NCBI GenBank assembly: GCA_937121175.1
Contig: CAKZKD010000003.1
Location: 62,001-126,000, forward strand
Direction: 5' to 3'
Source of the DNA: an uncultured Flavobacteriales bacterium
GTDB lineage: Bacteria; Bacteroidota; Bacteroidia; Flavobacteriales_G; Salibacteraceae
DNA length: 64,000 bases
Shown here: piece by piece, positions 1 through 64,000 of the stretch
Numbering within the stretch: the first letter of the stretch is position 1
Layout: each line of letters opens with the position of its first letter
Notes under the pieces: generated by a model
Databases searched by the model: none
What the model saw: the letters and a program-made list of their open reading frames with translations, nothing else
Told to the model about the DNA's origin: nothing
Made by a program: the position numbers and the translations under genes

Positions 1-2
1 AA

Positions 3-455
3 GTAAGTAGAATGTTAGTTCCATTCAAATGCAGCATTTTGGCAAACGATATTATCAATATTGATCATTTGTGTAACCACCGAGTTCGGTTCGCAGAGAA
101 ACAAGAGATCTTTGAAACCTGTGATGTCATAACTATTCATACTCCGTTAACGGATAAAACTCTGGGCATTATTAATGAAAAAGTACTGAAAATCATGAAG
201 CCCAATGCTATATTTATTAATACGGCACGCGGCCCATTGGTAGTTCAAAATGACCTCAAGGTAGCTCTGAAAAACAGTCAGATACATGGGGCTGCTATCG
301 ATGTGTATGAAGAAGAACCTCCTGGTGATTTAGAGTTCTTAAACCTTGAAAATTTAGTTTGTACTCCGCATATAGGTGGTAATTCTAAAGAGGCGGTATT
401 AGCCATGGGAATGAGTGCTATTACTGAACTTCGGTCGCAAATAGCCAATTCCTAA
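3..455 (+). CDS. D-isomer specific 2-hydroxyacid dehydrogenase, C-terminal part (5' end outside window)
   Basis: The frame is open to the left edge of the window, so the ATG at position 12 is internal and the N-terminal substrate domain plus most of the nucleotide-binding entrance are missing. The visible 150 codons carry the end of the NAD-binding domain and the family's three catalytic stretches: 'NTARGPLV' (Arg), 'AIDVYEEEPP' (Glu) and 'CTPHIGG' (His). These are the Arg/Glu/His positions of phosphoglycerate dehydrogenase-like enzymes, which oxidise or reduce 2-hydroxyacids with NAD(H). Whether the substrate is 3-phosphoglycerate or another hydroxyacid cannot be told from this part. A weak terminator and a new promoter-like element follow, so it is probably a separate transcript from the operon that starts at 613. 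Confidence 0.85.
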   Translation, partial: VSRMLVPFKCSILANDIINIDHLCNHRVRFAEKQEIFETCDVITIHTPLTDKTLGIINEKVLKIMKPNAIFINTARGPLVVQNDLKVALKNSQIHGAAIDVYEEEPPGDLEFLNLENLVCTPHIGGNSKEAVLAMGMSAITELRSQIANS

Positions 456-456
456 T

Positions 457-483
457 CCGTACTCAATTCGAGAGTGGTTTTTT
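457..483 (+). terminator. weak rho-independent terminator after the 2-hydroxyacid dehydrogenase
   Basis: Just past the stop codon at 455, ACTC and GAGT can pair around a short loop, with a CC/GG extension, followed by a run of six T (478-483). The stem is short, so this is a tentative call. Confidence 0.4.
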
Positions 484-548
484 AGAATGTCCCTCATTTA
501 ATTCCTATTATTGAAAATTGAATTAAAATTAGCCCATTTTGGGGTGTT

Positions 549-586
549 TTTGAGGTAGCTAGAGAGCTTAAAGAAAACTACTTTTG
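549..586 (+). promoter_or_regulatory. Bacteroidota-type promoter-like element upstream of the sugar operon
   Basis: TACTTTTG at 579-586 fits the Bacteroidota -7 consensus TAnnTTTG and lies 26 nt before the ATG at 613. A TTTG at 549-552 could be the -33 element, but the 26-nt spacing is longer than the usual 17-23, so only the -7 box is convincing. Confidence 0.4.
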
Positions 587-612
587 AAACACAATTAATC
601 TTACTAGTTAGA

Positions 613-1629
613 ATGGAAAAACTAAAAGTAGGTATCGCTGGGTATGGAGTTGTAGGTCGCAGAAGGCGAAACTTTATCGATCAGCATCCTTTGTTTGAAA
701 CAGTGGCTGTTTGTGATCAGTTGTTCAGTGAGAACGAAACTGACCACGATGGGGTAAAAGCGTTTAAGAACTATGAAAAGCTATTGGAACAAGATCTGGA
801 TGTGCTTTTTGTTTGCTTGCCTAATTTCTTAGCGGCTCAAGTAACCGTATCTGGTCTTCAAAAAAAACTACATGTGTTTTGCGAAAAACCCCCAGGGAGA
901 AACGTTCAAGATATTCAGAATGTAATCGATGTTGAAAAGCAATATCCTGAATTGGTGCTCAAATATGGGTTTAATCACAGGTATCATGATAGTGTTACTA
1001 AAGCGTTAGAAATAATTCAATCTGGCGAACTGGGTTCCATTATTAACCTAAGAGGTGTGTACGGAAAGAGTAGGGTCGTACCTTTTGATGGTGGTTGGAG
1101 ATCGGAAAGAGAGTTATCTGGAGGAGGAATTTTATTGGATCAAGGAATTCACATGGTGGATTTGTTGAGGCTTTTTGCCGGCGAGTTTTCAGAGGTGAAA
1201 AGTTTTGTAAGCAATGATTATTGGAAACACGATGTTGAAGATAATGCCTACGCATTGCTCCGGAATACAGATGGAATTGTAGCGATGATTCACTCAAGTG
1301 CGACTCATTGGGAACATCACTTTTCTTTATCCATCAGTCTCACCCAAGGTTATCTAAAATTGTCTGGATTGCTAACGGGCTCTAAAAGCTATGGCGAAGA
1401 GCAGCTATTAAAGGGGAAACGGGTTGAGGATTCTAATGGAACATTGAAGGAAGAAAAATTCAAATTCTTAAACGATCATTCTTGGAAAAGTGAAATAGAA
1501 GAATTTGGAAATGCCATAGCAAAAAAAGGTCGAATCTTAAATGGAACTAGTTTAGATTCACTGAGAACTATGGAATTGGTTTATAAGATTTATGCTGCTG
1601 ATGACGAGTGGCAAGCAAAATTTAAGTAA
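613..1629 (+). CDS. Gfo/Idh/MocA family NAD(P)-dependent oxidoreductase
   Basis: A 338-residue protein of normal family length. It opens with a Rossmann fold, 'VGIAGYGVVG' (residues 6-15). The family's EKP motif follows at residues 91-93, and the C-terminal alpha/beta domain holds 'DQGIH' (176-180) with the expected catalytic-region His. Members oxidise or reduce a hydroxyl or keto group on sugars, inositols or sugar nucleotides in the cytoplasm. It is the first gene of a tight operon (2-nt gap to the SIS gene), which suggests redox chemistry on a heptose or cyclitol intermediate. The exact substrate cannot be read from the sequence. Confidence 0.88.
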   Translation: MEKLKVGIAGYGVVGRRRRNFIDQHPLFETVAVCDQLFSENETDHDGVKAFKNYEKLLEQDLDVLFVCLPNFLAAQVTVSGLQKKLHVFCEKPPGRNVQDIQNVIDVEKQYPELVLKYGFNHRYHDSVTKALEIIQSGELGSIINLRGVYGKSRVVPFDGGWRSERELSGGGILLDQGIHMVDLLRLFAGEFSEVKSFVSNDYWKHDVEDNAYALLRNTDGIVAMIHSSATHWEHHFSLSISLTQGYLKLSGLLTGSKSYGEEQLLKGKRVEDSNGTLKEEKFKFLNDHSWKSEIEEFGNAIAKKGRILNGTSLDSLRTMELVYKIYAADDEWQAKFK

Positions 1630-1631
1630 GG

Positions 1632-2249
1632 ATGAAGGATTTAGATCAAATATTAAAAGGAGCAACAACTTTTAGTAGTTATGCGAGTGAATATTTTGCT
1701 CATTTGAACGAGTTACTAAATAATTTAGATAAGAATGCATTAGAGCAGTTCGAACAGGCTATCTGGGATGTTCAACGTTCTGGAAGTACTATGTTTATTG
1801 CTGGTAATGGAGGTTCTTCGGCCACGGCGTCCCACATAACCAACGATTTTGGAATGTTAAATCAAAAGGGGACAGAACTTACTGGTAAGCCTTTTCGTTT
1901 GATTGCTCTTACGGACAATATGCCCATTATAACCGCTATTTCTAATGATTTTGGATATGATGATATTTTTTTACGCCAGCTGCATCTAAGCTATAATGAT
2001 GGAGATTCGTTGTTGGTTATTTCTGCCAGTGGGAATTCTGAAAATTTGATTCGTGCGGCTCAATTTGTAAAAGAAAGAGGAGGTAAGGTTTATGGCTTTT
2101 TAGGGTTTGATGGTGGCAAACTTCATGATATGTGTGATGTTTCCATCGTTGCTAAGACCGCAAAAGGAGAGTATGGGCCAGTAGAAGACATCCACATGAT
2201 TTTGGATCATCTTTTCTATGCTTGGTTTCATCACAAGACTTTTTCTTAA
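1632..2249 (+). CDS. SIS-domain phosphosugar isomerase, GmhA-like
   Basis: This 205-residue single SIS domain matches the length of GmhA, sedoheptulose-7-phosphate isomerase. Visible landmarks are 'AGNGGSSATASHI' (57-69), the phosphate-binding 'SASGNSENL' (131-139) and 'VEDIHMILDH' (184-193), which aligns with the catalytic Glu/Gln-His region of GmhA. Known family members convert sedoheptulose 7-phosphate to heptose 7-phosphate. Sedoheptulose 7-phosphate is also the substrate of several AroB-like cyclases, and an AroB-like gene lies two genes downstream. Its stop codon overlaps the next start (TAATG). A GmhA-like role is likely, but the substrate could be another ketose phosphate. Confidence 0.82.
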   Translation: MKDLDQILKGATTFSSYASEYFAHLNELLNNLDKNALEQFEQAIWDVQRSGSTMFIAGNGGSSATASHITNDFGMLNQKGTELTGKPFRLIALTDNMPIITAISNDFGYDDIFLRQLHLSYNDGDSLLVISASGNSENLIRAAQFVKERGGKVYGFLGFDGGKLHDMCDVSIVAKTAKGEYGPVEDIHMILDHLFYAWFHHKTFS

Positions 2250-2995
2250 TGACCTTTGATTTTGCAGGCAAAACCGTTTTAATTACTGGAGGTACTAGAG
2301 GTATTGGTAGCGCCATGGCTAAAGCATTTTCGAATGCCAATGCTCGTGTAATTTGCACAGGTACTAATTCAGATAACATATCAAACTTAAAAGATTCTTC
2401 CCAAACAGATCAAGTAAGTTACATTCAATTGGACTTATCCGATGATAATTCCATTCGGCGCTTTTTCGAAAAAATGGACAAGGAGAACCCGAAAATTGAT
2501 GTTCTTATAAATAATGCGGGTATCAATCAGATTGAGACAGTTGATCAATTTGATGTCGAAGCATGGAACAAGATTATTAAAGTCAATCTGTCTGGCTCGT
2601 TTGCCATGATTAATCATTTTTCGAAAGGAATGATTGAAAGAAAAAGTGGTAAAATATTAAATATTGCGTCTATTTTTGGGTCTATTACTAAAGAGAAGCG
2701 TTCTGCTTATACCTCTTCCAAAGCTGGGCTTATAGGTTTAACCAAGACTAGTTCCGTGGATTTAGCACCACATGGTATACTGGTGAATTCAGTTTCTCCG
2801 GGTTTTATTAATACTGAACTTACAAGAACTATTTTATCTCCCAAAGGAATACAGGAGCTAGTGTCGATGGTTCCTATGAATCGATTAGGAGAGGTTCATG
2901 AAGTTGCTAACCTCGCGCTGTTTATCTGCAGTGATTTAAATACTTTTATTACAGGACAAAACATAACAATTGATGGAGGATTCGTTAACATTTAA
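2249..2995 (+). CDS. short-chain dehydrogenase/reductase (SDR)
   Basis: A classical SDR of 248 residues, starting at the ATG that overlaps the preceding stop (TAATG at 2247-2251). An in-frame start at 2222 would add nine residues of no family resemblance. It shows the cofactor motif 'TGGTRGIG' (14-21), the structural 'NNAG', and the catalytic Ser...Tyr-x-x-x-Lys seen in 'NIASIFG' and 'AYTSSKAG', ending with the usual 'GQNITIDGGF'. Such enzymes reduce or oxidise keto/hydroxyl groups with NAD(P)H. With two dehydrogenase genes flanking an isomerase and a cyclase, it probably acts on the same carbocyclic or sugar intermediate. Confidence 0.88.
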   Translation: MTFDFAGKTVLITGGTRGIGSAMAKAFSNANARVICTGTNSDNISNLKDSSQTDQVSYIQLDLSDDNSIRRFFEKMDKENPKIDVLINNAGINQIETVDQFDVEAWNKIIKVNLSGSFAMINHFSKGMIERKSGKILNIASIFGSITKEKRSAYTSSKAGLIGLTKTSSVDLAPHGILVNSVSPGFINTELTRTILSPKGIQELVSMVPMNRLGEVHEVANLALFICSDLNTFITGQNITIDGGFVNI

Positions 2996-4058
2996 ACCAA
3001 TCAATGTAAAGTCGAACATTCGTGATTATTCGGCTGAATTTATTGACAACGTGAATAGTAAGCTCACGGATTATAAAGAAGGTGAAACTTTTTTCATAAT
3101 CGATCATAACGTAATTGATTTATATAAGTCTGAGCTGTCTCATATCTTGGATCGCTTTAGCGTTGTGAATTTCGAATCGGTTGAACCCCAAAAATCTTTA
3201 GATAGGGCATCAGATATTGTTTTGTCTTTAATAGAACAAGGGTTTAAAAAGAACTATCGATTGGTTGGAATTGGAGGCGGTATTGTTCAGGATATCACCG
3301 GATTTGTAGCTTCTATTCTTTTTAGAGGTGTTTCTTGGGATTTGTTTCCCACAACGTTGCTTTCGCAGGCAGATAGTTGCATTGGTAGCAAGACTTCTAT
3401 TAATGTAAAAGATTACAAAAACCAATTGGGGACCTTTTTTCCTCCCGAAAATGTATATGTAAGTACGACGTTTTTAGGAACTCTAAATCATTCCGAAATA
3501 CTTTCAGGTGTAGGTGAAATGATAAAAGTTCACCTTTTGGATAACAAAGAGAGTTTTGAATATTTAGCCCAAAATTACGAGGCTATCTTTCGAGATAATC
3601 AGGTTATGTTGGAAGCGATTTATAGAAGCTTGCAGATTAAAAAACGGGTCATTGAAATTGATGAGTTTGACCGGGATTATCGCAACATAATGAACTACGG
3701 GCATTCTTTTGGACATGCTATTGAGTCTGTTACGAATTATGGCATTCCTCATGGTCAAGCTGTTACTATAGGAATGGATATCGCCAATTTCGTTTCAGTG
3801 AAAATGGGTTTACTCTCCGAAGAGCAGTATACAAGGTATGAAGAATTGATTCTTAAGAATTTTCCGAATTACGATTTGGCCTCATTAGATATTGACCAAT
3901 TGATTCTTTCACTTTCTAAGGACAAAAAAAACATTGGAAAAAGACTAACGCTTATCTTAACTAAGGGAGCCGGTCAAATGGATAAGTATGTAGTTCAGTC
4001 CGATGAGTTATTTAAATCCTGGATTGTAGCATACTTCGAAAAACGAATAAATGCCTGA
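2973..4058 (+). CDS. non-canonical AroB-like sugar-phosphate cyclase
   Basis: This 361-residue protein belongs to the dehydroquinate synthase superfamily, which uses NAD and a divalent metal to close sugar phosphates into carbocycles. Visible are the NAD loop 'GIGGGIVQDITGFVAS', 'PTTLLSQADS', the metal Glu in 'GVGEMIK', and the metal His residues in 'NYGHSFGHAIES' and 'PHGQAV'. It departs from ordinary AroB where that has 'SSVGGKTGxN' and 'KNxIG': here the text reads 'SCIGSKTSIN' and 'KNQLGTFFPP', closer to what I recall of EEVS-type cyclases that use sedoheptulose 7-phosphate. Its place in a sugar operon, overlapping the SDR gene by 23 nt, also argues against a shikimate role. The ATG at 2973 is chosen over a TTG one codon earlier. 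Confidence 0.8.
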   Translation: MEDSLTFKPINVKSNIRDYSAEFIDNVNSKLTDYKEGETFFIIDHNVIDLYKSELSHILDRFSVVNFESVEPQKSLDRASDIVLSLIEQGFKKNYRLVGIGGGIVQDITGFVASILFRGVSWDLFPTTLLSQADSCIGSKTSINVKDYKNQLGTFFPPENVYVSTTFLGTLNHSEILSGVGEMIKVHLLDNKESFEYLAQNYEAIFRDNQVMLEAIYRSLQIKKRVIEIDEFDRDYRNIMNYGHSFGHAIESVTNYGIPHGQAVTIGMDIANFVSVKMGLLSEEQYTRYEELILKNFPNYDLASLDIDQLILSLSKDKKNIGKRLTLILTKGAGQMDKYVVQSDELFKSWIVAYFEKRINA

Positions 4059-4707
4059 TTTTCATTTTCTTTCGCACGAAATAAATCGAGACACTCCTCA
4101 ATACGGTGGCGCAGACAATATTGAGATTGCTTCTGATTCTAGAATCTCAAACGGAGATACTGCGAATACGATGTATCTCAAACTGAGTAATCACGTTGGA
4201 ACTCATATCGATTTTCCGAATCACTTTTCCGATTCAGGAAAAACCCTTAGTGATTACGAAGCGGGGTTTTGGAAATTTGACACCGTTGAGGTTTTGGAAA
4301 TCGAAGCAGTTAATGACGAAATAATTACATTTTCTGAGAAAATAGATAGTCTTTCAGAGGATACGGACTTTTTGATTTTAAAGACTGGATTCGAAAGATA
4401 CAGAGGACAAGAAGCTTATTGGAAACATAACCCAGGCATAGAACCAAAAATGGCTTCTTTGTTAAAGAAAAGGTGTCCAAAATTAAGGGTGTTTGGTTTC
4501 GACTTTATTTCGTTGACGCCTCAACAGAATAAACCTGTTGGAAGGCAAGCACACAAGGATTTTCTTCTTGAAAATGAGATATTAATTGTAGAAGATATGC
4601 ACTTATCTCTTCTAAGTGTTGGAACACAGGTGGAAGAATTGATTTGCCTGCCGTTGGCACTGGAAAAGTCCGATGGTGCCCAGGTTTCCATAATCGCAAA
4701 GTTCTAA
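4051..4707 (+). CDS. cyclase / kynurenine-formamidase family metal hydrolase
   Basis: A 218-residue protein with the family signature 'HVGTHIDFPNH' (HxGTHxDxPxH), the His/Asp metal-binding motif of arylformamidase and 'cyclase family' proteins. Members hydrolyse formamides, lactones or related bonds and occur in several biosynthetic clusters, including polyketide and sugar pathways. The start overlaps the cyclase stop by 8 nt, so the two are translationally coupled. No tryptophan-degradation genes are nearby, so kynurenine formamidase activity is unlikely here. A lactonase or ring-opening role in the neighbouring pathway is an inference. Confidence 0.8.
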   Translation: MPDFHFLSHEINRDTPQYGGADNIEIASDSRISNGDTANTMYLKLSNHVGTHIDFPNHFSDSGKTLSDYEAGFWKFDTVEVLEIEAVNDEIITFSEKIDSLSEDTDFLILKTGFERYRGQEAYWKHNPGIEPKMASLLKKRCPKLRVFGFDFISLTPQQNKPVGRQAHKDFLLENEILIVEDMHLSLLSVGTQVEELICLPLALEKSDGAQVSIIAKF

Positions 4708-4709
4708 TT

Positions 4710-6512
4710 ATGGGTTTTCAGAATAACGCGATACTACAGAATTATCGTCAACTATTCAGAGTTCTTCCTCGTGAGTTTAAGCCTAAGTTTTATTTGCTTT
4801 TTGCGTTAATTCTCACTAATACACTTGTGGATGTTTTTGCATTGGGTTCCGTGGTGCCCATGGTTTCTATACTTTTAGATAAAAGCATAGTTGAGTCCAA
4901 CCAGTATTTATCATTAGCTTATAATAAGTTAGGGTTCGAATCCGTAGAAATGTTTCTGGTTTTTCTAGCGTCTGTAGTTTTTTTTGTTTTTCTTTTTAAA
5001 AACATATTTGCGCTAATGGTAATAAAATACCAAACCCATTTTGCATATAACCTCTCGAGTGAGATTTCGCAGAAGCAATTTGTTCATTATAATCAAAAAG
5101 GTATTTCTTTTTTGAAAAGCAAAAATTCAACGGATTTGGTAAACGAAGGGTTTGCTTTGCCCATGCACTTTGCTAACAATATATCCATTGCGTCCATCAA
5201 CTTATTATCGGAGTCTACAGTTATTTTAATAATCCTGGTTGCTTTAACTATCTATAAACCCATTTTAATACTAATAGTGGGTTTTGTAATAGGCCCGTTA
5301 TTTGTCTTGGCATACAGAAGTGCCAATAAGAAAATTCGAGAGTACGAAGTTGAAATTAATCGAGTGGGGCCTTTTGCTGCTAGAAAAATGTATCAGGCCA
5401 TTTTTGGCTATTTCGATATTAAGTTGTCCAATAGAGATGTCTTTTTTTATAAGGAGTATCGAAATGTATTGGCCCAGCTGGTAAGTTTTCAGGAAAAGAA
5501 ATATTTTTTCACCCAACTTCCAAGTAAAATATTAGAAACGAGTATTTTTCTGTGTCTCTCACTTCTTATTATTTACACCAATTTATCGATTTCAGATTCT
5601 AAAGAATCTTTGGTCACTATCATTTCAATTTTTGCATTGGCCTCATATCGTTTGCTGCCTAGTATGAATAGAATCATGCTTGCATTGATGGGGATAAAAG
5701 GGTTTAGTTACATTTTTGATAAAATTCAAGATTCTAATTCTGTAGACTTTGAGCAGTTTATTCAGGAGCATGAGGTTGGAACAGAGGAATTGAAATTTAA
5801 AAATAACATACTTCTCAAAGATGTGGGGTTTTGGTATACTGAAGGTATTTCAGTATTGAATAAGATAAATCTTGAGATTAACAAAGGAGATGTTCTAGGT
5901 ATTGTAGGTACATCTGGTTCGGGTAAAACCACATTAATGAATTTGATGTTGGCTTTTTTAACTCAGAAAAGTGGTAGCATAAGTGTTGATGGAATTCCAA
6001 TTACAAGTGATAACAAGTTCGCCTGGAGATCTCTAATAGGTTATGTCCCTCAAGAGGGCTATATAGTGGATGGGACAATGGCTGAAAATTTGGCTTTTGG
6101 ACATTCCGAAAAAGACTGGAATTTCAATAAAATGCAAACTGTTCTGGAGCAAGTCGATATGCTTGAGCTATTGAATAATTTGCCTAGTGGTTTGGAATCG
6201 CAAGTAGGAGAGAACGGTGCTAATCTTTCCGGTGGGCAAAAGCAAAGGCTCATAATTGCCAGAGCTTTATATAACGATGTGCAGATTCTTGTATTGGATG
6301 AGGCTACCAGCAGTTTAGACAACGAAACTGAACAGAAATTCTCAGAAACGCTTTCCAAGCTATCCGAGGACCAAAACATTACTTGTATTATGATTGCACA
6401 CAGGTATAGTACGCTTAAAAACTGTAATAAAATTGTGGAGATTGATAAGGGGTATATCACAAATAGATATCAATCTTATTCAGATTTGATAAAAGCCAAG
6501 GAAAAATCTTAG
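4710..6512 (+). CDS. ABC exporter, fused permease-ATPase (MsbA/PglK-like)
   Basis: This 600-residue half-transporter has about six hydrophobic segments in the first 330 residues and a C-terminal ATPase. The ATPase shows Walker A 'GTSGSGKTT' (about residue 400), Q-loop 'YVPQEGYIVDGT', signature 'LSGGQKQR', Walker B 'ILVLDEATSSLD' and H-loop 'IAHR', all intact. It should act as a homodimer in the inner membrane and export or flip a lipid-linked sugar or other amphipathic product. The ATG at 4710, 2 nt after the preceding stop, is preferred over non-ATG starts inside the upstream gene. As last gene of the operon it is the obvious exporter for its product. Confidence 0.88.
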   Translation: MGFQNNAILQNYRQLFRVLPREFKPKFYLLFALILTNTLVDVFALGSVVPMVSILLDKSIVESNQYLSLAYNKLGFESVEMFLVFLASVVFFVFLFKNIFALMVIKYQTHFAYNLSSEISQKQFVHYNQKGISFLKSKNSTDLVNEGFALPMHFANNISIASINLLSESTVILIILVALTIYKPILILIVGFVIGPLFVLAYRSANKKIREYEVEINRVGPFAARKMYQAIFGYFDIKLSNRDVFFYKEYRNVLAQLVSFQEKKYFFTQLPSKILETSIFLCLSLLIIYTNLSISDSKESLVTIISIFALASYRLLPSMNRIMLALMGIKGFSYIFDKIQDSNSVDFEQFIQEHEVGTEELKFKNNILLKDVGFWYTEGISVLNKINLEINKGDVLGIVGTSGSGKTTLMNLMLAFLTQKSGSISVDGIPITSDNKFAWRSLIGYVPQEGYIVDGTMAENLAFGHSEKDWNFNKMQTVLEQVDMLELLNNLPSGLESQVGENGANLSGGQKQRLIIARALYNDVQILVLDEATSSLDNETEQKFSETLSKLSEDQNITCIMIAHRYSTLKNCNKIVEIDKGYITNRYQSYSDLIKAKEKS

Positions 6513-6556
6513 AAAAATTATTAGATAAAATCTACCGCAGCAGAATAGAATTACAA

Positions 6557-8299
6557 TTATTGTTTGATCAGTTTTGTACTCCTTACATTGTTTTTTTCTT
6601 GGATACTAACCGAGTAAAATCCCCTAGGAAGATGACTTAAATCCAATTCTAATCGTTGATTATAAACTTTCAACTCCTCGACTATTTTTCCTGTAGCATC
6701 GTAAATTGTTAATTTACTTTCTACTACTAGGTCATTAAATACTACAAAATCAACTATTGGGTTTGGATTAGCCTCAATGTTTCCATGTTTAGTCTCCATT
6801 TCAAGTACAGTTAATCCAGGATTTGAAACCGTATCAGTAATTACCCAATGAACCGTATCCGCAACCGTACGAGTCCCGAATTTATGCAAAACTTCCATGG
6901 AAATGGTGTCTGCTCCGGTCGATTGTCTAATATACCCGTAACTACCATTTTTAAGGTCTATAAGCTTTCCATGTATGGGCATCTTATAAGTGGACGCTTT
7001 TGTTGCGCTACCTGCAGAATGGTAGGCTTCAATTGTAAGTCTATCGTTAATGGTATCTCCTATTACACAATTTCCAAAGGTTGGAACGGTTGACTTGGCT
7101 AAACCTACCCTATGAATATTTGAACAAGTGTCAAATGTAATTCCTTGCGTATTGCCTCTATCAATACTATTTCTTGCAATAAAAGTGCTATATCCAGTAA
7201 TATTTAAATCCTGGACCCTTAAATTGTTATAACATACGGAGTCGTTTAAATAGGTGTTAAGGGTTCCAGTTGTACCAGGAAACAAGCTTTTTAATGTTGT
7301 AATTCCACTAGCATCGGGATTTAGATATAAATAGCCATTTAGATTATGTTCTACACCCCCAACCCCTTCTTCTATAATAAGAGATTCTGAAGGGCCTAAT
7401 ATTTTTAGTGAGGATAGATTTTGTATTCCAGAACCTAAACCAATTCCTCCATCCAGAATAGTAAGGTTTCCAAGAACAGTTTTTTCTCCAGAGTCAAATC
7501 GAAAGGTGTTAGTAGTTTCTACATAAATGTGCTCATAGCTTGCTTTATTACCAAATGTAATGGTCGGTGAATGAGTATAAGGATGCAACGAAACATCATG
7601 AAAATGACCGTTCACGGACTCAATTCTGCTGGCGAAAATATGGGAAGTTCCTCCGTAAATGTACACGCCTCTTAATGAGCCTCCCCCATGCGCAAAACCT
7701 AAAAAAACAATCGAATTTCCTAGATGTAAGTTCGATACAGATTGTCCAACAAGAAACCAAGCTGAGACATCAAACGAATTGGTGAATAGACTGGCATCAT
7801 TTAAGTGTATGCCACCGTAAAGCTCCAATTTACGTTGCAAGTAATAGGCTGTTGGTTTTCCAAGAAAGTGCAATTCGGTTCGAATGGTTTGTGTCCCATG
7901 GTCGAATGTATGAATACTATCGGTGCCTTCAAGGTGAATTCCTCCTGGGTGAGGTATATAGACTTCTACGCTATCAAACTTTAGGTTCCCAAAGACTGTA
8001 AGATTTTTTTCACCAACCAGATTCGTTTTCACACCAGTACTGAAATTTATGTTTTTTACGGACGCATCTATGTCGAGAATTATTGAATCGTTTGATTGTG
8101 AAAAAGAATTTTGATCAATAAGAACGTTGTCAAAAGGTCCTGGCGGACGAGTATGAAATTGATTTCCACCAGAACTGGTTGCCCAATGAACCGAATAATC
8201 AGACCAATTTCCAGTGTTTTTCACCCAATAGAAATCCGCGGAAAACAAGGTGCAAGGAAATAAAAGTAGGCCTAAGGAAATTAGATTTAAGGTTTTCAT
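6557..8299 (-). CDS. secreted beta-helix-like protein with type IX secretion sorting domain
   Basis: The 580-residue product starts with a signal peptide ('MKTLNLISLGLLLFPCTLFS') and then 'YWVKNTGNWSDYSVHW', a form of the YWxGGxGxWSDxxHW opening common in Bacteroidota surface proteins. The middle is rich in Gly, Asn, Thr and short hydrophobic strands, as in right-handed beta-helix folds. The last 75 residues ('EANPNPIVDF' ... 'IYDATGKIV' ... 'PRGFYSVSI') are a type-A T9SS C-terminal signal, so it should be moved across the outer membrane and anchored or released. I recognise no catalytic motif. The gene is monocistronic, lies opposite to both flanking sugar loci, and has a good promoter at 8320-8350. 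Confidence 0.82.
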   Translation of the reverse strand: MKTLNLISLGLLLFPCTLFSADFYWVKNTGNWSDYSVHWATSSGGNQFHTRPPGPFDNVLIDQNSFSQSNDSIILDIDASVKNINFSTGVKTNLVGEKNLTVFGNLKFDSVEVYIPHPGGIHLEGTDSIHTFDHGTQTIRTELHFLGKPTAYYLQRKLELYGGIHLNDASLFTNSFDVSAWFLVGQSVSNLHLGNSIVFLGFAHGGGSLRGVYIYGGTSHIFASRIESVNGHFHDVSLHPYTHSPTITFGNKASYEHIYVETTNTFRFDSGEKTVLGNLTILDGGIGLGSGIQNLSSLKILGPSESLIIEEGVGGVEHNLNGYLYLNPDASGITTLKSLFPGTTGTLNTYLNDSVCYNNLRVQDLNITGYSTFIARNSIDRGNTQGITFDTCSNIHRVGLAKSTVPTFGNCVIGDTINDRLTIEAYHSAGSATKASTYKMPIHGKLIDLKNGSYGYIRQSTGADTISMEVLHKFGTRTVADTVHWVITDTVSNPGLTVLEMETKHGNIEANPNPIVDFVVFNDLVVESKLTIYDATGKIVEELKVYNQRLELDLSHLPRGFYSVSIQEKNNVRSTKLIKQ

Positions 8300-8319
8300 A
8301 ATTTCAGTTTGTTAACTTT

Positions 8320-8350
8320 CAAAGTTATACATATTTTAGGCATTAAACAA
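8320..8350 (-). promoter_or_regulatory. Bacteroidota promoter for the T9SS cargo gene
   Basis: On the minus strand TAACTTTG (8327-8320) matches TAnnTTTG, and TTG (8350-8348) lies exactly 20 nt upstream, the preferred spacing. The start codon at 8299 is 20 nt downstream of the -7 box, giving a short leader. Confidence 0.6.
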
Positions 8351-8421
8351 GTGGCTTGTAGGGGTTTGGTTAACGTTTTTCCGGTTGGATTATGGTTCTG
8401 TTTTGTAACCTAGCACAACTA

Positions 8422-8447
8422 CAAGAACAATTGAATTATTATTCTTG
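8422..8447. repeat. 10-bp inverted repeat in the control region
   Basis: CAAGAACAAT and ATTATTCTTG form a stem with a 6-nt loop. There is one mismatch on the plus strand, which becomes a G-U pair on the minus-strand RNA. No T-run follows, so an operator or mRNA hairpin is more likely than a terminator. Confidence 0.35.
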
Positions 8448-8504
8448 GGCTTGGAAGGTTCGATGGATGTATTTTTAGTCGACTTAAGCTTTCGAAATAC
8501 AATA

Positions 8505-8578
8505 GTTAGTCTTAGGTTTGAACGCTATAAAATGTTGGTTTTTACACTGAATTGATATTGGTTGTTAGTTTAGGTTTG
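8505..8578 (+). promoter_or_regulatory. tandem promoter-like direct repeats ahead of the polysaccharide locus
   Basis: GTTAGTCTTAGGTTTG (8505-8520) and GTTAGTTTAGGTTTG (8564-8578) differ by one extra base and lie about 59 nt apart. Each ends in TAGGTTTG, a match to the Bacteroidota -7 box TAnnTTTG. The second is 8 nt before the ATG at 8587 and has a TTG at 8552-8554 (spacing 16). They may be two start sites or a regulator site overlapping promoters. Confidence 0.45.
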
Positions 8579-8586
8579 TATTCATT

Positions 8587-9267
8587 ATGAAGGGTAGTTT
8601 TCAACGCTTTCTTTTTCAGTTTTCTTATCCGCAATTTCAGTTTTCAAATGCGATATCTAAGGAAGTAAATATTAATGATAAGGAATTAAATAACATTATT
8701 GATGCGCCCTGTGGCAATGGCGAGACTTCATATTTAATTGCTAAAAATTGTAATAAGCAGGTCGAAGGTTTTGACCTTGACTCAGATTCAATAATGAATG
8801 CAAAGACTAATTTTGGTCGACCGAATCTGAGTTATGGACAGGCTGATATACATGCATTAGTTTTGAAAAAAGAGAAATTTGAAGTGTTTTGCATGATTAA
8901 TTCTTTGTTTCTTTTGCCAAGGGTTGATGATTTGTTGGAGGTAATAAGAAAAAAACTTGTTGATTCAGGTAGTTTTTATGTCGTTATCCCAAACACCAAG
9001 GGAAATAATTTCATTAGATTTTCCAGTTCCAATCCAAATATAAACTCCCTATTAATCAATGAAAGTGAAATTGAACTCTATTTTAATGATAGAGGTTTTA
9101 AAATAAAGGCTGTGAAGCCTCTGTGCTACAGTAGTTGGTTAAACAGAAAATTCAAATTTAGAATGGGGCCAATTCAAGGAGTCTATTTAATGATTGAAAG
9201 CCATTTTAGGAGAATTTTAAAGATTGGACCGGCAAATTATTTTTTAATTGTTTTGAAAAAGAGGTAA
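8587..9267 (+). CDS. class I SAM-dependent methyltransferase
   Basis: A 226-residue protein. Its SAM-binding motif I reads 'IIDAPCGNGETS' (about residues 38-49), followed by the acidic 'GFDLDSDS' at the end of strand 2 and 'YGQADIHAL' for the adenine-side loop. The C-terminal 'ANYFLIVLKKR' is typical of the final strand. The acceptor is unknown. As the first gene of the polysaccharide locus it may methylate a sugar or a lipid carrier product. It is separated from the next gene by 46 nt, with no terminator visible. Confidence 0.75.
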   Translation: MKGSFQRFLFQFSYPQFQFSNAISKEVNINDKELNNIIDAPCGNGETSYLIAKNCNKQVEGFDLDSDSIMNAKTNFGRPNLSYGQADIHALVLKKEKFEVFCMINSLFLLPRVDDLLEVIRKKLVDSGSFYVVIPNTKGNNFIRFSSSNPNINSLLINESEIELYFNDRGFKIKAVKPLCYSSWLNRKFKFRMGPIQGVYLMIESHFRRILKIGPANYFLIVLKKR

Positions 9268-9313
9268 TTCGTTTGCATTAAATATCAAGAACCGTTAATG
9301 ACTAGGAAAACAG

Positions 9314-10078
9314 ATGTATAAGAGTTTAGAAGGTATTTATTATAGAATAAAAAGGCGATTTGAACTAGGGCTGATGATGAATAGGTTAGGAATTGCCTCA
9401 TCAGATGTTTATCCGCAGTATTTGCTAGATCAACTATTTATCTTGAGATCGGAAATATTGAATATAGAACAGGTTGTGGATGTGGGGGCCAATGAAGGAA
9501 TGTTCTCAAGGTCTATGACAGTTTTGTTTCCTGATTTGGTTTTTTATTGCATTGAGCCAAATAAGAATTTAAATACGGAAATCAGAAAGAATTTAAAGTC
9601 AAATCAGGTTACAGTTGTAAATGAATTGGCTTCAAATAAGGTTATGCCAGTTACTTTTAACATTCATGAGGACTCTCAAATGAGCTCAATACTCGGTGTG
9701 GAGGAGAACAAATTAAAAAAGAATTTCGAATGGGATAATCCTGAAAAGATTGAAAAAGTAGAATTGACCTCTAGTACACTCGATATTTTATGTGAGCAGC
9801 ATCAAGTTGATTTAAGCAAAAAAACATTGCTGAAGATAGACACTCAAGGCAATGAACTTGATGTATTAAAGGGAGCAAGTGGGTGTTTACCTTCTTTTCA
9901 CTACATCATAGTAGAATATATGTTTGATTCCCCTTATGTTGGAGAAACTTCATCAAATGACTTGTTTAAACTGTTGTTTGATAAAGGGTTTATTTTCTCG
10001 GGTCCAACTATGTATGCTAATCGAGTTGACGGGAAAATTGGAGCCATCAACTTCTTGTTTAAAAAGCAACAGGGTTGA
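9314..10078 (+). CDS. FkbM family methyltransferase
   Basis: A 254-residue protein with the FkbM pattern: 'VVDVGANEGMFSRSM' for SAM binding, 'FYCIEPN' after strand 2 and the family-specific 'LLKIDTQGNELDVLKGA'. Family members O-methylate sugars in surface glycans, glycolipids and polyketides. Its stop codon overlaps the TTG start of the next gene, which implies coupled translation. The acceptor sugar cannot be predicted. Confidence 0.88.
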   Translation: MYKSLEGIYYRIKRRFELGLMMNRLGIASSDVYPQYLLDQLFILRSEILNIEQVVDVGANEGMFSRSMTVLFPDLVFYCIEPNKNLNTEIRKNLKSNQVTVVNELASNKVMPVTFNIHEDSQMSSILGVEENKLKKNFEWDNPEKIEKVELTSSTLDILCEQHQVDLSKKTLLKIDTQGNELDVLKGASGCLPSFHYIIVEYMFDSPYVGETSSNDLFKLLFDKGFIFSGPTMYANRVDGKIGAINFLFKKQQG

Positions 10079-11076
10079 AAAAGAATCTTCTAATAACCTT
10101 TGATTATGAACTTTTTTTAGGTTCAAACAGTGGTGAGATTAATAAATGCCTCATTGAACCAACGAATAAAGTAATTGAGCTATTGAGAAGATATAAAATG
10201 ACGGGGATTTTCTTTATCGACTCAACATACTTGACTCAACTAAAAAGTAGAGAAGAGAAGAGGGCCATCGAGGATTATCAAATTGTAAAAAAACAGATTC
10301 TTACATTGGTGAAGGAGGGACATTATTGTTTCCCACATATTCATTCTCATTGGTTGGATTCGAAGTATGACGCTAATCAAAACTTTTGGAGGTTGACCAA
10401 TCTAGATAAGTATAGTTTCCCTGATTTAAACGAAGAGGAAAGGGAAGATGTATTTTCAACTTCTATAGATACATTGAGTCAAATTATTAAGGAACAATAT
10501 CCAGATTACTCTCCTGAAGGTTTTCGGGCAGGCGGTTGGTGCGTACAGCCTTTTAGTTCGTTTAAACCGTATTTTCTAAAGTATGGTGTCAAGTACGATT
10601 TTAGTGTTTTATGTGGACAAGCCTATCAATCAAAGGCCCAACGATTTGACTATACGGATACCCCAGTTGCATTTCCATACCAATTTGAAAATGAAGTAAC
10701 CATCGAAGATCGTAGTGGGCAATTTGTTGAGTTTCCGATATCCACAATTAGTGTTTCTAAAACTCATGAGTTTTTAAATAAAATTGCACTGAAGGTGTTG
10801 TGGAAACTGGGAGATCGATCATATGGAAAGGGTAGAAGTGCAGATGGAGGAGATGCTAAATTGAAACATCCTAATTTAAAAATGATTTCGATTGAACTGA
10901 TGAACAGATTCAATCTTAGTACTTATTTAAAGTTTTCTAAGGCAAATAAGTCCATTCATTTTATCTCGCATCCTAAGATGCTAAGTCAGCACAATATTCG
11001 GACTTTTGATGTCTATTTAAAATCCATGAACAGAAAGTATGAAATAGAAACTGACTTTAAAAAAATGGAACAATGA
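10075..11076 (+). CDS. divergent NodB-type polysaccharide deacetylase-like protein
   Basis: This 333-residue protein begins at TTG 10075, overlapping the preceding stop; no close ATG exists. It has a NodB-like order of motifs: 'LITFDYELF' in place of TFDD, 'FPHIHSHWL' as the His-x-x-x-His metal site, and 'EGFRAGGW' as the Arg-containing third motif. The second Asp of TFDD is replaced by Tyr, then Glu, so the catalytic base may differ. Such enzymes remove N- or O-acetyl groups from glycans. Its exact role is inferred from the motifs and its position immediately before the UDP-GlcNAc 2-epimerase gene (ATGA overlap). Confidence 0.6.
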   Translation: MKKNLLITFDYELFLGSNSGEINKCLIEPTNKVIELLRRYKMTGIFFIDSTYLTQLKSREEKRAIEDYQIVKKQILTLVKEGHYCFPHIHSHWLDSKYDANQNFWRLTNLDKYSFPDLNEEEREDVFSTSIDTLSQIIKEQYPDYSPEGFRAGGWCVQPFSSFKPYFLKYGVKYDFSVLCGQAYQSKAQRFDYTDTPVAFPYQFENEVTIEDRSGQFVEFPISTISVSKTHEFLNKIALKVLWKLGDRSYGKGRSADGGDAKLKHPNLKMISIELMNRFNLSTYLKFSKANKSIHFISHPKMLSQHNIRTFDVYLKSMNRKYEIETDFKKMEQ

Positions 11077-12164
11077 AGAGAATTTTAATTCTTGTAGGTA
11101 CAAGACCCAATTTCATAAAGATTACACAGTTCAAAAAAGTAGCAATGCGCTACCCGGATCTTGAAATAAAATTGGTTCATACTGGACAACATTATGATAA
11201 AAACATGTCAGATGTCTTTTTCGAACAGTTTCAGATTCATCCAGATTTTTTTCTTAATATCGGTGCAGGAAGTCCGAATACCCAATGCGCAAAAATCATG
11301 TTGGGATTGGAATCTTTAATTAATGAGCAATTTTATCCTGACTTATTAATTGTTCCAGGCGATGTGAATTCCACATTAGCCGGTTCCATTACGGCTCAAA
11401 AAATGGGCATTAAATTGGCCCACCTAGAAAGCGGTTTACGTTCAGAAGATCGAGAAATGCCTGAAGAGATTAATAGAATACTAACTGATGAAATTTCTGA
11501 TCATTATTTTATCACTGAATCCAGTGGTACAGAAAACTTGAAGAAAGAAGGCAAAAAGGGAATTCAACATTTTGTTGGGAATACCATGATTGATACCATT
11601 GTGGGCTTCGAAAATGAAATTGAAGACTCTAAAATTCTTGAGACCACAGGGGTTAAACCGGAAGAGTTTACCTTGGTTACTATTCATCGCCCGAGCAACG
11701 TAGACTCTAAAGAAGGGCTCGAAAAACTGTTGAATTTATTTGGTTATTTAAATGATAGCTATCAGATCGTATTTCCTATTCACCCGAGAACTATAAGTAG
11801 TATTAAAAAACATGGCCTATATAATCGTTTCAGTGCAATCAACAGTCTGATTCTCCTAGAACCACTGGCTTATTTTGAATTTCAAAAATTAGTTAAGTAT
11901 TGCAAGTTCATACTTACAGATAGTGGTGGTATTCAAGAGGAGTCGACCTTTCGTCAAGTTCCTTGTTTAACCTTGAGAGAAAATACCGAGCGTCCCATAA
12001 CACTGACTGATGGAAGTAACACCCTAGTTCCATTTGATGTTGGTGAGATTAAAGAATGTATTGAAGCGATTGAAAATGGTACGTACAAAAAGGGGGAAAT
12101 TCCCCAATTTTGGGATGGGAAATCTACTGAAAGAATTCTAGAAATATTAAATGAGTCGCTCTAA
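11073..12164 (+). CDS. wecB: UDP-N-acetylglucosamine 2-epimerase (non-hydrolysing)
   Basis: The 363-residue protein has the standard WecB length and motifs: N-terminal 'VGTRPNFIK', 'HTGQHYDKNMS', 'VPGDVNST', 'HLESGLRSEDREMPEEINR', 'TIHRPSNVD' and 'TDSGGIQEE'. It converts UDP-GlcNAc to UDP-ManNAc in the cytoplasm, supplying ManNAc or ManNAcA residues for surface polysaccharide. The dehydrogenase WecC, which would oxidise the product to UDP-ManNAcA, is not in the window. It is coupled by an ATGA overlap to the deacetylase-like gene and by a 14-nt overlap to the following glycosyltransferase. Confidence 0.93.
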   Translation: MKRILILVGTRPNFIKITQFKKVAMRYPDLEIKLVHTGQHYDKNMSDVFFEQFQIHPDFFLNIGAGSPNTQCAKIMLGLESLINEQFYPDLLIVPGDVNSTLAGSITAQKMGIKLAHLESGLRSEDREMPEEINRILTDEISDHYFITESSGTENLKKEGKKGIQHFVGNTMIDTIVGFENEIEDSKILETTGVKPEEFTLVTIHRPSNVDSKEGLEKLLNLFGYLNDSYQIVFPIHPRTISSIKKHGLYNRFSAINSLILLEPLAYFEFQKLVKYCKFILTDSGGIQEESTFRQVPCLTLRENTERPITLTDGSNTLVPFDVGEIKECIEAIENGTYKKGEIPQFWDGKSTERILEILNESL

Positions 12165-13284
12165 GCCATCAGTATATTTAACCTTTGCGGATCCCCCTAA
12201 CGGTATTTTTAAGACTCAAGTAGTGGATGTCGTTGAGTTGTTAAAAGCGAATACCGATGCTAGAGTCACGCTTATCTCATTTATTTCGTTTCGTGGCTTT
12301 TTTAATTCCAGAAAAACCATAAAATCTTGGTGTAATGACGCTATTGTTTTACCTATGATTCCTCTAATCAAAAACTGGAGATTGAATTCAATTTTTCTAA
12401 GGCTTGCTTTGTCAAGAATTGGTAAAAGTGCGACTCTATTAGGTCGTGGAGTTTTTGCGACAAACCTTTTAATTCAGACTTTTCGAATGAACGATAGAGT
12501 TGTTTACGACGGTAGGGGAGCAATTTGGGCTGAGGCTAAGGAATTTAATGTTTATGGGAGTGCTTTGACTGTTGAGGAGGTTAAGAAATTGGAACAACAG
12601 GCAATTCTTAAAAGCGATTGGCTTATTTCCGTTTCACAAAAATTAGTTGAGTATTGGAGTGAATATTACGATTATCATGGAAGTAACTATTCTGTTATTC
12701 CTTGTTCCTTTAAAAAGAATGGGACGACAGAATCATTGAATGTATTGACTGAATTGGAATGGTCTAAAGAAGACTTAATATTTGTTTATGCTGGGTCAAA
12801 TGATGGCTGGCAAGGGATGAGGCAATTGAAGGCCTTGTTTACACATTTGCTCAATCTTGGAAAAAATACTCGACTTCTATTATTGATGAAAAACGAAGAT
12901 TTATCAAATGAGTTAAGCAAGTCTTTTCCTAATCAGGTCGCTAGAGTTTGGCTAAAACCAGAGCTGGTAAGTTCTTATCTGGCGGTTGGAGATTATGGAA
13001 TCTTAATCCGCCCCGAAAACATTACCAACCAAGTAGCGTCGCCTGTAAAATTTGCCGAATATTTATCTGTCGGGTTAAAAGTACTTATCAGCTCGGGTGT
13101 AGGCGATTATTCGGAGTTCGTACGTAAACATAATGTTGGTCATCAAATCAATAATCTGTCGGATTTAGATGACTTAGAATTTGTCAAAAATGAACAAAAG
13201 GAAGAGATTAAAAATTTAGCTAAGGTGAACTTTTCCAAGGATGGAAACCTTATTCTTGAAAAGTATTTATCTGTTCTAGTTTGA
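12151..13284 (+). CDS. glycosyltransferase, GT-B fold (GT4-like)
   Basis: A 377-residue protein with no signal peptide. The second half carries a GT-B nucleotide-sugar domain: 'LIFVYAGSNDGWQGM' starts it, and the region of 'GILIRPENITNQVASPVKFAEYLSVG' lies where GT4 enzymes have the E-x7-E motif. The donor and acceptor are unknown. It starts inside the end of wecB, so it is co-translated and may use the ManNAc-derived nucleotide sugar; that link is only positional. Confidence 0.72.
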   Translation: MSRSKPSVYLTFADPPNGIFKTQVVDVVELLKANTDARVTLISFISFRGFFNSRKTIKSWCNDAIVLPMIPLIKNWRLNSIFLRLALSRIGKSATLLGRGVFATNLLIQTFRMNDRVVYDGRGAIWAEAKEFNVYGSALTVEEVKKLEQQAILKSDWLISVSQKLVEYWSEYYDYHGSNYSVIPCSFKKNGTTESLNVLTELEWSKEDLIFVYAGSNDGWQGMRQLKALFTHLLNLGKNTRLLLLMKNEDLSNELSKSFPNQVARVWLKPELVSSYLAVGDYGILIRPENITNQVASPVKFAEYLSVGLKVLISSGVGDYSEFVRKHNVGHQINNLSDLDDLEFVKNEQKEEIKNLAKVNFSKDGNLILEKYLSVLV

Positions 13285-13316
13285 TCTAGTGTAAGTGGTA
13301 TTCTTAGTTGTTAAAA

Positions 13317-14441
13317 ATGCGTTTATTATTTGTTACTGATGGAATAACTCCATACGTCATTGGAGGAATGCAACGGCATTCAGAAAACTTGGTTAGGAGT
13401 CTGTTAAAATCTAACGTTCATTTGACTCTAATTCACTGTGTGTACAATGGTAAAAAATTGCCTAGCCAAGAAGACGTTAGATCATTATTTCATGGTACTA
13501 ATGGAAATTTGGAGGTGATTGGGCTTAATTTCCCCACAAATCAGTCCTTTCCCGGTCATTATATCCGAAATTCGAAAGAATATAGTAATTTGTGTTTTAA
13601 CTCCGTTAGAGGTAGGCTTGGAGAGTTTGACTTTATATACACCAAGGGATTTACAACATATTCGTTTCTCAAGAATAGGAACTTTTCTAAAACCCCAGCA
13701 ATAGGTGTGATGCTTCATGGCTTAGAGATGTTTCAACCTTCTGCTGGCTTAAAACAGACATTACAAAAATTGGGTTTAAAAACTATTGCAAGGTACTCTA
13801 TAGTAAACTCTGATATTGTGTTTTCCTATGGAGGAAAAATAACTACATTAATTCAGTCAATTGGAATTCCGGAAGAAAGAATAATTGAGTCTCCAGGTGG
13901 TATTGACGAAAGTTGGTTGCAAACTAAGGCTTTGAATCAAATAGGGGCGAAACCTCGATTTTTATTTGTTGGGCGAAACGAAAAGAGAAAAGGACTAAAG
14001 GAATTGTATGAAGTGCTAGAAGGAATGAACTTAAATTGTGAGTTTCATTTTGTAGGCCCCTTGCCGGAAGTAAGTAATTCAAACTATACATATCATGGAG
14101 AAATAAAGTCAAAAGAAGAGCTAATTCAAGTACTAGATAATTGTGATGTATTGGTTTGTCCAAGTCATTCGGAAGGGATGCCAAATGTGATTATGGAGTC
14201 TATGTCCAGAGGCTTAGCGATAATAGCAACTGACGTTGGTGCAACTTCAATATTAGTAAGTGAAAAAAATGGCTGGCTGATACCACCCTTTAACAAAAGT
14301 GCATTGTCCAAAGCGCTGCTCAGTGCTAGTGAAGCTTCTCTCATGGGGAAGAAGAAAAGATCTATTAATATCATGAAGTCATTTACCTTCGACAACTTAG
14401 CCAAAGAGCTATTGGGTAAAATTGTTAATTCTTCAGTTTGA
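13317..14441 (+). CDS. glycosyltransferase family 4
   Basis: 374 residues from the ATG at 13317; a TTG three codons upstream is possible. The N-terminal 'LLFVTDGITPYVIGGMQRHSENL' region is the acceptor-side Gly-rich loop typical of GT4. The C-terminal half shows 'FLFVGRNEKRKGLKEL' and 'VCPSHSEGMPNVIMESMSRG', the donor-binding E-x7-E region. It should add one sugar from a nucleotide donor to the growing lipid-linked repeat unit at the cytoplasmic face. Confidence 0.86.
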   Translation: MRLLFVTDGITPYVIGGMQRHSENLVRSLLKSNVHLTLIHCVYNGKKLPSQEDVRSLFHGTNGNLEVIGLNFPTNQSFPGHYIRNSKEYSNLCFNSVRGRLGEFDFIYTKGFTTYSFLKNRNFSKTPAIGVMLHGLEMFQPSAGLKQTLQKLGLKTIARYSIVNSDIVFSYGGKITTLIQSIGIPEERIIESPGGIDESWLQTKALNQIGAKPRFLFVGRNEKRKGLKELYEVLEGMNLNCEFHFVGPLPEVSNSNYTYHGEIKSKEELIQVLDNCDVLVCPSHSEGMPNVIMESMSRGLAIIATDVGATSILVSEKNGWLIPPFNKSALSKALLSASEASLMGKKKRSINIMKSFTFDNLAKELLGKIVNSSV

Positions 14442-15145
14442 AGAAAAACAAGTCAAAAACAGGTTTCTACTTTTTCTTTGTAGCACTTTTAGCTTTCTTC
14501 GGCTATCACACTATTATAAGTACATCAGTTTTCTGGAAATTAAAATCGGCTTACGTAAGCTATAAGGCTGAAAGTCGATTTTCAATAAAAAAGAACTTAA
14601 TGAACCTAATTCCCTTGCTAAATGCTAACAGGAGCAAGGTTTTATTAATTGGAGACAGTCGAAGTATAGGAGTTAAGTGCCAAACTGTTTATAATGCATC
14701 GATTAGAGGGCTTCAGATGTTTCATTTGAAGACGTTTCAAACAGACGGATTAAAGAATATCGAGGTATTGATTTTAAGTTTAGGAATAAATGATATTCTT
14801 GCTGGTTATGAAACAGATTACATCTTGGAAAACTACTCAAAATGGGTTAATTCTTCTCTAATCAAAAACGAAAAATGTTCAATATACATATTGCTTCCAT
14901 TAGAAGTAACTAACGTCGATTTGTTCTTACGCTCGAGTGAAAATATTAATAATCAGATTAGGCTCTTCAATACACAAATTACCGATGTGTTTGGCGATAT
15001 AAGCAGAGTTCAAATTGTACAAATCACCAAGCTGAATCGGGATATATTTGCATCGGATGGAATCCACTTTAGTAAGAGAGGAAATGAATTGTACAGTAAT
15101 GCAGTGTGTAATGAAATAATCAAAATACGGATGGATGAATATTAG
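14438..15145 (+). CDS. membrane-anchored SGNH/GDSL hydrolase-like protein
   Basis: 235 residues from TTG 14438 (overlaps the previous stop). One N-terminal membrane segment (about residues 9-30) is followed by a soluble domain with SGNH landmarks: block I 'LIGDSRS' (Ser), block III 'SLGINDI' (Asn) and block V 'SDGIHFSKRG' (Asp-x-x-His). These enzymes hydrolyse or transfer acyl esters. It precedes and overlaps an acyltransferase-3 gene by 11 nt; separate acyltransferase-3 and SGNH proteins commonly cooperate in O-acetylating glycans across the membrane. Periplasmic orientation is inferred. Confidence 0.7.
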   Translation: MKKNKSKTGFYFFFVALLAFFGYHTIISTSVFWKLKSAYVSYKAESRFSIKKNLMNLIPLLNANRSKVLLIGDSRSIGVKCQTVYNASIRGLQMFHLKTFQTDGLKNIEVLILSLGINDILAGYETDYILENYSKWVNSSLIKNEKCSIYILLPLEVTNVDLFLRSSENINNQIRLFNTQITDVFGDISRVQIVQITKLNRDIFASDGIHFSKRGNELYSNAVCNEIIKIRMDEY

Positions 15146-16247
15146 CTATTTTAAGGGAATAAATTCCATGCGTTTTTTTGCTGCTTCTCTTGTAGTTATA
15201 ACTCATATAGAGCTGATTAAGGATAGTCTAGGGCTCAAAAATTATTGGAAGGAACCTGTAATCTTTGAGGCCGGTAGTTTAGGCGTGTATTTCTTTTTTG
15301 TTTTAAGTGGTTTTCTAATTACATACATATTATTGAAGGAAAAACGGACTAAAGGAAAAATATCATTTAAGAATTTCTATTTGAAACGGATTCTCAGAAT
15401 ATGGCCTTTGTACTACTTTGTATTTCTAATAGGTTTTTTGGTATTGCCTTTGATTTCTTGGTTCAATCTTCCTTATTTTACAGAACATTTTAATAATAAC
15501 TACTGGTTCAATTTCAGCTTTTATGCATTGATATTACCAAATGTTCCGTATTCAGTGGTACCTGCTGTTCCTCATATTGGGCAATCGTGGTCAATAGGTG
15601 TCGAAGAGCAATTCTATTTCTTCTGGCCCTTTTTAATTGCATACTTTAGAAAACCCTTTGTAACTATCATTTTGTTCACGTTGCTTTTTGTGCTCTTTAA
15701 AGGAGGGATAGTCTTACTTGGCCCAGAATTAGTTCCAGAATCAATTTTTTCTTTTCTCAAAAAGTTTTTTGCCATGAATAAGTTTGAATTAATGTCTATT
15801 GGTGCCTTAGGGGCTTGGTTGGTTTTCAGTGATTCAAAATTATTAAATGTAATTCATAATAGATTTCTAGCAGTTGCATCTTTAGCAAGTATTCCTTTAC
15901 TAATATTTTACACTCCAACAGTGATTCAAGACGGAATTCATTTAGTGTATGGAATACTTTTTCTTTTTCTCATTTTACACTTTTCATTAGCGAAAAAGCC
16001 ATTGATTGATATAGAGGTTCAGTCGTTATCTTATCTTGGAACCATTTCCTATGGTATCTATATGTATCACCTTATCGTGGTCTTTGCTCTAGTTAAAATT
16101 ATGAGTCAGTTTGGAATGATTGAAAACCTTTTTCATAATTTCTTGCTATATGTGGGTTCCTTTTCTATTAGTATAGCAATTTCAGCCATAAGTTACAGGT
16201 ACATTGAAAAGCCCTTTTTAATGATTAAAGAAAAGAAGATAAGCTAG
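15135..16247 (+). CDS. acyltransferase 3 family (OafA/YrhL-like) O-acyltransferase
   Basis: The 370-residue protein has around ten hydrophobic segments. Family marks are 'FFAASLVVITHIELI' with the membrane His, 'FYLKRILRIWPLYY' (R-x-x-P-L-Y) and 'WSIGVEEQFYFFWPFLI'. Such proteins move acetyl or other acyl groups across the inner membrane onto sugar hydroxyls of O-antigen or exopolysaccharide. It lacks a fused SGNH domain, which is instead provided by the overlapping upstream gene. Confidence 0.9.
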   Translation: MNISYFKGINSMRFFAASLVVITHIELIKDSLGLKNYWKEPVIFEAGSLGVYFFFVLSGFLITYILLKEKRTKGKISFKNFYLKRILRIWPLYYFVFLIGFLVLPLISWFNLPYFTEHFNNNYWFNFSFYALILPNVPYSVVPAVPHIGQSWSIGVEEQFYFFWPFLIAYFRKPFVTIILFTLLFVLFKGGIVLLGPELVPESIFSFLKKFFAMNKFELMSIGALGAWLVFSDSKLLNVIHNRFLAVASLASIPLLIFYTPTVIQDGIHLVYGILFLFLILHFSLAKKPLIDIEVQSLSYLGTISYGIYMYHLIVVFALVKIMSQFGMIENLFHNFLLYVGSFSISIAISAISYRYIEKPFLMIKEKKIS

Positions 16248-16253
16248 GTAATT

Positions 16254-17576
16254 ATGAATCTGGCACACAATGCAATACCTATAAGATCCGGAGTCCCCAA
16301 GTGGATAGACTATGCATTATTGTTGACCTTGTTTATTAACTCAATTACATTATTCGATAACCCGTTCGAGTTTTACATAGGATATTTCGTAATCATAGTA
16401 CTTCTACAAAAATATATTCGAGTTTACCAATTTCCCAGAACTCTCTTTTGGGTCTATATAGTGCTTTTGTTTGCCGGGGTTGTCTCAATACTTACTGGAC
16501 AAAATCAAATCGGCCAGTTCATTAAGATATTTTTAGGGACTTTCATGGCATATTTATTTTACCATTACATTCTAAGAAGATATGAGTTGAATGTCGAGTA
16601 CCTTTTCAACCTTTATCTTAAGGGTGCGTGGATAGCGACAATTATTGGTCTAATCCAGTTTACTAGCTATTTAATTGGGTTTGAATTAGGTTTTGACTAT
16701 TCATACATTTTTAATAAATGGGGTGTTGTTCCAGGTGGTCTCTTTGGATTTAGAGTAAATTCAATTTTTGGAGAACCTACTTATTACGCGACGTTTATGG
16801 TGGGTAGCGCTTTTGTTGCTTTGCATAATATTATTGGTGGAAACTACTATTATGGTAAATTTAAATCCATGATTATTTTGGTAGTATATTTCTTGACTTT
16901 TAGTGGAAATGCAACTACTGGACTATTCGTTTCCTTGCTTCTTTTGCTTTTTAATAAAGGACTGTTTAAGTACAGTGTAGTTGTAATTCCTATTGGTTTT
17001 ATAGCCTTTAGCTACAATTATGAAAATAACTTTGAATTCCGAGATCGATATAATAGTTCAATTGAGGTTTTTCAAACTGGGGATTTTAAAATTGGAAGTA
17101 CCCACGGAAGTAGTATAATCCTATTTAATAATTACCATGTGGCCATTAAGAGCTTTCAAGAAAATCCTTTATTTGGAGGAGGTCTTGGCTCGCATCCTAC
17201 CTCTTTTCAGAAATATTCGCTTACTAAAAATGTTGGAATTTCGGGATTTGACTGGAATTCACAAGATGCGAATTCTATGTTTTTGAGATTGATTTCCGAA
17301 ACGGGCCTATTTGGTATAATCTTTTTTTTATACATTTTGATTAAGTTCTACGTAGTCAAAAGGGAAGGGGATCAGGTTTATTGGGTTATCAATAACGCCA
17401 TACTGGTTATTATATTATTGAACTTTGTCAGACAAGGTCATTATTTTTTACATGGCTTTCCTTTTTACATTTGGTTGTATTATTACACTTACAAAGCAAA
17501 AAAGAATTCAGACTGTTTTTCGGAAGGCGAATTTGACCTTCAAGAAGGTGCAGAGATTCAATTAAATGTTAGATAA
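16254..17576 (+). CDS. O-antigen polymerase/ligase-like membrane protein (Wzy-like)
   Basis: A 440-residue protein with about ten membrane segments and one long polar loop (about residues 255-345). The loop contains 'GGGLGSHPTSFQKY' and is followed by 'SMFLRLISETGLFGIIFFLY', the usual arrangement in Wzy_C/WaaL-family proteins. It would polymerise repeat units or ligate the glycan at the periplasmic face. Polymerases are too divergent for a substrate prediction. It ends overlapping the next gene by 11 nt. Confidence 0.75.
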   Translation: MNLAHNAIPIRSGVPKWIDYALLLTLFINSITLFDNPFEFYIGYFVIIVLLQKYIRVYQFPRTLFWVYIVLLFAGVVSILTGQNQIGQFIKIFLGTFMAYLFYHYILRRYELNVEYLFNLYLKGAWIATIIGLIQFTSYLIGFELGFDYSYIFNKWGVVPGGLFGFRVNSIFGEPTYYATFMVGSAFVALHNIIGGNYYYGKFKSMIILVVYFLTFSGNATTGLFVSLLLLLFNKGLFKYSVVVIPIGFIAFSYNYENNFEFRDRYNSSIEVFQTGDFKIGSTHGSSIILFNNYHVAIKSFQENPLFGGGLGSHPTSFQKYSLTKNVGISGFDWNSQDANSMFLRLISETGLFGIIFFLYILIKFYVVKREGDQVYWVINNAILVIILLNFVRQGHYFLHGFPFYIWLYYYTYKAKKNSDCFSEGEFDLQEGAEIQLNVR

Positions 17577-18234
17577 TTGCAGATTAAACAATTATAAGAT
17601 GCAGAAAGTTTACGCACAATATGGATGTGGTTTGTCGGCACCAGATCAATGGTTGAATTTTGATACTTCTCCTACTTTAAGAATCCAAAAGAGTTTTTTT
17701 TTGAACATTATACTGGGACCATTTCTTAAGGTAAAGTTTCCAAAGAATATTATCGTTGGTGATATTATAAAAGGACTTCCGATTGAAGATAATAGTGTTG
17801 ATGGTCTATACTGTTCCCATGTACTGGAGCATTTAAGTTTTGAGGATTTTAATACCGCTTTGATAAATAGCTATAAAGTGTTGAAGCCAGGGGGTAAGTT
17901 TCGTTTAGTTATGCCTGATTTGGAATATATGGTAGAGCGGTATCTGGAACAAAAGAAGCAAGGTAACACTGAAGCTTCAATTCATTTTATTAGAGATACT
18001 TATATGGTCGAAGAATCGAGGAAGAGGGGAATTCGTGCGATTGCAGAGCAGGTACTTGGTAATTCCAGCCACCTTTGGTTGTGGGACTTTGAGTCGACCA
18101 TAGTAGCATTAGAAAAAGTCGGATTTAAAGCTATCAGAAAATGCAACTACAATGATTCTGGAGACGAAATGTTTAATTTGGTTGAAGAAGAAGAACGTTT
18201 TGTCGGATGTGTTTCCCTTGAAATGAGTAAGTAG
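17566..18234 (+). CDS. SAM-dependent methyltransferase-like protein of polysaccharide clusters
   Basis: 222 residues; an internal ATG at 17599 is an alternative start. It resembles the class I methyltransferases of glycan clusters that open with 'YAQYGCGLSAPDQWLNFD' (motif I replaced by a GCG-x-x-x-x-x-x-W-x-N pattern). It continues with 'LPIEDNSVDGLYCSHVLEHL' and 'SYKVLKPGGKFRLVMPDL', the later methyltransferase strands. The acceptor is unknown. It is the last gene of this plus-strand run; two minus-strand genes follow. Confidence 0.72.
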   Translation: MLDNCRLNNYKMQKVYAQYGCGLSAPDQWLNFDTSPTLRIQKSFFLNIILGPFLKVKFPKNIIVGDIIKGLPIEDNSVDGLYCSHVLEHLSFEDFNTALINSYKVLKPGGKFRLVMPDLEYMVERYLEQKKQGNTEASIHFIRDTYMVEESRKRGIRAIAEQVLGNSSHLWLWDFESTIVALEKVGFKAIRKCNYNDSGDEMFNLVEEEERFVGCVSLEMSK

Positions 18235-18288
18235 TAATCGAGTAACTAGTTTCTTTAGAAATTAAAACATAGGTTGATTTACAAAACA

Positions 18289-19128
18289 TCAGGACTGCAT
18301 CCTGTTATTCTGAAATCTACCCAGCGCAAATTTTACGACTCCTAAATCCCAATACGACTCTATGTTGATACGCTTTATCTGATGGGGTATGTTTTTCGCA
18401 TCATTAGCACCATGATAGGTAGTGAAATGAAATTTATAGTTAAGTTCTATGAATTGAAGAGCTCTTCTAGAAACACTAAGAGCCGTGTTGTTTGGACTAC
18501 AAAAATCCATTATGGTTACGTCTACTTTTTCCTCAATAAACTTTTTTGATTCGGTGATTTCAGAGTTCAACTCATAGTCTTCCATATCGCTATTTAATAA
18601 ATGCGACATGGTATGAGACCCAATAGAATGCCCTGCATTAACCAGTCTTTTGATTTCCAGCCAGCTTAAAGACTCAAAATCTTCTGGCTCTTTGTCGAAT
18701 TTAGGATTAACCACAGGTCTTATGTTAGTTAAATAATATTTTTTTCCTTCTTTTTTTAAGCTACTCTCTACAAATTCAGGTACAATAAAAAACAAAGCCT
18801 GAAGGTCATATTTTTCAAGTATTTCAGCAGCATAAAGATTGTTTTTCAATCCATCGTCAAAAGTCAGAAGTAGTTTTGGTTTTCCACCAGCGCTATGTAG
18901 TTGTGAATTTCTTAAATCAGATGGTTTTATGATGTTAAAATTTTTTCGAAGAAACTTTATATGGTTTTCAAAATTAGTCGTAAGCTTCTTTGGAGTGCTG
19001 TGTAGGTTGAGAACCAATAATTCCTTGTCAGTCCAACTAAACCCCCTAAGAGTAGCAAATTCAACGAAGCCAATTACTACCTTCAAATAGTATAGAAAAT
19101 TTTTGTTTTGATAGGTTTCTATTACCAT
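18289..19128 (-). CDS. polysaccharide deacetylase (NodB/CE4-like)
   Basis: 279 residues from the ATG at 19128, which overlaps the upstream stop (ATGGTAA). The CE4 motifs are clear: 'LLLTFDDGLKNN' (Asp pair), 'GHSIGSHTMSHLLN' (His-x-x-x-His) and 'DFCSPNNTALS' near the third motif. No N-terminal signal peptide is obvious, although residues 12-35 are moderately hydrophobic. It would remove acetyl groups from an amino sugar of the surface glycan. It pairs with the GNAT-like gene upstream in a minus-strand operon placed inside the plus-strand locus. Confidence 0.85.
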   Translation of the reverse strand: MVIETYQNKNFLYYLKVVIGFVEFATLRGFSWTDKELLVLNLHSTPKKLTTNFENHIKFLRKNFNIIKPSDLRNSQLHSAGGKPKLLLTFDDGLKNNLYAAEILEKYDLQALFFIVPEFVESSLKKEGKKYYLTNIRPVVNPKFDKEPEDFESLSWLEIKRLVNAGHSIGSHTMSHLLNSDMEDYELNSEITESKKFIEEKVDVTIMDFCSPNNTALSVSRRALQFIELNYKFHFTTYHGANDAKNIPHQIKRINIESYWDLGVVKFALGRFQNNRMQS

Positions 19129-20042
19129 GTATCTATATCTCCTCGGGTTAACATCCAACTGGCATATTGCTCCTGTGGATTTATTTTTATAGGTTTATAG
19201 ATAAAGTGTATCGCCTTGTTTATTCTTTTGAAACCACTTGATTTTAGACATTCTATAATTTCATTATTATTGGCAGAAATGGCCATTGAAACTATGGTTA
19301 CATTAAACTTTCTGAAGGCAAACTTGGTTAATTCATCAAATGCACCTTTTAGATCCTTAGAATTGCCATAGAAATTCCCAACGGTTAGTTCATTGATGAA
19401 TCGCTTACGTTTGGTTATCTTATATTCCAAAAGAATATCAGGATAATTTTTTGGCTGAAAATAATGTTTGTCATCCGAAAAATTTGCTCTCCAAGAATTA
19501 AACTCTTCGTTGTAATTAGTTTTAAGGAACTTTGATTCTTTTACGTAGTCCGATAAATTGGGGGTGGCAACAAAGTTTGAATTACTTGAAAAAACGCCAC
19601 CAATCGGGTTGATGACTTTTACATACCATTCTAGATCAAAGGGGCTCAGCCATTCATCTCTGATGAAACTTTTATAAGAGGCAACTACAGGAAAACCCAT
19701 TAAAAAATCAATTGAATCATATTGCTCCCCTAAATAGATTTGCTGGAGCAACTTATTAAATAGACGTTGGCCTCGATATTTTGGATTAACTATAGAATTC
19801 CCACTTTGGTATGCATTTAATTGGCTCCCTCCAACCTCCATTGGCCAATAAAAAAAGCTCTGAAAACCAGCAACGGTTCCGCCATCTAACGCTACTAACA
19901 TAATAGCTTTATTCTGTTGAAATGGATGAAAGTAGAATTCTTTAAATTTTATTGCAAATTCATCAAAAGCTACGTTATATTGCGCAACGAATAGATTGAT
20001 GATTTGGTCATGCATCCAAGGCTTATAAAGACTATAATTCAC
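19122..20042 (-). CDS. GNAT-family N-acyltransferase
   Basis: A 306-residue protein with a GNAT acetyl-CoA site: 'VALDGGTVAGFQSFF' for strand 4 and 'GNSIVNPKYRGQRLFNKLLQ', which has the R-G-x-R/G-x-A/F pyrophosphate loop. A second, degenerate GNAT-like half may follow ('VTIVSMAISANNNEIIECLKSSGFKRI'). It probably acylates an amino group on a sugar. It is coupled to the deacetylase gene by a 7-nt overlap, so the two may trade acetyl for another acyl group; that is inference. Its start is only 14 nt from the divergent glycosyltransferase at 20057. Confidence 0.72.
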   Translation of the reverse strand: MNYSLYKPWMHDQIINLFVAQYNVAFDEFAIKFKEFYFHPFQQNKAIMLVALDGGTVAGFQSFFYWPMEVGGSQLNAYQSGNSIVNPKYRGQRLFNKLLQQIYLGEQYDSIDFLMGFPVVASYKSFIRDEWLSPFDLEWYVKVINPIGGVFSSNSNFVATPNLSDYVKESKFLKTNYNEEFNSWRANFSDDKHYFQPKNYPDILLEYKITKRKRFINELTVGNFYGNSKDLKGAFDELTKFAFRKFNVTIVSMAISANNNEIIECLKSSGFKRINKAIHFIYKPIKINPQEQYASWMLTRGDIDTW

Positions 20043-20056
20043 GAACTTTGTAATTT

Positions 20057-21106
20057 ATGAGTATGAACAAATGTATCTTAATTTGTTATTCCGAGTTAGC
20101 AGAGTATTTTACAACTGTTGTGAATCTTTTGTCGCAAACCAATTATGTACATTTAATTCATTACCCTGTAAACGACGAAGCTCCATTTGAATTTAAATTT
20201 TTTTCGAATGTTTATACGTACAATCGTAACGATTTAAATAAAGCTAGTATTCAGCTAATTCTAGAAAAAACTAACCCTGATTTGGTTTTTTTCGCTGGTT
20301 GGAGCGATCGAGGTTATAATAGTTTGTTGGGTTTGTTAAAGCCAGAGCAAATATCATTGTTAGGTTTCGACAATTCCTTTGACCAATCAATTAAGCAAAA
20401 ACTAAAGGCTTATTATTTTAAAACTTTTAAGAAGAAGAGCTTCGACTACTGTTTTGTTCCAGGAATTTCTCAAAAAAAATTGGCTTTGCGCATGGGGTTT
20501 AGTAACGAGCAAATTCTTACAGGTGCTTATACGGCTGATGTCGATAGGTTTAATAAACACTATGAGTCTCGGAAAAAGTCAAACAATAAATCAGGTAAGT
20601 TTCTTTACTTAGGTAGATATATAAAACGGAAAGGAATATTCGATTTATGGGAAGCTTATCGTAGGTATCAAAAAAAAGGTGGGGTATGGGACCTGTACTG
20701 TATAGGCACTGGTTCGGAGTGGGACAATAAGTTAGAACAAAAAGGCATAACTCATTTTGGGTTTAAACAGCCCGGTGAAGTCTCAGAAATTTTAAGAGAC
20801 TGTTCTGTTTATATACTACCAAGTCATTTTGAACCATGGGGTGTTAGCGTCCATGAGATGGCAGCAGCTGGAATGCCAATGATTCTTAGCGATAAAATTA
20901 TGGCGGGGACTCAATTTTTAGATTCAGGAAAAAATGGTTTCGTTTTTCAGTCAGGTAATGTTGAGGACTTGTGTGGGAAAATGTTGACTATATCTCGTCT
21001 TGGGGTAGAAAAACTCAATGAATTTGGTGAAATAAGTCATAATAAAGCTCAGGAAAACACTCCAAAAATATGGGTAGAAAAGATTCAAAGACTTCTAAAT
21101 GGTTAG
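20057..21106 (+). CDS. glycosyltransferase family 4
   Basis: 349 residues (second ATG at 20063 also possible). The C-terminal donor domain is clear: 'FLYLGRYIKRKGIFDLWEAY' and 'LPSHFEPWGVSVHEMAAAGM', the latter with the E-x7-E region and the EPWG-type variant often seen in GT4 enzymes of exopolysaccharide loci. It would transfer one sugar to the lipid-linked oligosaccharide. The donor is unknown. Confidence 0.86.
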   Translation: MSMNKCILICYSELAEYFTTVVNLLSQTNYVHLIHYPVNDEAPFEFKFFSNVYTYNRNDLNKASIQLILEKTNPDLVFFAGWSDRGYNSLLGLLKPEQISLLGFDNSFDQSIKQKLKAYYFKTFKKKSFDYCFVPGISQKKLALRMGFSNEQILTGAYTADVDRFNKHYESRKKSNNKSGKFLYLGRYIKRKGIFDLWEAYRRYQKKGGVWDLYCIGTGSEWDNKLEQKGITHFGFKQPGEVSEILRDCSVYILPSHFEPWGVSVHEMAAAGMPMILSDKIMAGTQFLDSGKNGFVFQSGNVEDLCGKMLTISRLGVEKLNEFGEISHNKAQENTPKIWVEKIQRLLNG

Positions 21107-21138
21107 TGATTTTTCATGGGTAAAAACCTTTTGATTAT

Positions 21139-23007
21139 ATGTGTGGTATAGCAGGTGTTTATGGTTTAGAAGGTATAGGAGATGCTAAGCGGATTTCCGA
21201 TTTATTGGCAGGAGCAATAGACCATCGTGGTCCCGATTCCAACGGAGTTTATTTGGACTCTGAAGTTATACTTACTCATACTCGGCTTTCAATAATAGAT
21301 GTAGATGCTAGATCTAATCAACCATTTATGGATCCGAAGAAACGTTATGTACTCGCTTTTAACGGTGAGATTTATAACTATTTAGAGATTCGAAAAGAGT
21401 TACTAGGTTATAATTTTCAGACTAATTCAGATACAGAAGTCTTGCTGGCGGCATGGGAAAAATGGGGCGATAGTTGTCTTAGTCGGTTAAATGGAATGTT
21501 TGCTTTCGCGATATGGGATAAGCTGAATTCCGAACTCTTTTTGTGCCGAGATCGTTTGGGAATAAAGCCGTTGTATTTCTATCAAGATGATTCTAGGATT
21601 TTATTTTCTTCAGAGATTAGGGCTTTACTCCAAACAGGTTTAGTCCCACGAAAATTAGCTAAGGGTCATTTGGAAGAATACCTTAAATACCAAACGGTGC
21701 ATACGCCAAGAACTATGGTAAAGGGAGTGGAGATGATTTCTCCAGGTTCATATTTAAGAATTTCCGATAACGAAATTGAAAAGACGCAGTTCTGGAGTTT
21801 GAGCCAAAACCGACCGGTATCTTCTTTCAACAAGGGTAAGGTTCTTAAAAATGTATCAACTCTTTTGGACTCGTCCGTTGAGATGAGATTGCTAAGCGAT
21901 GTGCCGCTTGGTGCATTTTTATCGGGGGGCATAGATTCTTCGCTTATAGTAGGAATTGTATCAGAACGATTGAACATAAAAATTGATACTTTCTCAGTTA
22001 CTTTTGATGAACAGGAATTCTCCGAGGCTAAATACAGCAACCTTATTGCTAAAAAGTTTAATACAAATCATCATGAAATTGCTTTAAATCAGGATGATTT
22101 TAAACAAGCTGTGCCAAAGGCTCTTCTTGCAATGGATCATCCTAGCGGAGATGGTCCAAATAGTTACGTTGTATCTGAAGCAGTTAAAAATTCAGGACTC
22201 ACGGTAGCTTTATCGGGCTTGGGAGGAGATGAGCTTTTTGCAGGTTATCCTTTCTTTAAGCAATACTTGGAATTGAATCAAAAAAAGTATTTACTCAGTT
22301 TTCCTAAATATTTTCGGAACCTTGTTGCTCATTTTATTAAACTTAAATACCAAGGAATAAAGGGGCAAAAAATAGCGGAGACATTTACACTTCCGTATTT
22401 TGATGTACCTCACACTTACCCCATAAATAGAAGGGCGCTTAGTGATAAAGATATTAAAAGTGTATTATGCAGCTATACGGGGGAAGATTCACTTCTTCAT
22501 GATCTTAATTCCAGTTTTAATTGGCAGGAAACCGGTAACCTTCCTGAATTAAGTAAGGTTTCAATAGCCGAAATATCAACGTATATGCAAAATGTCTTAT
22601 TAAGGGATACGGACCAAATGAGCATGGCGCACGCTTTGGAGGTTAGAGTACCCTTTTTAGATCACCGCTTGGTGGAATATGTCATGGGAGTAAGTGATAA
22701 CTTTAAATATCCTCGGTTCGCCAAATCATTATTGATTGATTCGTATGAGGGACTATTGCCTGACGAGGTTATTCATAGACCAAAGATGGGTTTTGTCTTA
22801 CCTTGGGAAAGTTGGATGAAAAATGAACTAAAAGATTTATGCTTGTCCTCGTTTGATTATTTAGAGAATGAAACGGAGTATTTTATTGGAGGGTCTTTGC
22901 ATGATTTGTTCAATCGATTCGCAAATGGAGACAAACAAGTTTCGTGGAGTCGAATTTGGCCCATTGTTGCATTAGGTAGTTGGATGAAAAATAATAAGAT
23001 TGAATAA
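21139..23007 (+). CDS. asnB: glutamine-hydrolysing asparagine synthetase-type amidotransferase
   Basis: The 622-residue protein starts 'MCGIAGVYG', with the Ntn nucleophile Cys2, and its glutaminase half includes 'HRGPDSNG', 'LSIID' and 'FNGEIYNY'. The second half has the ATP pyrophosphatase loop 'FLSGGIDSS' and 'ALSGLGGDELFAGY'. It makes an amide from a carboxylate using glutamine and ATP. AsnB homologues inside polysaccharide loci are thought to amidate uronic acids or amino-acid substituents, and that is plausible here. A normal asparagine synthetase role cannot be excluded. Confidence 0.88.
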   Translation: MCGIAGVYGLEGIGDAKRISDLLAGAIDHRGPDSNGVYLDSEVILTHTRLSIIDVDARSNQPFMDPKKRYVLAFNGEIYNYLEIRKELLGYNFQTNSDTEVLLAAWEKWGDSCLSRLNGMFAFAIWDKLNSELFLCRDRLGIKPLYFYQDDSRILFSSEIRALLQTGLVPRKLAKGHLEEYLKYQTVHTPRTMVKGVEMISPGSYLRISDNEIEKTQFWSLSQNRPVSSFNKGKVLKNVSTLLDSSVEMRLLSDVPLGAFLSGGIDSSLIVGIVSERLNIKIDTFSVTFDEQEFSEAKYSNLIAKKFNTNHHEIALNQDDFKQAVPKALLAMDHPSGDGPNSYVVSEAVKNSGLTVALSGLGGDELFAGYPFFKQYLELNQKKYLLSFPKYFRNLVAHFIKLKYQGIKGQKIAETFTLPYFDVPHTYPINRRALSDKDIKSVLCSYTGEDSLLHDLNSSFNWQETGNLPELSKVSIAEISTYMQNVLLRDTDQMSMAHALEVRVPFLDHRLVEYVMGVSDNFKYPRFAKSLLIDSYEGLLPDEVIHRPKMGFVLPWESWMKNELKDLCLSSFDYLENETEYFIGGSLHDLFNRFANGDKQVSWSRIWPIVALGSWMKNNKIE

Positions 23008-24121
23008 CACCAAGCTTCTAATATTATCTGATTGGTATTTGCCAGGAGTTAAAGCCGGAGGCCCTATTAGAAGTGTTGATGGCATTGTGCAAGCACTAAA
23101 TCCAAATATCGATATATGGTTAATAACGTCAGATCGAGATTTAAACGATTCCGAACCTTATTCAGGTATTGAAACTGACCAATGGCTCAAAAGAGACGAT
23201 ATTCATTTATACTATGCTAGCCCTAAAAATGTTGATGGTATCATTAAGAGTGAGCTGCAAAAAGTCTGGAACTCTATTTACTTGAATAGTCTATTTTCCT
23301 TTCGTTTTACGGTACGTCCATTGTTGATTTGTAACAGTTTGAAAATCAACAAGGTGGTTCTAGCTCCGAGAGGGATGTTGGGAAACGGAGCTCTGCAAAT
23401 AAAGAGGAATAAAAAGCAGATTTTCTTGAATCTAGCGAAGCTTTTTGGACTTTACAATAGCGTTATTTGGCATGTTTCGTCAAAATTTGAAAAAGAACAA
23501 GTTCTTACTTACTTTAAAAATGCAGATGCTCGAGTTTTAACTAGTCTATCCAAAATGAAGTCTAGTGATGAGTATTTTCAGAATATGCCAGATGAAATGC
23601 TAAGAATGGTTGTAGTTGCTAGGATAGCTCAAGTAAAAAATTTAGATTTTTTACTATCAGTTCTTAAGTCAGTTTCTTGCAAATATTATCTCCATATTTA
23701 TGGACCTATTGAAGATAGGGATTATTGGCATCGATGTGTTACAGAAATAAGTTCTTATAAACTGAACGTCGAGTACAAAGGCGAGCTGGCTAATGACGTC
23801 GTACTTGATACTATAAAAGAATACGATCTTTTTGTATTACCGACCACAGGAGAGAACTTTGGGCATTCTATCTTGGAGAGTTTAACGGCCTCTGTTCCTG
23901 TGCTAATTTCTGATAGAACACCTTGGGTAAATCTGGAGGAACGAAAAGCTGGTTTCGATTTGGGTTTAGAGGAGCCATCTAAATGGATAAAAAAAATTGA
24001 GTTTTTTTCCGAATTGACTCACTCAAAAAGACAGTTGTGGCGAATAGGAGCCTGGAAATTATCTCTAGAAAAGTTGAATCAATCTAAATTGATTGATAAG
24101 TATATTAAACTTTTTAGTTAG
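23000..24121 (+). CDS. glycosyltransferase, GT4-like
   Basis: 373 residues from TTG 23000, overlapping the end of asnB by 8 nt. N-terminal 'LLILSDWYLPGVKAGGPIRSVDGI' is the acceptor-side loop of WcaI-like GT4 proteins. The C-terminal half has 'MVVVARIAQVKNLDFLL' and 'VLPTTGENFGHSILESLTASVPVL', with the E-x7-E region. It should act at the cytoplasmic face in repeat-unit assembly. Confidence 0.85.
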   Translation: MNNTKLLILSDWYLPGVKAGGPIRSVDGIVQALNPNIDIWLITSDRDLNDSEPYSGIETDQWLKRDDIHLYYASPKNVDGIIKSELQKVWNSIYLNSLFSFRFTVRPLLICNSLKINKVVLAPRGMLGNGALQIKRNKKQIFLNLAKLFGLYNSVIWHVSSKFEKEQVLTYFKNADARVLTSLSKMKSSDEYFQNMPDEMLRMVVVARIAQVKNLDFLLSVLKSVSCKYYLHIYGPIEDRDYWHRCVTEISSYKLNVEYKGELANDVVLDTIKEYDLFVLPTTGENFGHSILESLTASVPVLISDRTPWVNLEERKAGFDLGLEEPSKWIKKIEFFSELTHSKRQLWRIGAWKLSLEKLNQSKLIDKYIKLFS

Positions 24122-24136
24122 GGGTATATTTGAAAT

Positions 24137-24685
24137 ATGAAAAAAACAGATTTAAGTACTTTTGATAATTCATGGTATCAACCAGGAAATCCACTTCTAC
24201 GCTTATTTTGGTATTTTACGAATATTTTGTTCTTTCAAAACCCCTTTTTCCCTTTTACAAGAATTAAAGTTATACTCCTCAGACTGTTTGGGTCTAAAAT
24301 AGGAAAAGGGGTTGTAATTAAGCCAGCGGTTAATATTAAGTATCCATGGAAATTAATTGTTGGTAACTACGTGTGGATTGGAGAAGGTGTATGGATTGAT
24401 AATCTGGATAAGGTAACTATTGGAGATAATTGTTGTATCAGTCAAGGGGCATTAATTTTAAGTGGAAACCATCATTACAAAAAAAGTTCTTTTGATTTAA
24501 TTTTAAGACCGATAGTTCTGGAAGATGGTGTTTGGATTGGAGCTAAATCAATTGTCACCCAAGGGGTTCGATGTGCAAGTCATGCACTTCTTGCGGTTGG
24601 TTCGGTGGCTTCTACCAACCTGTCAGATTACACCATTTATCGCGGCAATCCTGCAGTCGCTATTCGCGAAAGAGAAATAAGTTAA
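24137..24685 (+). CDS. WcaF-like hexapeptide-repeat O-acetyltransferase
   Basis: A 182-residue left-handed beta-helix protein. The isoleucine-patch hexapeptides are visible from 'IGKGVVIKPAVNI' through 'VGNYVWIGEGVWI' and 'IGDNCCISQGALI' to 'VWIGAKSIVTQGV', with the catalytic His in 'LSGNHHYKK'. The length and the start ('FWYFTNILFF') match WcaF of colanic-acid synthesis, which acetylates a sugar using acetyl-CoA. It provides a second acetylation route besides the membrane acyltransferase. Confidence 0.87.
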   Translation: MKKTDLSTFDNSWYQPGNPLLRLFWYFTNILFFQNPFFPFTRIKVILLRLFGSKIGKGVVIKPAVNIKYPWKLIVGNYVWIGEGVWIDNLDKVTIGDNCCISQGALILSGNHHYKKSSFDLILRPIVLEDGVWIGAKSIVTQGVRCASHALLAVGSVASTNLSDYTIYRGNPAVAIREREIS

Positions 24686-24694
24686 CAGAAAGGT

Positions 24695-25432
24695 ATGAAT
24701 GCAGAAAATAAAGTATTGGGTGAAGGTGTTAGAACTTTAAAATTAAGAGACCAAGCACCTGATTGTGAGATATATATCAACTCGCAACTTTACGAGTTAC
24801 CAGAAATATGTAGCAATAAAAAAGTTTTAGATATTGGTTGCGGCTATGGTTGGAATAAACCAATTGTCGAAAAAGTAGGTGGGGAATGGATTGGAGTCGA
24901 GCCATTTGAAGGTGGAGCAAATACGGTTATTGGTACTGCTGAAGACCTGCCGTTTGAGGATAATTCATTCGATGTTGTAATAATGGATGCTGTTTTGGAA
25001 CATGTTGAGGATGTTGATGCCTCTTTTTTGGAAATTAGTAGAGTATTAAAACCAGAAGGTGTCTTTATAGGCTATTCCGCATTTATGGAGTGCTTTCATG
25101 AAATTTCTTATTCTCACTTGTCGTTTAAGGGTATAGAGTATTATGCGCAGAAGTATGAAATGAATTTGGAATCAATTAATGGAGGAAGAGCATTTGGAAT
25201 TGATTATCACCTAAGAAATTTGTTTTATCCAATTCCATTTGGTCTTGCCAGAAAAGCAATTGCAATAGGAATTAGAGGCTTAATAAGATTTAAATCGTTT
25301 CTAGGGTACCTTGGATTGAGAATAGCACGAAAGTACACTCATGAAGAAGCAAAAAATCAATCACTGTTGTACTATAAAATTAACTGCCTTGGTCAATCCA
25401 ATGGTTTTGATTTCATAATAAGGAAAAAGTGA
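24695..25432 (+). CDS. class I SAM-dependent methyltransferase
   Basis: This 245-residue protein is a Methyltransf_11-type enzyme. Motif I is 'VLDIGCGYGWNKPI', the acidic loop is 'WIGVEPFEGG', and the later motifs are 'LPFEDNSFDVVIMDAVLEHV' and 'EISRVLKPEGVFIGY'. The acceptor is unknown; sugar O- or N-methylation is likely from context. A 40-codon open frame begins at its stop (GTGA overlap), and there is no other gene before the GT2 gene 131 nt downstream. Confidence 0.82.
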   Translation: MNAENKVLGEGVRTLKLRDQAPDCEIYINSQLYELPEICSNKKVLDIGCGYGWNKPIVEKVGGEWIGVEPFEGGANTVIGTAEDLPFEDNSFDVVIMDAVLEHVEDVDASFLEISRVLKPEGVFIGYSAFMECFHEISYSHLSFKGIEYYAQKYEMNLESINGGRAFGIDYHLRNLFYPIPFGLARKAIAIGIRGLIRFKSFLGYLGLRIARKYTHEEAKNQSLLYYKINCLGQSNGFDFIIRKK

Positions 25433-25551
25433 CCGACGAGAATAGTTTGTGGTGCTGGATTCATAGACTGGTAGGTGTTCAGTTCATTGCCAGAAGTTTC
25501 TGTATCAGAGGTATTCTTACACCAAGTTCTAGAAATCACCATTTTAAATAA
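25429..25551 (+). CDS. possible 40-residue small protein (doubtful)
   Basis: A GTG at 25429 overlaps the methyltransferase stop as GTGA, a typical coupling arrangement, and opens a 40-codon frame that ends with TAA at 25549-25551. The product contains 'LWCWIHRLVGVQF' and a basic C-terminus ('SSRNHHFK'), and no known family is apparent. The 131-nt gap is unusual in a locus where most genes overlap, so it is either a small coupled protein or the scar of a lost gene. Confidence 0.2.
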   Translation: MTDENSLWCWIHRLVGVQFIARSFCIRGILTPSSRNHHFK

Positions 25552-25563
25552 CTTTGGTTATTG

Positions 25564-26487
25564 ATGCAACTCTCTATCATTATACCTGTATACGGAAGCC
25601 CTGAATCTATCAAGGAGTTATGTGAGCGCGTATCAACAAGTCTTCGAGGCTTAGTTGATTCTTTTGAAATTATTTTAGTTGATGATGAATGCCCCGACGA
25701 TTCTTGGTCGGAAATTAAAAAAACTACTCAAACCCTACCAAATGTTATTGGATTAAAGCTTTCCAGAAATTTCGGACAACACAAAGCTATTTGTGCTGGG
25801 TTACACGAGTCAAAAGGTGACTATTGTGTAGTTATGGATTGCGACTTACAAGACCTTCCAGAAGATATTCCTACTCTTTATGAAAAAGCGAAAGAAGGGA
25901 ATGATGTTGTATTAGGGCAACGTATCGAAAGGCAGGATAAAAAGTTCAAAGTGCTGAAGTCGAAAGTTTTCTACTACTTTTTTAATTTGTTGTCTGGTTT
26001 AAATAGCGACCCAACCGTTGCCAACTTTTCTATTATCAGCAGGAAAGTAGTCACGGCATATTTATCCTTTAAAGAACAGGATATAGATTATACCAATGTA
26101 ATTAATTGGTTAGGATTCGATGCGGTTAAAATTCCTGTAAGGCACGCTGAACGTAAATATGGGGAAAGTTCCTATAATTACTGGAAATTAATGGAACTAG
26201 CCTTTACTCTTATTATTTCGGAATCAAATAAACCCCTTCGATTTTCCGTGAAGTTTGGGTTTTTATTGTCTATCATTAGTTTTTTATATGGGCTTTATAT
26301 CATGTATAAGAAGTTCGTATTTGGCGTACCTATTCAAGGGTGGACAAGTGTTATGGTTTCCATTTATTTCATAGGAGGGTTGCTTTTTGCTAATATGGGA
26401 GTTTTGGGATTGTACATTGGAAAAATATTTAAGGAAAATAAGGCACGTCCTAGGTTTGTTGTGAGTAAAAGGCTAACATCTAAATAG
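25564..26487 (+). CDS. membrane glycosyltransferase family 2 (ArnC/GtrB-like)
   Basis: 307 residues from ATG 25564 (a TTG just upstream is less likely). The GT-A domain shows 'SIIIPVYGSPESI', 'IILVDDECPDDS', 'LSRNFGQHKAICAGL' and 'VVMDCDLQDLPED', the DxD-type donor and metal site. Two membrane segments close the protein (about residues 224-250 and 265-290). This architecture belongs to DPM1/ArnC/GtrB enzymes, which transfer a sugar to undecaprenyl phosphate. It may make a lipid-linked monosaccharide used for side-chain addition. Confidence 0.87.
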   Translation: MQLSIIIPVYGSPESIKELCERVSTSLRGLVDSFEIILVDDECPDDSWSEIKKTTQTLPNVIGLKLSRNFGQHKAICAGLHESKGDYCVVMDCDLQDLPEDIPTLYEKAKEGNDVVLGQRIERQDKKFKVLKSKVFYYFFNLLSGLNSDPTVANFSIISRKVVTAYLSFKEQDIDYTNVINWLGFDAVKIPVRHAERKYGESSYNYWKLMELAFTLIISESNKPLRFSVKFGFLLSIISFLYGLYIMYKKFVFGVPIQGWTSVMVSIYFIGGLLFANMGVLGLYIGKIFKENKARPRFVVSKRLTSK

Positions 26488-26491
26488 TCTT

Positions 26492-27688
26492 ATGGACAAG
26501 GTAATCGTTCTCGCTGCTACAATAAATCAACTTCCAATTATTCGTTTATTGAAGGAACTAGGAGTGTATGTTATTACTGTAGATAATATACCGGAAAATA
26601 TTGGACATGCAGAAGCAGACAAAAATTATAATCTCGATATAACGGATATTACTAAAGTCTTTGAAATTGCGCAGTCAGAGAAGATAAAGGCAATTATTGC
26701 TGCCTACACAGATGTTGGCGTGAAGACGGCATCATTTGTTAGTGAGCAATTAAATCTTGTGGGTTGTAATTTCCAAGCTGCTAAAACACTCACTAATAAG
26801 TCTGAGTTTCGTTCATTTTACAAAAAAGAAATAGATCCACATTTTTTGTTCAAAACGTTCACAAAAAGTGAATTTAAAGGCTGGGCTCAGGCTAAACATG
26901 AATCAAAGTGGATTGTAAAACCTGTTGACTCCTCAGGAAGTAAAGGAATCGAAATAATTTCTTCTGATGATAATGCCGCTATTATTAGAGCATTCGATTA
27001 TTCCAACAAAAAACAAATTATTGTTGAACAATTTCATGTCGGAAGACAAGGCACTTTAGAGGGGTTTCTTTCTCACGGGAAACTCAAATTGTCTTTAATT
27101 ACAAATCGTTTAACGGCACCAGCTCCTCATGTCGCAACACAAGGTCATGTTTTTCCATCAGATTTTAACGCAATTGAACAAAAAGAAATCGAGCAAGTGG
27201 TGTTGTCGATTTGTACGAAACTTAACATAAACGAAGGGCCACTTGATGTTGATTTCGTGTTTAATGAAGAAGGCGCTCATATTATTGAAATGAGCCCTAG
27301 ACTTGGAGGAAACAATTTGTCTAATTTCTTAGAGGCAGTTACGAAAGTTGACCTAAGAAGAATGACAGTGAATTATTACTTAGGTGAAAAAGTGGATAAT
27401 CTAGACGTGCAAATTGAGAAAAACGTAAAATTTGTTCAGTGGGTTATGACTTCAAATACTGCGGGCACGCTTATTTATAATTCTAAAAAAGCCTGTGAAG
27501 CTCTTGAATTAGAATACGTTGAAGAACTAACTATTTTTGAATCATCTGGTTCCACAGTTAACAAGTTCACAAACGGTCGAGATTCCTATGGTTTCTTAAT
27601 TTTAAAACTTCCAATAGAAGCTTCCATTCCAACTTATCTGAAAGAACTAGAAACTTTTATTGAGCTTAAAGTTGAATCAGAATCATGA
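26492..27688 (+). CDS. ATP-grasp ligase (carbamoyl-phosphate-synthase-like)
   Basis: A 398-residue ATP-grasp protein. It has an N-terminal pre-ATP domain ('VIVLAATINQLPIIRLL'), ATP-binding residues in 'WIVKPVDSSGSKGIEII' and 'IIVEQFHVGRQG', and metal-binding 'GPLDVDFVF' and 'HIIEMSPRLGGNN'. These ligases activate a carboxylate with ATP and join it to an amine or thiol. It is the first of a tightly overlapped group with a PLP decarboxylase, flavin monooxygenase, methyltransferase and WecE, which suggests it couples an amino acid or other acid to an amino sugar. The substrate is not readable from the sequence. Confidence 0.82.
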   Translation: MDKVIVLAATINQLPIIRLLKELGVYVITVDNIPENIGHAEADKNYNLDITDITKVFEIAQSEKIKAIIAAYTDVGVKTASFVSEQLNLVGCNFQAAKTLTNKSEFRSFYKKEIDPHFLFKTFTKSEFKGWAQAKHESKWIVKPVDSSGSKGIEIISSDDNAAIIRAFDYSNKKQIIVEQFHVGRQGTLEGFLSHGKLKLSLITNRLTAPAPHVATQGHVFPSDFNAIEQKEIEQVVLSICTKLNINEGPLDVDFVFNEEGAHIIEMSPRLGGNNLSNFLEAVTKVDLRRMTVNYYLGEKVDNLDVQIEKNVKFVQWVMTSNTAGTLIYNSKKACEALELEYVEELTIFESSGSTVNKFTNGRDSYGFLILKLPIEASIPTYLKELETFIELKVESES

Positions 27689-28893
27689 ACCTTAAAGATG
27701 CTCAAATAATAAGATTATTTGAATCTTACGATTCTTATTATCTCGCGGACATCGAAAAGCTCAAAATGAATTTGAAGAAATTCAAAAGAGCATTTCAATC
27801 CTACTACACCAAGATTGATATTGGATTTTCAGTAAAAACAAATTATTTACCTGCCTTTTGCAAAGCGGTTTTAGAAGAAGGTTATAAAGCTGAAGTCGTT
27901 TCAGGAATGGAATATGACTTAGTAAGTGAAATTGGATTTAAAGGCTCTGACGTAATTTTTAATGGTCCTGCTAAATCATCAGATGCTATTCGCAAAGCAA
28001 TTGTAAATGATTCCTTAATTCAAGTGGATTCTATTGGGGAGTTAAAATATATCCAGTCCTTTTGCGAGGAAAATCAGAAGCAAATTAAATTAGGCCTACG
28101 ATTAAATCTGTCGGTTGTGGAGTCTCGTTTCGGTATTTCCAAAAATGAAATTAACGAAGCATTAACTGTCATAACCGAAAGTCAATTTTTGAATCTTACC
28201 ACTTTACATTGCCACCAAATGCCTGCGTTCAAATCCTCAAAAGGATATAATGAGTTGGCAAAGGAGATGCTTGAGGTTTATGATGAAGTCAGCCAAAATG
28301 GATTCGATATACAAACCTTAAATATGGGTGGAGGCTTCGCTAGCCCTATGCCTCAGGTTTTAATTGAGCAATTAAATTTTACCCCTCCAACTTTTGATGA
28401 TTACGCCAAAGCAATAGCAGGAGAAATTGCAAACTATTTTTCAGAAACTACATTTAGGCCTACTTTAATTTTAGAACCAGGGTTGGCCGTATTGTCGGAT
28501 ACCTTGAAATTCTATTCTAAGGTGAAACACATCAAACTCACCAATAGTAGCTACTCAGCTATAGTTTCGGGTTCTATCTACAACATTAAACCAACTAAAA
28601 ACAAACTGAACTTACCGATTAGAATAATTGAAAATCCAGCTGTTGATTCCAGACAAAGTATTGAGTGCACAATTAGTGGTTCAACTTGTATGGAAGATGA
28701 TATTATGCACCGAAATGTTCAGATAAATGTTGCAGTGGGGGACGTTATAGAATTTTCTAATGTAGGTTCATATACCTTGGTACTGTATCCTCCATTTATA
28801 ACACCTTTGTGCGCGGTTTTGGATAGTTCTTCGTTTGAGGAATTAAAAAGTCCATCTAACTTTAAAAGCGTATTTACTGATTACAAGTTGTAA
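27685..28893 (+). CDS. PLP-dependent decarboxylase, fold type III (LysA-like)
   Basis: 402 residues with the alanine-racemase-like barrel of the DAP/ornithine/carboxynorspermidine decarboxylases. The PLP lysine lies in 'IGFSVKTNYLP'. Phosphate-binding 'NMGGGF' and 'ILEPGLAVL' follow, and near the C-terminus 'SGSTCMEDDIM' corresponds to the catalytic Cys-x-x-x-Asp of the partner subunit. It should decarboxylate a D- or meso-configured amino acid. Housekeeping LysA would not be expected in a glycan locus, and the ATGA overlap with the ATP-grasp gene implies a joint pathway. The substrate is unknown. Confidence 0.82.
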   Translation: MNLKDAQIIRLFESYDSYYLADIEKLKMNLKKFKRAFQSYYTKIDIGFSVKTNYLPAFCKAVLEEGYKAEVVSGMEYDLVSEIGFKGSDVIFNGPAKSSDAIRKAIVNDSLIQVDSIGELKYIQSFCEENQKQIKLGLRLNLSVVESRFGISKNEINEALTVITESQFLNLTTLHCHQMPAFKSSKGYNELAKEMLEVYDEVSQNGFDIQTLNMGGGFASPMPQVLIEQLNFTPPTFDDYAKAIAGEIANYFSETTFRPTLILEPGLAVLSDTLKFYSKVKHIKLTNSSYSAIVSGSIYNIKPTKNKLNLPIRIIENPAVDSRQSIECTISGSTCMEDDIMHRNVQINVAVGDVIEFSNVGSYTLVLYPPFITPLCAVLDSSSFEELKSPSNFKSVFTDYKL

Positions 28894-29933
28894 TGAGCCA
28901 GATAGAAACAGAACTTTTGATTATTGGGGCAGGGGCGGCTGGGTTGGCCAGTGCCTATTATGCTAAAAATAAAATCGATTACATTGTTATTGAAAAAGGT
29001 GAAAGCGCAGGTACATCTTGGCTTAATATGCCAGAAAACATCTACTTGCTATCGCCTTGGTATGTCAATCGTTTGCCAGGTTCTAAGTTGGATAAATTCA
29101 AAATATTCAAACAGCACGGTTGTCGTGAATTTGGAAAATACTTAAATGAATACGTTGACCAACATGGCCTTAATGTACAATTCAATAAAGAAGTCGAAAA
29201 AGTTACAGAAAGTAGTTTTGGGTATTCTATTCTGCTTAAAGACGAAACTCAGATTAGCTGTAAATATTTGATAAACGCAACTGGTTATTTTCACAATCCT
29301 ATTGTGCCAAAGAATAATGATTTAAAAGGGATACCTTTTATTCATGTTCAACAGTTTCAATCTGCTGAAAAACTGAGTAAACGATTTGACTATCAGTATA
29401 ATAACGTACTGGTAGTTGGCAGTAGAATATCAGGAGGTCAGACGGCGACAGAATTAAGCAAACATGGTTTTCAGGTTACGGTATCTGCAAGAACTCCAGT
29501 TACATTTGCCCAAGAACCGTGGTTGCAGAAACTAGTCTATTTGCCATACTACGTATATGAAAAACTATTGTCGAAGGTGAAACCAAAATTTTTGGAGGAT
29601 ACCAGTCCACCTATGGAAGCAGGGGAGACTAAGAAACTGGTAGAACAACGCAAGATTAAACTTCAACCGGCAATTAAATCTTGCGAAGGGCACAAGGTTG
29701 AATTTACGAACGGTTCTAGTGATAATTTTGATTTAATAATCTACTGTACTGGATTTGGGTATGTAGATGAACATTTGAAAGCACTTTCTTCAACATCGGA
29801 AAATAATACCGGAGCCCAGACTCTATTCTTTATGGGAAAAGATTTAGAATATACTGCTAGAAGTAGGTATTTGAGAGGAATTCGAGAGGATGCTAAAAAA
29901 GTGATTAATATGATATTAAAACTTAAATCATGA
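28893..29933 (+). CDS. flavin-dependent monooxygenase (FMO/BVMO-like)
   Basis: This 346-residue protein begins with the FAD motif 'LLIIGAGAAGLASAYYA', followed by 'IVIEKGESAGTSWLNMPE', typical of the GG-x-W/x-W region of class B monooxygenases. A second Rossmann motif for NADPH is 'VLVVGSRISGGQTATEL'. The 'LINATGYFHNPIVP' stretch matches the ATG motif of the family. Such enzymes N-hydroxylate amines or insert oxygen next to ketones. Following a decarboxylase that would make an amine, N-hydroxylation is a reasonable guess, not a demonstrated role. Confidence 0.82.
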   Translation: MSQIETELLIIGAGAAGLASAYYAKNKIDYIVIEKGESAGTSWLNMPENIYLLSPWYVNRLPGSKLDKFKIFKQHGCREFGKYLNEYVDQHGLNVQFNKEVEKVTESSFGYSILLKDETQISCKYLINATGYFHNPIVPKNNDLKGIPFIHVQQFQSAEKLSKRFDYQYNNVLVVGSRISGGQTATELSKHGFQVTVSARTPVTFAQEPWLQKLVYLPYYVYEKLLSKVKPKFLEDTSPPMEAGETKKLVEQRKIKLQPAIKSCEGHKVEFTNGSSDNFDLIIYCTGFGYVDEHLKALSSTSENNTGAQTLFFMGKDLEYTARSRYLRGIREDAKKVINMILKLKS

Positions 29934-30631
29934 GGTATAACAGTCCAATTGGTGAATTTCTATCGAGTGTAAAACGGGTAGGTTTGTTTAATACTATTGA
30001 ATTGGTAGTCAATCGTTTCGATGATTCTATGTTTGATAAAAAGTATCAGTTGGATACTTCAAAAAGATTAGAGGTTGACGAATTAGATATTTATGAAGAA
30101 GACCCGGAATTGGCCAAAAAAGGTCAAATGTATCAGCCGACGAGTGTTCGTTCATTCAAAAAGATACTGAAGAAACTATCCTTCATTAAGGATAAAAAAG
30201 TTGTGGATTACGGTTGTGGCAAAGCCAGAACATTGGCGGTTTGTTTGCTGAACGGAGTAAACGATGTTGTTGGGGTAGAGTTTTCACAAGAGTTGTGCGA
30301 TTCAGCTGAAAGCAACATGAAAAAGATGGAAACGTTGTTGCCAACAAAATTTTCATGGAAAATTCATTGTGGCGATGCTGCATTGTACCAAGTTCAGCCT
30401 GACGAAAACATATTTTACTTTTTCTTCCCATTCGATGAAACAATTACGCGCAAAGTAATAGCCAATATTTTGGAAAGTGTAAAGGGAAATAAACGAGAAA
30501 TCGTAATAGTTTATTACTACGCAATACATCGCGCAGTCGTGGAGGAATTTGAAGCTATTTATATTCACCAAGAATTTAATTTGAACGGTTACGATTGTAT
30601 TTTGTACAGAGTGAATCATGATAAACTTTAA
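29930..30631 (+). CDS. class I SAM-dependent methyltransferase
   Basis: A 233-residue protein with motif I 'VVDYGCGKARTLAVCL' (about residues 86-101), the acidic 'VVGVEFSQELCDSA', and 'IHCGDAALY'. The N-terminal 80 residues are a helical extension that may bind the acceptor. It overlaps the monooxygenase by 4 nt (ATGA) and WecE by 14 nt, which places it firmly in the five-gene block. N- or O-methylation of the block's product is inferred. Confidence 0.78.
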   Translation: MRYNSPIGEFLSSVKRVGLFNTIELVVNRFDDSMFDKKYQLDTSKRLEVDELDIYEEDPELAKKGQMYQPTSVRSFKKILKKLSFIKDKKVVDYGCGKARTLAVCLLNGVNDVVGVEFSQELCDSAESNMKKMETLLPTKFSWKIHCGDAALYQVQPDENIFYFFFPFDETITRKVIANILESVKGNKREIVIVYYYAIHRAVVEEFEAIYIHQEFNLNGYDCILYRVNHDKL

Positions 30632-31733
30632 CGAACCCTACTGTACTGGCAATGAGCCGAAGTACATTCAAGATGCCATAAACCGTGGCAAACTTTCCGG
30701 TAATGGTTATTATACCAAAAAATGTCAACATTTTCTTGAAGAAAAATTAGGTGTAAAGAAGTGTTTGCTCACTACATCATGCACCGATGCTCTGGAAATG
30801 TGCGCTATATTATTGGATATCCAACCTGGTGATGAAGTCATTATGCCATCATACACCTTTGTTTCAACAGCCAATGCCTTTGTCTTAAGAGGTGCTAAAA
30901 TTGTTTTTTGTGATTCACGACCTGATCATCCAGGGATGGATGAATCTTTAATTGAAGGCTTGTTAACCGAAAAAACCAAAGCTATTGTTCCTGTTCATTA
31001 CGCGGGTGTAGCTTGCGATATGGACAAGATTATGAGCATTGCAAAGCAACACGATTTATTTGTTGTTGAAGACGCAGCACAGGCTATCGACAGTCATTAT
31101 AAAGGTAAGCCGCTAGGTAGCATTGGTCACTTGGCAGCTTTTTCATTTCATGAGACCAAGAACATAAGTTCTGGAGAAGGAGGTGCGCTTATAATCAACG
31201 ATGACAGATTTCTTGAACGATCTGAGATAATTTGGGAAAAAGGTACCAATAGATCGGCATTTTGGAGAGGCGAAGTTGATAAATACGGATGGGTAGATAT
31301 TGGTTCATCTTTTTTGCCCTCTGAAATTACTGCTGCCTTTTTATGGGCTCAATTAGAATCATTAGAGAAAATTCAAGAACAGAGGAAATCAATTTGGAAC
31401 GCATACAACGCAGTATTTTTGAAAATAAAAAATGATCTTTTACAATTACCAGCCATTCCGGAATATGCCGAGAATAATGGTCACATGTATTATATAGTTC
31501 TTCAAAACAATGACCGGCGTTCAGAACTGATATCCTATCTAAAGAAAAAAGAAATTCATACCGTTTTTCATTATCAAAGTTTACACAGAAGTCCAGTTAT
31601 TGCCGAAAGAAGTTTTGACTGCTCATTAGCGGATTATTACACTAATTGTCTCTTGAGACTTCCGTTGTATGCAGACATGAATGTAAAAAAAGCGAAACAA
31701 ATAGCAGAATTGGTTTTAGAGCACAACAACTAA
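30618..31733 (+). CDS. wecE: dTDP-4-amino-4,6-dideoxygalactose transaminase (WecE/RffA)
   Basis: The 371-residue protein follows E. coli WecE closely over long stretches, including 'DIQPGDEVIMPSYTFVSTAN', 'VPVHYAGVAC', 'LFVVEDAAQ' and 'FSFHETKN', where Lys181 is the PLP lysine. The family (DegT/DnrJ/EryC1/StrS) makes amino sugars. WecE transfers an amino group from glutamate to dTDP-4-keto-6-deoxyglucose, giving dTDP-Fuc4N. The required RmlA and RmlB enzymes are not in the window. The free 4-amino group is a natural acceptor for the formyltransferase at 32603, the GNAT protein, or the ATP-grasp ligase. Confidence 0.92.
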   Translation: MINFNEPYCTGNEPKYIQDAINRGKLSGNGYYTKKCQHFLEEKLGVKKCLLTTSCTDALEMCAILLDIQPGDEVIMPSYTFVSTANAFVLRGAKIVFCDSRPDHPGMDESLIEGLLTEKTKAIVPVHYAGVACDMDKIMSIAKQHDLFVVEDAAQAIDSHYKGKPLGSIGHLAAFSFHETKNISSGEGGALIINDDRFLERSEIIWEKGTNRSAFWRGEVDKYGWVDIGSSFLPSEITAAFLWAQLESLEKIQEQRKSIWNAYNAVFLKIKNDLLQLPAIPEYAENNGHMYYIVLQNNDRRSELISYLKKKEIHTVFHYQSLHRSPVIAERSFDCSLADYYTNCLLRLPLYADMNVKKAKQIAELVLEHNN

Positions 31734-31748
31734 TAAGACTAACCGAAA

Positions 31749-32603
31749 TTACACTCCAACACTAACCTTTTTTACATTTTCCCATTTTACTATTTTTTCG
31801 GCTTCATGAATATCAATAAAATTATAGTCAGTGATTAGAGATTCTAGTTTTTGAAAAGACTTATTTAAGCCATAGTACGATTTAAATTTTCTAACCAATG
31901 AAAGCTCCTTAATCATTGGCTGTTCCGAGTCAAAGTCACGTGGATGAAAATAGGTCATTACATATTTTGACTCATTCATCATTTTCTTAATAAACCAATA
32001 CGGGAATAGTCTAAAGTATCCGCCACCCGAAAAAATAATTTTTTGGCCTAAAATACTTTCGACATTAATTGGAAACTCCTTGATTGAGCAACCATTAAAT
32101 TCAAGTATGCTGGGCTCGGAAGAACCGTAATGTTTCAATCCACCATGGGCTCTTAGAGCTGGGAAAATACTGCAGTCAATTTCTATTCCTTGATTCACTA
32201 ATACTTCATATACCCAAAGGTTTTCATTGGTTACTGAAAATCCAGGGGCTCTGTAAGTTCTCACTTTCTTTCCAATCAGATCTTCAATGCTTTTTATAGA
32301 TTGCTCTAAGTCAGTTTTGAACTCAGTCTTAGTTTGGTTATACGCTAACTGGTGTAAGTCGGAGTGCGTTGCTATTTCAAAGTCTAACGAATTTATTTCC
32401 TTAACGACCTCTGGAAATTTACGTGCAACCCAGCCGAGTACAAAGAAGGTCGCGCGTTGGTTGTTTTTTGATAACAATTCAAGGATACGGTTCATATTTG
32501 CCTCAAGTCGATATTCATATTTATTCCAATCTAATTCATTTTTAGTCGAATCATTATCTAGAATATGAAACCATTCCTCAATATCAAAAGTCAGTATATT
32601 CAT
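31749..32603 (-). CDS. polysaccharide deacetylase with DUF3473-type C-terminus (XrtA/PEP-CTERM-locus type)
   Basis: 284 residues, a different subtype from the other two deacetylases here. It opens with 'ILTFDIEEWFHIL' (TFD-I-E-x-W) and has 'IATHSDLHQLAY' for the His metal site. 'YRAPGFSVT' is the Arg motif and 'YVMTYFHPRDFD' is near the C-terminus. This pattern belongs to deacetylases found in exopolysaccharide/exosortase loci. It likely de-N-acetylates the polymer or an intermediate. It is last in a minus-strand operon and overlaps the formyltransferase gene by 1 nt. Confidence 0.84.
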   Translation of the reverse strand: MNILTFDIEEWFHILDNDSTKNELDWNKYEYRLEANMNRILELLSKNNQRATFFVLGWVARKFPEVVKEINSLDFEIATHSDLHQLAYNQTKTEFKTDLEQSIKSIEDLIGKKVRTYRAPGFSVTNENLWVYEVLVNQGIEIDCSIFPALRAHGGLKHYGSSEPSILEFNGCSIKEFPINVESILGQKIIFSGGGYFRLFPYWFIKKMMNESKYVMTYFHPRDFDSEQPMIKELSLVRKFKSYYGLNKSFQKLESLITDYNFIDIHEAEKIVKWENVKKVSVGV

Positions 32604-33367
32604 TAGAAGAATCTTTTACCTAATTTTCTGAATTCAACAACATCTCGCCTAGTAGGAAAACTGAAATAGGTGCTCTTGGAGTTATCATTTTCGATAAGTT
32701 TTAGGTGGCCTTTCTTGATCATATCGATGGACTTTGCAATGCATTCCATGCCAATTTTTTTCGTGTGTACAATAAGCGCCTCTTGCGTCATACCACCAAT
32801 ATCTACTTTTTCTTGAACTACTATTGGACCAGAATCTATTCCTTCATCTACAAAAAAGACTGATACCCCGGTTTCCTTTTCATCATGCCTCAAGACCCAA
32901 AAAGTAGGCATTAAACCACGATATTTAGGCAAGAGCGCCGTATGAAGATTTAAACACCCCTTTGGTGCTAGGTTTAATATTGGTTTCTTAAAGATTTGAT
33001 TTCCAAGGATTGAGACAAGCAAATCCGGAGAGTATGCTTTTATTCTTTTTACGGATTCATCAAAATTAATAGGAGCATTGAGAGTGATTGGTGGAATCTT
33101 ATAATCATTTAGCACATTGATTACCTGTTTATTTGGGTTGATTTTATTTCGCAAAAATTTAATTGAATAGTAAAAGAAGAAATTAAATCCAAAAGTTGAT
33201 AAGGTTTGCTTCGCTTTTTCATAGAATGAACTTTTTTTACCAAAAGGAGAGGCATTGGCTACAACGCAACCTACTATCGTAGAATGGGCAGGAAGTATTT
33301 CTATGAGATATCTTAAATTATCCGCAAGGTAAAATGGTTCATCTTGTGTAATTATTACGATTTTCAT
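32603..33367 (-). CDS. formyltransferase-family protein (sugar N-formyltransferase candidate)
   Basis: 254 residues related to the catalytic domain of methionyl-tRNA formyltransferase. The catalytic Asn-x-His in 'LNLHTALLPKYRG' and Asp in 'VDEGIDSGPIV' are present, as expected for N10-formyltetrahydrofolate-dependent transfer. A C-terminal OB-fold tRNA-binding domain is absent, which fits a sugar-modifying enzyme of the ArnA/WlaRD type. WecE nearby would supply a 4-amino sugar acceptor, so a product such as an N-formylated 4-amino-4,6-dideoxyhexose is plausible. It overlaps the upstream GT2 by 4 nt. Confidence 0.82.
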   Translation of the reverse strand: MKIVIITQDEPFYLADNLRYLIEILPAHSTIVGCVVANASPFGKKSSFYEKAKQTLSTFGFNFFFYYSIKFLRNKINPNKQVINVLNDYKIPPITLNAPINFDESVKRIKAYSPDLLVSILGNQIFKKPILNLAPKGCLNLHTALLPKYRGLMPTFWVLRHDEKETGVSVFFVDEGIDSGPIVVQEKVDIGGMTQEALIVHTKKIGMECIAKSIDMIKKGHLKLIENDNSKSTYFSFPTRRDVVEFRKLGKRFF

Positions 33368-34122
33368 TCTTTTATTCGTTTAAAAAATTGATTTAGTTTC
33401 TTTAGCGGTTTTCTAATCGCAATTAATGGAGAAATCCTCAGATTATTTACTTTCCAACTTTTGTATACCTCAAAATTAGAAATTACAATATTTTTTAATG
33501 AACCATTACTTATGCCTCCGGCTCGCATTTTCGCAATAGTAATAGGTATATATTCAGTTTTTGCTTTATATTTATAGATAAATCTGAGCATTAATTCGTA
33601 ATCAGCTGCTATTGTAAAATCTCTTCTGAAGGTTCCATACTTGTCATAGAGGTCCTTTTTAATATAAGTAGATAGGTGAGGAGTCATCCAACCTGTTTTG
33701 TACTTGTTTCTGTTAAAAGTGCCGGATTTCCAAACTCTTACAACCTTAGAGGTGTTTTTTTGGTCTACATAAATCTTATCTCCATAAACAACGTCTGCTC
33801 CTGTAGATTTAAATTTTTCCACGATTAGCTCTATACAATCGGCACTGTTGATAACGTCATCAGCATTTATAAAACCTATTATATCCCCAGTCGCCTTTTC
33901 AATGCCTTTATTCATGGCATCGTAGAGACCTGAATCAGGCTCACTAATAAAGGTGTCAATATAATTAGAGTAACTTCCTATAGTGTTAACAGTTCCATCG
34001 GTACTTGCTCCATCGATTACTATGTATTCAATATTTTTGTAGCTTTGGTTCATTACTGATTCAATCGCATATTCAATAGTGTTATTACAATTGAACACTA
34101 CGGTGATAATTGATACTTTCAT
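33364..34122 (-). CDS. glycosyltransferase family 2
   Basis: A 252-residue GT-A enzyme with 'VSIITVVFNCNNTIEYAI', 'IEYIVIDGASTDGT', 'SEPDSGLYDAMNKGI' and the DxD-like 'GFINADDVI'. The phrase 'SEPDSGLYDAMNKGI' is characteristic of a GT2 group common in Bacteroidota capsule loci. There are no membrane segments. It is first in a minus-strand operon with the formyltransferase and deacetylase, and may transfer the formylated amino sugar. Confidence 0.88.
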   Translation of the reverse strand: MKVSIITVVFNCNNTIEYAIESVMNQSYKNIEYIVIDGASTDGTVNTIGSYSNYIDTFISEPDSGLYDAMNKGIEKATGDIIGFINADDVINSADCIELIVEKFKSTGADVVYGDKIYVDQKNTSKVVRVWKSGTFNRNKYKTGWMTPHLSTYIKKDLYDKYGTFRRDFTIAADYELMLRFIYKYKAKTEYIPITIAKMRAGGISNGSLKNIVISNFEVYKSWKVNNLRISPLIAIRKPLKKLNQFFKRIKE

Positions 34123-34167
34123 GAATAGATGTGGGTAGCGCCTTGTGCTTAGTTCCGAAAGGCTATA

Positions 34168-35094
34168 TTAAAACTTAGCTCTCGAACGTTTTCTCTTGAA
34201 CTTTCTTCTGGAAAAATGATATTTGGACTTAGAAAAAGACCTTTTCTTTCCTCTGAAAGAGTACGAATATGTAATCCCAGTAAAGGCATACCAGTCCTTG
34301 CTGTCAGGATTTCCACGTATACCAGTACTATTTGGATTTGAACCGTAGCTGTAATATTCAGATCCGACAAACCTTGGGTCATTCTTCCCTGCCAACTCAA
34401 TACTTCTATCCTGCAATGCTAATGCAGTTGGGTCAGTAAATTGGGTGTAGTGGGCGTACCTTGAACTTACATCGTCAATATAATCAGTAAATGTTTTTCG
34501 CAGACCAAAATCCCAACCAATCAAATGCTTTTTATTAACTCTGAATTGAAACCCTAAACCAACTGGAACTATAGGTTGTATGCGGCTATAATTTACACCT
34601 TCAGTTTTCAATGGTTGCAATGCTACCCAACTTCCTTGATATTTTGCCTTAGGATTATTGTAGAATGCCCCTAAACCAGCAAAGACAAACATGTTGAAAT
34701 CAATTCTATAAGTATAACGTCTGCCAACATCACGAATTGTAAGAAAGTGCCCTTCAGCTCGAGCATTTAATTCCATAATGTCGTTCTTGAAACTTAAGTT
34801 TCTAGAGTAGTGCGTATTTATTTCAGAGTTCGCATCACTTCCTCTTACTTGTCCATAATTGAACCCACCGCGAATCGCAAAATTTGGAGAAAAGAAATAT
34901 CGATAGCCAAATCCAAGATGGTAACGCATTTGATTCAAATCAATTCCAACCGCCCCTGAATTTCCAATATCTCCTAAAAAAAGTGCAGCCCCTACTTTAC
35001 CACCTATGTCAGTACTATACTGAGCTTTGAGCCCATTGACAGACGTGAAAACGGTTAATAGTATGATTACACTTACAATGTTTCTAAATTTCAT
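34168..35094 (-). CDS. outer-membrane beta-barrel protein (DUF6089-like)
   Basis: 308 residues from the ATG at 35094, which begins a signal peptide ('MKFRNIVSVIILLTVFTSVN'); longer in-frame starts would place this peptide internally. The mature part has alternating polar and aromatic strands such as 'YHLGFGYRYFFSPNFAIRGG' and 'FVFAGLGAFY', as in DUF6089/OmpA-like barrels. The C-terminus is unusual: about 26 residues with many Lys and Arg ('FSRRKFKRKRSRAKF') after the last strand. Its function is unknown. It is 45 nt upstream of the minus-strand GT2 operon and may or may not be cotranscribed. Confidence 0.72.
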   Translation of the reverse strand: MKFRNIVSVIILLTVFTSVNGLKAQYSTDIGGKVGAALFLGDIGNSGAVGIDLNQMRYHLGFGYRYFFSPNFAIRGGFNYGQVRGSDANSEINTHYSRNLSFKNDIMELNARAEGHFLTIRDVGRRYTYRIDFNMFVFAGLGAFYNNPKAKYQGSWVALQPLKTEGVNYSRIQPIVPVGLGFQFRVNKKHLIGWDFGLRKTFTDYIDDVSSRYAHYTQFTDPTALALQDRSIELAGKNDPRFVGSEYYSYGSNPNSTGIRGNPDSKDWYAFTGITYSYSFRGKKRSFSKSKYHFSRRKFKRKRSRAKF

Positions 35095-35251
35095 TTCAAG
35101 AATGAGTTTCGGCAAAAATAATAAATAAAGTATGCGGATTGCTTTATTATGCAGTCCATTATCGTAGGTTTTTACCATACTCACCTTATTAACACTCGGT
35201 TTCCTTGGTATAATTCCTTGCAATAAAGTGCTAAATTCGCGTTTTGTGAAA

Positions 35252-37330
35252 ATGCTGACGAAATATTTGTGTTGTCTGTTGCTTTGGTTCGGAGGTTTTT
35301 CCGCTTTTGCTCAAGTAACTGTGCCTGATTTGCGATGTATATCTGTGGACGGAACTGAAGTTACTTTAGATTGGGTTATTTCTAGCGATCCACTTGGTGA
35401 ATTTACAAGGTATGAAGTGCTTTTGAGTATTGGTGGCGCTGCATTTACTAATGTTGCCAATTTGAACAATCGATTACAAAATACGTTTACCCACACTTCA
35501 GCCAATTTTGACCCTTCAAAAGATTACCGATATTATATTCAAGCACAATATAATGATGGTGCAATAAAGACAACTACACCTTCTAATACGCTTAGCCCAA
35601 TTATTCCAAACTTAACTGTCAATGGCAATGTATCTGGGTTATTAACTTGGAATAATATACATACTCCAACATTACCATCTTCAGCGAATATTTATGAGAT
35701 TGATCGCAGGTTTATAGGAATGCCTCCAATATGGAATAATGCAATCGCCAATGCTAATGTTGGAATAGAAAGTTTTAGGGATACGGTTGCTCGATGTGAC
35801 GACGAAATTTTTTATAAAGTGAGACTCGGTGACGCTAGCGGATGTGAAAGTGTTTCGGCAGTTGTCAAAGAAGCGCTTTTAAAGAGTTCAGGTCCAGCAC
35901 CAATGACGTTTAATTCCATTTCTGTAAATAAGGATAATGGGAATACAGAATTAACTTGGGATAAACACCCTGAGCCAGAAACGGTAGGATATTACGTGTT
36001 CTATGTAGATGCGAATGGCCAAGAAATAATTATTGATACGGTTAGTGAAAACACATTAATGTTTCAGGATTTAAATGCTCAACGACCAGCAAATTTAGCT
36101 TCTCAATGTTACCGAATTGCGGCAGTGGATTCCTGCGGAAAAACCCAAGGTTCTGGAACTACTCATTGTACAATGCACCTCAATAGAACATTTGACCCTT
36201 GTGAAGGAGAGGTTTCTCTTACTTGGACGCCATACATAGGATGGCTTAATGGTGTTAAGAATTACGAGATTTATTATTCCATCAATGGCGATCCTTTTGA
36301 ATTAGCAGGAATGGTTTCTGGCACAGACACAAACTTTACAATATCCAATATTTTGGCAATAAATACATATGCGTTTTACATAACCGCATTTGAAAGTGGA
36401 GGTGGAGCAGTTTCAAACTCAAATTTATTAGGAACTAGATTTCAGGTAGTTGATAAACCACAGTTTATACGGTTAAGGTCTGCTAGTATTGTAGATACAG
36501 GTCTGGTTGCTGTGTCTTGTTTTGTTGATAGAAAAGCCAAATTCAAGCATATTGAGTTATTTAGAGGACACAGTAGGTCTGGGTCGTTTAAAAAACTCAA
36601 AAACTACGTTCCAAATAATGCGACGGATTCATTCATTACTATATACGATTCTGTGGGGTTGGGAGGGCAACTAGGAGCATTTTATGTTGCTATTGTCATT
36701 GATGAATGCGATAAGCCAATTGTAAAAAGTGATACGATTAGAACCATATACTTAAATGCAAACGGCGATAAATTCGCATTTGAAACGGAGCTTGATTGGA
36801 GCCCTTTGATTCTTTCGGATTCAACCCTCGAATTATTGCCAATTTACTATGCGTATTATGGAATCAATGGTGAACTTCAAAGCGATTATTTTTTGAGAAC
36901 TAGAAGAGTAGAAGCTACTACTCATATGTTTGATGGCGATGCTATTTATTCTGATGAATTTTGCTATCAAATTGAGGTGATTCAAGACCCAACAAGATTT
37001 TACCCAAAGTCGGATACGAGTTATTCAAATTTGGAGTGCTTTGTTTTTGAGCCGGAATTTGAAGTACCAACTGCGTTTACACCAAATGATGATGGAATTA
37101 ATGAGGAATGGAAACCAGAAATCATTTATGGTGAAACGGGTAAATACGAATTGAATATTTACGATAGATGGGGTAAAATAATATTCACCACAAAAGATCC
37201 GAATGAAGGTTGGGACGGATCAGCAGAAGGTGGTGATGCACCTTTGGGTTCCTATATTTATAAATTTACATTAAACACGTTTAGAGAATCAGCCATTGAA
37301 CGTTCAGGAGAGTTTATCTTGTTGAGGTAA
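35252..37330 (+). CDS. secreted multi-domain protein with gliding-motility-type (CHU_C, T9SS type B) C-terminus
   Basis: 692 residues from the ATG at 35252, which begins a signal peptide ('MLTKYLCCLLLWFGGFSAFA'). The body contains repeated fibronectin-III-like units, with WT/WD strands such as 'NTELTWDKHPEPETVGYYV' and 'VSLTWTPYIGWLNGVKNYEI'. The end 'PTAFTPNDDGINEEW' ... 'IYDRWGKIIF' ... 'GWDGSAEGG' ... 'PLGSYIYKF' is the CHU_C domain, a type-B T9SS signal. It should be secreted and attached at the cell surface, perhaps in adhesion. No enzymatic motif is seen. Confidence 0.85.
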   Translation: MLTKYLCCLLLWFGGFSAFAQVTVPDLRCISVDGTEVTLDWVISSDPLGEFTRYEVLLSIGGAAFTNVANLNNRLQNTFTHTSANFDPSKDYRYYIQAQYNDGAIKTTTPSNTLSPIIPNLTVNGNVSGLLTWNNIHTPTLPSSANIYEIDRRFIGMPPIWNNAIANANVGIESFRDTVARCDDEIFYKVRLGDASGCESVSAVVKEALLKSSGPAPMTFNSISVNKDNGNTELTWDKHPEPETVGYYVFYVDANGQEIIIDTVSENTLMFQDLNAQRPANLASQCYRIAAVDSCGKTQGSGTTHCTMHLNRTFDPCEGEVSLTWTPYIGWLNGVKNYEIYYSINGDPFELAGMVSGTDTNFTISNILAINTYAFYITAFESGGGAVSNSNLLGTRFQVVDKPQFIRLRSASIVDTGLVAVSCFVDRKAKFKHIELFRGHSRSGSFKKLKNYVPNNATDSFITIYDSVGLGGQLGAFYVAIVIDECDKPIVKSDTIRTIYLNANGDKFAFETELDWSPLILSDSTLELLPIYYAYYGINGELQSDYFLRTRRVEATTHMFDGDAIYSDEFCYQIEVIQDPTRFYPKSDTSYSNLECFVFEPEFEVPTAFTPNDDGINEEWKPEIIYGETGKYELNIYDRWGKIIFTTKDPNEGWDGSAEGGDAPLGSYIYKFTLNTFRESAIERSGEFILLR

Positions 37331-37340
37331 CCTCATTTTA
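37323..37340 (+). terminator. small hairpin over the stop codon of the CHU_C gene
   Basis: TGAGG and CCTCA can pair with the TAA stop codon forming the 3-nt loop, followed by TTTTA. The stem is short, so termination here is uncertain. Confidence 0.3.
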
Positions 37341-37397
37341 TACTCGAAAAACACGATTATTAAATTGCTTTAACATTACCCCAATTATCATATTACA

Positions 37398-37405
37398 TAC
37401 TTTTG
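37398..37405 (+). promoter_or_regulatory. -7 promoter element upstream of guaB
   Basis: TACTTTTG fits TAnnTTTG and is 23 nt before the guaB ATG. No TTG lies at the usual distance upstream, so only the -7 box is supported. Confidence 0.42.
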
Positions 37406-37416
37406 TGAAATTTTAA

Positions 37417-38895
<1,479 letters not shown>

Positions 38896-38917
38896 TTAAT
38901 AATCAATATTTAAAAGT

Positions 38918-40906
38918 ATGTTCAAGTTAGTTTTTTCATTTATTACTGTAGCATTTTTATACCTAACTACAATTGGTCAAAATAGTAACGATCCTATTTT
39001 ATTGAAGGTTAATAGTGAGGAGGTGCGTTTGTCCGAATTTGAAGCGGTATATAATAAGAACAACGCAAATGCGCAGGCAATTGACCCAAAAAGCAAAACT
39101 GAATATTTGGATTTGTATATCAATTTTAAATTGAAGGTTGCAGAAGCTGAGCAGCTTGGAATGGATACCAGTAAAAAATTCGTGAATGAATTAGCGGGAT
39201 ACAGAAGACAATTAGCTGCGCCTTATTTAACTGATCAAACCGTTACCGAATCGTTAATTAGAGAAGCCTATGATAGAAGTAAATTTGATATTAACGCATA
39301 CCACATATTGGTGCAAGTAGATGAAAATGCTTCTGCGAAAGACACATTAAAAGCACTGAAAAAAATTAATGCGCTTAGGAAGAAAGTGAAAGTACCAGCA
39401 AATGATTTTGAAAAAATCGCTAGAACATCTTCTGAAGATCCTTCTGCTGTGAATAATGGTGGAGATTTAGGTTATTTCAGTTCTTTTCAAATGGTTTATC
39501 CGTTTGAAACGGCTGCGTTTAATACACCGGTGGGTTCAGTTTCTGAGCCAATTCGAACACGATTTGGGTACCATTTAGTATATGTGAAAGATAAAAGGCC
39601 AGCACGCGGTGAAATTCGAGCATCACATATTATGGTGAAAATTGAAAATGAAGGGGATATGGAAGATATCAATTTCACGAAATTGAAAATCGACGAAATT
39701 TATGAAAAGCTTAAAGCGGGAGAAAAGTTTGAAAGCTTGGCGAGAGAATTTTCAGATGATAAAGGTTCGGCTAGTAATGGAGGGGAGTTACCATGGTTTG
39801 GGACAGGTAGAATGGTTCCAGCATTCGAAAATGCAGCGTTTGGATTGAAAAAGGATGGTGATTTTTCTGAGCCGGTGAGAAGCCGCTTCGGGTGGCACAT
39901 AATAAAACGACTTGAAGTTAAGAAAACACCCGAATTTGAAGAAATAGAGGATGAACTTAAAAAGAAAGTCACCCGAGATGGAAGAGGTAAAAAAAGTAAA
40001 TCTTCGTTTTACAATAAGATTAAAAAGGAATACAATTATAAATTCAACGAAAAGAATTTTAAAGCGATGAATAAAACCATCGATGACAATTATTTCAGCC
40101 AAAAGTGGATTGCTTCCGAAAAAGCAAAAGGAATGGATAAGGTAATATTCACGCTAGAGGACACCAAACATGTGCCTGCCATTAAAACTGTAACTCAAGC
40201 TGACTTCGCCGATTTTATGGAAAAGAACAAAAAGTACCAACGAACTCCAAAACTAGACGCTGGTTTGATTACGAATTTATTGTTCAAAGATTTTTTGAAC
40301 CAGTCATTGACCCTCTTTGAAGATGCTCGACTTGAGAAAAAATATCCGGATTTTGGTGCATTGATGCAGGAGTACCACGACGGAATTTTACTTTTTGATT
40401 TAATGGATCAGAAAGTTTGGTCTATGGCAGTAAAAGACACAACTGGTTTGAAGAAGTTTTACGAAGCCAACAAAACAAACTACATGTGGCCAGACCGTTT
40501 GGATGCTACTTTATATAGTTGTGCCGACAAAAAATTGGCAAAAAAGACCTATAAAACAGCTAAAAAAATGATGAAGAAATCAACCTATAATGAAGATTCT
40601 TTGTTGGCGTTAATTAACGCTGAAAGTCAGTTGAATCTTACCATAGAAGACTCAAAATTTGAGAAAGGCGAGAATGATTTTATTGACCAATTGGATTGGT
40701 CAAAAGAAGGATTTACGAAAATCACCGAATCAAACGGAAAGTATAGATTCACGTATATCAAAGAATTTTTACCGGCTGTCCCTAAACAACTTGATGAAGC
40801 GAAGGGAATTTTTATTTCTGCATATCAAGATCAATTAGAAGAAGACTGGCTGAAAGAGTTAAAGTCGAAGTACAAAGTAGAAGTATATAAAGAGGTGCTG
40901 AAATAA
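38918..40906 (+). CDS. periplasmic peptidyl-prolyl isomerase with two parvulin domains
   Basis: 662 residues with a signal peptide ('MFKLVFSFITVAFLYLTTIG'). A SurA-N-like helical part is followed by two parvulin repeats. The first begins 'DINAYHILVQVDENA' and includes 'NNGGDLGYFSSFQMVYPFE'. The second begins 'IRASHIMVKIENEG' and includes 'SNGGELPWFGTGRMVPAFE'. The remaining C-terminal 280 residues are Lys/Glu-rich and unassigned. It should help fold outer-membrane proteins in the periplasm. It is the first of three consecutive genes of this kind. Confidence 0.88.
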   Translation: MFKLVFSFITVAFLYLTTIGQNSNDPILLKVNSEEVRLSEFEAVYNKNNANAQAIDPKSKTEYLDLYINFKLKVAEAEQLGMDTSKKFVNELAGYRRQLAAPYLTDQTVTESLIREAYDRSKFDINAYHILVQVDENASAKDTLKALKKINALRKKVKVPANDFEKIARTSSEDPSAVNNGGDLGYFSSFQMVYPFETAAFNTPVGSVSEPIRTRFGYHLVYVKDKRPARGEIRASHIMVKIENEGDMEDINFTKLKIDEIYEKLKAGEKFESLAREFSDDKGSASNGGELPWFGTGRMVPAFENAAFGLKKDGDFSEPVRSRFGWHIIKRLEVKKTPEFEEIEDELKKKVTRDGRGKKSKSSFYNKIKKEYNYKFNEKNFKAMNKTIDDNYFSQKWIASEKAKGMDKVIFTLEDTKHVPAIKTVTQADFADFMEKNKKYQRTPKLDAGLITNLLFKDFLNQSLTLFEDARLEKKYPDFGALMQEYHDGILLFDLMDQKVWSMAVKDTTGLKKFYEANKTNYMWPDRLDATLYSCADKKLAKKTYKTAKKMMKKSTYNEDSLLALINAESQLNLTIEDSKFEKGENDFIDQLDWSKEGFTKITESNGKYRFTYIKEFLPAVPKQLDEAKGIFISAYQDQLEEDWLKELKSKYKVEVYKEVLK

Positions 40907-40914
40907 ACCTATTT

Positions 40915-41772
40915 ATGCCAAAAATCCTTCTCGTCTTTATCATTTTATCGAGCTTAATAGTCAGCTGCAATTATTTCGGAGAGGATGCACAGCCTGAGAA
41001 AGATTTACTTGCTGTTGTAGGTGAAAATCAATTGTACTTAGAGGATATTAAAAATGCAATTCCTTCTGGCTTGGATTCGAGCGAACAAGTACGTTATACA
41101 AAAGGGCTTATTAAACAATGGGTTGAAGAACAAGCTATTCTGCAACGTGCGGAACTCAACCTTAGTAGTGAAAAAAAAGACTTCGAAAAGCAAATTGAAA
41201 AGTTTCGAGCTTCACTCATAATCTATGCGTACGAACAGGAATATGTCCGTCAAAAGTTAGACACAACAGTTTCTGATAAAGAAATAAAAGATTACTACGA
41301 CCAAAAGCCTGAAAATTTTCAGTTGAAAGATTACGTGCTAAAAGCTCGCTTTCTGAAAGTGGATGAAAAAGCACCAAAACTCAATAAAATTAGAAAATGG
41401 ATTGAATCTGAAGATGCAGAAGAGGTGTTGAAACTGGAAGAGTACTGTCTACAATATGCTTCTACATTCTTGGTTGAAGATAAATGGATAAAACTCTCAA
41501 ATCTTATTGATGTTATTCCAATTGAAATTATTGACCCACAGGCGTTTTTGGTGAATACCAAGTTCAAAGAGGTTTACAGTCCTCCATTCAGATTCTTTAT
41601 GTATGTCTATGATTACAGACTGATTAACACACAATCGCCTTTGCAAATAGAGCGCGAAAAGATTATCAATGCAATAATAAATGAGCGTAGGATGAAATTA
41701 TTAAAAACCATGCGAGAAGGAATTGTTGCAGAGGCACTAAACAATAAGGAAGCTCAGTTAATTACACCATGA
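40915..41772 (+). CDS. lipoprotein related to SurA-type chaperones, without a parvulin domain
   Basis: A 285-residue protein with a lipobox 'LIVSCNYF' (Cys at about residue 18) and charged residues after it. The N-terminal part 'LAVVGENQLYLEDIKNAI' matches the start of SurA/PpiD chaperone domains. 'DTTVSDKEIKDYYDQKPENF' matches the linker that normally precedes the parvulin domain. The parvulin core itself (the H-I-L-x and G-G-x-L-G-x-F signatures) is missing, so it is probably a chaperone without isomerase activity. It overlaps the next gene by 4 nt. Confidence 0.7.
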   Translation: MPKILLVFIILSSLIVSCNYFGEDAQPEKDLLAVVGENQLYLEDIKNAIPSGLDSSEQVRYTKGLIKQWVEEQAILQRAELNLSSEKKDFEKQIEKFRASLIIYAYEQEYVRQKLDTTVSDKEIKDYYDQKPENFQLKDYVLKARFLKVDEKAPKLNKIRKWIESEDAEEVLKLEEYCLQYASTFLVEDKWIKLSNLIDVIPIEIIDPQAFLVNTKFKEVYSPPFRFFMYVYDYRLINTQSPLQIEREKIINAIINERRMKLLKTMREGIVAEALNNKEAQLITP

Positions 41773-43148
41773 AATACTTATACATCATAGCTTTTTTGGC
41801 CTTTGGCTTTTCAAGTGCAGCACAAGGCGACGACAATTTAATTGATGGTGTTGTTGCCGTAATTGGCGAAAACATGATTCTAAAGAGTGAAATTGAGGAA
41901 CAGTATGCCAGTTATTTAAATGCAGGTAAGCCCGTCGATGAAAATACACGCTGTGTTTTGTTCGAAGAATTATTGTTCTCCAAGTTGTTGTTAAGTCAGG
42001 CAGAAGAAGATAGTTTGTACGTGGGAGAAGACCAGATAAATGCTGAAATTGAAAGACGCTTGCGTTATTTTATTGGTCAGTTTGGGTCTAAAGAGAAACT
42101 CGAAGAATTTTACGAAAAGTCAATAGAAGAAATAAAACTTGAATTTCATGACCCTATCGAAGAGCAATTAATGACTCAGCGCATTCAGGAGGAGATTACC
42201 GGAAGTGCCACCGTTTCTCCAGGTGAGGTACGGGAGTTTTATGAGGAGATTCCAAAAGACAGTTTGCCAGAAATTGGTGCCCAAATCGAATTAAGTCAAA
42301 TTGTAAGAAAACCACCGGTAAATGAAAGTGAAAGAGATCGGGCTAGAAATAAATTACTTGAATTTAGAAAACGAATTATAGAAGGTGAAGACTTCGGAAC
42401 CTTAGCTTATTTGTACTCAGAAGACCCCGGAAGTGCCAGAGAAAATGGTCAGTTGGGCTTTATGAGTAGGTCGGAGTTGGTGCCTGAATTTGCCGCCGTA
42501 GCGTTTAATTTAGAAAAAGATGAGGTTTCTGGAGTGGTAGAAACCCAATTTGGATTTCACCTCATTAAAATGAATGAACGTCAAGGGCAAAAGGTAAGCG
42601 TAAGCCACATCCTTATTTCTCCAAAAGTGATAACTGGCGATTTACTAAAAGCAAAAGATTTTTTAGATTCTTTATTGATGAATCTAGCAGAATTTGACAC
42701 GTTAACTTTTGAGTTAGCCGCAGTTAAGTTCTCAGAAGATAAAGAAACTCGATATAGTGGTGGAATTATAGTTAATCCATTAACCGGTTCGGCGAAATTT
42801 GAAATGGAACAAGTTTCTCAAATAGACCCTTCGCTTTACCTGATGATCGACAAATTAAAAGTAGGTGAAATTGCAGGACCCGAAATGGCGCAAATGCGTG
42901 ATGGCTCAAGGGTTTATCGAATCGTAATGTTAAAGGATGTTACAGATGCACATACAGCCAACTTAAAACAAGATTATCAATTCATTCAAAACTTAGCTTT
43001 GAATAAGAAACAAGCGGAGGTAATGAATACTTGGATTGAAAGCCATGTAAATAGATTTTACCTCAAGGTTGACGAGAGTTACAATACCTGTAAATTCGAT
43101 TACAACTGGATTTCGGTTAAAGATAAAGAAGGAAAAAAAGATGAGTGA
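41769..43148 (+). CDS. SurA-like periplasmic peptidyl-prolyl isomerase
   Basis: 459 residues, signal peptide '[20 protein letters not shown]'. After a SurA-N domain ('[20 protein letters not shown]') comes a parvulin domain from about residue 170 to 275. It shows 'IELSQIV', '[19 protein letters not shown]' and '[12 protein letters not shown]'. A second, weaker parvulin copy starts at '[10 protein letters not shown]'. It is the closest of the three neighbours to SurA, the chaperone that escorts unfolded outer-membrane proteins. Its end overlaps the MoxR gene start by 8 nt. Confidence 0.88.
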
Positions 43149-44106
43149 AGCTACCAGTGAGGACGTGAAATTGGTTGAAGAATTTGGAGTTAAATACGAA
43201 ACTCTGAAAAAAGAGATTGCCAAGGTTATTGTCGGTCAAGATGAGGTAATTAAGTTCGTTTTAATTTCCATTTTTAGTAAAGGACACTGCTTGTTAGTTG
43301 GTGTTCCTGGATTGGCAAAAACGCTTCTGGTAAATACCATTTCAGAAGCTCTAGGATTAGATTTTAGTAGAATTCAATTTACTCCAGACCTTATGCCCTC
43401 CGATATAATTGGTTCTGAGATTTTGGATGAAAATCGGAACTTTAAATTCATCAAAGGCCCAATTTTCTCCAACATTATTTTGGCCGATGAAATCAATAGA
43501 ACACCACCAAAAACACAAGCAGCTTTGTTAGAAGCGATGCAAGAAAAATCGGTTACGGCAAGTGGACATCATTACAAACTTGAGGCACCGTTTTTTGTGC
43601 TAGCAACCCAAAACCCAATTGAACAAGAAGGAACTTACCCGCTTCCAGAAGCGCAGTTAGACCGTTTTATGTTTAACGTTTGGGTGGATTATCCGTCATT
43701 TGAAGAAGAGTTGGCAGTAGTAAAAGCTACAACTGCAAATGTTTCCAACAAAGCAGAAAAAGTACTAAACGCTCAGGAGATTTTAAAATTCCAAGATTTG
43801 GTGCGTAAAATTCCAATTGCAGACAATGTCATGGAGTATGCTGTTCGATTGGCAGGTAAAACAAGACCAAATGAAAATTCGCCACAGGTAGTTAAAGATT
43901 ACTTGAGTTGGGGCGCAGGACCTAGAGCATCACAGTATTTGGTTGTAGGCGCTAAGTGCCATGCCTTAATCAACGGAAAATTCTCCCCAGACATCGAAGA
44001 TGTTCAGGCCGTTGCTGCTTCAGTTCTCAGACACCGTATAGTAAGAAACTACCGTGCCGAGGCCGATGGATATACTGTAGAAAAAATCATTAAAGAAATT
44101 CTCTAA
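43141..44106 (+). CDS. MoxR-family AAA+ ATPase
   Basis: 321 residues from the ATG at 43141 ('[15 protein letters not shown]'); a longer in-frame start would lie within the surA-like gene. Walker A is 'GVPGLAKT' (about residues 54-61), Walker B is 'LADEINR', and '[12 protein letters not shown]' and '[25 protein letters not shown]' are MoxR signatures. MoxR ATPases act as chaperones that help mature protein complexes, usually beside VWA-domain genes. None is present here, so its partner is unknown. Confidence 0.92.
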
Positions 44107-44118
44107 TCCGCGTAAAAC

Positions 44119-44799
44119 ATGAAGGCACCTGTAGCTCTTTCTGGAAGTGGAGTATATGATGGCTCCGAAATTCATGAATCTGTTTTAACGCTGCTTAATT
44201 TAAGTAAGCAATCCATTGATTATCAATGCGCTGCTCCGAATAAGGAGCAATACCACGTAGTTAACCATACTAATGGAGAAGAGATGGATGCTAAACGAAA
44301 CATTTTAGTGGAATCTGCTAGAATTGCGCGTGGCGACATAAAAGATTTGGCAACAATTTCTATGCAGGATTACGATGCTTTAGTAATTCCAGGAGGATTT
44401 GGAGCCGCCAAAAATTTTACGACTTGGGCGTTTGATGGGCCAAATGGAACGATACTAGAAGAAATAAAATCAACTATTAAAGAAGCGGTGGAGTTGGATA
44501 AGCCAATTCTAGCAATGTGTATGGCACCAGTTGTGGTTGCCAAGGCGCTAGAAGGTTCAACCGTATCGGCCACACTTACTGTAGGCACAAGCCAAGAACC
44601 CACACCATACGAAATTGAAGCCATTGGTGAAGGTATGGAATCTATTGGCGCCAAAGCCGAAATGGTTTCTGTTGCCAATGTTGTAGTTGATGTTGAGCAT
44701 AAAATTGTGACCACCCCTTGTTACATGATGGAAGCGAGTATTGGTGAAATTGATGAAGGAATTTCAAATGCCATTACAGAGCTAAAAAAACTGCTCTAA
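44119..44799 (+). CDS. elbB: ElbB-like DJ-1/PfpI family glyoxalase
   Basis: 226 residues, close to the E. coli ElbB length. Visible features are 'ALSGSGVYDGSEIHESV' at the N-terminus, 'DALVIPGGFGAAKN' and the nucleophile Cys in 'ILAMCMAPVVVAKAL'. ElbB belongs to the DJ-1 superfamily and has been linked to glyoxalase activity and isoprenoid synthesis. In this organism it is probably a cytoplasmic detoxification enzyme. The gene lies 12 nt after moxR and abuts the esterase gene. Confidence 0.88.
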   Translation: MKAPVALSGSGVYDGSEIHESVLTLLNLSKQSIDYQCAAPNKEQYHVVNHTNGEEMDAKRNILVESARIARGDIKDLATISMQDYDALVIPGGFGAAKNFTTWAFDGPNGTILEEIKSTIKEAVELDKPILAMCMAPVVVAKALEGSTVSATLTVGTSQEPTPYEIEAIGEGMESIGAKAEMVSVANVVVDVEHKIVTTPCYMMEASIGEIDEGISNAITELKKLL

Positions 44800-45444
44800 T
44801 TGGAAAAACACTACTTCACCACTCCTCGCACGGCCCGATATTATTTATTGGGTAATACTAACAACCCCACTAAACTTTGGATTGCATTGCATGGTTACGG
44901 ACAACAAGGAAAATACTGGTCTTCTAAATTAAAATCATTGGAGGATGAAGATACACTGGTTCTTATTCCAGAGGGATTAAACAGATACTATTTACAAGGA
45001 TATAATGGCAGAGTAGGGGCAACATGGATGACCTCTGACGATAGACAAGCCGATATTGAAGACAACTCAAAATTCCTTGAGGAACTTACTCAAACCATTT
45101 TTGACAAATACCCAACGATTATCAAATACAATATTCTTGCTTTTTCGCAAGGAATAGCTACAGCATGCCGATGGTACGTTGCGTCAAAGTTTGATGCAAA
45201 TAAATTGGTGCTTTGGGCTGGTTCGTTAGCTAATGATATTAAGTACAGTGATTATGCAGAACGCTTAAATAAGAGTAAGATTTTCTACGTTTTTGGAGAT
45301 CGTGACGAATTTTTCGATGCTCCTAAAATTTTGATGAATGAAACGCTATTGCTAAACTCAAATGTTGATTACCAATTGGTTAGTTTTGAAGGTAAACACA
45401 TTATCGATTCCAAATTATTAAAACAATTGGCAAATGATAACTAG
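44800..45444 (+). CDS. alpha/beta hydrolase (phospholipase/carboxylesterase-like)
   Basis: 214 residues from a TTG start directly after the elbB stop; the next ATG would remove the core of the fold. 'LWIALHGYGQQGKYW' is the oxyanion-side strand, 'ILAFSQGIATACRW' holds the nucleophile Ser (G-x-S-x-G variant F-S-Q-G), 'FGDRDEFFD' the acidic residue and 'FEGKHIID' the His. It resembles small serine esterases. The substrate is unknown. Confidence 0.78.
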   Translation: MEKHYFTTPRTARYYLLGNTNNPTKLWIALHGYGQQGKYWSSKLKSLEDEDTLVLIPEGLNRYYLQGYNGRVGATWMTSDDRQADIEDNSKFLEELTQTIFDKYPTIIKYNILAFSQGIATACRWYVASKFDANKLVLWAGSLANDIKYSDYAERLNKSKIFYVFGDRDEFFDAPKILMNETLLLNSNVDYQLVSFEGKHIIDSKLLKQLANDN

Positions 45445-46540
45445 TTCAAAATGGTTTAAACCGCTTGCTGCAATTATCCTCATAGGAGTTGTGCTGTATC
45501 TGATTTGGAACCTCCAAACGTTAATCGTTTATGTAATGATTTCAGGAATCATTTCAATTGTAGCCAATCCATTGGTGAACCGAATGGACCAACTAAAATT
45601 CAAGAAAATTGGAATTCCAAGAAGTTTGTCATCGGTGCTAGTCTTAATTCTAGTTTGGGGCGTTGTAATAGGTATTATGTCTATTGTTATTCCAATTATT
45701 ACAGCGCAGGCAAATGTACTATCCAACCTAGATTATGAGAACATTTGGAATAACCTCAAAGGGCCTATTTCCAGCTTTGAAACCCAACTGAAAGCCTACG
45801 GAGTTATTGAAACGAACGGTGAACAAAGTGTTGACGTGCTGAAAGACCGTGTTCGAGAAATGCTGAATGTTTCTGACGTTGCGGGTGTTTTTTCTTCTAT
45901 TATTAACGGCCTGGGTAATTTATTCGTTGCATTTTTTTCAATCTCCTTTATTTCATTTTTCTTCATAAAAGAGAAAGGGTTGTTTATCGATATTCTTTTC
46001 GCGTTCATTCCTTCCAAATACAAAAAGGAAAGCACAACCGTACTGGAGAAAAGTAAGGCACTGCTATCCAGATATTTTCTTGGAGTCTTAGTTCAAATGT
46101 CAATTATATTCTTTTTGTTGGTAGGCACGCTTTCTCTTCTCGGAGTTAAGAATGCTTTCCTTATTGCAATCTTTGCGGCAATAATCAATATCATACCCTA
46201 TGTAGGGCCATTTATTGGTGCCTTTGTCGGAATAATGATAGCAGTAACTGCAGCACTAGGTTCTGTGCCTGTAAATGAGTTACTTCCATTAGCCGGAGTG
46301 GTGGGTTTGGTGTTTTTGGTTATTCAATTGCTCGACAATATTATTTTTCAGCCGTTTATATTTTCAAATAGCGTCCATGCCCACCCGCTCGAAATTTTTC
46401 TTGTCATTTCTATTGCTGGTACTCTAGGTGGTATTACCTCAATGATACTTGCCATTCCTTTATACACCGTTATTCGAATTATTGCCAAAGAGTTTTTATC
46501 TCAGTTCAAAATTGTTCAAGATTTAACAGACAACATCTAG
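45434..46540 (+). CDS. AI-2E family transporter (PerM-like)
   Basis: A 368-residue membrane protein with about seven hydrophobic segments and a central coiled amphipathic region (about residues 90-150). Family marks are 'GLGNLFVAFFSISFISFFFI', 'IINIIPYVGPFIGAFVGIMIA' and 'DNIIFQPFIFSNSVHAHPLEIF'. Members include the autoinducer-2 exporter TqsA and many proteins of unknown substrate. It overlaps the esterase by 11 nt. Confidence 0.9.
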   Translation: MITSSKWFKPLAAIILIGVVLYLIWNLQTLIVYVMISGIISIVANPLVNRMDQLKFKKIGIPRSLSSVLVLILVWGVVIGIMSIVIPIITAQANVLSNLDYENIWNNLKGPISSFETQLKAYGVIETNGEQSVDVLKDRVREMLNVSDVAGVFSSIINGLGNLFVAFFSISFISFFFIKEKGLFIDILFAFIPSKYKKESTTVLEKSKALLSRYFLGVLVQMSIIFFLLVGTLSLLGVKNAFLIAIFAAIINIIPYVGPFIGAFVGIMIAVTAALGSVPVNELLPLAGVVGLVFLVIQLLDNIIFQPFIFSNSVHAHPLEIFLVISIAGTLGGITSMILAIPLYTVIRIIAKEFLSQFKIVQDLTDNI

Positions 46541-46543
46541 CGT

Positions 46544-47131
46544 ATGAAGTACAGCCTTAGTGAGTTAAGCGAGATTATTGAAAATCGCCGTACTATTTTT
46601 CCTGAACAATTCTCTGAAAGAAAGGTCCAGAAGGAACAAGTAGAACGTTTGATAAATGCGGCAAAATGGGCCCCAAATCATCGGCTAACTCAACCTTGGA
46701 GGTTTACCATATTTATGGAAAACGGGCTTAAGGAATTTGGAGATTTTCACAGCAACTTGTACAAAGAGAAAAAATCTGAAGCTGAATTCAGTCAGATGAA
46801 ATTTGATAAAATTCTAAACCGTGCTATGGTTTCATCTGCCATTATTGTGGTTGGTGTTTCCAAAGATTCAACCGGAAAAGTGCCTTTTGTTGAGGAGCTA
46901 GCTGCTACTGCAGCAGCAGTGCAAAACATGGCACTTATGGCCACCGCATTTGGTCTGGCGTTTTATTGGGGAACTGGGGGAATGACGTATTCCGATGAAA
47001 TGAAGTCTTATATTGGATTAGAAAAAGATGGCCAAGTATTGGGTCAGTTATTTTTGGGTTATCCAGCTATTGATTGGCCAAGAAAAACACCGAGAAAACC
47101 AATTGAGTATTTTACAGATTGGAGGGTTTAA
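46544..47131 (+). CDS. nitroreductase family protein
   Basis: 195 residues of the FMN-dependent nitroreductase fold. 'IENRRTIFPEQF' begins it, with R-R-(T/S) contacting FMN; 'AAKWAPNHRLTQPWRF' is the second FMN motif; 'MALMATAFGLAFYWGTGG' the third; and 'QLFLGYPAIDWP' closes it. It reduces nitro compounds, quinones or similar acceptors with NAD(P)H. The physiological substrate is unknown. It ends the plus-strand series. Confidence 0.88.
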   Translation: MKYSLSELSEIIENRRTIFPEQFSERKVQKEQVERLINAAKWAPNHRLTQPWRFTIFMENGLKEFGDFHSNLYKEKKSEAEFSQMKFDKILNRAMVSSAIIVVGVSKDSTGKVPFVEELAATAAAVQNMALMATAFGLAFYWGTGGMTYSDEMKSYIGLEKDGQVLGQLFLGYPAIDWPRKTPRKPIEYFTDWRV

Positions 47132-47142
47132 GGAAGTAAATA

Positions 47143-47227
47143 GTTCAATTGTCAATTGTTCAATTCTCAATTCATTGGGTGATTAATAATCCAATATTGA
47201 AAATTGGTCATTGAATCACTGAGAATT
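47143..47227. repeat. CAATT-rich repeat and long imperfect hairpin between convergent genes
   Basis: GTTCAATTGTCAATTGTTCAATTCTCAATTC is a run of CAATT units (from 47143). AATTCTCA (47162-47169) pairs perfectly with TGAGAATT (47220-47227), followed inside by ATTCA (47170-47174) with TGAAT (47212-47216) and a 3-nt bulge. It sits between the nitroreductase and DUF3817 stop codons and could end transcription from both sides. Confidence 0.5.
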
Positions 47228-47498
47228 AATTAGCCAAAAGTCTCTTCTCAAATATCCATGGGCCAACCGGAATTAGACTAGCGACTGCGGCCAAAAGAAG
47301 TTTCGAAAATTTCCATTTGTATTCGAAAAACACGTAAACTGCTGAACCAACGTAACCCATAAATAATACTCCATGTGCCCAGCCCATATACTTTACGTAT
47401 AGTGGTTCGCCATAAATGTATTTCATTGGCATGGCAATCAATAAAAGAAGTAAAAATGATAGTCCTTCTAAACGACCTATCCACTTAAAAAAATTCAT
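47226..47498 (-). CDS. DUF3817 family small membrane protein
   Basis: A 90-residue integral membrane protein with about three hydrophobic helices. 'GRLEGLSFLLLLLIAMPMKY' and 'GWAHGVLFMGYVGSAVYV' are typical of DUF3817, a small family of unknown function often annotated as related to cytochrome-associated membrane proteins. It is the last of three minus-strand genes. A -7-like box (CAAAAGTA on the plus strand, 47512-47519) lies just upstream, so it may also have its own promoter. Confidence 0.85.
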   Translation of the reverse strand: MNFFKWIGRLEGLSFLLLLLIAMPMKYIYGEPLYVKYMGWAHGVLFMGYVGSAVYVFFEYKWKFSKLLLAAVASLIPVGPWIFEKRLLAN

Positions 47499-47539
47499 AA
47501 TGTGTTTTGCCCAAAAGTACGGTGTGGATTAGAATTGGC

Positions 47540-48088
47540 CTATGAAAGTACCCCAAATAAATTTTTACTAGGCAGTTTAGGATTGTCACTCATGTGAAAC
47601 TCGTAGAAGGTGTTGTAAAACTCTAAGTGAGAAATTTTACCATCTCCATTTTCATCGATTGACTGGAATACGGCTTCCGCATTTTCTTGCTCTAATGCAA
47701 AAGCATTAAAGAAACTGATGAAATCACTTTTGCTTAACAAGTAATCATTATCGGTGTCCATTGCTAAAAACAATTCATCCATAAACGGTTTGACGTTAAG
47801 GTAAAACTGCTCTTCAGAACTCGTAATATACTCATAGTAGGTTTTAAATTCATTAAAACTAACCTGGTGATCGTGGTTCAAATCGGCCTCTCTAAAGAGT
47901 TTTGACCATATTTTAAAAAACACCGATTTAAATCGGTTTTCTTGTGCGGAACCTTGTCTCCATTCAAATTCTTTACACACTCTTTGAGTCAGAATGATTA
48001 AATCGTTCATGTCTAAGTAGCCATTTCCATTGGCATCGTAAGCCATGAACAACCGTTTTATTTTTTTCTGGCGTAATTCCGAAAGCAT
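47540..48088 (-). CDS. four-EF-hand calcium-binding protein (calerythrin/SCP-like)
   Basis: A 182-residue cytoplasmic protein, without a signal peptide, carrying four EF-hand loops: residues 18-29 ('DANGNGYLDMND'), 69-80 ('DLNHDHQVSFNE'), 111-122 ('DTDNDYLLSKSD') and 145-156 ('DENGDGKISHLE'). Loops 2 and 4 end in the canonical Glu, while loops 1 and 3 end in Asp. The size and spacing match calerythrin and sarcoplasmic calcium-binding proteins. It would bind Ca2+ as a buffer or sensor. No obvious target gene is nearby. Confidence 0.9.
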   Translation of the reverse strand: MLSELRQKKIKRLFMAYDANGNGYLDMNDLIILTQRVCKEFEWRQGSAQENRFKSVFFKIWSKLFREADLNHDHQVSFNEFKTYYEYITSSEEQFYLNVKPFMDELFLAMDTDNDYLLSKSDFISFFNAFALEQENAEAVFQSIDENGDGKISHLEFYNTFYEFHMSDNPKLPSKNLFGVLS

Positions 48089-48121
48089 AAGGTCAACTTT
48101 ACGGAACTGTTTATCAAAAGG

Positions 48122-48964
48122 TTACACTTTAATTCGATGAGGGTGAGTGTAAATGTTAAACGACCTGGGTTTTGAAAAGCCAATCAATGTAATGCCTTGT
48201 TTTTGGGCTAACTCAACCGCAAGGGAAGAAGGAGCTCCAACCGCAACCATAATACCAATTCCAGCACGAGTTGCTTTCTGCACTAATTCGAAACTAGCTC
48301 TTCCACTAACCAACAATATGCTCTCGAACAAGGGTAGATTACCATCAAATAATTCTGCTCCAATGACTTTATCGAGTGCGTTATGCCTACCAACGTCTTC
48401 TCGGAGGAGTTTCAAAATGCCTTTTGCGTCAAATAACGCCGAAGCATGAAGCCCCCCGGTGTATTCAAAAACAGTTTGGGCATTTCGTAGCTTTTCGTTT
48501 AGTTCTGAAATGATTTTTGGACTGGTTTTTAAATTCGATGTTATTGCTGAACATTGAACCGAAATAGCGTCAATACTCGACTTACCGCAAACTCCACAGC
48601 TTGAAGTAGTGTAGAAATTTCGTTGTAACGATGTTAAATCAAAGGTGTGATTTTCGTTCAAAACCACTTTTACAACATTCTCTTTTTCGTCCTCCTTTTC
48701 TACGGTTTCACAATGACGTATGGATTTTATTTCATCGTAAGAATTGATTATACCTTCTGTAAACAAAAATCCAACGGTTAGTTCCAAATCGTTTCCAGGT
48801 GTACGCATGGTCACCGATAAGGGTTGTTCAATTTGCTCGGTTCCGTTCCAATAACTCAATCGAATTTCAAGCGGTTCTTCAACAGCCAACACATCAGGAG
48901 TCTCTTCGAGCTTGTTGCTCGTCCATTTTGTAAGTTGATGTCCTTTTACTGCGCTTTTTACCAT
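48122..48964 (-). CDS. fdhD: formate dehydrogenase accessory sulfurtransferase FdhD
   Basis: 280 residues with the conserved 'RTPGNDLELTVGFLFTEGI' and 'CGVCGK' (Cys123/Cys126, the persulfide-carrying pair). It also has 'GGLHASALFD', 'REDVGRHNALDKVIGA' and 'VSGRASFELVQKA'. FdhD takes sulfur from a cysteine desulfurase and passes it to the bis-MGD molybdenum cofactor of formate dehydrogenase. No formate dehydrogenase or other molybdoenzyme gene is in the window, so its client must be elsewhere. It leads a three-gene minus-strand group. Confidence 0.94.
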   Translation of the reverse strand: MVKSAVKGHQLTKWTSNKLEETPDVLAVEEPLEIRLSYWNGTEQIEQPLSVTMRTPGNDLELTVGFLFTEGIINSYDEIKSIRHCETVEKEDEKENVVKVVLNENHTFDLTSLQRNFYTTSSCGVCGKSSIDAISVQCSAITSNLKTSPKIISELNEKLRNAQTVFEYTGGLHASALFDAKGILKLLREDVGRHNALDKVIGAELFDGNLPLFESILLVSGRASFELVQKATRAGIGIMVAVGAPSSLAVELAQKQGITLIGFSKPRSFNIYTHPHRIKV

Positions 48965-48982
48965 TTTTGATAGAATCGAAGT

Positions 48983-48990
48983 TACTTTTG
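48983..48990 (+). promoter_or_regulatory. -7 promoter element upstream of the 5'-nucleotidase gene
   Basis: TACTTTTG matches TAnnTTTG and lies 21 nt before the ATG at 49012. A TTTG at 48966-48969 is only 13 nt upstream, shorter than normal, so the -33 element is unsure. Confidence 0.42.
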
Positions 48991-49011
48991 CTCAAAATTC
49001 GCTTTTTTCTT

Positions 49012-50487
49012 ATGAAAAACTCCTTCTTCTGTTGTTTATTCTTTCTGGGTTTAATACTACAATCTTGCAACGAAACATCGACATTAATCCCAAAGGCCGA
49101 TGTTGTAATTGTTCAAGTAAATGATATTTACGAAATTGATGGAGTGAACGGTGGTAAGGAAGGGAATCTAGCACGAGTGCAAGGATTGGTAGATAGCCTA
49201 AAAGGAATTTATTCCAAAGTTTTATTGGTTCACGCTGGCGATTTTCTAAATCCTTCATTAATGGGCAACCTAAAAGATGAAGATGGTAATTGTATAAAAG
49301 GAAAACACATGGTGGAAGTGATGAACGCTATGAGTTTTGATGCAGTAGCTTTTGGAAATCACGAAATAGATTTAAAATACTCGGACCTTACCAAGCGTCT
49401 TAACGAAATGCAATTTGATATGATTTCGGCCAACTTGTTTTATAAAGATTCTGTTGAATTGCGTCCATTTACTCAATCCAATGAAGCAGTGAAGGGATTT
49501 AAAACATTCGATATCGAAACAAAGCGTGGTATTAAAAAGCTAAGTCTGCTTTCTGTTATTCTGCCTTACAACAAAAAGGATTATGTCCATTATACAAGTG
49601 TTGACAGTGTAGTTGAAACTTTCATTCAGCAAAACTCAAAGGAGTACGATGGATTATTCCTCTTGTCGCATCTAAATCGGGCACACGATAAAAGCATAGG
49701 CATTCAAAATGAGTATATAAATTTAATTATGGGTGGGCACGATCATTATAATTTTTGCGACACGGTGGGTTCTGAACGCTACGTTACCAAAGCAGATGCG
49801 AATGCCCGAACGGCTTGGATTCATTATGTAAACTGGAACGAAAACACTCAAGAGTTTATCAGTTCGCCCGTATTAATTTCCATTGATTCAACTATTCAGA
49901 AAAATGGAAAAGTAGAAAAGGTGATTCAGAACTGGAAAGACTTTGCTGCAGCCAAAACAGCGGAGCAAGGGTACGATATGAACCAAAGAATCCTTGAAAT
50001 TGATTATCCGTTGGATGCCCGCGAAGAATCGATAAGAAGTCAGCAAACAGATTTTGGGAAACTGGTTTGTGAGGCCATGGCTTCGGTATTCGACACCGCT
50101 GATGTAGTAGTTCTAAACTCAGGTTCGGTGCGTTACGATGATTTGATTCTAAACCCGGTAACACAAGGGGATATTTTGAAAGCATTACCATTTGGAGGCT
50201 CAATAAGCGGAACATATATGAGTGGCGAAATGGTATTGAAAATCTTTGAATCCAGTAAGCTCAACAATTCAACTGGTGGGTATTTGCAGGTGTTGCAGGT
50301 TCCAAAGGAAATTTCTGAGTTTGGAATGTACTACGTAATTACCACCGGTTACATGAGCGCAGGACGTGAAAATAATTTGGGATTCTTAAAAGATTTTGAT
50401 TGGGAATATCCAAAAAACATTGAGGACAACCAAAATGATATTCGGAAAATTATAATTGACTTTTTGGCGGCGAAAAAGCCTGTCTAG
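49012..50487 (+). CDS. lipoprotein 5'-nucleotidase-like metallophosphoesterase
   Basis: 491 residues from the ATG at 49012, which starts a lipoprotein signal ('FFLGLILQSCNE', lipobox Cys). The metallophosphatase half has 'VLLVHAGDFLNP', 'DAVAFGNHEIDLKYS' and 'IMGGHDHYNF'. The C-terminal 5'-nucleotidase domain has 'VVLNSGSVRYD' and 'TQGDILKALPFGGSI'. The first metal motif is 'VNDIYEID' instead of the more usual D-x-H-G, as in some known subgroups. It would release phosphate from nucleotides or related esters at the cell envelope. The gene meets the convergent EEP gene with no gap. Confidence 0.86.
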   Translation: MKNSFFCCLFFLGLILQSCNETSTLIPKADVVIVQVNDIYEIDGVNGGKEGNLARVQGLVDSLKGIYSKVLLVHAGDFLNPSLMGNLKDEDGNCIKGKHMVEVMNAMSFDAVAFGNHEIDLKYSDLTKRLNEMQFDMISANLFYKDSVELRPFTQSNEAVKGFKTFDIETKRGIKKLSLLSVILPYNKKDYVHYTSVDSVVETFIQQNSKEYDGLFLLSHLNRAHDKSIGIQNEYINLIMGGHDHYNFCDTVGSERYVTKADANARTAWIHYVNWNENTQEFISSPVLISIDSTIQKNGKVEKVIQNWKDFAAAKTAEQGYDMNQRILEIDYPLDAREESIRSQQTDFGKLVCEAMASVFDTADVVVLNSGSVRYDDLILNPVTQGDILKALPFGGSISGTYMSGEMVLKIFESSKLNNSTGGYLQVLQVPKEISEFGMYYVITTGYMSAGRENNLGFLKDFDWEYPKNIEDNQNDIRKIIIDFLAAKKPV

Positions 50488-51582
50488 TTACTCAAAAGTA
50501 AAGTAACCCACTAACGGATAATGGTCCGATAGGTCTTTTTTAACGACTTCAAAATGATGGTTTTTAAGGCTTTTACTGTAGAACATGTAGTCAATTCTCA
50601 ACAATGGGAAATTACCGTTATAAGTATGTCCAAGGCCATTTCCTGAAACCTCAAAAGCATCGTTTAGTTCTCCTTTTATTTGCTCATAAGCAAACGAAAG
50701 TGGCGTATCATTAAAATCGCCACAAACAATAACAGGGTATTGACAATCGTAAATATGTTGACGAATTTTTTCTGCCTGTTCTTGTCGTTTGGAGTAGGCT
50801 TGCTTTAGTTTACCAACCAGTGATTTTGCTTCCTCCAATTTTTCTTCTTGCGATTCTCCATTGTATTGAAAGACGTTCATGTCAGATTTACCCAAATGCA
50901 AACTCTGCAAGTGCATGTTGTAAACCCGTACAATTGTTCCATCGAAATCAATGTCCGTATAGATGCACATGTTCGTTCCTTCTCGCTCAAATGGCACAAT
51001 ACCCTTGTCAACTATTGGGTACTGCGATAAGGTGGCAATTCCGAATGAGTTGCCTCTAAATTCAACTAAAATTTCAACGTGTCGGTATTTGGCGTTTGTA
51101 ATATTCTTGATGGAATCGTATGGAGAGAAATCTTTTCGTTTGGTATCAAAAAACTCCTGAAAACAATAAACATCAAACAACCCCTCGTTCAAATACTCAA
51201 AAACCTTTTTACTATCCTCCGTCTGAAATTTAGGTCCGTTTAAACCCAAAGCTCTCAAATTGTGAGAAAGCACCCGAACGCTGTTTACAGGAGGGTATTC
51301 ATTAACCTCTCGCGATTGGTAAAATTTACTGAAATGAAAGTACCCAAGGGCAACAACTACTGTGCTTAAGAAAACGTGTTTTTTTAATCGAGCAATCCAG
51401 TAAATAATAAACACTCCGTTGGCAATTAGCAACAACGGATACCCTAATCCAAAAAATGAAATGTACCAATAGTCGCTAGGGTTTACATAGGGTGCGGCGT
51501 AAGAAATAAGCAAAGCAAGTGCGGCGAGTACATTAAAAATGTACACACTTTTATCAATTAAAGACATTGCTGTTTTTCGCAT
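50488..51582 (-). CDS. membrane-anchored endonuclease/exonuclease/phosphatase (EEP) family protein
   Basis: 364 residues. The first 85 contain three membrane segments ('VLAALALLISYAAPYV', 'FFGLGYPLLLIANGVFIIYW', 'HVFLSTVVVALGYF'). The remainder is an EEP domain with 'VYCFQEF' (metal Glu), 'VYNMHLQSL', 'VIVCGDFNDTPLS' and 'DHYPLVG' (catalytic Asp-His). Members hydrolyse phosphodiesters or phosphomonoesters in nucleic acids, lipids or sugars. The membrane-linked form is common in Bacteroidota beside the rhomboid/mutL genes. The substrate is unknown. Confidence 0.88.
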   Translation of the reverse strand: MRKTAMSLIDKSVYIFNVLAALALLISYAAPYVNPSDYWYISFFGLGYPLLLIANGVFIIYWIARLKKHVFLSTVVVALGYFHFSKFYQSREVNEYPPVNSVRVLSHNLRALGLNGPKFQTEDSKKVFEYLNEGLFDVYCFQEFFDTKRKDFSPYDSIKNITNAKYRHVEILVEFRGNSFGIATLSQYPIVDKGIVPFEREGTNMCIYTDIDFDGTIVRVYNMHLQSLHLGKSDMNVFQYNGESQEEKLEEAKSLVGKLKQAYSKRQEQAEKIRQHIYDCQYPVIVCGDFNDTPLSFAYEQIKGELNDAFEVSGNGLGHTYNGNFPLLRIDYMFYSKSLKNHHFEVVKKDLSDHYPLVGYFTFE

Positions 51583-51721
51583 TTCTAATTATTTGTGCCC
51601 AAATAACTCTTGTTGAACCCAAGAGAAATCCTACAACCAAAGATGCGGATTACGTCTATTTTTGACAATGAAACACCGTTTACTTTTTGAACAATTTTAT
51701 GGAAATAATTAGGCGCATTAT

Positions 51722-51740
51722 TAGTCTCCGAACGAGACTA
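51722..51740 (-). terminator. hairpin at the stop codon of the second rhomboid gene
   Basis: TAGTCTC and GAGACTA pair perfectly over 7 bp around a 5-nt loop. On the minus strand the TAG stop codon forms the first bases of the stem. No T-run follows, so it may be a weak terminator or an mRNA-stabilising hairpin. Confidence 0.45.
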
Positions 51741-52649
51741 TTTACCACTTACTTTAAAAAGAAATTCCTTTTCCGATTCCGTTAGAGAATCGTAACCAGA
51801 TTTGCCAATTTTATCTAAAATGGCATCTACTTTTTGCTGTTTTTGATTTTCGTCCATTTGGTTTTTAGTTTTGGTAGATGCTCCATTCGGTGCATTTGAG
51901 GTATAAGTTGGTGCTGAGCGGGGCGCACGGTTTTTATTTGAAACTACCCTCATTTTCTTTTTAACAAATGGATTTCTAATAGCAAACAAAAAGCTGTAAA
52001 AAGGAATAGACCAGTCTTTACCACTTTGCAAATTTCTAATAAACAAAAAGCCTAAAGCAGCACCACCTATATGTGCAAGTTTACCTCCAGTATTAAATGA
52101 AAAATTTAGTACTGAAGAAAGAATGAATATTGTAAGAGCAACGTATTTAAGCGGCACGGGGCCAAAGAAAATAAGGTTTATTTTATAATCGGGTAACAAC
52201 GTAGCGGTAGCAACAACAATGGCCATCACAGCGGCCGAAGCTCCTAGAAGTAAGCCACCAAAAGGATACACTCCCATTGCAGCGAGTAGATTGAAACTAA
52301 CTAAATACAATAGCCCTCCTGCAATTCCACCGGTGAAGTAAATTGCAGTGAATCTTCTTGGACCAAGGAATTCCAGCGCGATTTTACCAATAGAGTATAA
52401 AATAAGCATATTAAACAAAATGTGCGAAATACCATTAGTACTATGCAGAAACATGTAGGTTACCACTGACCAAAATTGAAAGAAATATGCACTTATATCT
52501 CCGGGAATTGCGAAGTGTTCAATCAACGGAATCCATTGATTAAAAAGACTCGTAAATACAAAAACGATAACGTTGAGTACAATTATTTTGGAAAGTGGGT
52601 TGTCTCCGGTAAAAATGCGTTTGAAATCATCGAAAAGAAAGTTCGCCAT
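51738..52649 (-). CDS. rhomboid family intramembrane serine protease (with C-terminal tail)
   Basis: 303 residues with six predicted membrane helices, 'SHILFNMLILYSIG' (the helix-2 H-x-x-x-N region) and the catalytic Ser138 in 'LLLGASAAVMAI' with His193 in 'KLAHIGGAALG'. The serine motif is G-A-S-A rather than G-x-S-G. A soluble tail of about 80 residues, rich in Asn, Lys and Gln, ends in 'DKIGKSGYDSLTESEKEFLF', a conserved small C-terminal motif of Bacteroidota rhomboids. It cleaves single-pass membrane proteins. It starts 1 nt after the upstream rhomboid gene. Confidence 0.9.
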   Translation of the reverse strand: MANFLFDDFKRIFTGDNPLSKIIVLNVIVFVFTSLFNQWIPLIEHFAIPGDISAYFFQFWSVVTYMFLHSTNGISHILFNMLILYSIGKIALEFLGPRRFTAIYFTGGIAGGLLYLVSFNLLAAMGVYPFGGLLLGASAAVMAIVVATATLLPDYKINLIFFGPVPLKYVALTIFILSSVLNFSFNTGGKLAHIGGAALGFLFIRNLQSGKDWSIPFYSFLFAIRNPFVKKKMRVVSNKNRAPRSAPTYTSNAPNGASTKTKNQMDENQKQQKVDAILDKIGKSGYDSLTESEKEFLFKVSGK

Positions 52650-52650
52650 A

Positions 52651-53403
52651 TCATCTGAATCTACCCTTGGCCTGATTTTGCCAATATTTAATCAAAATAT
52701 AACCAAACAACATTCCGCCCAAATGTGCAAAATGCGCCACATTGTCACCGGGTCGGTCTTGAATTCCATTTATCAACTCCAACGCACCGTATCCAGCCAC
52801 AAAATACTTGGCCTTTATTGGAATTGGGATAAACATCATATACAAACTTGCATTAGGGTACATCATTCCAAACGCCAGCAGAATTCCAAACAAACTTCCA
52901 GAAGCACCAACTAATCCAAAATTGTAGAAGGAGTTTAACTGCCCCCAATCTGGGTCAGTGAAGTTTTTGTTTTGTAAGGATAGTTCTGCACCTTTTTCAA
53001 TGACGTATTGAAATGTTTCTGGAGTCATGCCAGCCTTAATTTGCTGAATTCCAATAAAGGCAATTGCGTAATGTAGAAGCGAAGCGCCAATTCCTGTAAT
53101 TATGTAGAAAATCAGAAAACGTTTTGGCCCCCAAGCATTCTCAATTTGACTGCCGAACATCCACACGGCAAACATGTTAAAGAAGATGTGAGAAATGTCT
53201 CCATGCATAAACATGTAGGTGACGATTTGGTAGGGTTCAAAAAGGCTAGATTTAAAGTAGTGCATTCCAAGAATGTCCCTCAAATCTATGTTCATGGAGG
53301 CATGGAACGAGATGGTGGCCAGAAAAAGTAACCCATTTATAATAATGAGGTTTTTAACTACCGTGGGCAACATTGAAAATCCCTGTCTTCCAAATCCCTG
53401 CAT
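52651..53403 (-). CDS. rhomboid family intramembrane serine protease
   Basis: A 250-residue six-helix protein. Helix 2 has 'MHGDISHIFFNMFAVWMFG' (H-x-x-x-N), the nucleophile is Ser168 in 'GLVGASGSLFGIL' and the base is His227 in 'AHFAHLGGMLFG', so it looks active. Between helices 3 and 4 it has a polar loop of about 40 residues. Its ATG overlaps the mutL stop codon, and a second rhomboid gene follows at once. The natural substrates are unknown. Confidence 0.93.
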   Translation of the reverse strand: MQGFGRQGFSMLPTVVKNLIIINGLLFLATISFHASMNIDLRDILGMHYFKSSLFEPYQIVTYMFMHGDISHIFFNMFAVWMFGSQIENAWGPKRFLIFYIITGIGASLLHYAIAFIGIQQIKAGMTPETFQYVIEKGAELSLQNKNFTDPDWGQLNSFYNFGLVGASGSLFGILLAFGMMYPNASLYMMFIPIPIKAKYFVAGYGALELINGIQDRPGDNVAHFAHLGGMLFGYILIKYWQNQAKGRFR

Positions 53404-55268
53404 TACTCAAATCCTTTTAGTAGTTCCTCTAAAGACTGAGACACTATTATTTTTTTTCCAGCTGGATTGTAGTTTGGGTTTTCGCATGCAAACAACTCAT
53501 CAATAAGCATTTGCATTTCAATTTTGTCTAATTTTCGCCCAGTTTTTATTGCGTTTTTTTGAGCCAAAGAGTAGGAGAGATTTACTCTTGCGTCCAATTT
53601 AAGCTCCGTATCGTTTTGTCGGTAATTCGCCAAAACGCCATCAATTATTTCTGGACAATTAGGCTGAACAATATCACTCGGAAGTCCTCGAACAATAAAC
53701 GAATTCTTGCCAAAATCATCAATATCAAAACCCATACAGCGCAGTTGAGGCATCAGTTCCTTTAACAAATCTGCGTCATTTGGGTTCAAATCAATATTTT
53801 CTGGGAATACCAATTGTTGTGCTTTACCAGACCCTTGAGCCAATTGTCCTAAGTACCGTTCAAATAAAACCCGTTCGTGTGCTCGTTGTTGGTCGATGAG
53901 CATCATTCCTGATTTTATTTGAATAATGATAAACCGGTTGTGCAGTTGAATAATTTTTTCGTCCGCTGTGGAGTTAGAATCTTGTTCACCAGATTTTACC
54001 AGTTCAGTATTTTGAACAAATTCATTTTCAAGTTCTTCAAAATCAACATGAGATTGAACCTCTTCTGGGTTGTTTTTTAGCAGACTTTCCCAATGGTCAA
54101 CTGGAGTGGAGTAGGCAGGATTTACCGCACTATAGTCCATTTTTCGCAAACCGGAAGATTTTTTGGTGTTATCGAACGGGTTGTAATCTGGATTAACTGA
54201 AATCCCCGGAATTCCTGCGTCGCCAGTAACGGCGTCGTCAAAAGTGGTTTCTCTGTTAAAATCTAAAGAAGGAGTAATGTTGTGTTCTCCAAGCGCCTTT
54301 TTAACGGAAGACCTAATTATGGCATAGACCGCTTTTTCATCTTCAAATTTTATTTCGGTTTTTGTGGGATGAATATTGATGTCCATCGCACTTGGTTCTA
54401 AATCCAGTTTTAGGAAATAGGTAGGATGGTGTCCTTTTGGAATAAGTTCTTCGAAGGCATGCTGCACTGCATGATGCAAATAATGGTTTTTAATAAATCG
54501 GTTGTTAGCAAAGAAATATTGTTCGCCCCTAGTTTTTCGAGCGTATTCAGGTTTACAAATAAATCCGCTGACAGAAACTATATCTGTTGATTCAGTTACA
54601 GGCACTAAACGGTCATTGAAATTCTTCCCAAAAATGGAAACTATCCGTTGTCTAAATGTTCCGTTTTGCAAGTGAAACAACTCTTCACCTTCTTGGTAAT
54701 ACTGAAATTTAACATCTGGGTGCACCAACGCAATACGCTCAAATTGGTCAATGATATGGCGATTTTCTATCGAGTTTTTCTTCAGGAATTTTCTTCGTGC
54801 AGGAATGTTGTAAAACAGATTTTTTATGGAAATCGAAGTTCCTTTCGATCCTGAACAAGGCTCTTGTTTCAGTACTTTACTCGCATGAACTTTTACCAGG
54901 TTGCCCAGTTCATCATCAGCTCTTTTGGATTTTATTTCAGCTTCAGAAACGGCCACAATACTTGCCAAGGCTTCACCACGGAAACCCATAGTAGTAATGT
55001 AATAAAGGTCTTCGGCATTTTTGATTTTTGAAGTTGCGTGACGTTCCAAACACATTCTAATATCAGTCGGAGACATACCTTTTCCATCATCAATTACCTG
55101 AATCAGTCCTTTACCAGCATCCTCAACAATCAGTTTGATTTCTGTAGCACCAGCATCAATGCTATTCTCAAGCAATTCCTTAACTACAGAAGCAGGGCGT
55201 TGAACCACCTCACCAGCCGCAATTTGATTGGCTACATTATCGGGCAATAAATTGATGATATTTTCCAT
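53403..55268 (-). CDS. mutL: DNA mismatch repair protein MutL
   Basis: 621 residues. The N-terminal GHKL ATPase is clear: 'VVKELLENSIDAGATEI', 'DDGKGMSPTD' and 'TMGFRGEALASI'. The C-terminal dimerisation/nuclease domain includes 'LIDQQRAHERVLFE', where endonuclease-type MutL has DQHA-x-x-E-x4-E, and ends 'CENPNYNPAGKKIIVSQSL'. MutL links MutS recognition to downstream repair. The His-to-Gln change in the nuclease motif is noted separately. It lies between a 96-residue membrane protein (start and stop adjoin) and two rhomboid genes. Confidence 0.95.
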   Translation of the reverse strand: MENIINLLPDNVANQIAAGEVVQRPASVVKELLENSIDAGATEIKLIVEDAGKGLIQVIDDGKGMSPTDIRMCLERHATSKIKNAEDLYYITTMGFRGEALASIVAVSEAEIKSKRADDELGNLVKVHASKVLKQEPCSGSKGTSISIKNLFYNIPARRKFLKKNSIENRHIIDQFERIALVHPDVKFQYYQEGEELFHLQNGTFRQRIVSIFGKNFNDRLVPVTESTDIVSVSGFICKPEYARKTRGEQYFFANNRFIKNHYLHHAVQHAFEELIPKGHHPTYFLKLDLEPSAMDINIHPTKTEIKFEDEKAVYAIIRSSVKKALGEHNITPSLDFNRETTFDDAVTGDAGIPGISVNPDYNPFDNTKKSSGLRKMDYSAVNPAYSTPVDHWESLLKNNPEEVQSHVDFEELENEFVQNTELVKSGEQDSNSTADEKIIQLHNRFIIIQIKSGMMLIDQQRAHERVLFERYLGQLAQGSGKAQQLVFPENIDLNPNDADLLKELMPQLRCMGFDIDDFGKNSFIVRGLPSDIVQPNCPEIIDGVLANYRQNDTELKLDARVNLSYSLAQKNAIKTGRKLDKIEMQMLIDELFACENPNYNPAGKKIIVSQSLEELLKGFE

Positions 55269-55559
55269 TTACGTGGTAAGGTATAAATAGACAACCATAA
55301 ATAAGAATCCAGCGATTAGTGCAATTCTGTAGTTCGATTTAGAGACAATACTCTGACGACTTCCACGCTGCCAATCGGAACGCAAGCGCTCGCGCAGTAG
55401 TTCGCTATTGAGTTCTCCTTTCTTTTCGGCTTCAATTTGTTTTTTGATTCTTGCTACACGTTGGTCCAATTCTTCTTTTTCTGCATCGTAGTAAAGCGGC
55501 TGATAATCAAACCGTTTGTTCCGATGTAATTTGATAAAAGAAGGGAGTTTGTTTTTCAT
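55269..55559 (-). CDS. small single-pass membrane protein upstream of mutL (unknown function)
   Basis: 96 residues from the ATG at 55559; a TTG two codons earlier is less likely. The first half is highly charged, with a likely coiled coil ('EELDQRVARIKKQIEAEKKG'), and the last 20 residues ('IALIAGFLFMVVYLYLTT') form a C-terminal membrane anchor. I do not recognise a named family. Its stop abuts the mutL start, and this position next to mutL suggests cotranscription rather than shared function. Confidence 0.75.
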   Translation of the reverse strand: MKNKLPSFIKLHRNKRFDYQPLYYDAEKEELDQRVARIKKQIEAEKKGELNSELLRERLRSDWQRGSRQSIVSKSNYRIALIAGFLFMVVYLYLTT

Positions 55560-55573
55560 AATCAACCGAGATT

Positions 55574-55609
55574 CAAAGATATTCTTTTGCTCTGAAGCCC
55601 GCTTGCAAA
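55574..55609 (-). promoter_or_regulatory. promoter-like element for the mutL operon
   Basis: On the minus strand TATCTTTG (55581-55574) matches TAnnTTTG, with TTTG (55609-55606) 24 nt upstream, slightly longer than typical. The ATG at 55559 is 14 nt downstream of the -7 box. Confidence 0.45.
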
Positions 55610-55749
55610 CAGGGTTTCATTTTACCTAAATTTTGGTAAGATTAGGAACATTCTAATTCAATATGTATTGTTGAAAACCAAATATTGGCCGCACTAATGT
55701 CGAATTGCCTTGTGGTATTTTTATTGCTTAGTCAATTCCAAATAAAATT

Positions 55750-58700
55750 ATGCGCTACTTCATCCTGTTTTACATTACTCTACTCAGTTTATTTAATTCT
55801 AGTAACGCCCAATTTAGCGAAATAGCGAAAAGCGATGAAGCGCAACCCTACCTAAAAACCTACAAAACGCCTCCCTTTCTGTTAGATTCAGGAAATGCGT
55901 GGGTTAATCGCCAACTGAAATCCATGAGTTTGAATGAGAAAATTGGCCAATTGTTTATGGTTGCAGCGTATTCGAACAAGGGTGCTGACCATCAAAAAGA
56001 AATAGATAAACTAGTTGCTAAATACGGAATTGGGGGATTGATATTTTTTCAAGGAGGACCAGTTCGTCAAGCCAGACTTACCAATCGGTATCAAGAAAAA
56101 GCAAAGGTGCCGCTGATGATTGCTATGGATGCCGAATGGGGTTTAGATATGCGATTGGATAGTACTGTGGGCTACCCGAGGCAAATGGCACTTGGAGCAA
56201 TACAAAACAACGAAGCCATTTACGATATGGGAGCTGCGCTTGCACAGCAATGCAGAAGGCTTGGTGTACACGTGAATTTTGCACCAGTAATTGATGTAAA
56301 CAACAACCCTAATAATCCAGTAATCAACAGTCGCTCTTTTGGAGAGGACAAGGTAAAAGTTGCCGAAAAAGGAATAGCTTACATGAAAGGAATGCAAGAT
56401 AATAAGGTGTTGGCGTGTGGAAAGCATTTTCCAGGGCATGGCGATACAGATGCCGATTCGCACAAGTCCCTGCCGGTAATTAAGCACGATAAAAAACGAT
56501 TGGAAGAGTTGGAAATGTATCCATTCCGAGAATTGATTGATGCTGGATTGGGCAGTATGATGGTTGCTCACTTGTATGTACCAGCATTGGATAAAACACC
56601 GAATGTTGCTACAACTTTATCCCCAAAAGTGGTTCAGGATTTATTGAAAAACGAATTAAAATTCAAAGGATTGGTATTTACTGATGCCCTGAATATGAAA
56701 GGCGTAAGTAGCTATTACGAGCCGGGAGAAGTTGATGTTAAAGCGCTTCTAGCCGGAAATGATGTGTTACTTTTTGCCGAGGATGTTCCAAAAGCAATTT
56801 CGAAAATTAAAGAAGCAATAAGTGCTGGGAAAATCACTGAAGATGAAATCACACATAGAGTTACTAAGATTTTAAAAACTAAATACTGGTTAGATCTTGA
56901 TAAAGTGGAGCCTATTACTTTAGAAAACCTGACTGAGGATTTGAATAACTCCGCTATGCAAATGAGCAACCGAAAGGTGGTGGAGAAAAGTCTAACGTTA
57001 CTTCAAAATAAGTCTGACATTATTCCGATAAATAAATTCGATTCGTTGAAAATTGCGACTATTTCTATTGGTGGCAAAATGGAGGTAGATCAAAAAACAG
57101 ATTTTCAAAAGACTATTGACTTATACACCAAAGCAAAACACTATCGTTTGTCAAGCACACCCGCTTTGGATAAAATCATTGCAATGAATTCTGAGCTAGA
57201 AAACTACGATCATATTGTGGTTAGCCTGCATGGATTACGTCAGTATCCCGGACGCAAATTCGGAATTACCAAAGAGACGATAGATTTAATTAGTTTATTA
57301 GAGTCTAAGGGGAAGTTGGTGTTGGTTTACTTCGGCAATCCTTACGGATTGAAGCACCTTCAGAAATTGGACGAAATTGATGCTTTATTGGTGGCATACC
57401 ACGATGGAGTTTACCAGCAGGAATATGCAGCTCAAGCAATTTTTGGAGCTATCGACGTGGATGGCACATTGCCTATTTCGGTTGGTGATTTGTACAAAGC
57501 AGGAGAGGGGATTTCTACCTCGGCATTGGGAACTTTTAAATACTCAAGCCCTGAAGAGTTGAATATTGCTTCTGCTGATTTATCTCCAATTGATAGCATT
57601 GCCATGGAGGGAATCGAAGCTGGAGCATATCCGGGTTGTCAAGTATTGGTGGTAAAAGAAGGAACCGTTATTTACAAAAAGAATTTTGGACATTATACGT
57701 ATGAAAAAGAGAAGCCAGTAACCGATGCCTCGGTTTATGATCTGGCCAGCATTACAAAAATAGCCTCCACCACATTCAGTGTTATGAAACTGCGTGATGA
57801 GAATAAATTCGATTTGAATAAACAATTGTGCGACTATTTGCCAGATGTGGTGGATACAGCGCAACATCCTTACAGCGAGATAGTTATTCGTGATATGCTG
57901 AGCCATAAAGCTGGCCTAACACCATGGATTCCTTTTTACAAATCGACCCTTGCCAATGGGTATCCCAAGTACAATTATTATTCATTGGTAGAGTCAGAAA
58001 CATATCCATTTAGGGTTGCTGAAAATCTTTTCATGCATAAAGATTATCCAAATCGAATAATGAGTGAATTGCTTACCACACCGCTCAGAGAAGAAAAGAA
58101 ATATAAGTACAGTGACCTGGGATATTATTTTTTGACTGAAATAATCGAAAGACAGTCAGGTATGACACAAGATGAATTTGTAGCTAAGAATTTTTACCGT
58201 CCTATGGGTCTTTCAACAACTACCTACCGACCAAAACAAATGCACGATCTGGATGTTATTGTACCCACTGAAAATGATAAAACGTTTCGTCGGCAGTTGG
58301 TGCATGGTGATGTTCATGACCCGGGTGCGGCTATGATGGGCGGTGTTGCTGGTCATGCTGGGTTGTTCTCAAATGCAAACGATTTAGCTAAAATCATGCA
58401 ATGCTTTATGGATTTTGGGGTATATGGTGGCAAGCGCTACATCTCTGAAGAAACGGTAAAGGAATTTGTGCGTTGTCAGTTTTGTGAAGAAGATAATAGG
58501 CGAGGAGCCGGATTCGACAAACCCGTTAGAAACGGTAACGGTGGGCCAACATGTAATTGTGTCTCGTTAGAAAGTTTTGGCCACACGGGATTCACAGGTA
58601 CTATGGCTTGGGCAGACCCAGAACAAAAAATCGTTTACGTGTTTTTATCTAATCGAGTTTATCCTGATGCTTCCAATACCAAATTACTCAATTTGGATAT

Positions 58701-58767
58701 CAGAACCAGGATTCAGGAGGTAATTTACGATGCTGTTGCTAAAAGTGCCGAAATTCCAGAAGGTTAA
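55750..58767 (+). CDS. fusion of GH3 (NagZ-like) glycosidase and serine beta-lactamase-like domain
   Basis: A 1005-residue secreted protein with signal peptide ('MRYFILFYITLLSLFNSSNA'). Residues about 60-380 form a GH3 domain with the NagZ-type His/Asp loop 'KHFPGHGDTDADSH' (from Lys225) and nucleophile Asp312 in 'FTDALNMKG'. A GH3 C-terminal domain follows. Residues about 620-990 form a class-C beta-lactamase/PBP-like hydrolase with Ser667-x-x-Lys670 ('LASITK'), Tyr787-Ser-Asp and His945-Thr-Gly. It likely removes N-acetylglucosamine units and cleaves an ester or peptide bond in cell-wall or glycan material outside the cytoplasm. Confidence 0.9.
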   Translation: MRYFILFYITLLSLFNSSNAQFSEIAKSDEAQPYLKTYKTPPFLLDSGNAWVNRQLKSMSLNEKIGQLFMVAAYSNKGADHQKEIDKLVAKYGIGGLIFFQGGPVRQARLTNRYQEKAKVPLMIAMDAEWGLDMRLDSTVGYPRQMALGAIQNNEAIYDMGAALAQQCRRLGVHVNFAPVIDVNNNPNNPVINSRSFGEDKVKVAEKGIAYMKGMQDNKVLACGKHFPGHGDTDADSHKSLPVIKHDKKRLEELEMYPFRELIDAGLGSMMVAHLYVPALDKTPNVATTLSPKVVQDLLKNELKFKGLVFTDALNMKGVSSYYEPGEVDVKALLAGNDVLLFAEDVPKAISKIKEAISAGKITEDEITHRVTKILKTKYWLDLDKVEPITLENLTEDLNNSAMQMSNRKVVEKSLTLLQNKSDIIPINKFDSLKIATISIGGKMEVDQKTDFQKTIDLYTKAKHYRLSSTPALDKIIAMNSELENYDHIVVSLHGLRQYPGRKFGITKETIDLISLLESKGKLVLVYFGNPYGLKHLQKLDEIDALLVAYHDGVYQQEYAAQAIFGAIDVDGTLPISVGDLYKAGEGISTSALGTFKYSSPEELNIASADLSPIDSIAMEGIEAGAYPGCQVLVVKEGTVIYKKNFGHYTYEKEKPVTDASVYDLASITKIASTTFSVMKLRDENKFDLNKQLCDYLPDVVDTAQHPYSEIVIRDMLSHKAGLTPWIPFYKSTLANGYPKYNYYSLVESETYPFRVAENLFMHKDYPNRIMSELLTTPLREEKKYKYSDLGYYFLTEIIERQSGMTQDEFVAKNFYRPMGLSTTTYRPKQMHDLDVIVPTENDKTFRRQLVHGDVHDPGAAMMGGVAGHAGLFSNANDLAKIMQCFMDFGVYGGKRYISEETVKEFVRCQFCEEDNRRGAGFDKPVRNGNGGPTCNCVSLESFGHTGFTGTMAWADPEQKIVYVFLSNRVYPDASNTKLLNLDIRTRIQEVIYDAVAKSAEIPEG

Positions 58768-58831
58768 AAGGCTTTAATTCATTCTAATATGACAATTAGC
58801 GGTGTGAATTAAGCTTAATTTAGCCGATAAT

Positions 58832-59956
58832 ATGCGCATAGGAATTGTTTGTTACCCTACTATTGGTGGGAGTGGAGTAGTGGCTACGGAGCTCGGAAAA
58901 GCACTAGCCGAAAAAGGTCATCAAATTCATTTTATAACCTATGACCAACCGGTTCGACTAAGTTCGTTAGGTAAAAATATTTTTTACCATGAGGTTATGG
59001 TTTCTCAATACCCATTGTTTCAATATACACCTTACGAACTGGTATTGACCAGTAAGTTGGTCGATGTGGTAAAACACGAGAAGCTTGATGTATTGCATGT
59101 TCATTATGCCATTCCGCATGCTTCTGCTGCCTACATGGCGCAGCAAATTTTAAAAGACCAGGGCATCAATATTCCTTTCATAACCACACTACACGGAACA
59201 GATATTACGTTGGTAGGAAAAGATCCTTCGTTTGAACCCGTCATTACTTTCTCAATTAATAATAGCAACGCCGTTACCACCGTTTCGGAATCATTGAAGG
59301 AAGACACACTTCAGTACTTTGATGTGAAAAAGGAAATAGAAGTAATCCCTAATTTTATTTGCCCTCAGCGACATAAATCTAGGCCTAATTCTGATTTGAG
59401 AAAAAGTTATGCAGCTGATAATGAGCGAGTAATCATGCACATGAGTAATTTTAGATCGGTGAAGCGTGTGCATGATGTGGTAAAAACGTTTGCGCTGATA
59501 AAAGAAAAAATACCGGCTAAAATGGTTTTCGTTGGTGATGGACCAGACCGTTTTTCGGTTGAACAAATGTGCCGAGATTTAGGAACCTGCAAAGACACGT
59601 TCTTTTTAGGAAAAGTGAAGGATGTAGAAGAGGTGATTGATATTGCCGATTTGTTTATTCTACCTTCACAAACAGAAAGTTTCGGATTAGCGGCGTTGGA
59701 AGCAATGATTAGTAAAGTTCCTGTAATTTCAACCAATTCCGGTGGTCTTCCTGAAGTAATAGAACATGGAGTTTCTGGTTTTATGAGTGATGTTGGAGAT
59801 GTGGAAGACATGGCCAAGAATGCCATTGAAATATTGAAATCGGAACAGAATCACAATAAGTTTAAAGAAGGAGCCTATCAACAAGCACAAAAATTTGACA
59901 TCAAAAATATTCTTCCGCGATACGAAGAATTATATAATTCCGTACTTAATACTTAA
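58832..59956 (+). CDS. bshA: N-acetyl-alpha-D-glucosaminyl L-malate synthase (bacillithiol step 1)
   Basis: 374 residues, standard for BshA. The N-terminal 'MRIGIVCYPTIGGSGVVATE' and 'YAIPHASAAYMA' and the C-terminal 'MHMSNFRSVKRVHDVV' and 'LPSQTESFGLAALEAMISK' are GT4/BshA hallmarks. It joins GlcNAc from UDP-GlcNAc to L-malate, the first step toward the low-molecular-weight thiol bacillithiol. The genes for BshB and BshC are not in the window. A 64-nt gap precedes it. Confidence 0.93.
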   Translation: MRIGIVCYPTIGGSGVVATELGKALAEKGHQIHFITYDQPVRLSSLGKNIFYHEVMVSQYPLFQYTPYELVLTSKLVDVVKHEKLDVLHVHYAIPHASAAYMAQQILKDQGINIPFITTLHGTDITLVGKDPSFEPVITFSINNSNAVTTVSESLKEDTLQYFDVKKEIEVIPNFICPQRHKSRPNSDLRKSYAADNERVIMHMSNFRSVKRVHDVVKTFALIKEKIPAKMVFVGDGPDRFSVEQMCRDLGTCKDTFFLGKVKDVEEVIDIADLFILPSQTESFGLAALEAMISKVPVISTNSGGLPEVIEHGVSGFMSDVGDVEDMAKNAIEILKSEQNHNKFKEGAYQQAQKFDIKNILPRYEELYNSVLNT

Positions 59957-59961
59957 CTTTG
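59954..59961 (+). promoter_or_regulatory. -7 promoter element overlapping the bshA stop codon
   Basis: TAACTTTG is an exact TAnnTTTG match and lies 36 nt before the ATG of the small lipoprotein gene, so that gene may have its own promoter. I see no TTG at the usual upstream distance. Confidence 0.45.
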
Positions 59962-59997
59962 GTACAGTCGTTGGATAGTACATCAAAAATTAAAGCC

Positions 59998-60204
59998 ATG
60001 AAAAAAATAGTTTTAGCAATTTGCACCGTGATAGTAGGTTTGGGAATGAGTTCTTGCTCAAAATGTTACACTTGTGAGGCTCCGGTTGAAATAACTACTT
60101 CCTCTGGTACTACTCAGGATGTAAATCAACAAGAATTTTGCACGGCCAGCCCTCAAGAACTGGAAAGCAAAGAAGAAGATGGATTCGTTTGTACGAATTC
60201 TTAA
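59998..60204 (+). CDS. small Cys-rich lipoprotein
   Basis: A 68-residue protein with a lipoprotein signal ending in 'GMSSCSKC' and a mature peptide with a Cys-x-x-Cys-x-x-Cys cluster at its start ('CSKCYTC') plus two more Cys. The ATG at 59998 is chosen because it begins the signal ('MKKIVLAICTVIVG'); an earlier in-frame start adds 13 polar residues. Small proteins of this kind are frequent and unannotated in Bacteroidota. Function is unknown; metal binding or a disulfide-rich fold are possibilities. A good terminator follows. Confidence 0.72.
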   Translation: MKKIVLAICTVIVGLGMSSCSKCYTCEAPVEITTSSGTTQDVNQQEFCTASPQELESKEEDGFVCTNS

Positions 60205-60224
60205 ATCAATGAATATTTGATTTT

Positions 60225-60253
60225 AAAAGCTGGATTAACCTCCGGCTTTTTTT
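60225..60253 (+). terminator. rho-independent terminator after the small lipoprotein gene
   Basis: AAAAGCTGG and CCGGCTTTT form a 9-bp stem (one G-U pair in RNA) with an 8-nt loop, followed by more T (seven T in all at 60247-60253). It overlaps the last codons of the convergent SUI1 gene and, on the other strand, has a TTTT run too, so it may act both ways. Confidence 0.82.
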
Positions 60254-60582
60254 ATGCCGTAATTTTTGGATGACAACAGCTTTACAATCTTGTCTCGCTG
60301 GTCTCCTTGAATAATTATTTCGCCATCTTTTACGCTACCACCAACTCCGCAGCTTGCTTTTATAATTTTGGAAAGCGTAGTAAGGTCATCAGTAGTTCCT
60401 ACAAAATACTTAACCACGCTAGCAGTTTTGCCGCCTCTTCCTTTTTTTTCGATATATACTCTCAGGTCTTGTTCGCTAGGTGGAAGAGTTTCTTCTTCAT
60501 TCGTATCAGAGCTATCGTATTCATAGTTACTGTTTGTGGAATACACCACATTTACCCTTTCTTTTTTGTTCTTTTTACCCAT
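60235..60582 (-). CDS. SUI1/eIF1-like translation factor (YciH family)
   Basis: 115 residues. The C-terminal 75 form the SUI1 domain ('LRVYIEKKGRGGKTASVVKY', 'LKAS'-like 'KIIKASCGVGGSVKDGEIII', 'QGDQRDKIVKLLSSKNY'). The N-terminal part is acidic and low-complexity. In E. coli the homologue YciH influences start-site choice. The family is widespread in Bacteroidota. It lies 11 nt from the YegS-like gene start region on the same strand, with the end reaching into the terminator at 60225-60253. Confidence 0.9.
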   Translation of the reverse strand: MGKKNKKERVNVVYSTNSNYEYDSSDTNEEETLPPSEQDLRVYIEKKGRGGKTASVVKYFVGTTDDLTTLSKIIKASCGVGGSVKDGEIIIQGDQRDKIVKLLSSKNYGIKKAGG

Positions 60583-60593
60583 CCCGTCTTCTT

Positions 60594-61472
60594 TTACTTA
60601 GCAATTATGTTCAGTGCCTTTGGAATACACACAACTTTAGCTGGAAGGTTAATTTCTATAGCCTCTCCATCCACGTGTGCATTGATTATAGTAGTACGAT
60701 TCATCGTTGTTACTGTAGCTTCTGCAACCTGTTCAGTTGAGTAATAGCTCGATTTGTGAATGTTCTTCAAGAATAGACTCAACCCTATTTTTGGCCCAAG
60801 AATTTTCGGGTAATTCGCCAACACACATACATCTAATTTTCCATCTGTAACAGAGGCATCTCGGGCAATAATGGCATTGTTTCCATACTGCGAGCAATTG
60901 GCAATTGTTATACTAAATGCTTTAATCTTCCTTTGTTTAGATTCAAATTCAAGGCTATATTCCATTGCTTCATAAGTTCTGAAAAGACTAAGTGCTTCTT
61001 TAACGTAACCCAGTAAACCTCTTGATTTTCGATCATTAAAATTGTGAGTAACCTCTGCTTCAAAGCCAACACCGCAAGTCACAAAAAACAACTGGTCGTT
61101 TAATTTACCTGCATCAATTGATGTTGATTTTCCTGTTAGCAAGCAGTCCAATGCTGATAGTGGTTGAAGCGGAATTTTTAAATGTCGAGCTAACCCGTTT
61201 CCCGAGCCTACAGGAATAATACCAAATGGAGTAGCTGAATTTAATAGCACGCCTCCAATTTCATTTACCGTCCCATCTCCACCAACTGCAACAATGGTAG
61301 TATTTAAATTTTTGTTCAATGCGCTAGCCAATTCAACAGCATGTCCTTTATATTGGGTGTAGTGAAATTCGAAATCAATATCTAGCGCCTTCAATTTAGC
61401 AGACAGTTGCTTCAATAATTCCGTTTTATCGACTGAACCTGAAATAGGGTTTATGATAAAGTTGTATTTCAC
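60594..61472 (-). CDS. diacylglycerol-kinase family lipid kinase (YegS/BmrU-like)
   Basis: 292 residues with the catalytic-domain signature 'NTTIVAVGGDGTVNEIGGVL', 'FGIIPVGSGNGLARHL' and 'FFVTCGVGFEAEVTHNFND'. Such enzymes phosphorylate diacylglycerol, phosphatidylglycerol or sphingosine-type lipids at the membrane. The ATG overlaps the stop of the LTA-synthase-like gene, so both may act in envelope lipid turnover; a phosphoglycerol-transfer enzyme releases diacylglycerol, which a kinase could recycle. Confidence 0.92.
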   Translation of the reverse strand: MKYNFIINPISGSVDKTELLKQLSAKLKALDIDFEFHYTQYKGHAVELASALNKNLNTTIVAVGGDGTVNEIGGVLLNSATPFGIIPVGSGNGLARHLKIPLQPLSALDCLLTGKSTSIDAGKLNDQLFFVTCGVGFEAEVTHNFNDRKSRGLLGYVKEALSLFRTYEAMEYSLEFESKQRKIKAFSITIANCSQYGNNAIIARDASVTDGKLDVCVLANYPKILGPKIGLSLFLKNIHKSSYYSTEQVAEATVTTMNRTTIINAHVDGEAIEINLPAKVVCIPKALNIIAK

Positions 61473-63343
61473 TCTGACAGCTGATTATTAATCATACGGT
61501 TATTATATTGTTGAAGATAGGCGCGTAGGTTATTCTCTAATTTTTTGGTAATCTGTGGTTTTAGAGTCAGTAAATTGTTTTGTTGTTTTTTATCAAGTTT
61601 AGCGTGGTAAAGACCAATTGATTTATGATGTGTATAATGCAGCACATAATCCTCTGATATATATTGATAGACACCGTTGAGGTATTGAATACTACAGTCA
61701 TTATTATCGATTGATAATTTAGAATTTCCGAAGGCAAAGTAGGAGTTTGGATAATTTAAGTAATCCAAAACAGTAGGGAGAATATCAGTTTGTTGTGCAA
61801 AGGATGTGTCTGTGCCTACAAGACTACTATCGTTTGGCGAGTATAATAGGAAGGGAATACTGTATTGGGATAAGGCGATGTAATCGTCATTTGTGAGGCT
61901 GTTTGGGGTATGGTCGGCAGTTATGACAAATAAGGTGCGCTCAAACCAAGGTTGCTTCTTTGCTTTTTCAAAAAACGAATTCAATGCATAATCAGCATAG
62001 GCAATTGCATTTTCCATTGGATGACTTCCTTTGTTGAAGCGTTCAATGTGTTTTTTTGGAATCGAATAAGGATGATGAGACGATAACGTGAAAATCCCAG
62101 AAAAGAAAGGTTCTTTAAATCCATTTAATGTATTGATAAAATAGTCAAAGTACGGTTCATCATAGATACCCCATGTTCCGTCAAAATCATTTTGGTTTGG
62201 ATATTCGTTAAATCCAAAATATAAATCAAAGTCGCTGGATAAAATATAAGAATCAAAGCTCATGGTACCATTTCTGCCTCCATGAAAAAAACTTGTGTGA
62301 TAACCAAAGGGTTTCAGATAGGTTGCAAAGCTGTTTAGCTTATTGCCTCCATAGATTCCAGTAATTATTGGGTGCTCACTTAGTGATGGCACTCCCGAGT
62401 AAATGCTTGGAATTCCTTCAATTGATTTTTTACCATTCGCAAAGCAATTTTCAAAGCTCAGAGATTTCCTTTTAAGGCTATTAAAAAAGGGAGATAAATA
62501 GCTCTTGTTTTCAGAACGAATGAATTCATTAGAGAAACTTTCAAGAGTAATTACAATTACATTTTTGTTTTGGAAAGTATCAGTAGGAGTGGGTTTATGA
62601 ATAGGAGTGAAATATGAAGTTAGCTTTTCATCCGGGTAATAGCTTAGCTCCTCAAGGGCCGGTTTTCCAAGTGTTTTTATAAAAGTGAACGGAGTATTGA
62701 GTACTAGAGGAATGTTTTGGGGTTTTGTATCTAGGGTTGCATCAATTATTTTTAACGGAATAAGTTGGATTCCTCCACGTGCCATGAGAACAAAGTTTCC
62801 TAAGATTAAAATGGTAAGTAGCAGATTAATTAACTTAGTACCTTTTGAAAACTCCTCTGTATTTAGGTCATTAGTTGAGAATAACACTTTCGAAACCGCA
62901 TATATTACCAAAGCAGCAACAAAAAATAAATACCAAAAGTCAATTAAAAATTGTGGAATTAATGGCCAGATATCTCCGCCGTCTGTAAAAAAATGCGAAA
63001 CCTCTGCCGTGGTTCTTGTTAGTGTAAATTGAAAGTATTTAAAATCTATAACCGAAAGTAATATAGATAGCACGGCACCCGCAAGTAGGAAGAAGGATTG
63101 GCTTTTTTTTATGAAAGAATTGTCCCACCAAATACCGATGATGCTAATAATGTGAAAAGGTAAAAACCAAAGTGCAATTGCTACTGCGTCAAACTTTAAG
63201 CCCGTAATAAAATCGGTAATTAATACATCGTCAAAAAAGCTCCAATTGAAAATTAAAAAGAGTAGGCGAAGCAAACTGTATAGGACGAACATAAGAGCAA
63301 CTCTTATGAAATATTGGATTATTCTTATGTCCACTGAAAACAT
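61469..63343 (-). CDS. LTA-synthase-family membrane sulfatase/phosphoglycerol transferase
   Basis: 624 residues from the ATG at 63343. Five N-terminal membrane helices (to about residue 190) precede a sulfatase-fold domain: 'VIVITLESFSNEFI', the likely nucleophile Ser in 'FANGKKSIEGIPSIYSG', 'YHTSFFHGGRNGTMSFD' and the metal His in 'LFVITADHTPNS'. LTA synthases transfer glycerol phosphate from phosphatidylglycerol; the Bacteroidota family may add phosphoglycerol or phosphoethanolamine to glycans. A promoter is almost on top of the start, so the transcript may be leaderless, or translation may begin at the in-frame ATG at 63292. Confidence 0.86.
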   Translation of the reverse strand: MFSVDIRIIQYFIRVALMFVLYSLLRLLFLIFNWSFFDDVLITDFITGLKFDAVAIALWFLPFHIISIIGIWWDNSFIKKSQSFFLLAGAVLSILLSVIDFKYFQFTLTRTTAEVSHFFTDGGDIWPLIPQFLIDFWYLFFVAALVIYAVSKVLFSTNDLNTEEFSKGTKLINLLLTILILGNFVLMARGGIQLIPLKIIDATLDTKPQNIPLVLNTPFTFIKTLGKPALEELSYYPDEKLTSYFTPIHKPTPTDTFQNKNVIVITLESFSNEFIRSENKSYLSPFFNSLKRKSLSFENCFANGKKSIEGIPSIYSGVPSLSEHPIITGIYGGNKLNSFATYLKPFGYHTSFFHGGRNGTMSFDSYILSSDFDLYFGFNEYPNQNDFDGTWGIYDEPYFDYFINTLNGFKEPFFSGIFTLSSHHPYSIPKKHIERFNKGSHPMENAIAYADYALNSFFEKAKKQPWFERTLFVITADHTPNSLTNDDYIALSQYSIPFLLYSPNDSSLVGTDTSFAQQTDILPTVLDYLNYPNSYFAFGNSKLSIDNNDCSIQYLNGVYQYISEDYVLHYTHHKSIGLYHAKLDKKQQNNLLTLKPQITKKLENNLRAYLQQYNNRMINNQLSE

Positions 63344-63349
63344 TGCCAA

Positions 63350-63378
63350 CAAATTTAGTACAATGGTTATGCGCGCAA
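63350..63378 (-). promoter_or_regulatory. promoter of the LTA-synthase-like operon
   Basis: On the minus strand TAAATTTG (63357-63350) matches TAnnTTTG and TTG (63378-63376) is 18 nt upstream, within the normal range. The first ATG (63343) is only 6 nt downstream of the -7 box. Confidence 0.5.
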
Positions 63379-63415
63379 TCTTTCATATTAATTTCTATTA
63401 AACATAATGGTTAAA

Positions 63416-63438
63416 AAAAACAGAAATTCACTGTTTTT
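63416..63438. repeat. 8-bp inverted repeat in the divergent promoter region
   Basis: AAAAACAG and CTGTTTTT pair perfectly around a 7-nt loop, between the minus-strand LTA-synthase-like gene and the plus-strand E1 gene. It could be an operator, since both genes run away from it. The flanking A- and T-runs would also allow a terminator fold. Confidence 0.4.
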
Positions 63439-63456
63439 CTTGGTGAGTTGAAACGT

Positions 63457-63464
63457 TACATTTG
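63457..63464 (+). promoter_or_regulatory. -7 promoter element for the E1 dehydrogenase gene
   Basis: TACATTTG matches TAnnTTTG and is 16 nt before the ATG at 63481. A TTG at 63440-63442 is 14 nt upstream, somewhat short for the -33 element. Confidence 0.48.
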
Positions 63465-63480
63465 GCGAAAATCACACAAC

Positions 63481-64000
63481 ATGAATTTTGACCCAAAGGC
63501 ACTTACAAAAGAAGAGCTAAAGTCATTTTATAACAGAATTATTTTGCCTCGAGTCATAGAAGAAAAGATGCTTCTATTGTTGAGACAAGGCAAAATATCA
63601 AAATGGTTTAGTGGCTGGGGGCAAGAGGCTATTTCCGTAGGTGCAACATTGGCTATGGAATCTGACGAGGTAATTTTACCCATGCACCGAAATCTGGGAA
63701 TTTTTACTACCAGAGATATTCCCTTAAAAAGACTTTTTGCTCAATTTCAAGGAAAAGCTGAAGGTTATACGAAAGGAAGGGACCGGTCTTTTCATTTTGG
63801 TGCCATGGAGTATAATTTGGTTGGTATGATTTCTCACCTAGGCCCCCAATTGGGTATTGCAGATGGAATAGGACTCGCAAATAAAATTGATAAAAACCCA
63901 AAAGCTACATTGGTAATTTCTGGCGATGGTGGCGCGAGTGAAGGTGATTTTCACGAGGCATTAAACGTAGCTTCTGTTTGGCAATTACCCGTTATTTTTC
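63481..64000 (+). CDS. 2-oxoacid dehydrogenase E1 component (N-terminal part, runs off window)
   Basis: An ATG at 63481 opens a frame that stays open to the window edge (173 codons). It begins 'MNFDPKALTKEELKSFYNRI' and has 'PRVIEEKMLLLLRQGKI', 'WFSGWGQEAISVG' and 'LPMHRNLGIF'. The thiamine-diphosphate site is 'ISGDGGASEGDFHEALNVAS'. This is the alpha half of E1 of branched-chain or pyruvate dehydrogenases, which decarboxylates a 2-oxoacid and passes the acyl group to lipoyl-E2. In many Bacteroidota alpha and beta halves are fused in one protein of about 650-700 residues; that cannot be checked here. Confidence 0.9.
   Translation, partial: MNFDPKALTKEELKSFYNRIILPRVIEEKMLLLLRQGKISKWFSGWGQEAISVGATLAMESDEVILPMHRNLGIFTTRDIPLKRLFAQFQGKAEGYTKGRDRSFHFGAMEYNLVGMISHLGPQLGIADGIGLANKIDKNPKATLVISGDGGASEGDFHEALNVASVWQLPVIF

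Follow-up and report, generated by a model that had tools for sequence, protein, structure and literature searches.

An AroB-related TIGR04425 cyclase in a conserved sugar operon of a Flavobacteriales bacterium: a possible route to a CMP-activated acidic sugar

The window analysed here, a stretch of 64,000 nucleotides from an uncultured Flavobacteriales bacterium, carries six open reading frames at positions 613-6512, all on the + strand. Their description as tightly packed and partly overlapping was confirmed: with ATG taken as the start codon, gaps of 2 bases are left at 1629/1632 and 4707/4710, and the overlaps measure 1 base (2249), 23 bases (2973-2995) and 8 bases (4051-4058). Pfam and NCBIfam domains identify the products as a Gfo/Idh/MocA oxidoreductase (613-1629), with inositol dehydrogenase and glucose-fructose oxidoreductase among its best matches of solved structure, a GmhA-like SIS-domain isomerase (1632-2249), a short-chain dehydrogenase/reductase (SDR; 2249-2995, profile scan begun at 2252, one residue short of the start), a cyclase of the DHQ synthase type (2973-4058), a PF04199 cyclase/hydrolase (4051-4707) and an ABC exporter (4710-6512, scan begun at 4713, likewise one residue short). 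The PF04199 protein is a kynurenine-formamidase-like, metal-dependent hydrolase with an HxGTHxDxPxH motif read by eye and a candidate lactonase; the exporter is PglK/MsbA-like and likely a glycan-lipid flippase.

Inspection of the genes left of position 1, as suggested in the preliminary description, revealed four further co-directional genes, giving an operon of ten genes: an HpcH/HpaI aldolase, a KdsB-like CMP-transferase (contig coordinates C3:59786-60568), a methyltransferase and a D-2-hydroxyacid dehydrogenase (306 aa, C3:61535-62455), which starts before the window and whose 3' part occupies positions 1-455 (+ strand). Thus, the six genes reported before are real, but the unit is larger, the upstream genes having been missed because the window does not cover most of their region. 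All four of these upstream genes are pointers to a keto acid that is activated with CMP.

The cyclase matches NCBIfam model TIGR04425 with 460.4 bits (cut-off 400) over positions 1-347 of 348 and misses the cut-off of the aroB model TIGR01357 (286 versus 305 bits); a separate aroB scoring over the cut-off is located elsewhere in the same genome. In the phylogenetic tree 21 TIGR04425-family rows form one clade with a support of 100/100 and a long stem branch (1.14), apart from 19 canonical AroB rows, whose own grouping is supported by only 81/64. These represent 19 of 20 canonical sequences, L023 having been missed, here and in the residue table, by a motif filter; since this filter requires the metal-motif letters N, G, H and GH, they are fixed in the canonical rows. 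The tree was calculated without DOIS and EboD; the EEVS labels of L063-L065 are those of the records ('sedoheptulose 7-phosphate cyclase'), and L066 was labelled DDGS by us because it has an O-methyltransferase as neighbour and sits next to 5tpr, which we take to be a DDGS though its entry says 3-dehydroquinate synthase. The best-ranked solved folds in the Foldseek list are DHQ synthases, with DOIS at rank 16 and ValA at rank 45. An ordinary aroB identity was rejected on the basis of the missed cut-off, the separate clade and the second aroB. The preliminary description, which had called the protein non-canonical and named as a counter-case a position within shikimate AroB in a genome with no other aroB, was right on this point: the protein passes TIGR04425 and falls outside canonical AroB in the tree. 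The TIGR04425 family has been listed before without an assigned reaction or pathway. Searching the open literature for its accession and the wording of its name yielded no paper, reaction or pathway, and among the papers listed by wider searches none described the gene set in its title or the opening of its abstract.

Both motifs highlighted earlier as deviations, SCIGSKTSIN and KNQLGTFFPP, are present in the cyclase. The DSCIGSKTS loop is indeed distinctive, its C and last S occurring in 19/19 family members and its middle S in 18/19, but KNQxGTF is not special to the family as the genome's canonical AroB reads KNQIGTF. For all further cyclase positions we use the numbering of A. nidulans DHQ synthase, which, like the catalytic and carboxylate roles of the residues other than His275, we take as given. 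His275 of DHQ synthase is named in an excerpt of PMC7144000. Fourteen listed positions with DHQ-synthase catalytic and carboxylate residues are kept in all 19 members (this residue table omits L076 and L077, which the tree includes); K197 is kept in only 12 of the 19 and is a histidine in seven. The invariant residues include K250, R264, N268, H275 and K356, whereas all six EEVS/DDGS references carry M250, D or A268 and P275 and lack K356, marks of which not one was found in any of the 19 members. Residue fingerprints separating EEVS from DDGS, described in passages of PMC4426668, played no part in this comparison. As the four positions that set EEVS/DDGS apart are of the DHQ-synthase kind throughout the family, the substrate probably carries a 2-keto carboxylate. 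Judged by its sequence, the TIGR04425 cyclase is a DHQ-synthase paralogue that has become specialised while its positions for NAD, metal, phosphate and carboxylate stayed intact.

Two partner genes also have a counterpart elsewhere in the genome. The SIS gene reaches 94.5 bits against gmhA model TIGR00441 and fails its cut-off of 209.45, and the other gmhA copy, on contig C5, scores 222.7 bits. Using what we take to be the E. coli GmhA numbers and residue roles, H180 is kept and E65 and Q172 are replaced by D and E, respectively, in all 12 cassette SIS copies, a count that excludes a separate GmhA-like gene of L044; H61 is lost in L005 and L045. The KdsB-like protein scores 154.8 bits against TIGR00466, just under the cut-off of 155.2, and passes two broad KdsB subfamily models, NF009905 and NF003952; the genome's other KdsB scores 213.3 bits. 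H181, Y185, E210 and Q211 (E. coli numbers), presumably the Kdo contacts, are replaced in 5/5 alignable cluster copies, a sixth copy (L005) being split into two ORFs and outside this count, and are kept in the other KdsB. By sequence the GmhA and KdsB proteins of the operon are second, diverged copies. Kdo binds to the C-terminal domain of KdsB according to an excerpt of PMC3149649, in which individual contact residues are not named.

The SDR gene lies directly 5' of the cyclase gene in all 21 family loci (18 + 2 + window), whereas among 20 canonical aroB loci, each 3.3-4.1 kb long, none holds any cassette gene besides aroB, indicating that the arrangement is more than chance. Family loci measure 7.8 to 21 kb, and because of these differing lengths absences are weaker in the short ones; group names beyond the profile-scanned proteins rest on BLAST grouping. 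Conservation of the gene order, which had been named as a test, is borne out by L042, from another genus of the same bacterial family, where 11 genes stand in identical order. SIS and Gfo/Idh genes occur together in 12/21 loci, 11 of which have a CMP-transferase; in the exception, L060, the contig ends about 0.2 kb past the cyclase. The set of SIS, Gfo/Idh, 2-hydroxyacid dehydrogenase and CMP-transferase also recurs in a SAR86 genome; PF04199 genes and HpcH genes are each present in only 6 of the 12 SIS/Gfo loci. The exporter, regarded as part of the operon before, does belong to it in the window and in G008, but of the 18 other loci only 3 had an ABC gene grouped, one of these on the opposite strand, and the exporter is outside the conserved gene set.

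A candidate 2-keto-acid-making gene was found in 20/21 loci, a grouping made post hoc and uncontrolled. Eleven loci hold a D-2-hydroxyacid dehydrogenase; L060, which lacks it, has an FAD-linked oxidase beside the SIS gene; seven loci of the second of two subclades, in which the cyclase is paired with different partners, have a divergent HpcH-like gene (Pfam checked for L043 only); and in L051 a NeuB-family gene lies 3' of the cyclase. YhcH/DUF386 genes, a family that we take to include the sialate anomerase NanQ, follow the cyclase in L044, L048 and L049 (Pfam checked for L044), and no SIS, Gfo/Idh, hydroxyacid dehydrogenase or CMP-transferase gene was detected in L058. TIGR04425 cyclases were carried by 11/395, 4/395 and 5/398 genomes sampled, i.e. 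between 1 and 3%. When another genome of the phylum served as the starting point, the search gave the same four positives again, and a contig search with one sequence returned only three loci. All AroB-like matches in 111 plasmid records were below 60% identity, and among the 40 records listed none exceeded 35% and no plasmid-borne member was present.

The earlier suggestion that the operon makes an unusual sugar is likely to be right. Tentatively, and with slightly less than even confidence, we propose from the gene content that the cassette is part of a surface-polysaccharide locus and that its product is an acidic sugar activated with CMP, built via a ulosonate and a quinate-like carbocycle; we infer the order of steps from chemical reasoning. 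The SIS enzyme would convert a heptulose phosphate (sedoheptulose 7-phosphate) into an aldoheptose 7-phosphate, which the Gfo/Idh enzyme would oxidise at C1, and lactone opening by the PF04199 hydrolase and C2 oxidation by the D-2-hydroxyacid dehydrogenase would yield a hept-2-ulosonate 7-phosphate, which is related to DAHP and carries a 3-hydroxy group. The AroB-like enzyme could then oxidise C5, expel phosphate and allow the ring to close to a quinate-like carbocyclic acid, the ketone of which might be reduced by the neighbouring SDR. CMP-activation by the KdsB-like (elsewhere NeuA-like) enzyme would act on this product or on a ulosonic-type acid made alongside it, which the HpcH aldolase and the methyltransferase may elaborate, and the acidic sugar would be destined for a surface glycan. 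It counts against the carbocycle model that ring closure of the DHQ-synthase type uses up the 2-keto group, on which KdsB and NeuA normally act; CMP-activation therefore requires either a carba-analogue or another keto acid. The histidine at K197 in seven members, the missing partner genes of L058, the presence of PF04199 and HpcH genes in only half of the SIS/Gfo loci, the marginal AU result for the split from EEVS/DDGS and the different partners in the two subclades also weigh against the model.

The product might be a carba-ulosonic acid, which as a carbocyclic pseudo-sugar activated with CMP would serve a surface glycan, although we consider this specific outcome unlikely. Here, the cyclase would swap the ring oxygen of a hept-2-ulosonic acid for carbon, the tertiary alcohol beside the carboxylate would mimic the anomeric centre of Kdo, and a re-tooled KdsB- or NeuA-like enzyme would CMP-activate the acid. 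If true, the product would be the acidic counterpart of GDP-valienol, which belongs to validamycin synthesis, and also a carbasugar in a bacterial polysaccharide. Bradyrhizose, a bicyclic inositol-fused sugar, was also considered as a possible product; an excerpt of PMC4743980 reports its genes as unknown, refers to a cluster of 11 genes and names no cyclase, and the word 'dehydroquinate' is absent from the main text of that paper.

Alternatively, the cyclase may only oxidise, eliminate phosphate and re-reduce, leaving an open or re-closed deoxy-keto sugar acid for CMP-activation by the KdsB-/NeuA-like enzyme, which we regard as rather unlikely. CMP-transferases and YhcH proteins do accompany the cyclase, and KdsB/NeuA-like CMP-transferases normally act on free anomeric keto acids, supporting this reading. 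The last ring-closing steps of DHQ synthase, moreover, are described as probably spontaneous in an excerpt of PMC7144000; yet the compared residues of a carbocycle-forming DHQ synthase are kept, K197 excepted in 7/19, and the ring of an open intermediate would be expected to close unaided. It is doubtful that the cyclase is a second dehydroquinate synthase acting on ordinary DAHP and forming, with the SDR, quinate or a similar acid that decorates a glycan: the intact DHQ-synthase residues would fit, as would L077 of the second subclade, where an HpcH-like gene, the SDR and a gene of the glycosyltransferase-like group were the only partners found, but the family-specific loop and the long stem argue against it, and the window's subclade travels with SIS, Gfo/Idh and hydroxyacid dehydrogenase genes, superfluous for DAHP. 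Least probable is an EEVS-like conversion of neutral sedoheptulose 7-phosphate to a valiolone-type cyclitol, with the dehydrogenases acting on it afterwards as oxidants, since, despite the adjoining GmhA-like isomerase, the fold common to EEVS and an only marginal AU test against a common EEVS/DDGS clade (p 0.046), the EEVS/DDGS residue changes are missing throughout, mean identity is 22% to EEVS/DDGS versus 27-29% to canonical and reference DHQ synthases, and the tree puts the cyclase on the DHQ-synthase side of a 99/95 branch. On the residue pattern we rejected an EEVS-like sedoheptulose 7-phosphate cyclase, and the earlier suggestion of a cyclase that itself takes a heptulose phosphate is not supported; sedoheptulose 7-phosphate may still feed the pathway via the GmhA-like isomerase.

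The known products of sugar phosphate cyclases comprise shikimate precursors, aminocyclitols, valiolones and gadusols. A cyclase clade with a kept carboxylate pocket that is accompanied by CMP-transferases hints at bacterial surface sugars of a class not yet described, carboxylated and possibly carbocyclic, and the operon genes are a ready set for in vitro reconstitution. As it scores well against the aroB model, the cyclase could be miscounted as shikimate capacity.

Compared with AroB (TIGR01357), the cyclase has the same fold and the same NAD, metal, phosphate and carboxylate positions, but it is a second copy inside a sugar operon, below the cut-off and in its own clade, with the DSCIGSKTS loop and K197 not always kept. 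It is a member, without conflict, of TIGR04425, the AroB-related putative sugar phosphate phospholyase (cyclizing), a hypothetical equivalog family of NCBIfam. With the EEVS/DDGS sedoheptulose 7-phosphate cyclases (ValA and kin) it has superfamily and fold in common, whereas their residue changes at positions 250, 268, 275 and 356 are absent from 19/19 members. The partner protein resembles the CMP-Kdo synthetase KdsB, passing NF009905 and NF003952 and lying just under TIGR00466, with four E. coli residues replaced. The ebo operon, compared by its description in an excerpt of PMC5133447, has different partner genes, a UbiA-type prenyltransferase among them, and EboD belongs to another sugar phosphate cyclase clade, but both systems have an orphan cyclase embedded in a conserved operon.

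The operon at 613-6512 of the window is occupied by six co-directional ORFs from the families Gfo/Idh/MocA (613-1629), SIS (a GmhA-like isomerase, 1632-2249), SDR (2249-2995), dehydroquinate (DHQ) synthase (the cyclase, 2973-4058), PF04199 (a hydrolase, 4051-4707) and ABC exporter (4710-6512). With ATG starts, neighbouring genes either share 1, 23 or 8 bases or leave a gap of 2 bases, bearing out the tight packing noted in the preliminary description. To the left of the window (C3:62001-126000 of a 3.73 Mb genome) the same contig carries genes for an HpcH/HpaI aldolase (C3:59052-59777), a KdsB-like CMP-transferase (C3:59786-60568), a methyltransferase (C3:60555-61538) and a D-2-hydroxyacid dehydrogenase (C3:61535-62455), whose stop lies at window position 455. 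Just past the operon, the opposite strand (6557-8299) encodes a protein carrying a C-terminal sorting domain of the Por secretion type.

The cyclase scored 460 bits against the hypothetical equivalog TIGR04425 (cut-off 400), and the active site was compared in 19 family members (the later members L076 and L077 were left out), with residues numbered as in A. nidulans DHQ synthase. R130, D146, K152, N156, K161, N162, E194, K250, R264, N268, H271, H275, H287 and K356 are conserved in 19 of 19; at position 197, 12 members have lysine and the other 7 have histidine. In contrast, M250, D or A268 and P275, together with the loss of K356, characterise all six reference EEVS/DDGS sequences (ValA, 4p53, and 5tpr among them), so that the earlier proposal of an EEVS-like cyclase acting on sedoheptulose 7-phosphate is not supported. 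As K250 and R264, which grip the substrate carboxylate in DHQ synthase, are kept and the EEVS/DDGS changes are absent, the simplest reading of the residues is that the substrate would carry a 2-keto carboxylate. C148, S151 (18/19) and S154, which mark the family, adjoin catalytic D146 and K152 and suggest another sugar stereochemistry or an additional hydroxyl; individually, such residues are found in canonical AroB sequences too (C148 in C_L010, S151 in C_L025). In a tree of 53 sequences the family forms a single clade of its own (support 100/100) on a long stem (1.14), located on the DHQ-synthase side of the 99/95 branch that separates EEVS/DDGS; the AU test against a common clade with EEVS/DDGS was marginal (p 0.0456). 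A structure prediction built from four sequences gave five models with pLDDT values from 81.6 to 49.7, the best (pTM 0.83) having residues 148-153 below 50. Its best fold matches are DHQ synthases (5hvn, TM 0.83, 30% identity); DOIS (rank 16) and ValA (rank 45) come lower in the list.

The housekeeping AroB is a different protein: the cyclase stays under the cut-off of the aroB model (286 versus 305 bits), and another aroB, 30% identical to it, is present on contig C28, which supports its non-canonical nature. Similarly, the SIS gene reached 94.7 bits with the gmhA model (cut-off 209.45) and a copy on contig C5 222.7, while the KdsB-like gene reached 154.5 bits with TIGR00466 (cut-off 155.2) and a copy on C4 213.3. 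Since the better-scoring copies sit elsewhere, one operon unites three enzymes of primary metabolism in the form of diverged second copies. In the five alignable cluster KdsB copies the positions that are presumably Kdo contacts (E. coli numbering) are changed, H181 to Q or I, Y185 to I or F, E210 to D and Q211 to M or S; the genome's other KdsB retains all four. The 12 SIS copies keep H180 but have D in place of E65 and E in place of Q172, with H61 gone in L005 and L045.

Neighbourhoods were compared for 21 loci (18, two more and the window). The SDR gene is immediately 5' of the cyclase in all 21, and it was found in 19/19 size-matched family loci (the window's own included), whereas 0 of 20 canonical aroB control loci (3.3-4.1 kb) contained cassette genes besides aroB. 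The related genome G008 (L042), from another genus, keeps eleven genes in the same order (46-77% identity), so that the gene order is conserved beyond this genome. SIS and Gfo/Idh occur together in 12/21 loci and the D-2-hydroxyacid dehydrogenase in 11/21, with 29-69% identity to the window's counterparts. Eleven of the 12 SIS/Gfo loci contain a CMP-transferase, KdsB-like in 6 and NeuA-like in 5 (PF02348 verified in L006, L044 and L059, with a cupin fusion in L006 and L059); HpcH aldolase and PF04199 hydrolase are each present in 6/12. In the twelfth, L060, the contig stops ~0.2 kb past the cyclase; the hydroxyacid dehydrogenase is missing and an FAD-linked oxidase with iron-sulphur domains adjoins SIS, which looks like a substitute for the oxidation step at the 2-hydroxy acid. 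A YhcH/DUF386-group gene directly follows the cyclase in L044, L048 and L049 (Pfam for L044).

The family splits into subclade A (12 sequences, including the window) and subclade B (9 sequences). In subclade A, SIS and Gfo/Idh are found in 11/12, hydroxyacid dehydrogenase and CMP-transferase in 10/12 each; none of the four was detected at locus L058. Subclade B has a divergent HpcH-like gene in 7/9 and an acetolactate-synthase-like thiamine-diphosphate enzyme in 7/9 (L043, L046, L047, L050, L051, L052, L076; family verified in L043 only). In L043 the cyclase is also accompanied by genes for CDP-glucose 4,6-dehydratase and RfbH, which together with the thiamine enzyme hints at a branched-chain CDP-sugar. 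In L051 the gene immediately after the cyclase is of the NeuB family, and L059 combines a B-type cyclase with A-type partners. An AroB-like protein of a Streptomyces halstedii plasmid (L061:2896-4035), with K250 but without R264 in the alignment, forms a long branch next to EEVS/DDGS in the tree; it may represent a further cyclase that is still uncharacterised.

Gene content, its conservation, the intact cyclase residues and the altered KdsB acceptor side are established. On this basis SIS could convert sedoheptulose 7-phosphate to aldoheptose 7-phosphate, Gfo/Idh would oxidise C1, the PF04199 hydrolase would open the lactone, and the hydroxyacid dehydrogenase would oxidise C2 to yield hept-2-ulosonate 7-phosphate, which the cyclase might turn into a quinate-like carbocyclic acid to be reduced by the SDR; the CMP-transferase would then activate an acidic product. 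In subclade B the 2-keto acid may come from the aldolase or a NeuB-type synthase instead. The CMP step is the weak point, because the keto group is consumed by ring closure; either the carbocycle itself would be activated or the cassette would make a second keto acid.

Among near relatives the family cut-off was exceeded in 2/60 genomes (this one and G008), with 0/3 from the same genus. A phylum sample gave 11/395 at E <= 1e-95, 10 above cut-off, and a class sample 4/395 at E <= 1e-100, 2 above cut-off, each including the own genome. For the phylum of the SAR86 locus we obtained 5/398, counting the SAR86 genome itself, and 4/349 in a second draw, from the same genomes; a scan of genome contigs returned a Bacteroidetes MAG, the SAR86 genome and a Chitinophagaceae MAG. 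In the open-access papers searched, neither the TIGR04425 accession or wording nor a description of this gene set was found; NCBIfam already knows TIGR04425 as a hypothetical family. The sparse and patchy spread is as expected for surface-glycan loci. The operon region looks like a surface-polysaccharide locus because a second acidic-sugar gene set lies further upstream (L003:2494-10665 = C3:45494-53665), with LegC, NeuB, NeuC and NeuD families above and LegB-like and PseF-like genes below their cut-offs, followed by HisF-like (by eye), HisH and WbuX amidotransferase genes. Judged from its gene families, this set resembles a legionaminic-acid-type, that is nonulosonic-acid-type, pathway.

Follow-up and report, generated by a model that had tools for sequence, protein, structure and literature searches.

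What product would require an ATP-grasp ligase, a PLP-dependent decarboxylase, an FAD-dependent oxidoreductase, a methyltransferase and a WecE-type transaminase to be encoded side by side within a polysaccharide locus? These genes occupy positions 26492-31733 of the window (the whole stretch of 64,000 nucleotides that was analysed), where the analysis of open reading frames revealed five full-length genes on the + strand, overlapping by 4, 1, 4 and 14 nt and with zero internal stops (Table 1). The five overlapping genes described in the sequence-only reading were confirmed by the ORF coordinates and by family profiles; what that reading missed is the gene that completes the unit upstream, encoding an ArnC-like GT2 enzyme. 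It ends 4 nt upstream of the ATP-grasp gene (its start is probably the ATG at 25564) and belongs to the same unit, which we read as a six-gene operon (25561-31733). The G+C content of the block (35-37%) is the same as that of the window. The scan of the block for promoters and terminators was uninformative, with promoter-like sites not above those in shuffled sequences, and PHROGs profiles gave no useful match for the block. The polysaccharide locus of the window further includes a cyclitol synthase-like gene, along with numerous tailoring genes.

Table 1. Genes of the predicted operon and the neighbouring formyltransferase gene (positions in the window)
Feature	Coordinates	Strand	Basis
ArnC/GtrB-like GT2, undecaprenyl-phosphate sugar transferase type	25561..26487	+	PF00535; NCBIfam; gene context
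ATP-grasp ligase, proposed to join amino acid and amino sugar by an amide	26492..27688	+	ATP-grasp_4/3; fold; context
AR-fold (fold III) PLP decarboxylase, polysaccharide-locus clade, not LysA	27685..28893	+	residues; tree; PDB match
FAD/NAD(P)H oxidoreductase, SMFMO/ArsO-like	28893..29933	+	Pyr_redox_3; ArsO model; PDB neighbours; motifs
Class I SAM-dependent methyltransferase, divergent	29930..30631	+	Methyltransf_25 below cut-off; VVDYGCG
WecE/RffA-type dTDP-4-keto-6-deoxyglucose transaminase (dTDP-Fuc4N)	30618..31733	+	PRK11706, TIGR02379
Formyltransferase, outside operon, convergent	32603..33367	-	PF00551; nearest PDB = ArnA formyltransferase domain

The assignment of WecE is secure at the level of profile matches (NCBIfam PRK11706: 567.9 bits, cut-off 375; TIGR02379: 529.2 bits, cut-off 434.85; DegT: 286 bits), with 4piw and 6blg as the nearest PDB structures. 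RmlB, for the WecE substrate, is encoded elsewhere in the genome (G000:C5:214751-215743, 459.4 bits, cut-off 365.1). The best NCBIfam models for the GT2 are PgfS and PRK10714 (199.9 bits, below the cut-off of 529), the latter being the model of the undecaprenyl-phosphate 4-deoxy-4-formamido-L-arabinose transferase. Genes for WecE (468.9 bits against the cut-off of 375), an ArnC-like GT2 (best model: ArnC) and an ATP-grasp protein also adjoin in Acetoanaerobium (locus L013), where the other genes of the block are absent. The pathway of the enterobacterial common antigen, in which the amine of Fuc4N is acetylated by WecD, employs the same transaminase family and the same sugar nucleotide; it differs in that our operon has no WecD-like gene and carries the ATP-grasp gene instead. 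A similar logic is exhibited by ArnB/ArnA/ArnC (4-amino sugar nucleotide, N-acylation, an ArnC-like GT2 as the transferase to undecaprenyl phosphate), except that the acyl group is formyl there and would be ATP-grasp-derived here, and that the transaminase is ArnB-type there and WecE-type here.

The ATP-grasp protein scores above the cut-offs of ATP-grasp_4 and ATP-grasp_3, and the putative ATP/Mg-binding residues K103, K143, E179, E266 and R270 are invariant across 12 aligned proteins. The Foldseek comparison of its predicted fold with solved structures reported 4dim first, a protein whose function is not established, followed by two L-amino acid ligases, RizA and BL00235, and BacD ranked sixth; the nearest functionally named folds are L-amino acid ligases. 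Relatives at 20-30% identity belong to polysaccharide loci, where most have DegT aminotransferases nearby: sugar aminotransferases of the DegT type are present in 8 of the 12 loci inspected and two further loci are of the NeuB type, although DegT genes are common in polysaccharide loci anyway and the 8/12 adjacency stands without a background rate, which counts against our preferred explanation. A peptide-pattern scan of the genome contig collection revealed no close relatives. The best reading of these matches is that the enzyme would join an amino acid to the WecE-derived amino sugar via an amide bond.

The decarboxylase scores above the cut-offs of Orn_Arg_deC_N and Orn_DAP_Arg_deC and retains the PLP lysine (Lys51), His177, the catalytic Cys335 and the C-terminal tyrosine. 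Among single NCBIfam models lysA fits best, however with a score of 152.4 bits, about half of the cut-off (297.9), and the LysA motifs are altered (EPGR to EPGL; CES to CME; RP..Y lost, with KPT and NK instead). The DAP-binding Arg/Arg/Tyr residues, present in the LysA encoded separately in the same genome and in the M. jannaschii and Aquifex enzymes, are missing. In the AF2 model (pLDDT 88.7), Foldseek detects LysA, BtrK and FigC with E < 1e-27 and LysA structures rank first, while the best PDB match by sequence is 7kh2, the N-citrylornithine decarboxylase FigC. Placing the protein in the LysA clade is rejected (AU p = 0.007). Identity with LysA was rejected on these four grounds, i.e. the score, the lost DAP-binding residues, the tree and the separate LysA gene; the clustering with housekeeping LysA that would have spoken against the sequence-only reading is excluded on the sequence side.

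What, then, is its likely substrate? FigC, SbnH, AcsE, MccE and BtrK decarboxylate amino acids conjugated via the side chain, and in FigC another residue takes the place of the acidic one that recognises a side-chain amine (PMC7857480). The hydrophobic residue after the catalytic cysteine of the window enzyme (CME) parallels that of FigC (CM). FigC/FslC, SbnH, AcsE and MccE (clade 2 of PMC7857480) thus resemble it in the AR-fold, in a substrate already joined through its side chain and, for FigC, in the CM loop; they differ in that the window enzyme belongs to another clade (100/99 support) and has EPGL instead of ELGR. By analogy, the best reading is that the window enzyme would also act on a side-chain-conjugated amino acid.

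This other clade comprises decarboxylases encoded in phage contigs or, in Bacteroidota and Clostridia, in polysaccharide loci, and several of its members adjoin an ATP-grasp gene. In L026 and L027, both in polysaccharide loci, the adjacent ATP-grasp protein is of a different family from that of the block; in L064/L067, likewise in polysaccharide loci, the decarboxylase is fused to a cytidylyltransferase domain (CTP_transf) and an ATP-grasp gene of the block's family lies upstream; L015/L025/L028 and L063 are located in polysaccharide loci next to a sugar transferase. L015 and L063 have an aldolase and an aminotransferase but no adjacent ATP-grasp gene, so an ATP-grasp product need not be the substrate throughout the clade. 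The branch is barely studied; it recurs in both capsule-type loci and phages, and an ATP-grasp ligase is often its neighbour. Single-sequence queries of viral contigs found no close relatives of the decarboxylase or the FAD enzyme. Matches of the decarboxylase on E. coli plasmids have a ThiF-like adenylyltransferase gene and an MFS gene as neighbours; we take them to be MccE of the microcin C system, of use as a precedent only.

The complete gene combination was found nowhere else among the genomes searched, and no second copy of the set turned up in 272-395 Bacteroidota genomes searched with strict criteria. As to the neighbourhood conservation that the sequence-only reading proposed to check, partial sets do recur (WecE/GT2/ATP-grasp; ATP-grasp and decarboxylase) and the full five-gene set does not, while the scattering of the five genes in related genomes, considered there as contrary evidence, did not occur, the ATP-grasp gene being absent from 34 relatives in the same family. 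Because the WecE/GT2/ATP-grasp trio recurs independently and the decarboxylase and ATP-grasp genes are neighbours in several other lineages, the arrangement is not due to chance. The FAD enzyme and the methyltransferase are tied to the block by overlap alone, as no locus with the full set was found.

The FAD enzyme is similar to Pyr_redox_3 (101.6 bits, cut-off 30), to the ArsO model (107.8 bits, cut-off 425) and to the structures 4usr, 4usq, 4c5o and 4a9w (nearest in the PDB), and it exhibits the motifs GAGAAG, GSRISG (second site) and ATGY. Judged by the FMO-type consensus of FxGxxxHxxx(F/Y) with two GxGxxG motifs, its signature is degenerate (LKGIPFIHVQQF, with one extra residue between G and H). 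The FMO-like match (28.5 bits) is barely over the cut-off and covers a short stretch; that to Lys_Orn_oxgnase (25.4 bits, cut-off 21.3) covers 128 residues only, and Pyr_redox_3 and the SMFMO/ArsO relatives are stronger. Plasmid searches with this protein returned generic FMOs at 25% only. The methyltransferase scores below the cut-off of Methyltransf_25 (22.4 bits against 27) and possesses motif I (VVDYGCG); its relatives in Bacteroidota occupy unrelated neighbourhoods. The N-hydroxylation and N-methylation suggested earlier are not established, the FAD enzyme being closest to SMFMO/ArsO-type proteins and not to amino-acid N-hydroxylases, and the methyltransferase having no informative relatives.

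Altogether, with about an even chance of being right, we propose that the product of the six-gene operon is a 4-amino-4,6-dideoxyhexose decorated with an amino acid, which the encoded enzymes also load on the lipid carrier of a surface glycan. In this pathway, WecE would convert dTDP-4-keto-6-deoxyglucose to dTDP-Fuc4N, and the ATP-grasp enzyme would form an amide between its 4-amino group and an amino acid, most likely Glu or Asp attached by its side-chain carboxyl. The decarboxylase would then remove the free alpha-carboxyl of the conjugate and leave a primary amine at the end of the group (with Glu a 4-aminobutanoyl, with Asp a 3-aminopropanoyl amide), the FAD enzyme and the methyltransferase would modify the aminoacyl group or the sugar, and the ArnC-like GT2 would move the finished sugar onto undecaprenyl phosphate. 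We infer the amino acid, its side-chain linkage, the order of steps, the reactions of the FAD enzyme and the methyltransferase, and the action of all six proteins on one product. The earlier suggestion, too, was that the WecE amino sugar carries a group derived from an amino acid; this remains the best reading, and the genes of the block belong together; the order proposed then, with decarboxylation before attachment, is probably different, as ligation may come first given that the precedents in this branch use amino acids already conjugated by the side chain. More tentatively, and with the balance against it, we speculate about a modular route in which an ATP-grasp enzyme and a dedicated fold III decarboxylase branch, acting on a carrier-bound amino acid, yield decarboxylated, oxidised groups on glycans (in phages probably on DNA), here a 4-amino sugar with an N-oxidised and/or methylated aminoacyl amine. 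To our knowledge, such a group is not known from any bacterial polysaccharide.

A ligase, a decarboxylase and a flavin oxygenase also act together in the butirosin pathway, the product of which acylates an amino sugar. In that system (BtrI/BtrJ/BtrK/BtrO) a fold III decarboxylase likewise acts on side-chain-conjugated glutamate (PMC7857480); the flavoenzyme is of another type, and our block occurs instead in the context of nucleotide sugars and lipid-carrier glycans, with no carrier-protein gene noticed among the genes next to it and, the genes being overlapping, no gap for an acyl carrier protein gene inside it. PMC5207245 cites Leg5GluNMe7Ac of C. botulinum flagellin, an amino sugar with an N-methylated glutamyl amide linked by the side chain (4-yl), comparable in that glutamate is attached to the sugar amine through its C4 carboxyl side and N-methylated. 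It involves no decarboxylation and a nonulosonic acid, not a 4-amino-4,6-dideoxyhexose, and the likeness is one of glycan structure. Within the open-access literature, which most subscription journals lie outside, we found no description of an ATP-grasp/decarboxylase glycan system, of an ATP-grasp enzyme with Qui4N/Fuc4N or of phage hypermodification with these enzymes.

Somewhat unlikely, yet the foremost alternative, is that the decarboxylase first makes a free small amine, which is modified by the FAD enzyme and the methyltransferase and then joined by the ATP-grasp enzyme to the carboxyl of a glycan uronic acid, or through a retained second carboxyl to the WecE amine. This is the order of the sequence-only reading, the sequence itself does not fix the order, and decarboxylases of free amino acids exist in the family (LysA, D-Orn/Lys decarboxylase); however, the window enzyme lacks the acidic residue after the cysteine and the basic-substrate/DAP-binding residues of such enzymes, amino-sugar makers accompany the ATP-grasp gene in most loci inspected, and in a clade mate the decarboxylase is fused to a domain of the CMP-sugar synthetase type, which suits a sugar conjugate better. 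We consider it improbable that the genes serve different sugars, with WecE and the formyltransferase producing a 4-formamido sugar and the remaining four enzymes acting on another residue or on an unrelated small molecule or lipid. The formyltransferase, closest to ArnA-type sugar formyltransferases and encoded 0.9 kb from WecE, is a possible competing acyl donor for the 4-amino sugar, and the cyclitol synthase-like and tailoring genes of the locus also speak for this reading, but the formyltransferase gene forms a separate convergent unit on the opposite strand, WecE overlaps the methyltransferase gene by 14 nt, and the WecE-GT2-ATP-grasp trio recurs elsewhere. It is highly improbable that the block was assembled by chance in a polysaccharide island and that its decarboxylase is either another LysA or a decarboxylase of lysine or ornithine, since the enzyme's first ranks by lysA model and by LysA fold are outweighed by the half-cut-off score, the missing binding residues, the tree and the separate LysA.

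If the preferred reading of a ligase and decarboxylase acting on an amino sugar is true, many genes of capsule-type loci and phages annotated as diaminopimelate decarboxylase would not encode lysine enzymes. They would instead belong to a ligase/decarboxylase module which recurs and which equips glycans or other carriers with primary amines, by a pathway that is short and directly testable in vitro. This would change genome annotation and predict surface glycans with positively charged or redox-active groups.

The window (64 kb; C3:62001-126000) comes from a 3.7-Mb genome that is assigned to Bacteroidota on the strength of its T9SS genes and of loci in related genomes. The sequence-only reading had placed five overlapping genes, for an ATP-grasp enzyme, a fold III PLP decarboxylase, a flavin monooxygenase, a methyltransferase and WecE, in a polysaccharide locus, and its coordinates proved exact: all five ORFs are full length, lie on the plus strand and overlap by 4, 1, 4 and 14 nt. 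A sixth gene, encoding an ArnC-like GT2 and probably starting at ATG 25564, stops 4 nt short of the ATP-grasp gene but is separated by ~130 nt from the gene preceding it; we treat all six as a single unit. Immediately beyond WecE, genes for a DUF3473 polysaccharide deacetylase, an ArnA-like formyltransferase and a GT2 form a convergent unit of their own. In the polysaccharide locus ~2.5 kb upstream of the unit, a protein that appears asparagine-synthase-like by its start (MCGIAGVYG) is another candidate amide-forming enzyme. The window also encodes a putative cyclizing sugar phosphate phospholyase related to AroB (460 bits against TIGR04425, cut-off 400), near a Gfo/Idh-type oxidoreductase and a PglK-like exporter, a neighborhood that possibly points to a cyclitol in the same surface locus.

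Coordinates of the unit, of nearby genes and of the comparison loci
Feature	Sequence	Coordinates	Strand
Six-gene unit	window	25561-31733	+
ArnC-like GT2	window	25561-26487	+
ATP-grasp to WecE (five genes)	window	26492-31733	+
Convergent unit	window	31749-34122	
Asparagine-synthase-like protein	window	21139-23007	
TIGR04425 protein	window	2970-4058	
Gfo/Idh-type oxidoreductase	window	613-1629	
PglK-like exporter	window	4644-6512	
Other LysA-like gene	C3, same genome	279964	
Fusion gene, Clostridia	L064	8148-10073	
Fusion gene, Clostridia	L067	8115-10040	
Four-gene cassette, Clostridia	L063	7734-11600	
Four-gene cassette, MAG	L015	877-4512	
Decarboxylase/ATPgrasp_Ter-like locus, viral	L087	4902-11115	

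As a dTDP-4-amino-4,6-dideoxygalactose transaminase, WecE clears the cut-offs of two NCBIfam models (567.9 bits against 375; 529.2 against 434.85), and its closest solved structures (4piw, 6blg) are of the same enzyme; its substrate can be made, since an RmlB well above cut-off is found elsewhere in the genome. ArnC and PgfS are the best models for the GT2, with scores under their strict cut-offs.

The decarboxylase could be mistaken at first glance for lysA, but it is not lysA. This alternative, raised in the sequence-only reading, is rejected on the sequence side by score (152 bits vs. the lysA model cut-off of 297.9), by residues and by phylogeny. Another LysA-like gene of the genome, 25% identical, keeps EPGR and RP..Y, which we take to be the DAP-binding residues of LysA, while the window decarboxylase has EPGL, KPT and NK at these positions and CME where LysA has CES. 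In the tree it falls into a 100/99 clade with decarboxylases from polysaccharide loci and phages, separate from LysA (100/100), from FigC and MccE, and from a Bacteroidales clade; a topology that constrains it to LysA is rejected (AU p 0.007), and its placement within the clade is unsettled, with a long end branch (1.4). The best PDB match by sequence, with a single query and with a profile, is N-citrylornithine decarboxylase (7kh2); by fold, LysA, BtrK and FigC match roughly equally. Substrate choice in these enzymes is set by residues adjoining the catalytic cysteine and on the specificity helix, and in FigC a methionine after the cysteine replaces the acidic residue that reads the side-chain amine (PMC7857480).

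The AF2 model of the ATP-grasp enzyme is good as a fold (pLDDT 79.9); among solved structures its fold comes nearest to 4dim, which carries a phosphoribosylglycinamide synthetase name, and to two L-amino acid ligases, RizA and BL00235; BacD ranks sixth. The FAD enzyme, for which the sequence-only reading suggested N-hydroxylation, is a short (346 aa) Pyr_redox_3 protein, closest to SMFMO-type structures and ArsO; its FMO motif is degenerate, so N-hydroxylation is no more than possible. Motif I is present in the methyltransferase, its Pfam match is sub-threshold and its relatives are found in unrelated neighborhoods.

The search within the phylum covered a sample, not all genomes, at strict thresholds (395 genomes for the ATP-grasp, decarboxylase and FMO, 272 for the methyltransferase). 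In no other locus compared, inside or outside the phylum, did FMO and methyltransferase relatives occur together with the rest of the unit. At E 1e-20, 34 other genomes of the family lack the ATP-grasp gene, so the block is a sporadic variant, probably acquired. Acetoanaerobium noterae (L013) has touching genes for WecE (468.9 bits, above cut-off), a GT2 best recognized by the ArnC model and an ATP-grasp (26%), and is an independent occurrence of this core trio without the other genes. Among 12 ATP-grasp loci inspected, eight have a DegT-type aminotransferase within ~6 kb (a raw count; such genes are common in polysaccharide loci) and two more show NeuB-type context. In two clostridial loci (L064, L067), a cytidylyltransferase (CTP_transf_3) and a fold III decarboxylase are fused in a single 642-aa protein; upstream lies a relative of the ATP-grasp of our unit (E about 1e-18), and downstream lies NeuB in L064 and a same-sized ORF in L067. 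Polysaccharide loci of a Prevotella MAG (L026) and Mogibacterium (L027) carry a sugar transferase, a same-clade decarboxylase and then ATPgrasp_Ter, a different ATP-grasp family. MAGs titled Chlorobiaceae or Bacteroidia (L015, L025, L028) and one clostridial locus (L063) have a class IV aminotransferase, a sugar transferase, the decarboxylase and an HpcH/HpaI aldolase, with no adjacent ATP-grasp; L063 and L015 share the same four-gene cassette (aminotransferase and aldolase 53-55% identical), another glycan module using this decarboxylase.

Known members of this decarboxylase group other than LysA and D-ornithine decarboxylase act on an amino acid that is already attached through its side chain (FigC, SbnH, AcsE, MccE, BtrK; PMC7857480), and Clostridium botulinum flagellin is described, in work cited in PMC5207245, as bearing an N-methylated glutamyl on a sugar amine, linked via its side-chain end. 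On these precedents and the neighborhoods elsewhere, and starting from what can be read directly (the identity of WecE, the AR fold, the gene linkage), we infer a pathway in which WecE would make dTDP-Fuc4N, the ATP-grasp would add an amino acid, with the side-chain carboxyl of Glu or Asp as the probable point of linkage, the decarboxylase would then strip the alpha-carboxyl, the FAD enzyme and methyltransferase would tailor the amine or the sugar, and the GT2 would transfer the product to a lipid carrier. We give this full six-gene version an even chance; that the ATP-grasp joins an amino-acid-derived group to a sugar of this locus, we consider quite probable.

Among 247 Bacteroidales genomes, 89 yielded a decarboxylase match that passed the threshold set. 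Nearly all of these matches fall in a clade of 450-aa LysA-like paralogs, which an ATPgrasp_Ter-like gene adjoins in 22 of the 24 loci checked; the loci of this clade (L035-L058, L065, L066, L068, L069) lie outside obvious polysaccharide loci. Five viral contigs (L085, L086, L087, L088, L089) carry a wider-family decarboxylase with an ATPgrasp_Ter-like gene close by; L086 belongs to the Bacteroidales-type clade. L085 and L087 have a phrog_842 glucosyltransferase-like gene in between, and L088 has one after both. L087 and L088 also show a ParB-like/DNA-methyltransferase-type gene in front and a terminase behind. The viral arrangement resembles a cassette for DNA base modification.

Taken singly, the ingredients are of known kinds: glycans decorated with amino acids, ATP-grasp ligases in capsule loci, and decarboxylases that act on conjugates. 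Their combination with WecE, a FAD enzyme and a methyltransferase was found nowhere else in our genome searches or in open-access papers. The wider pairing of ATP-grasp and decarboxylase seems a more interesting outcome than the unit itself.
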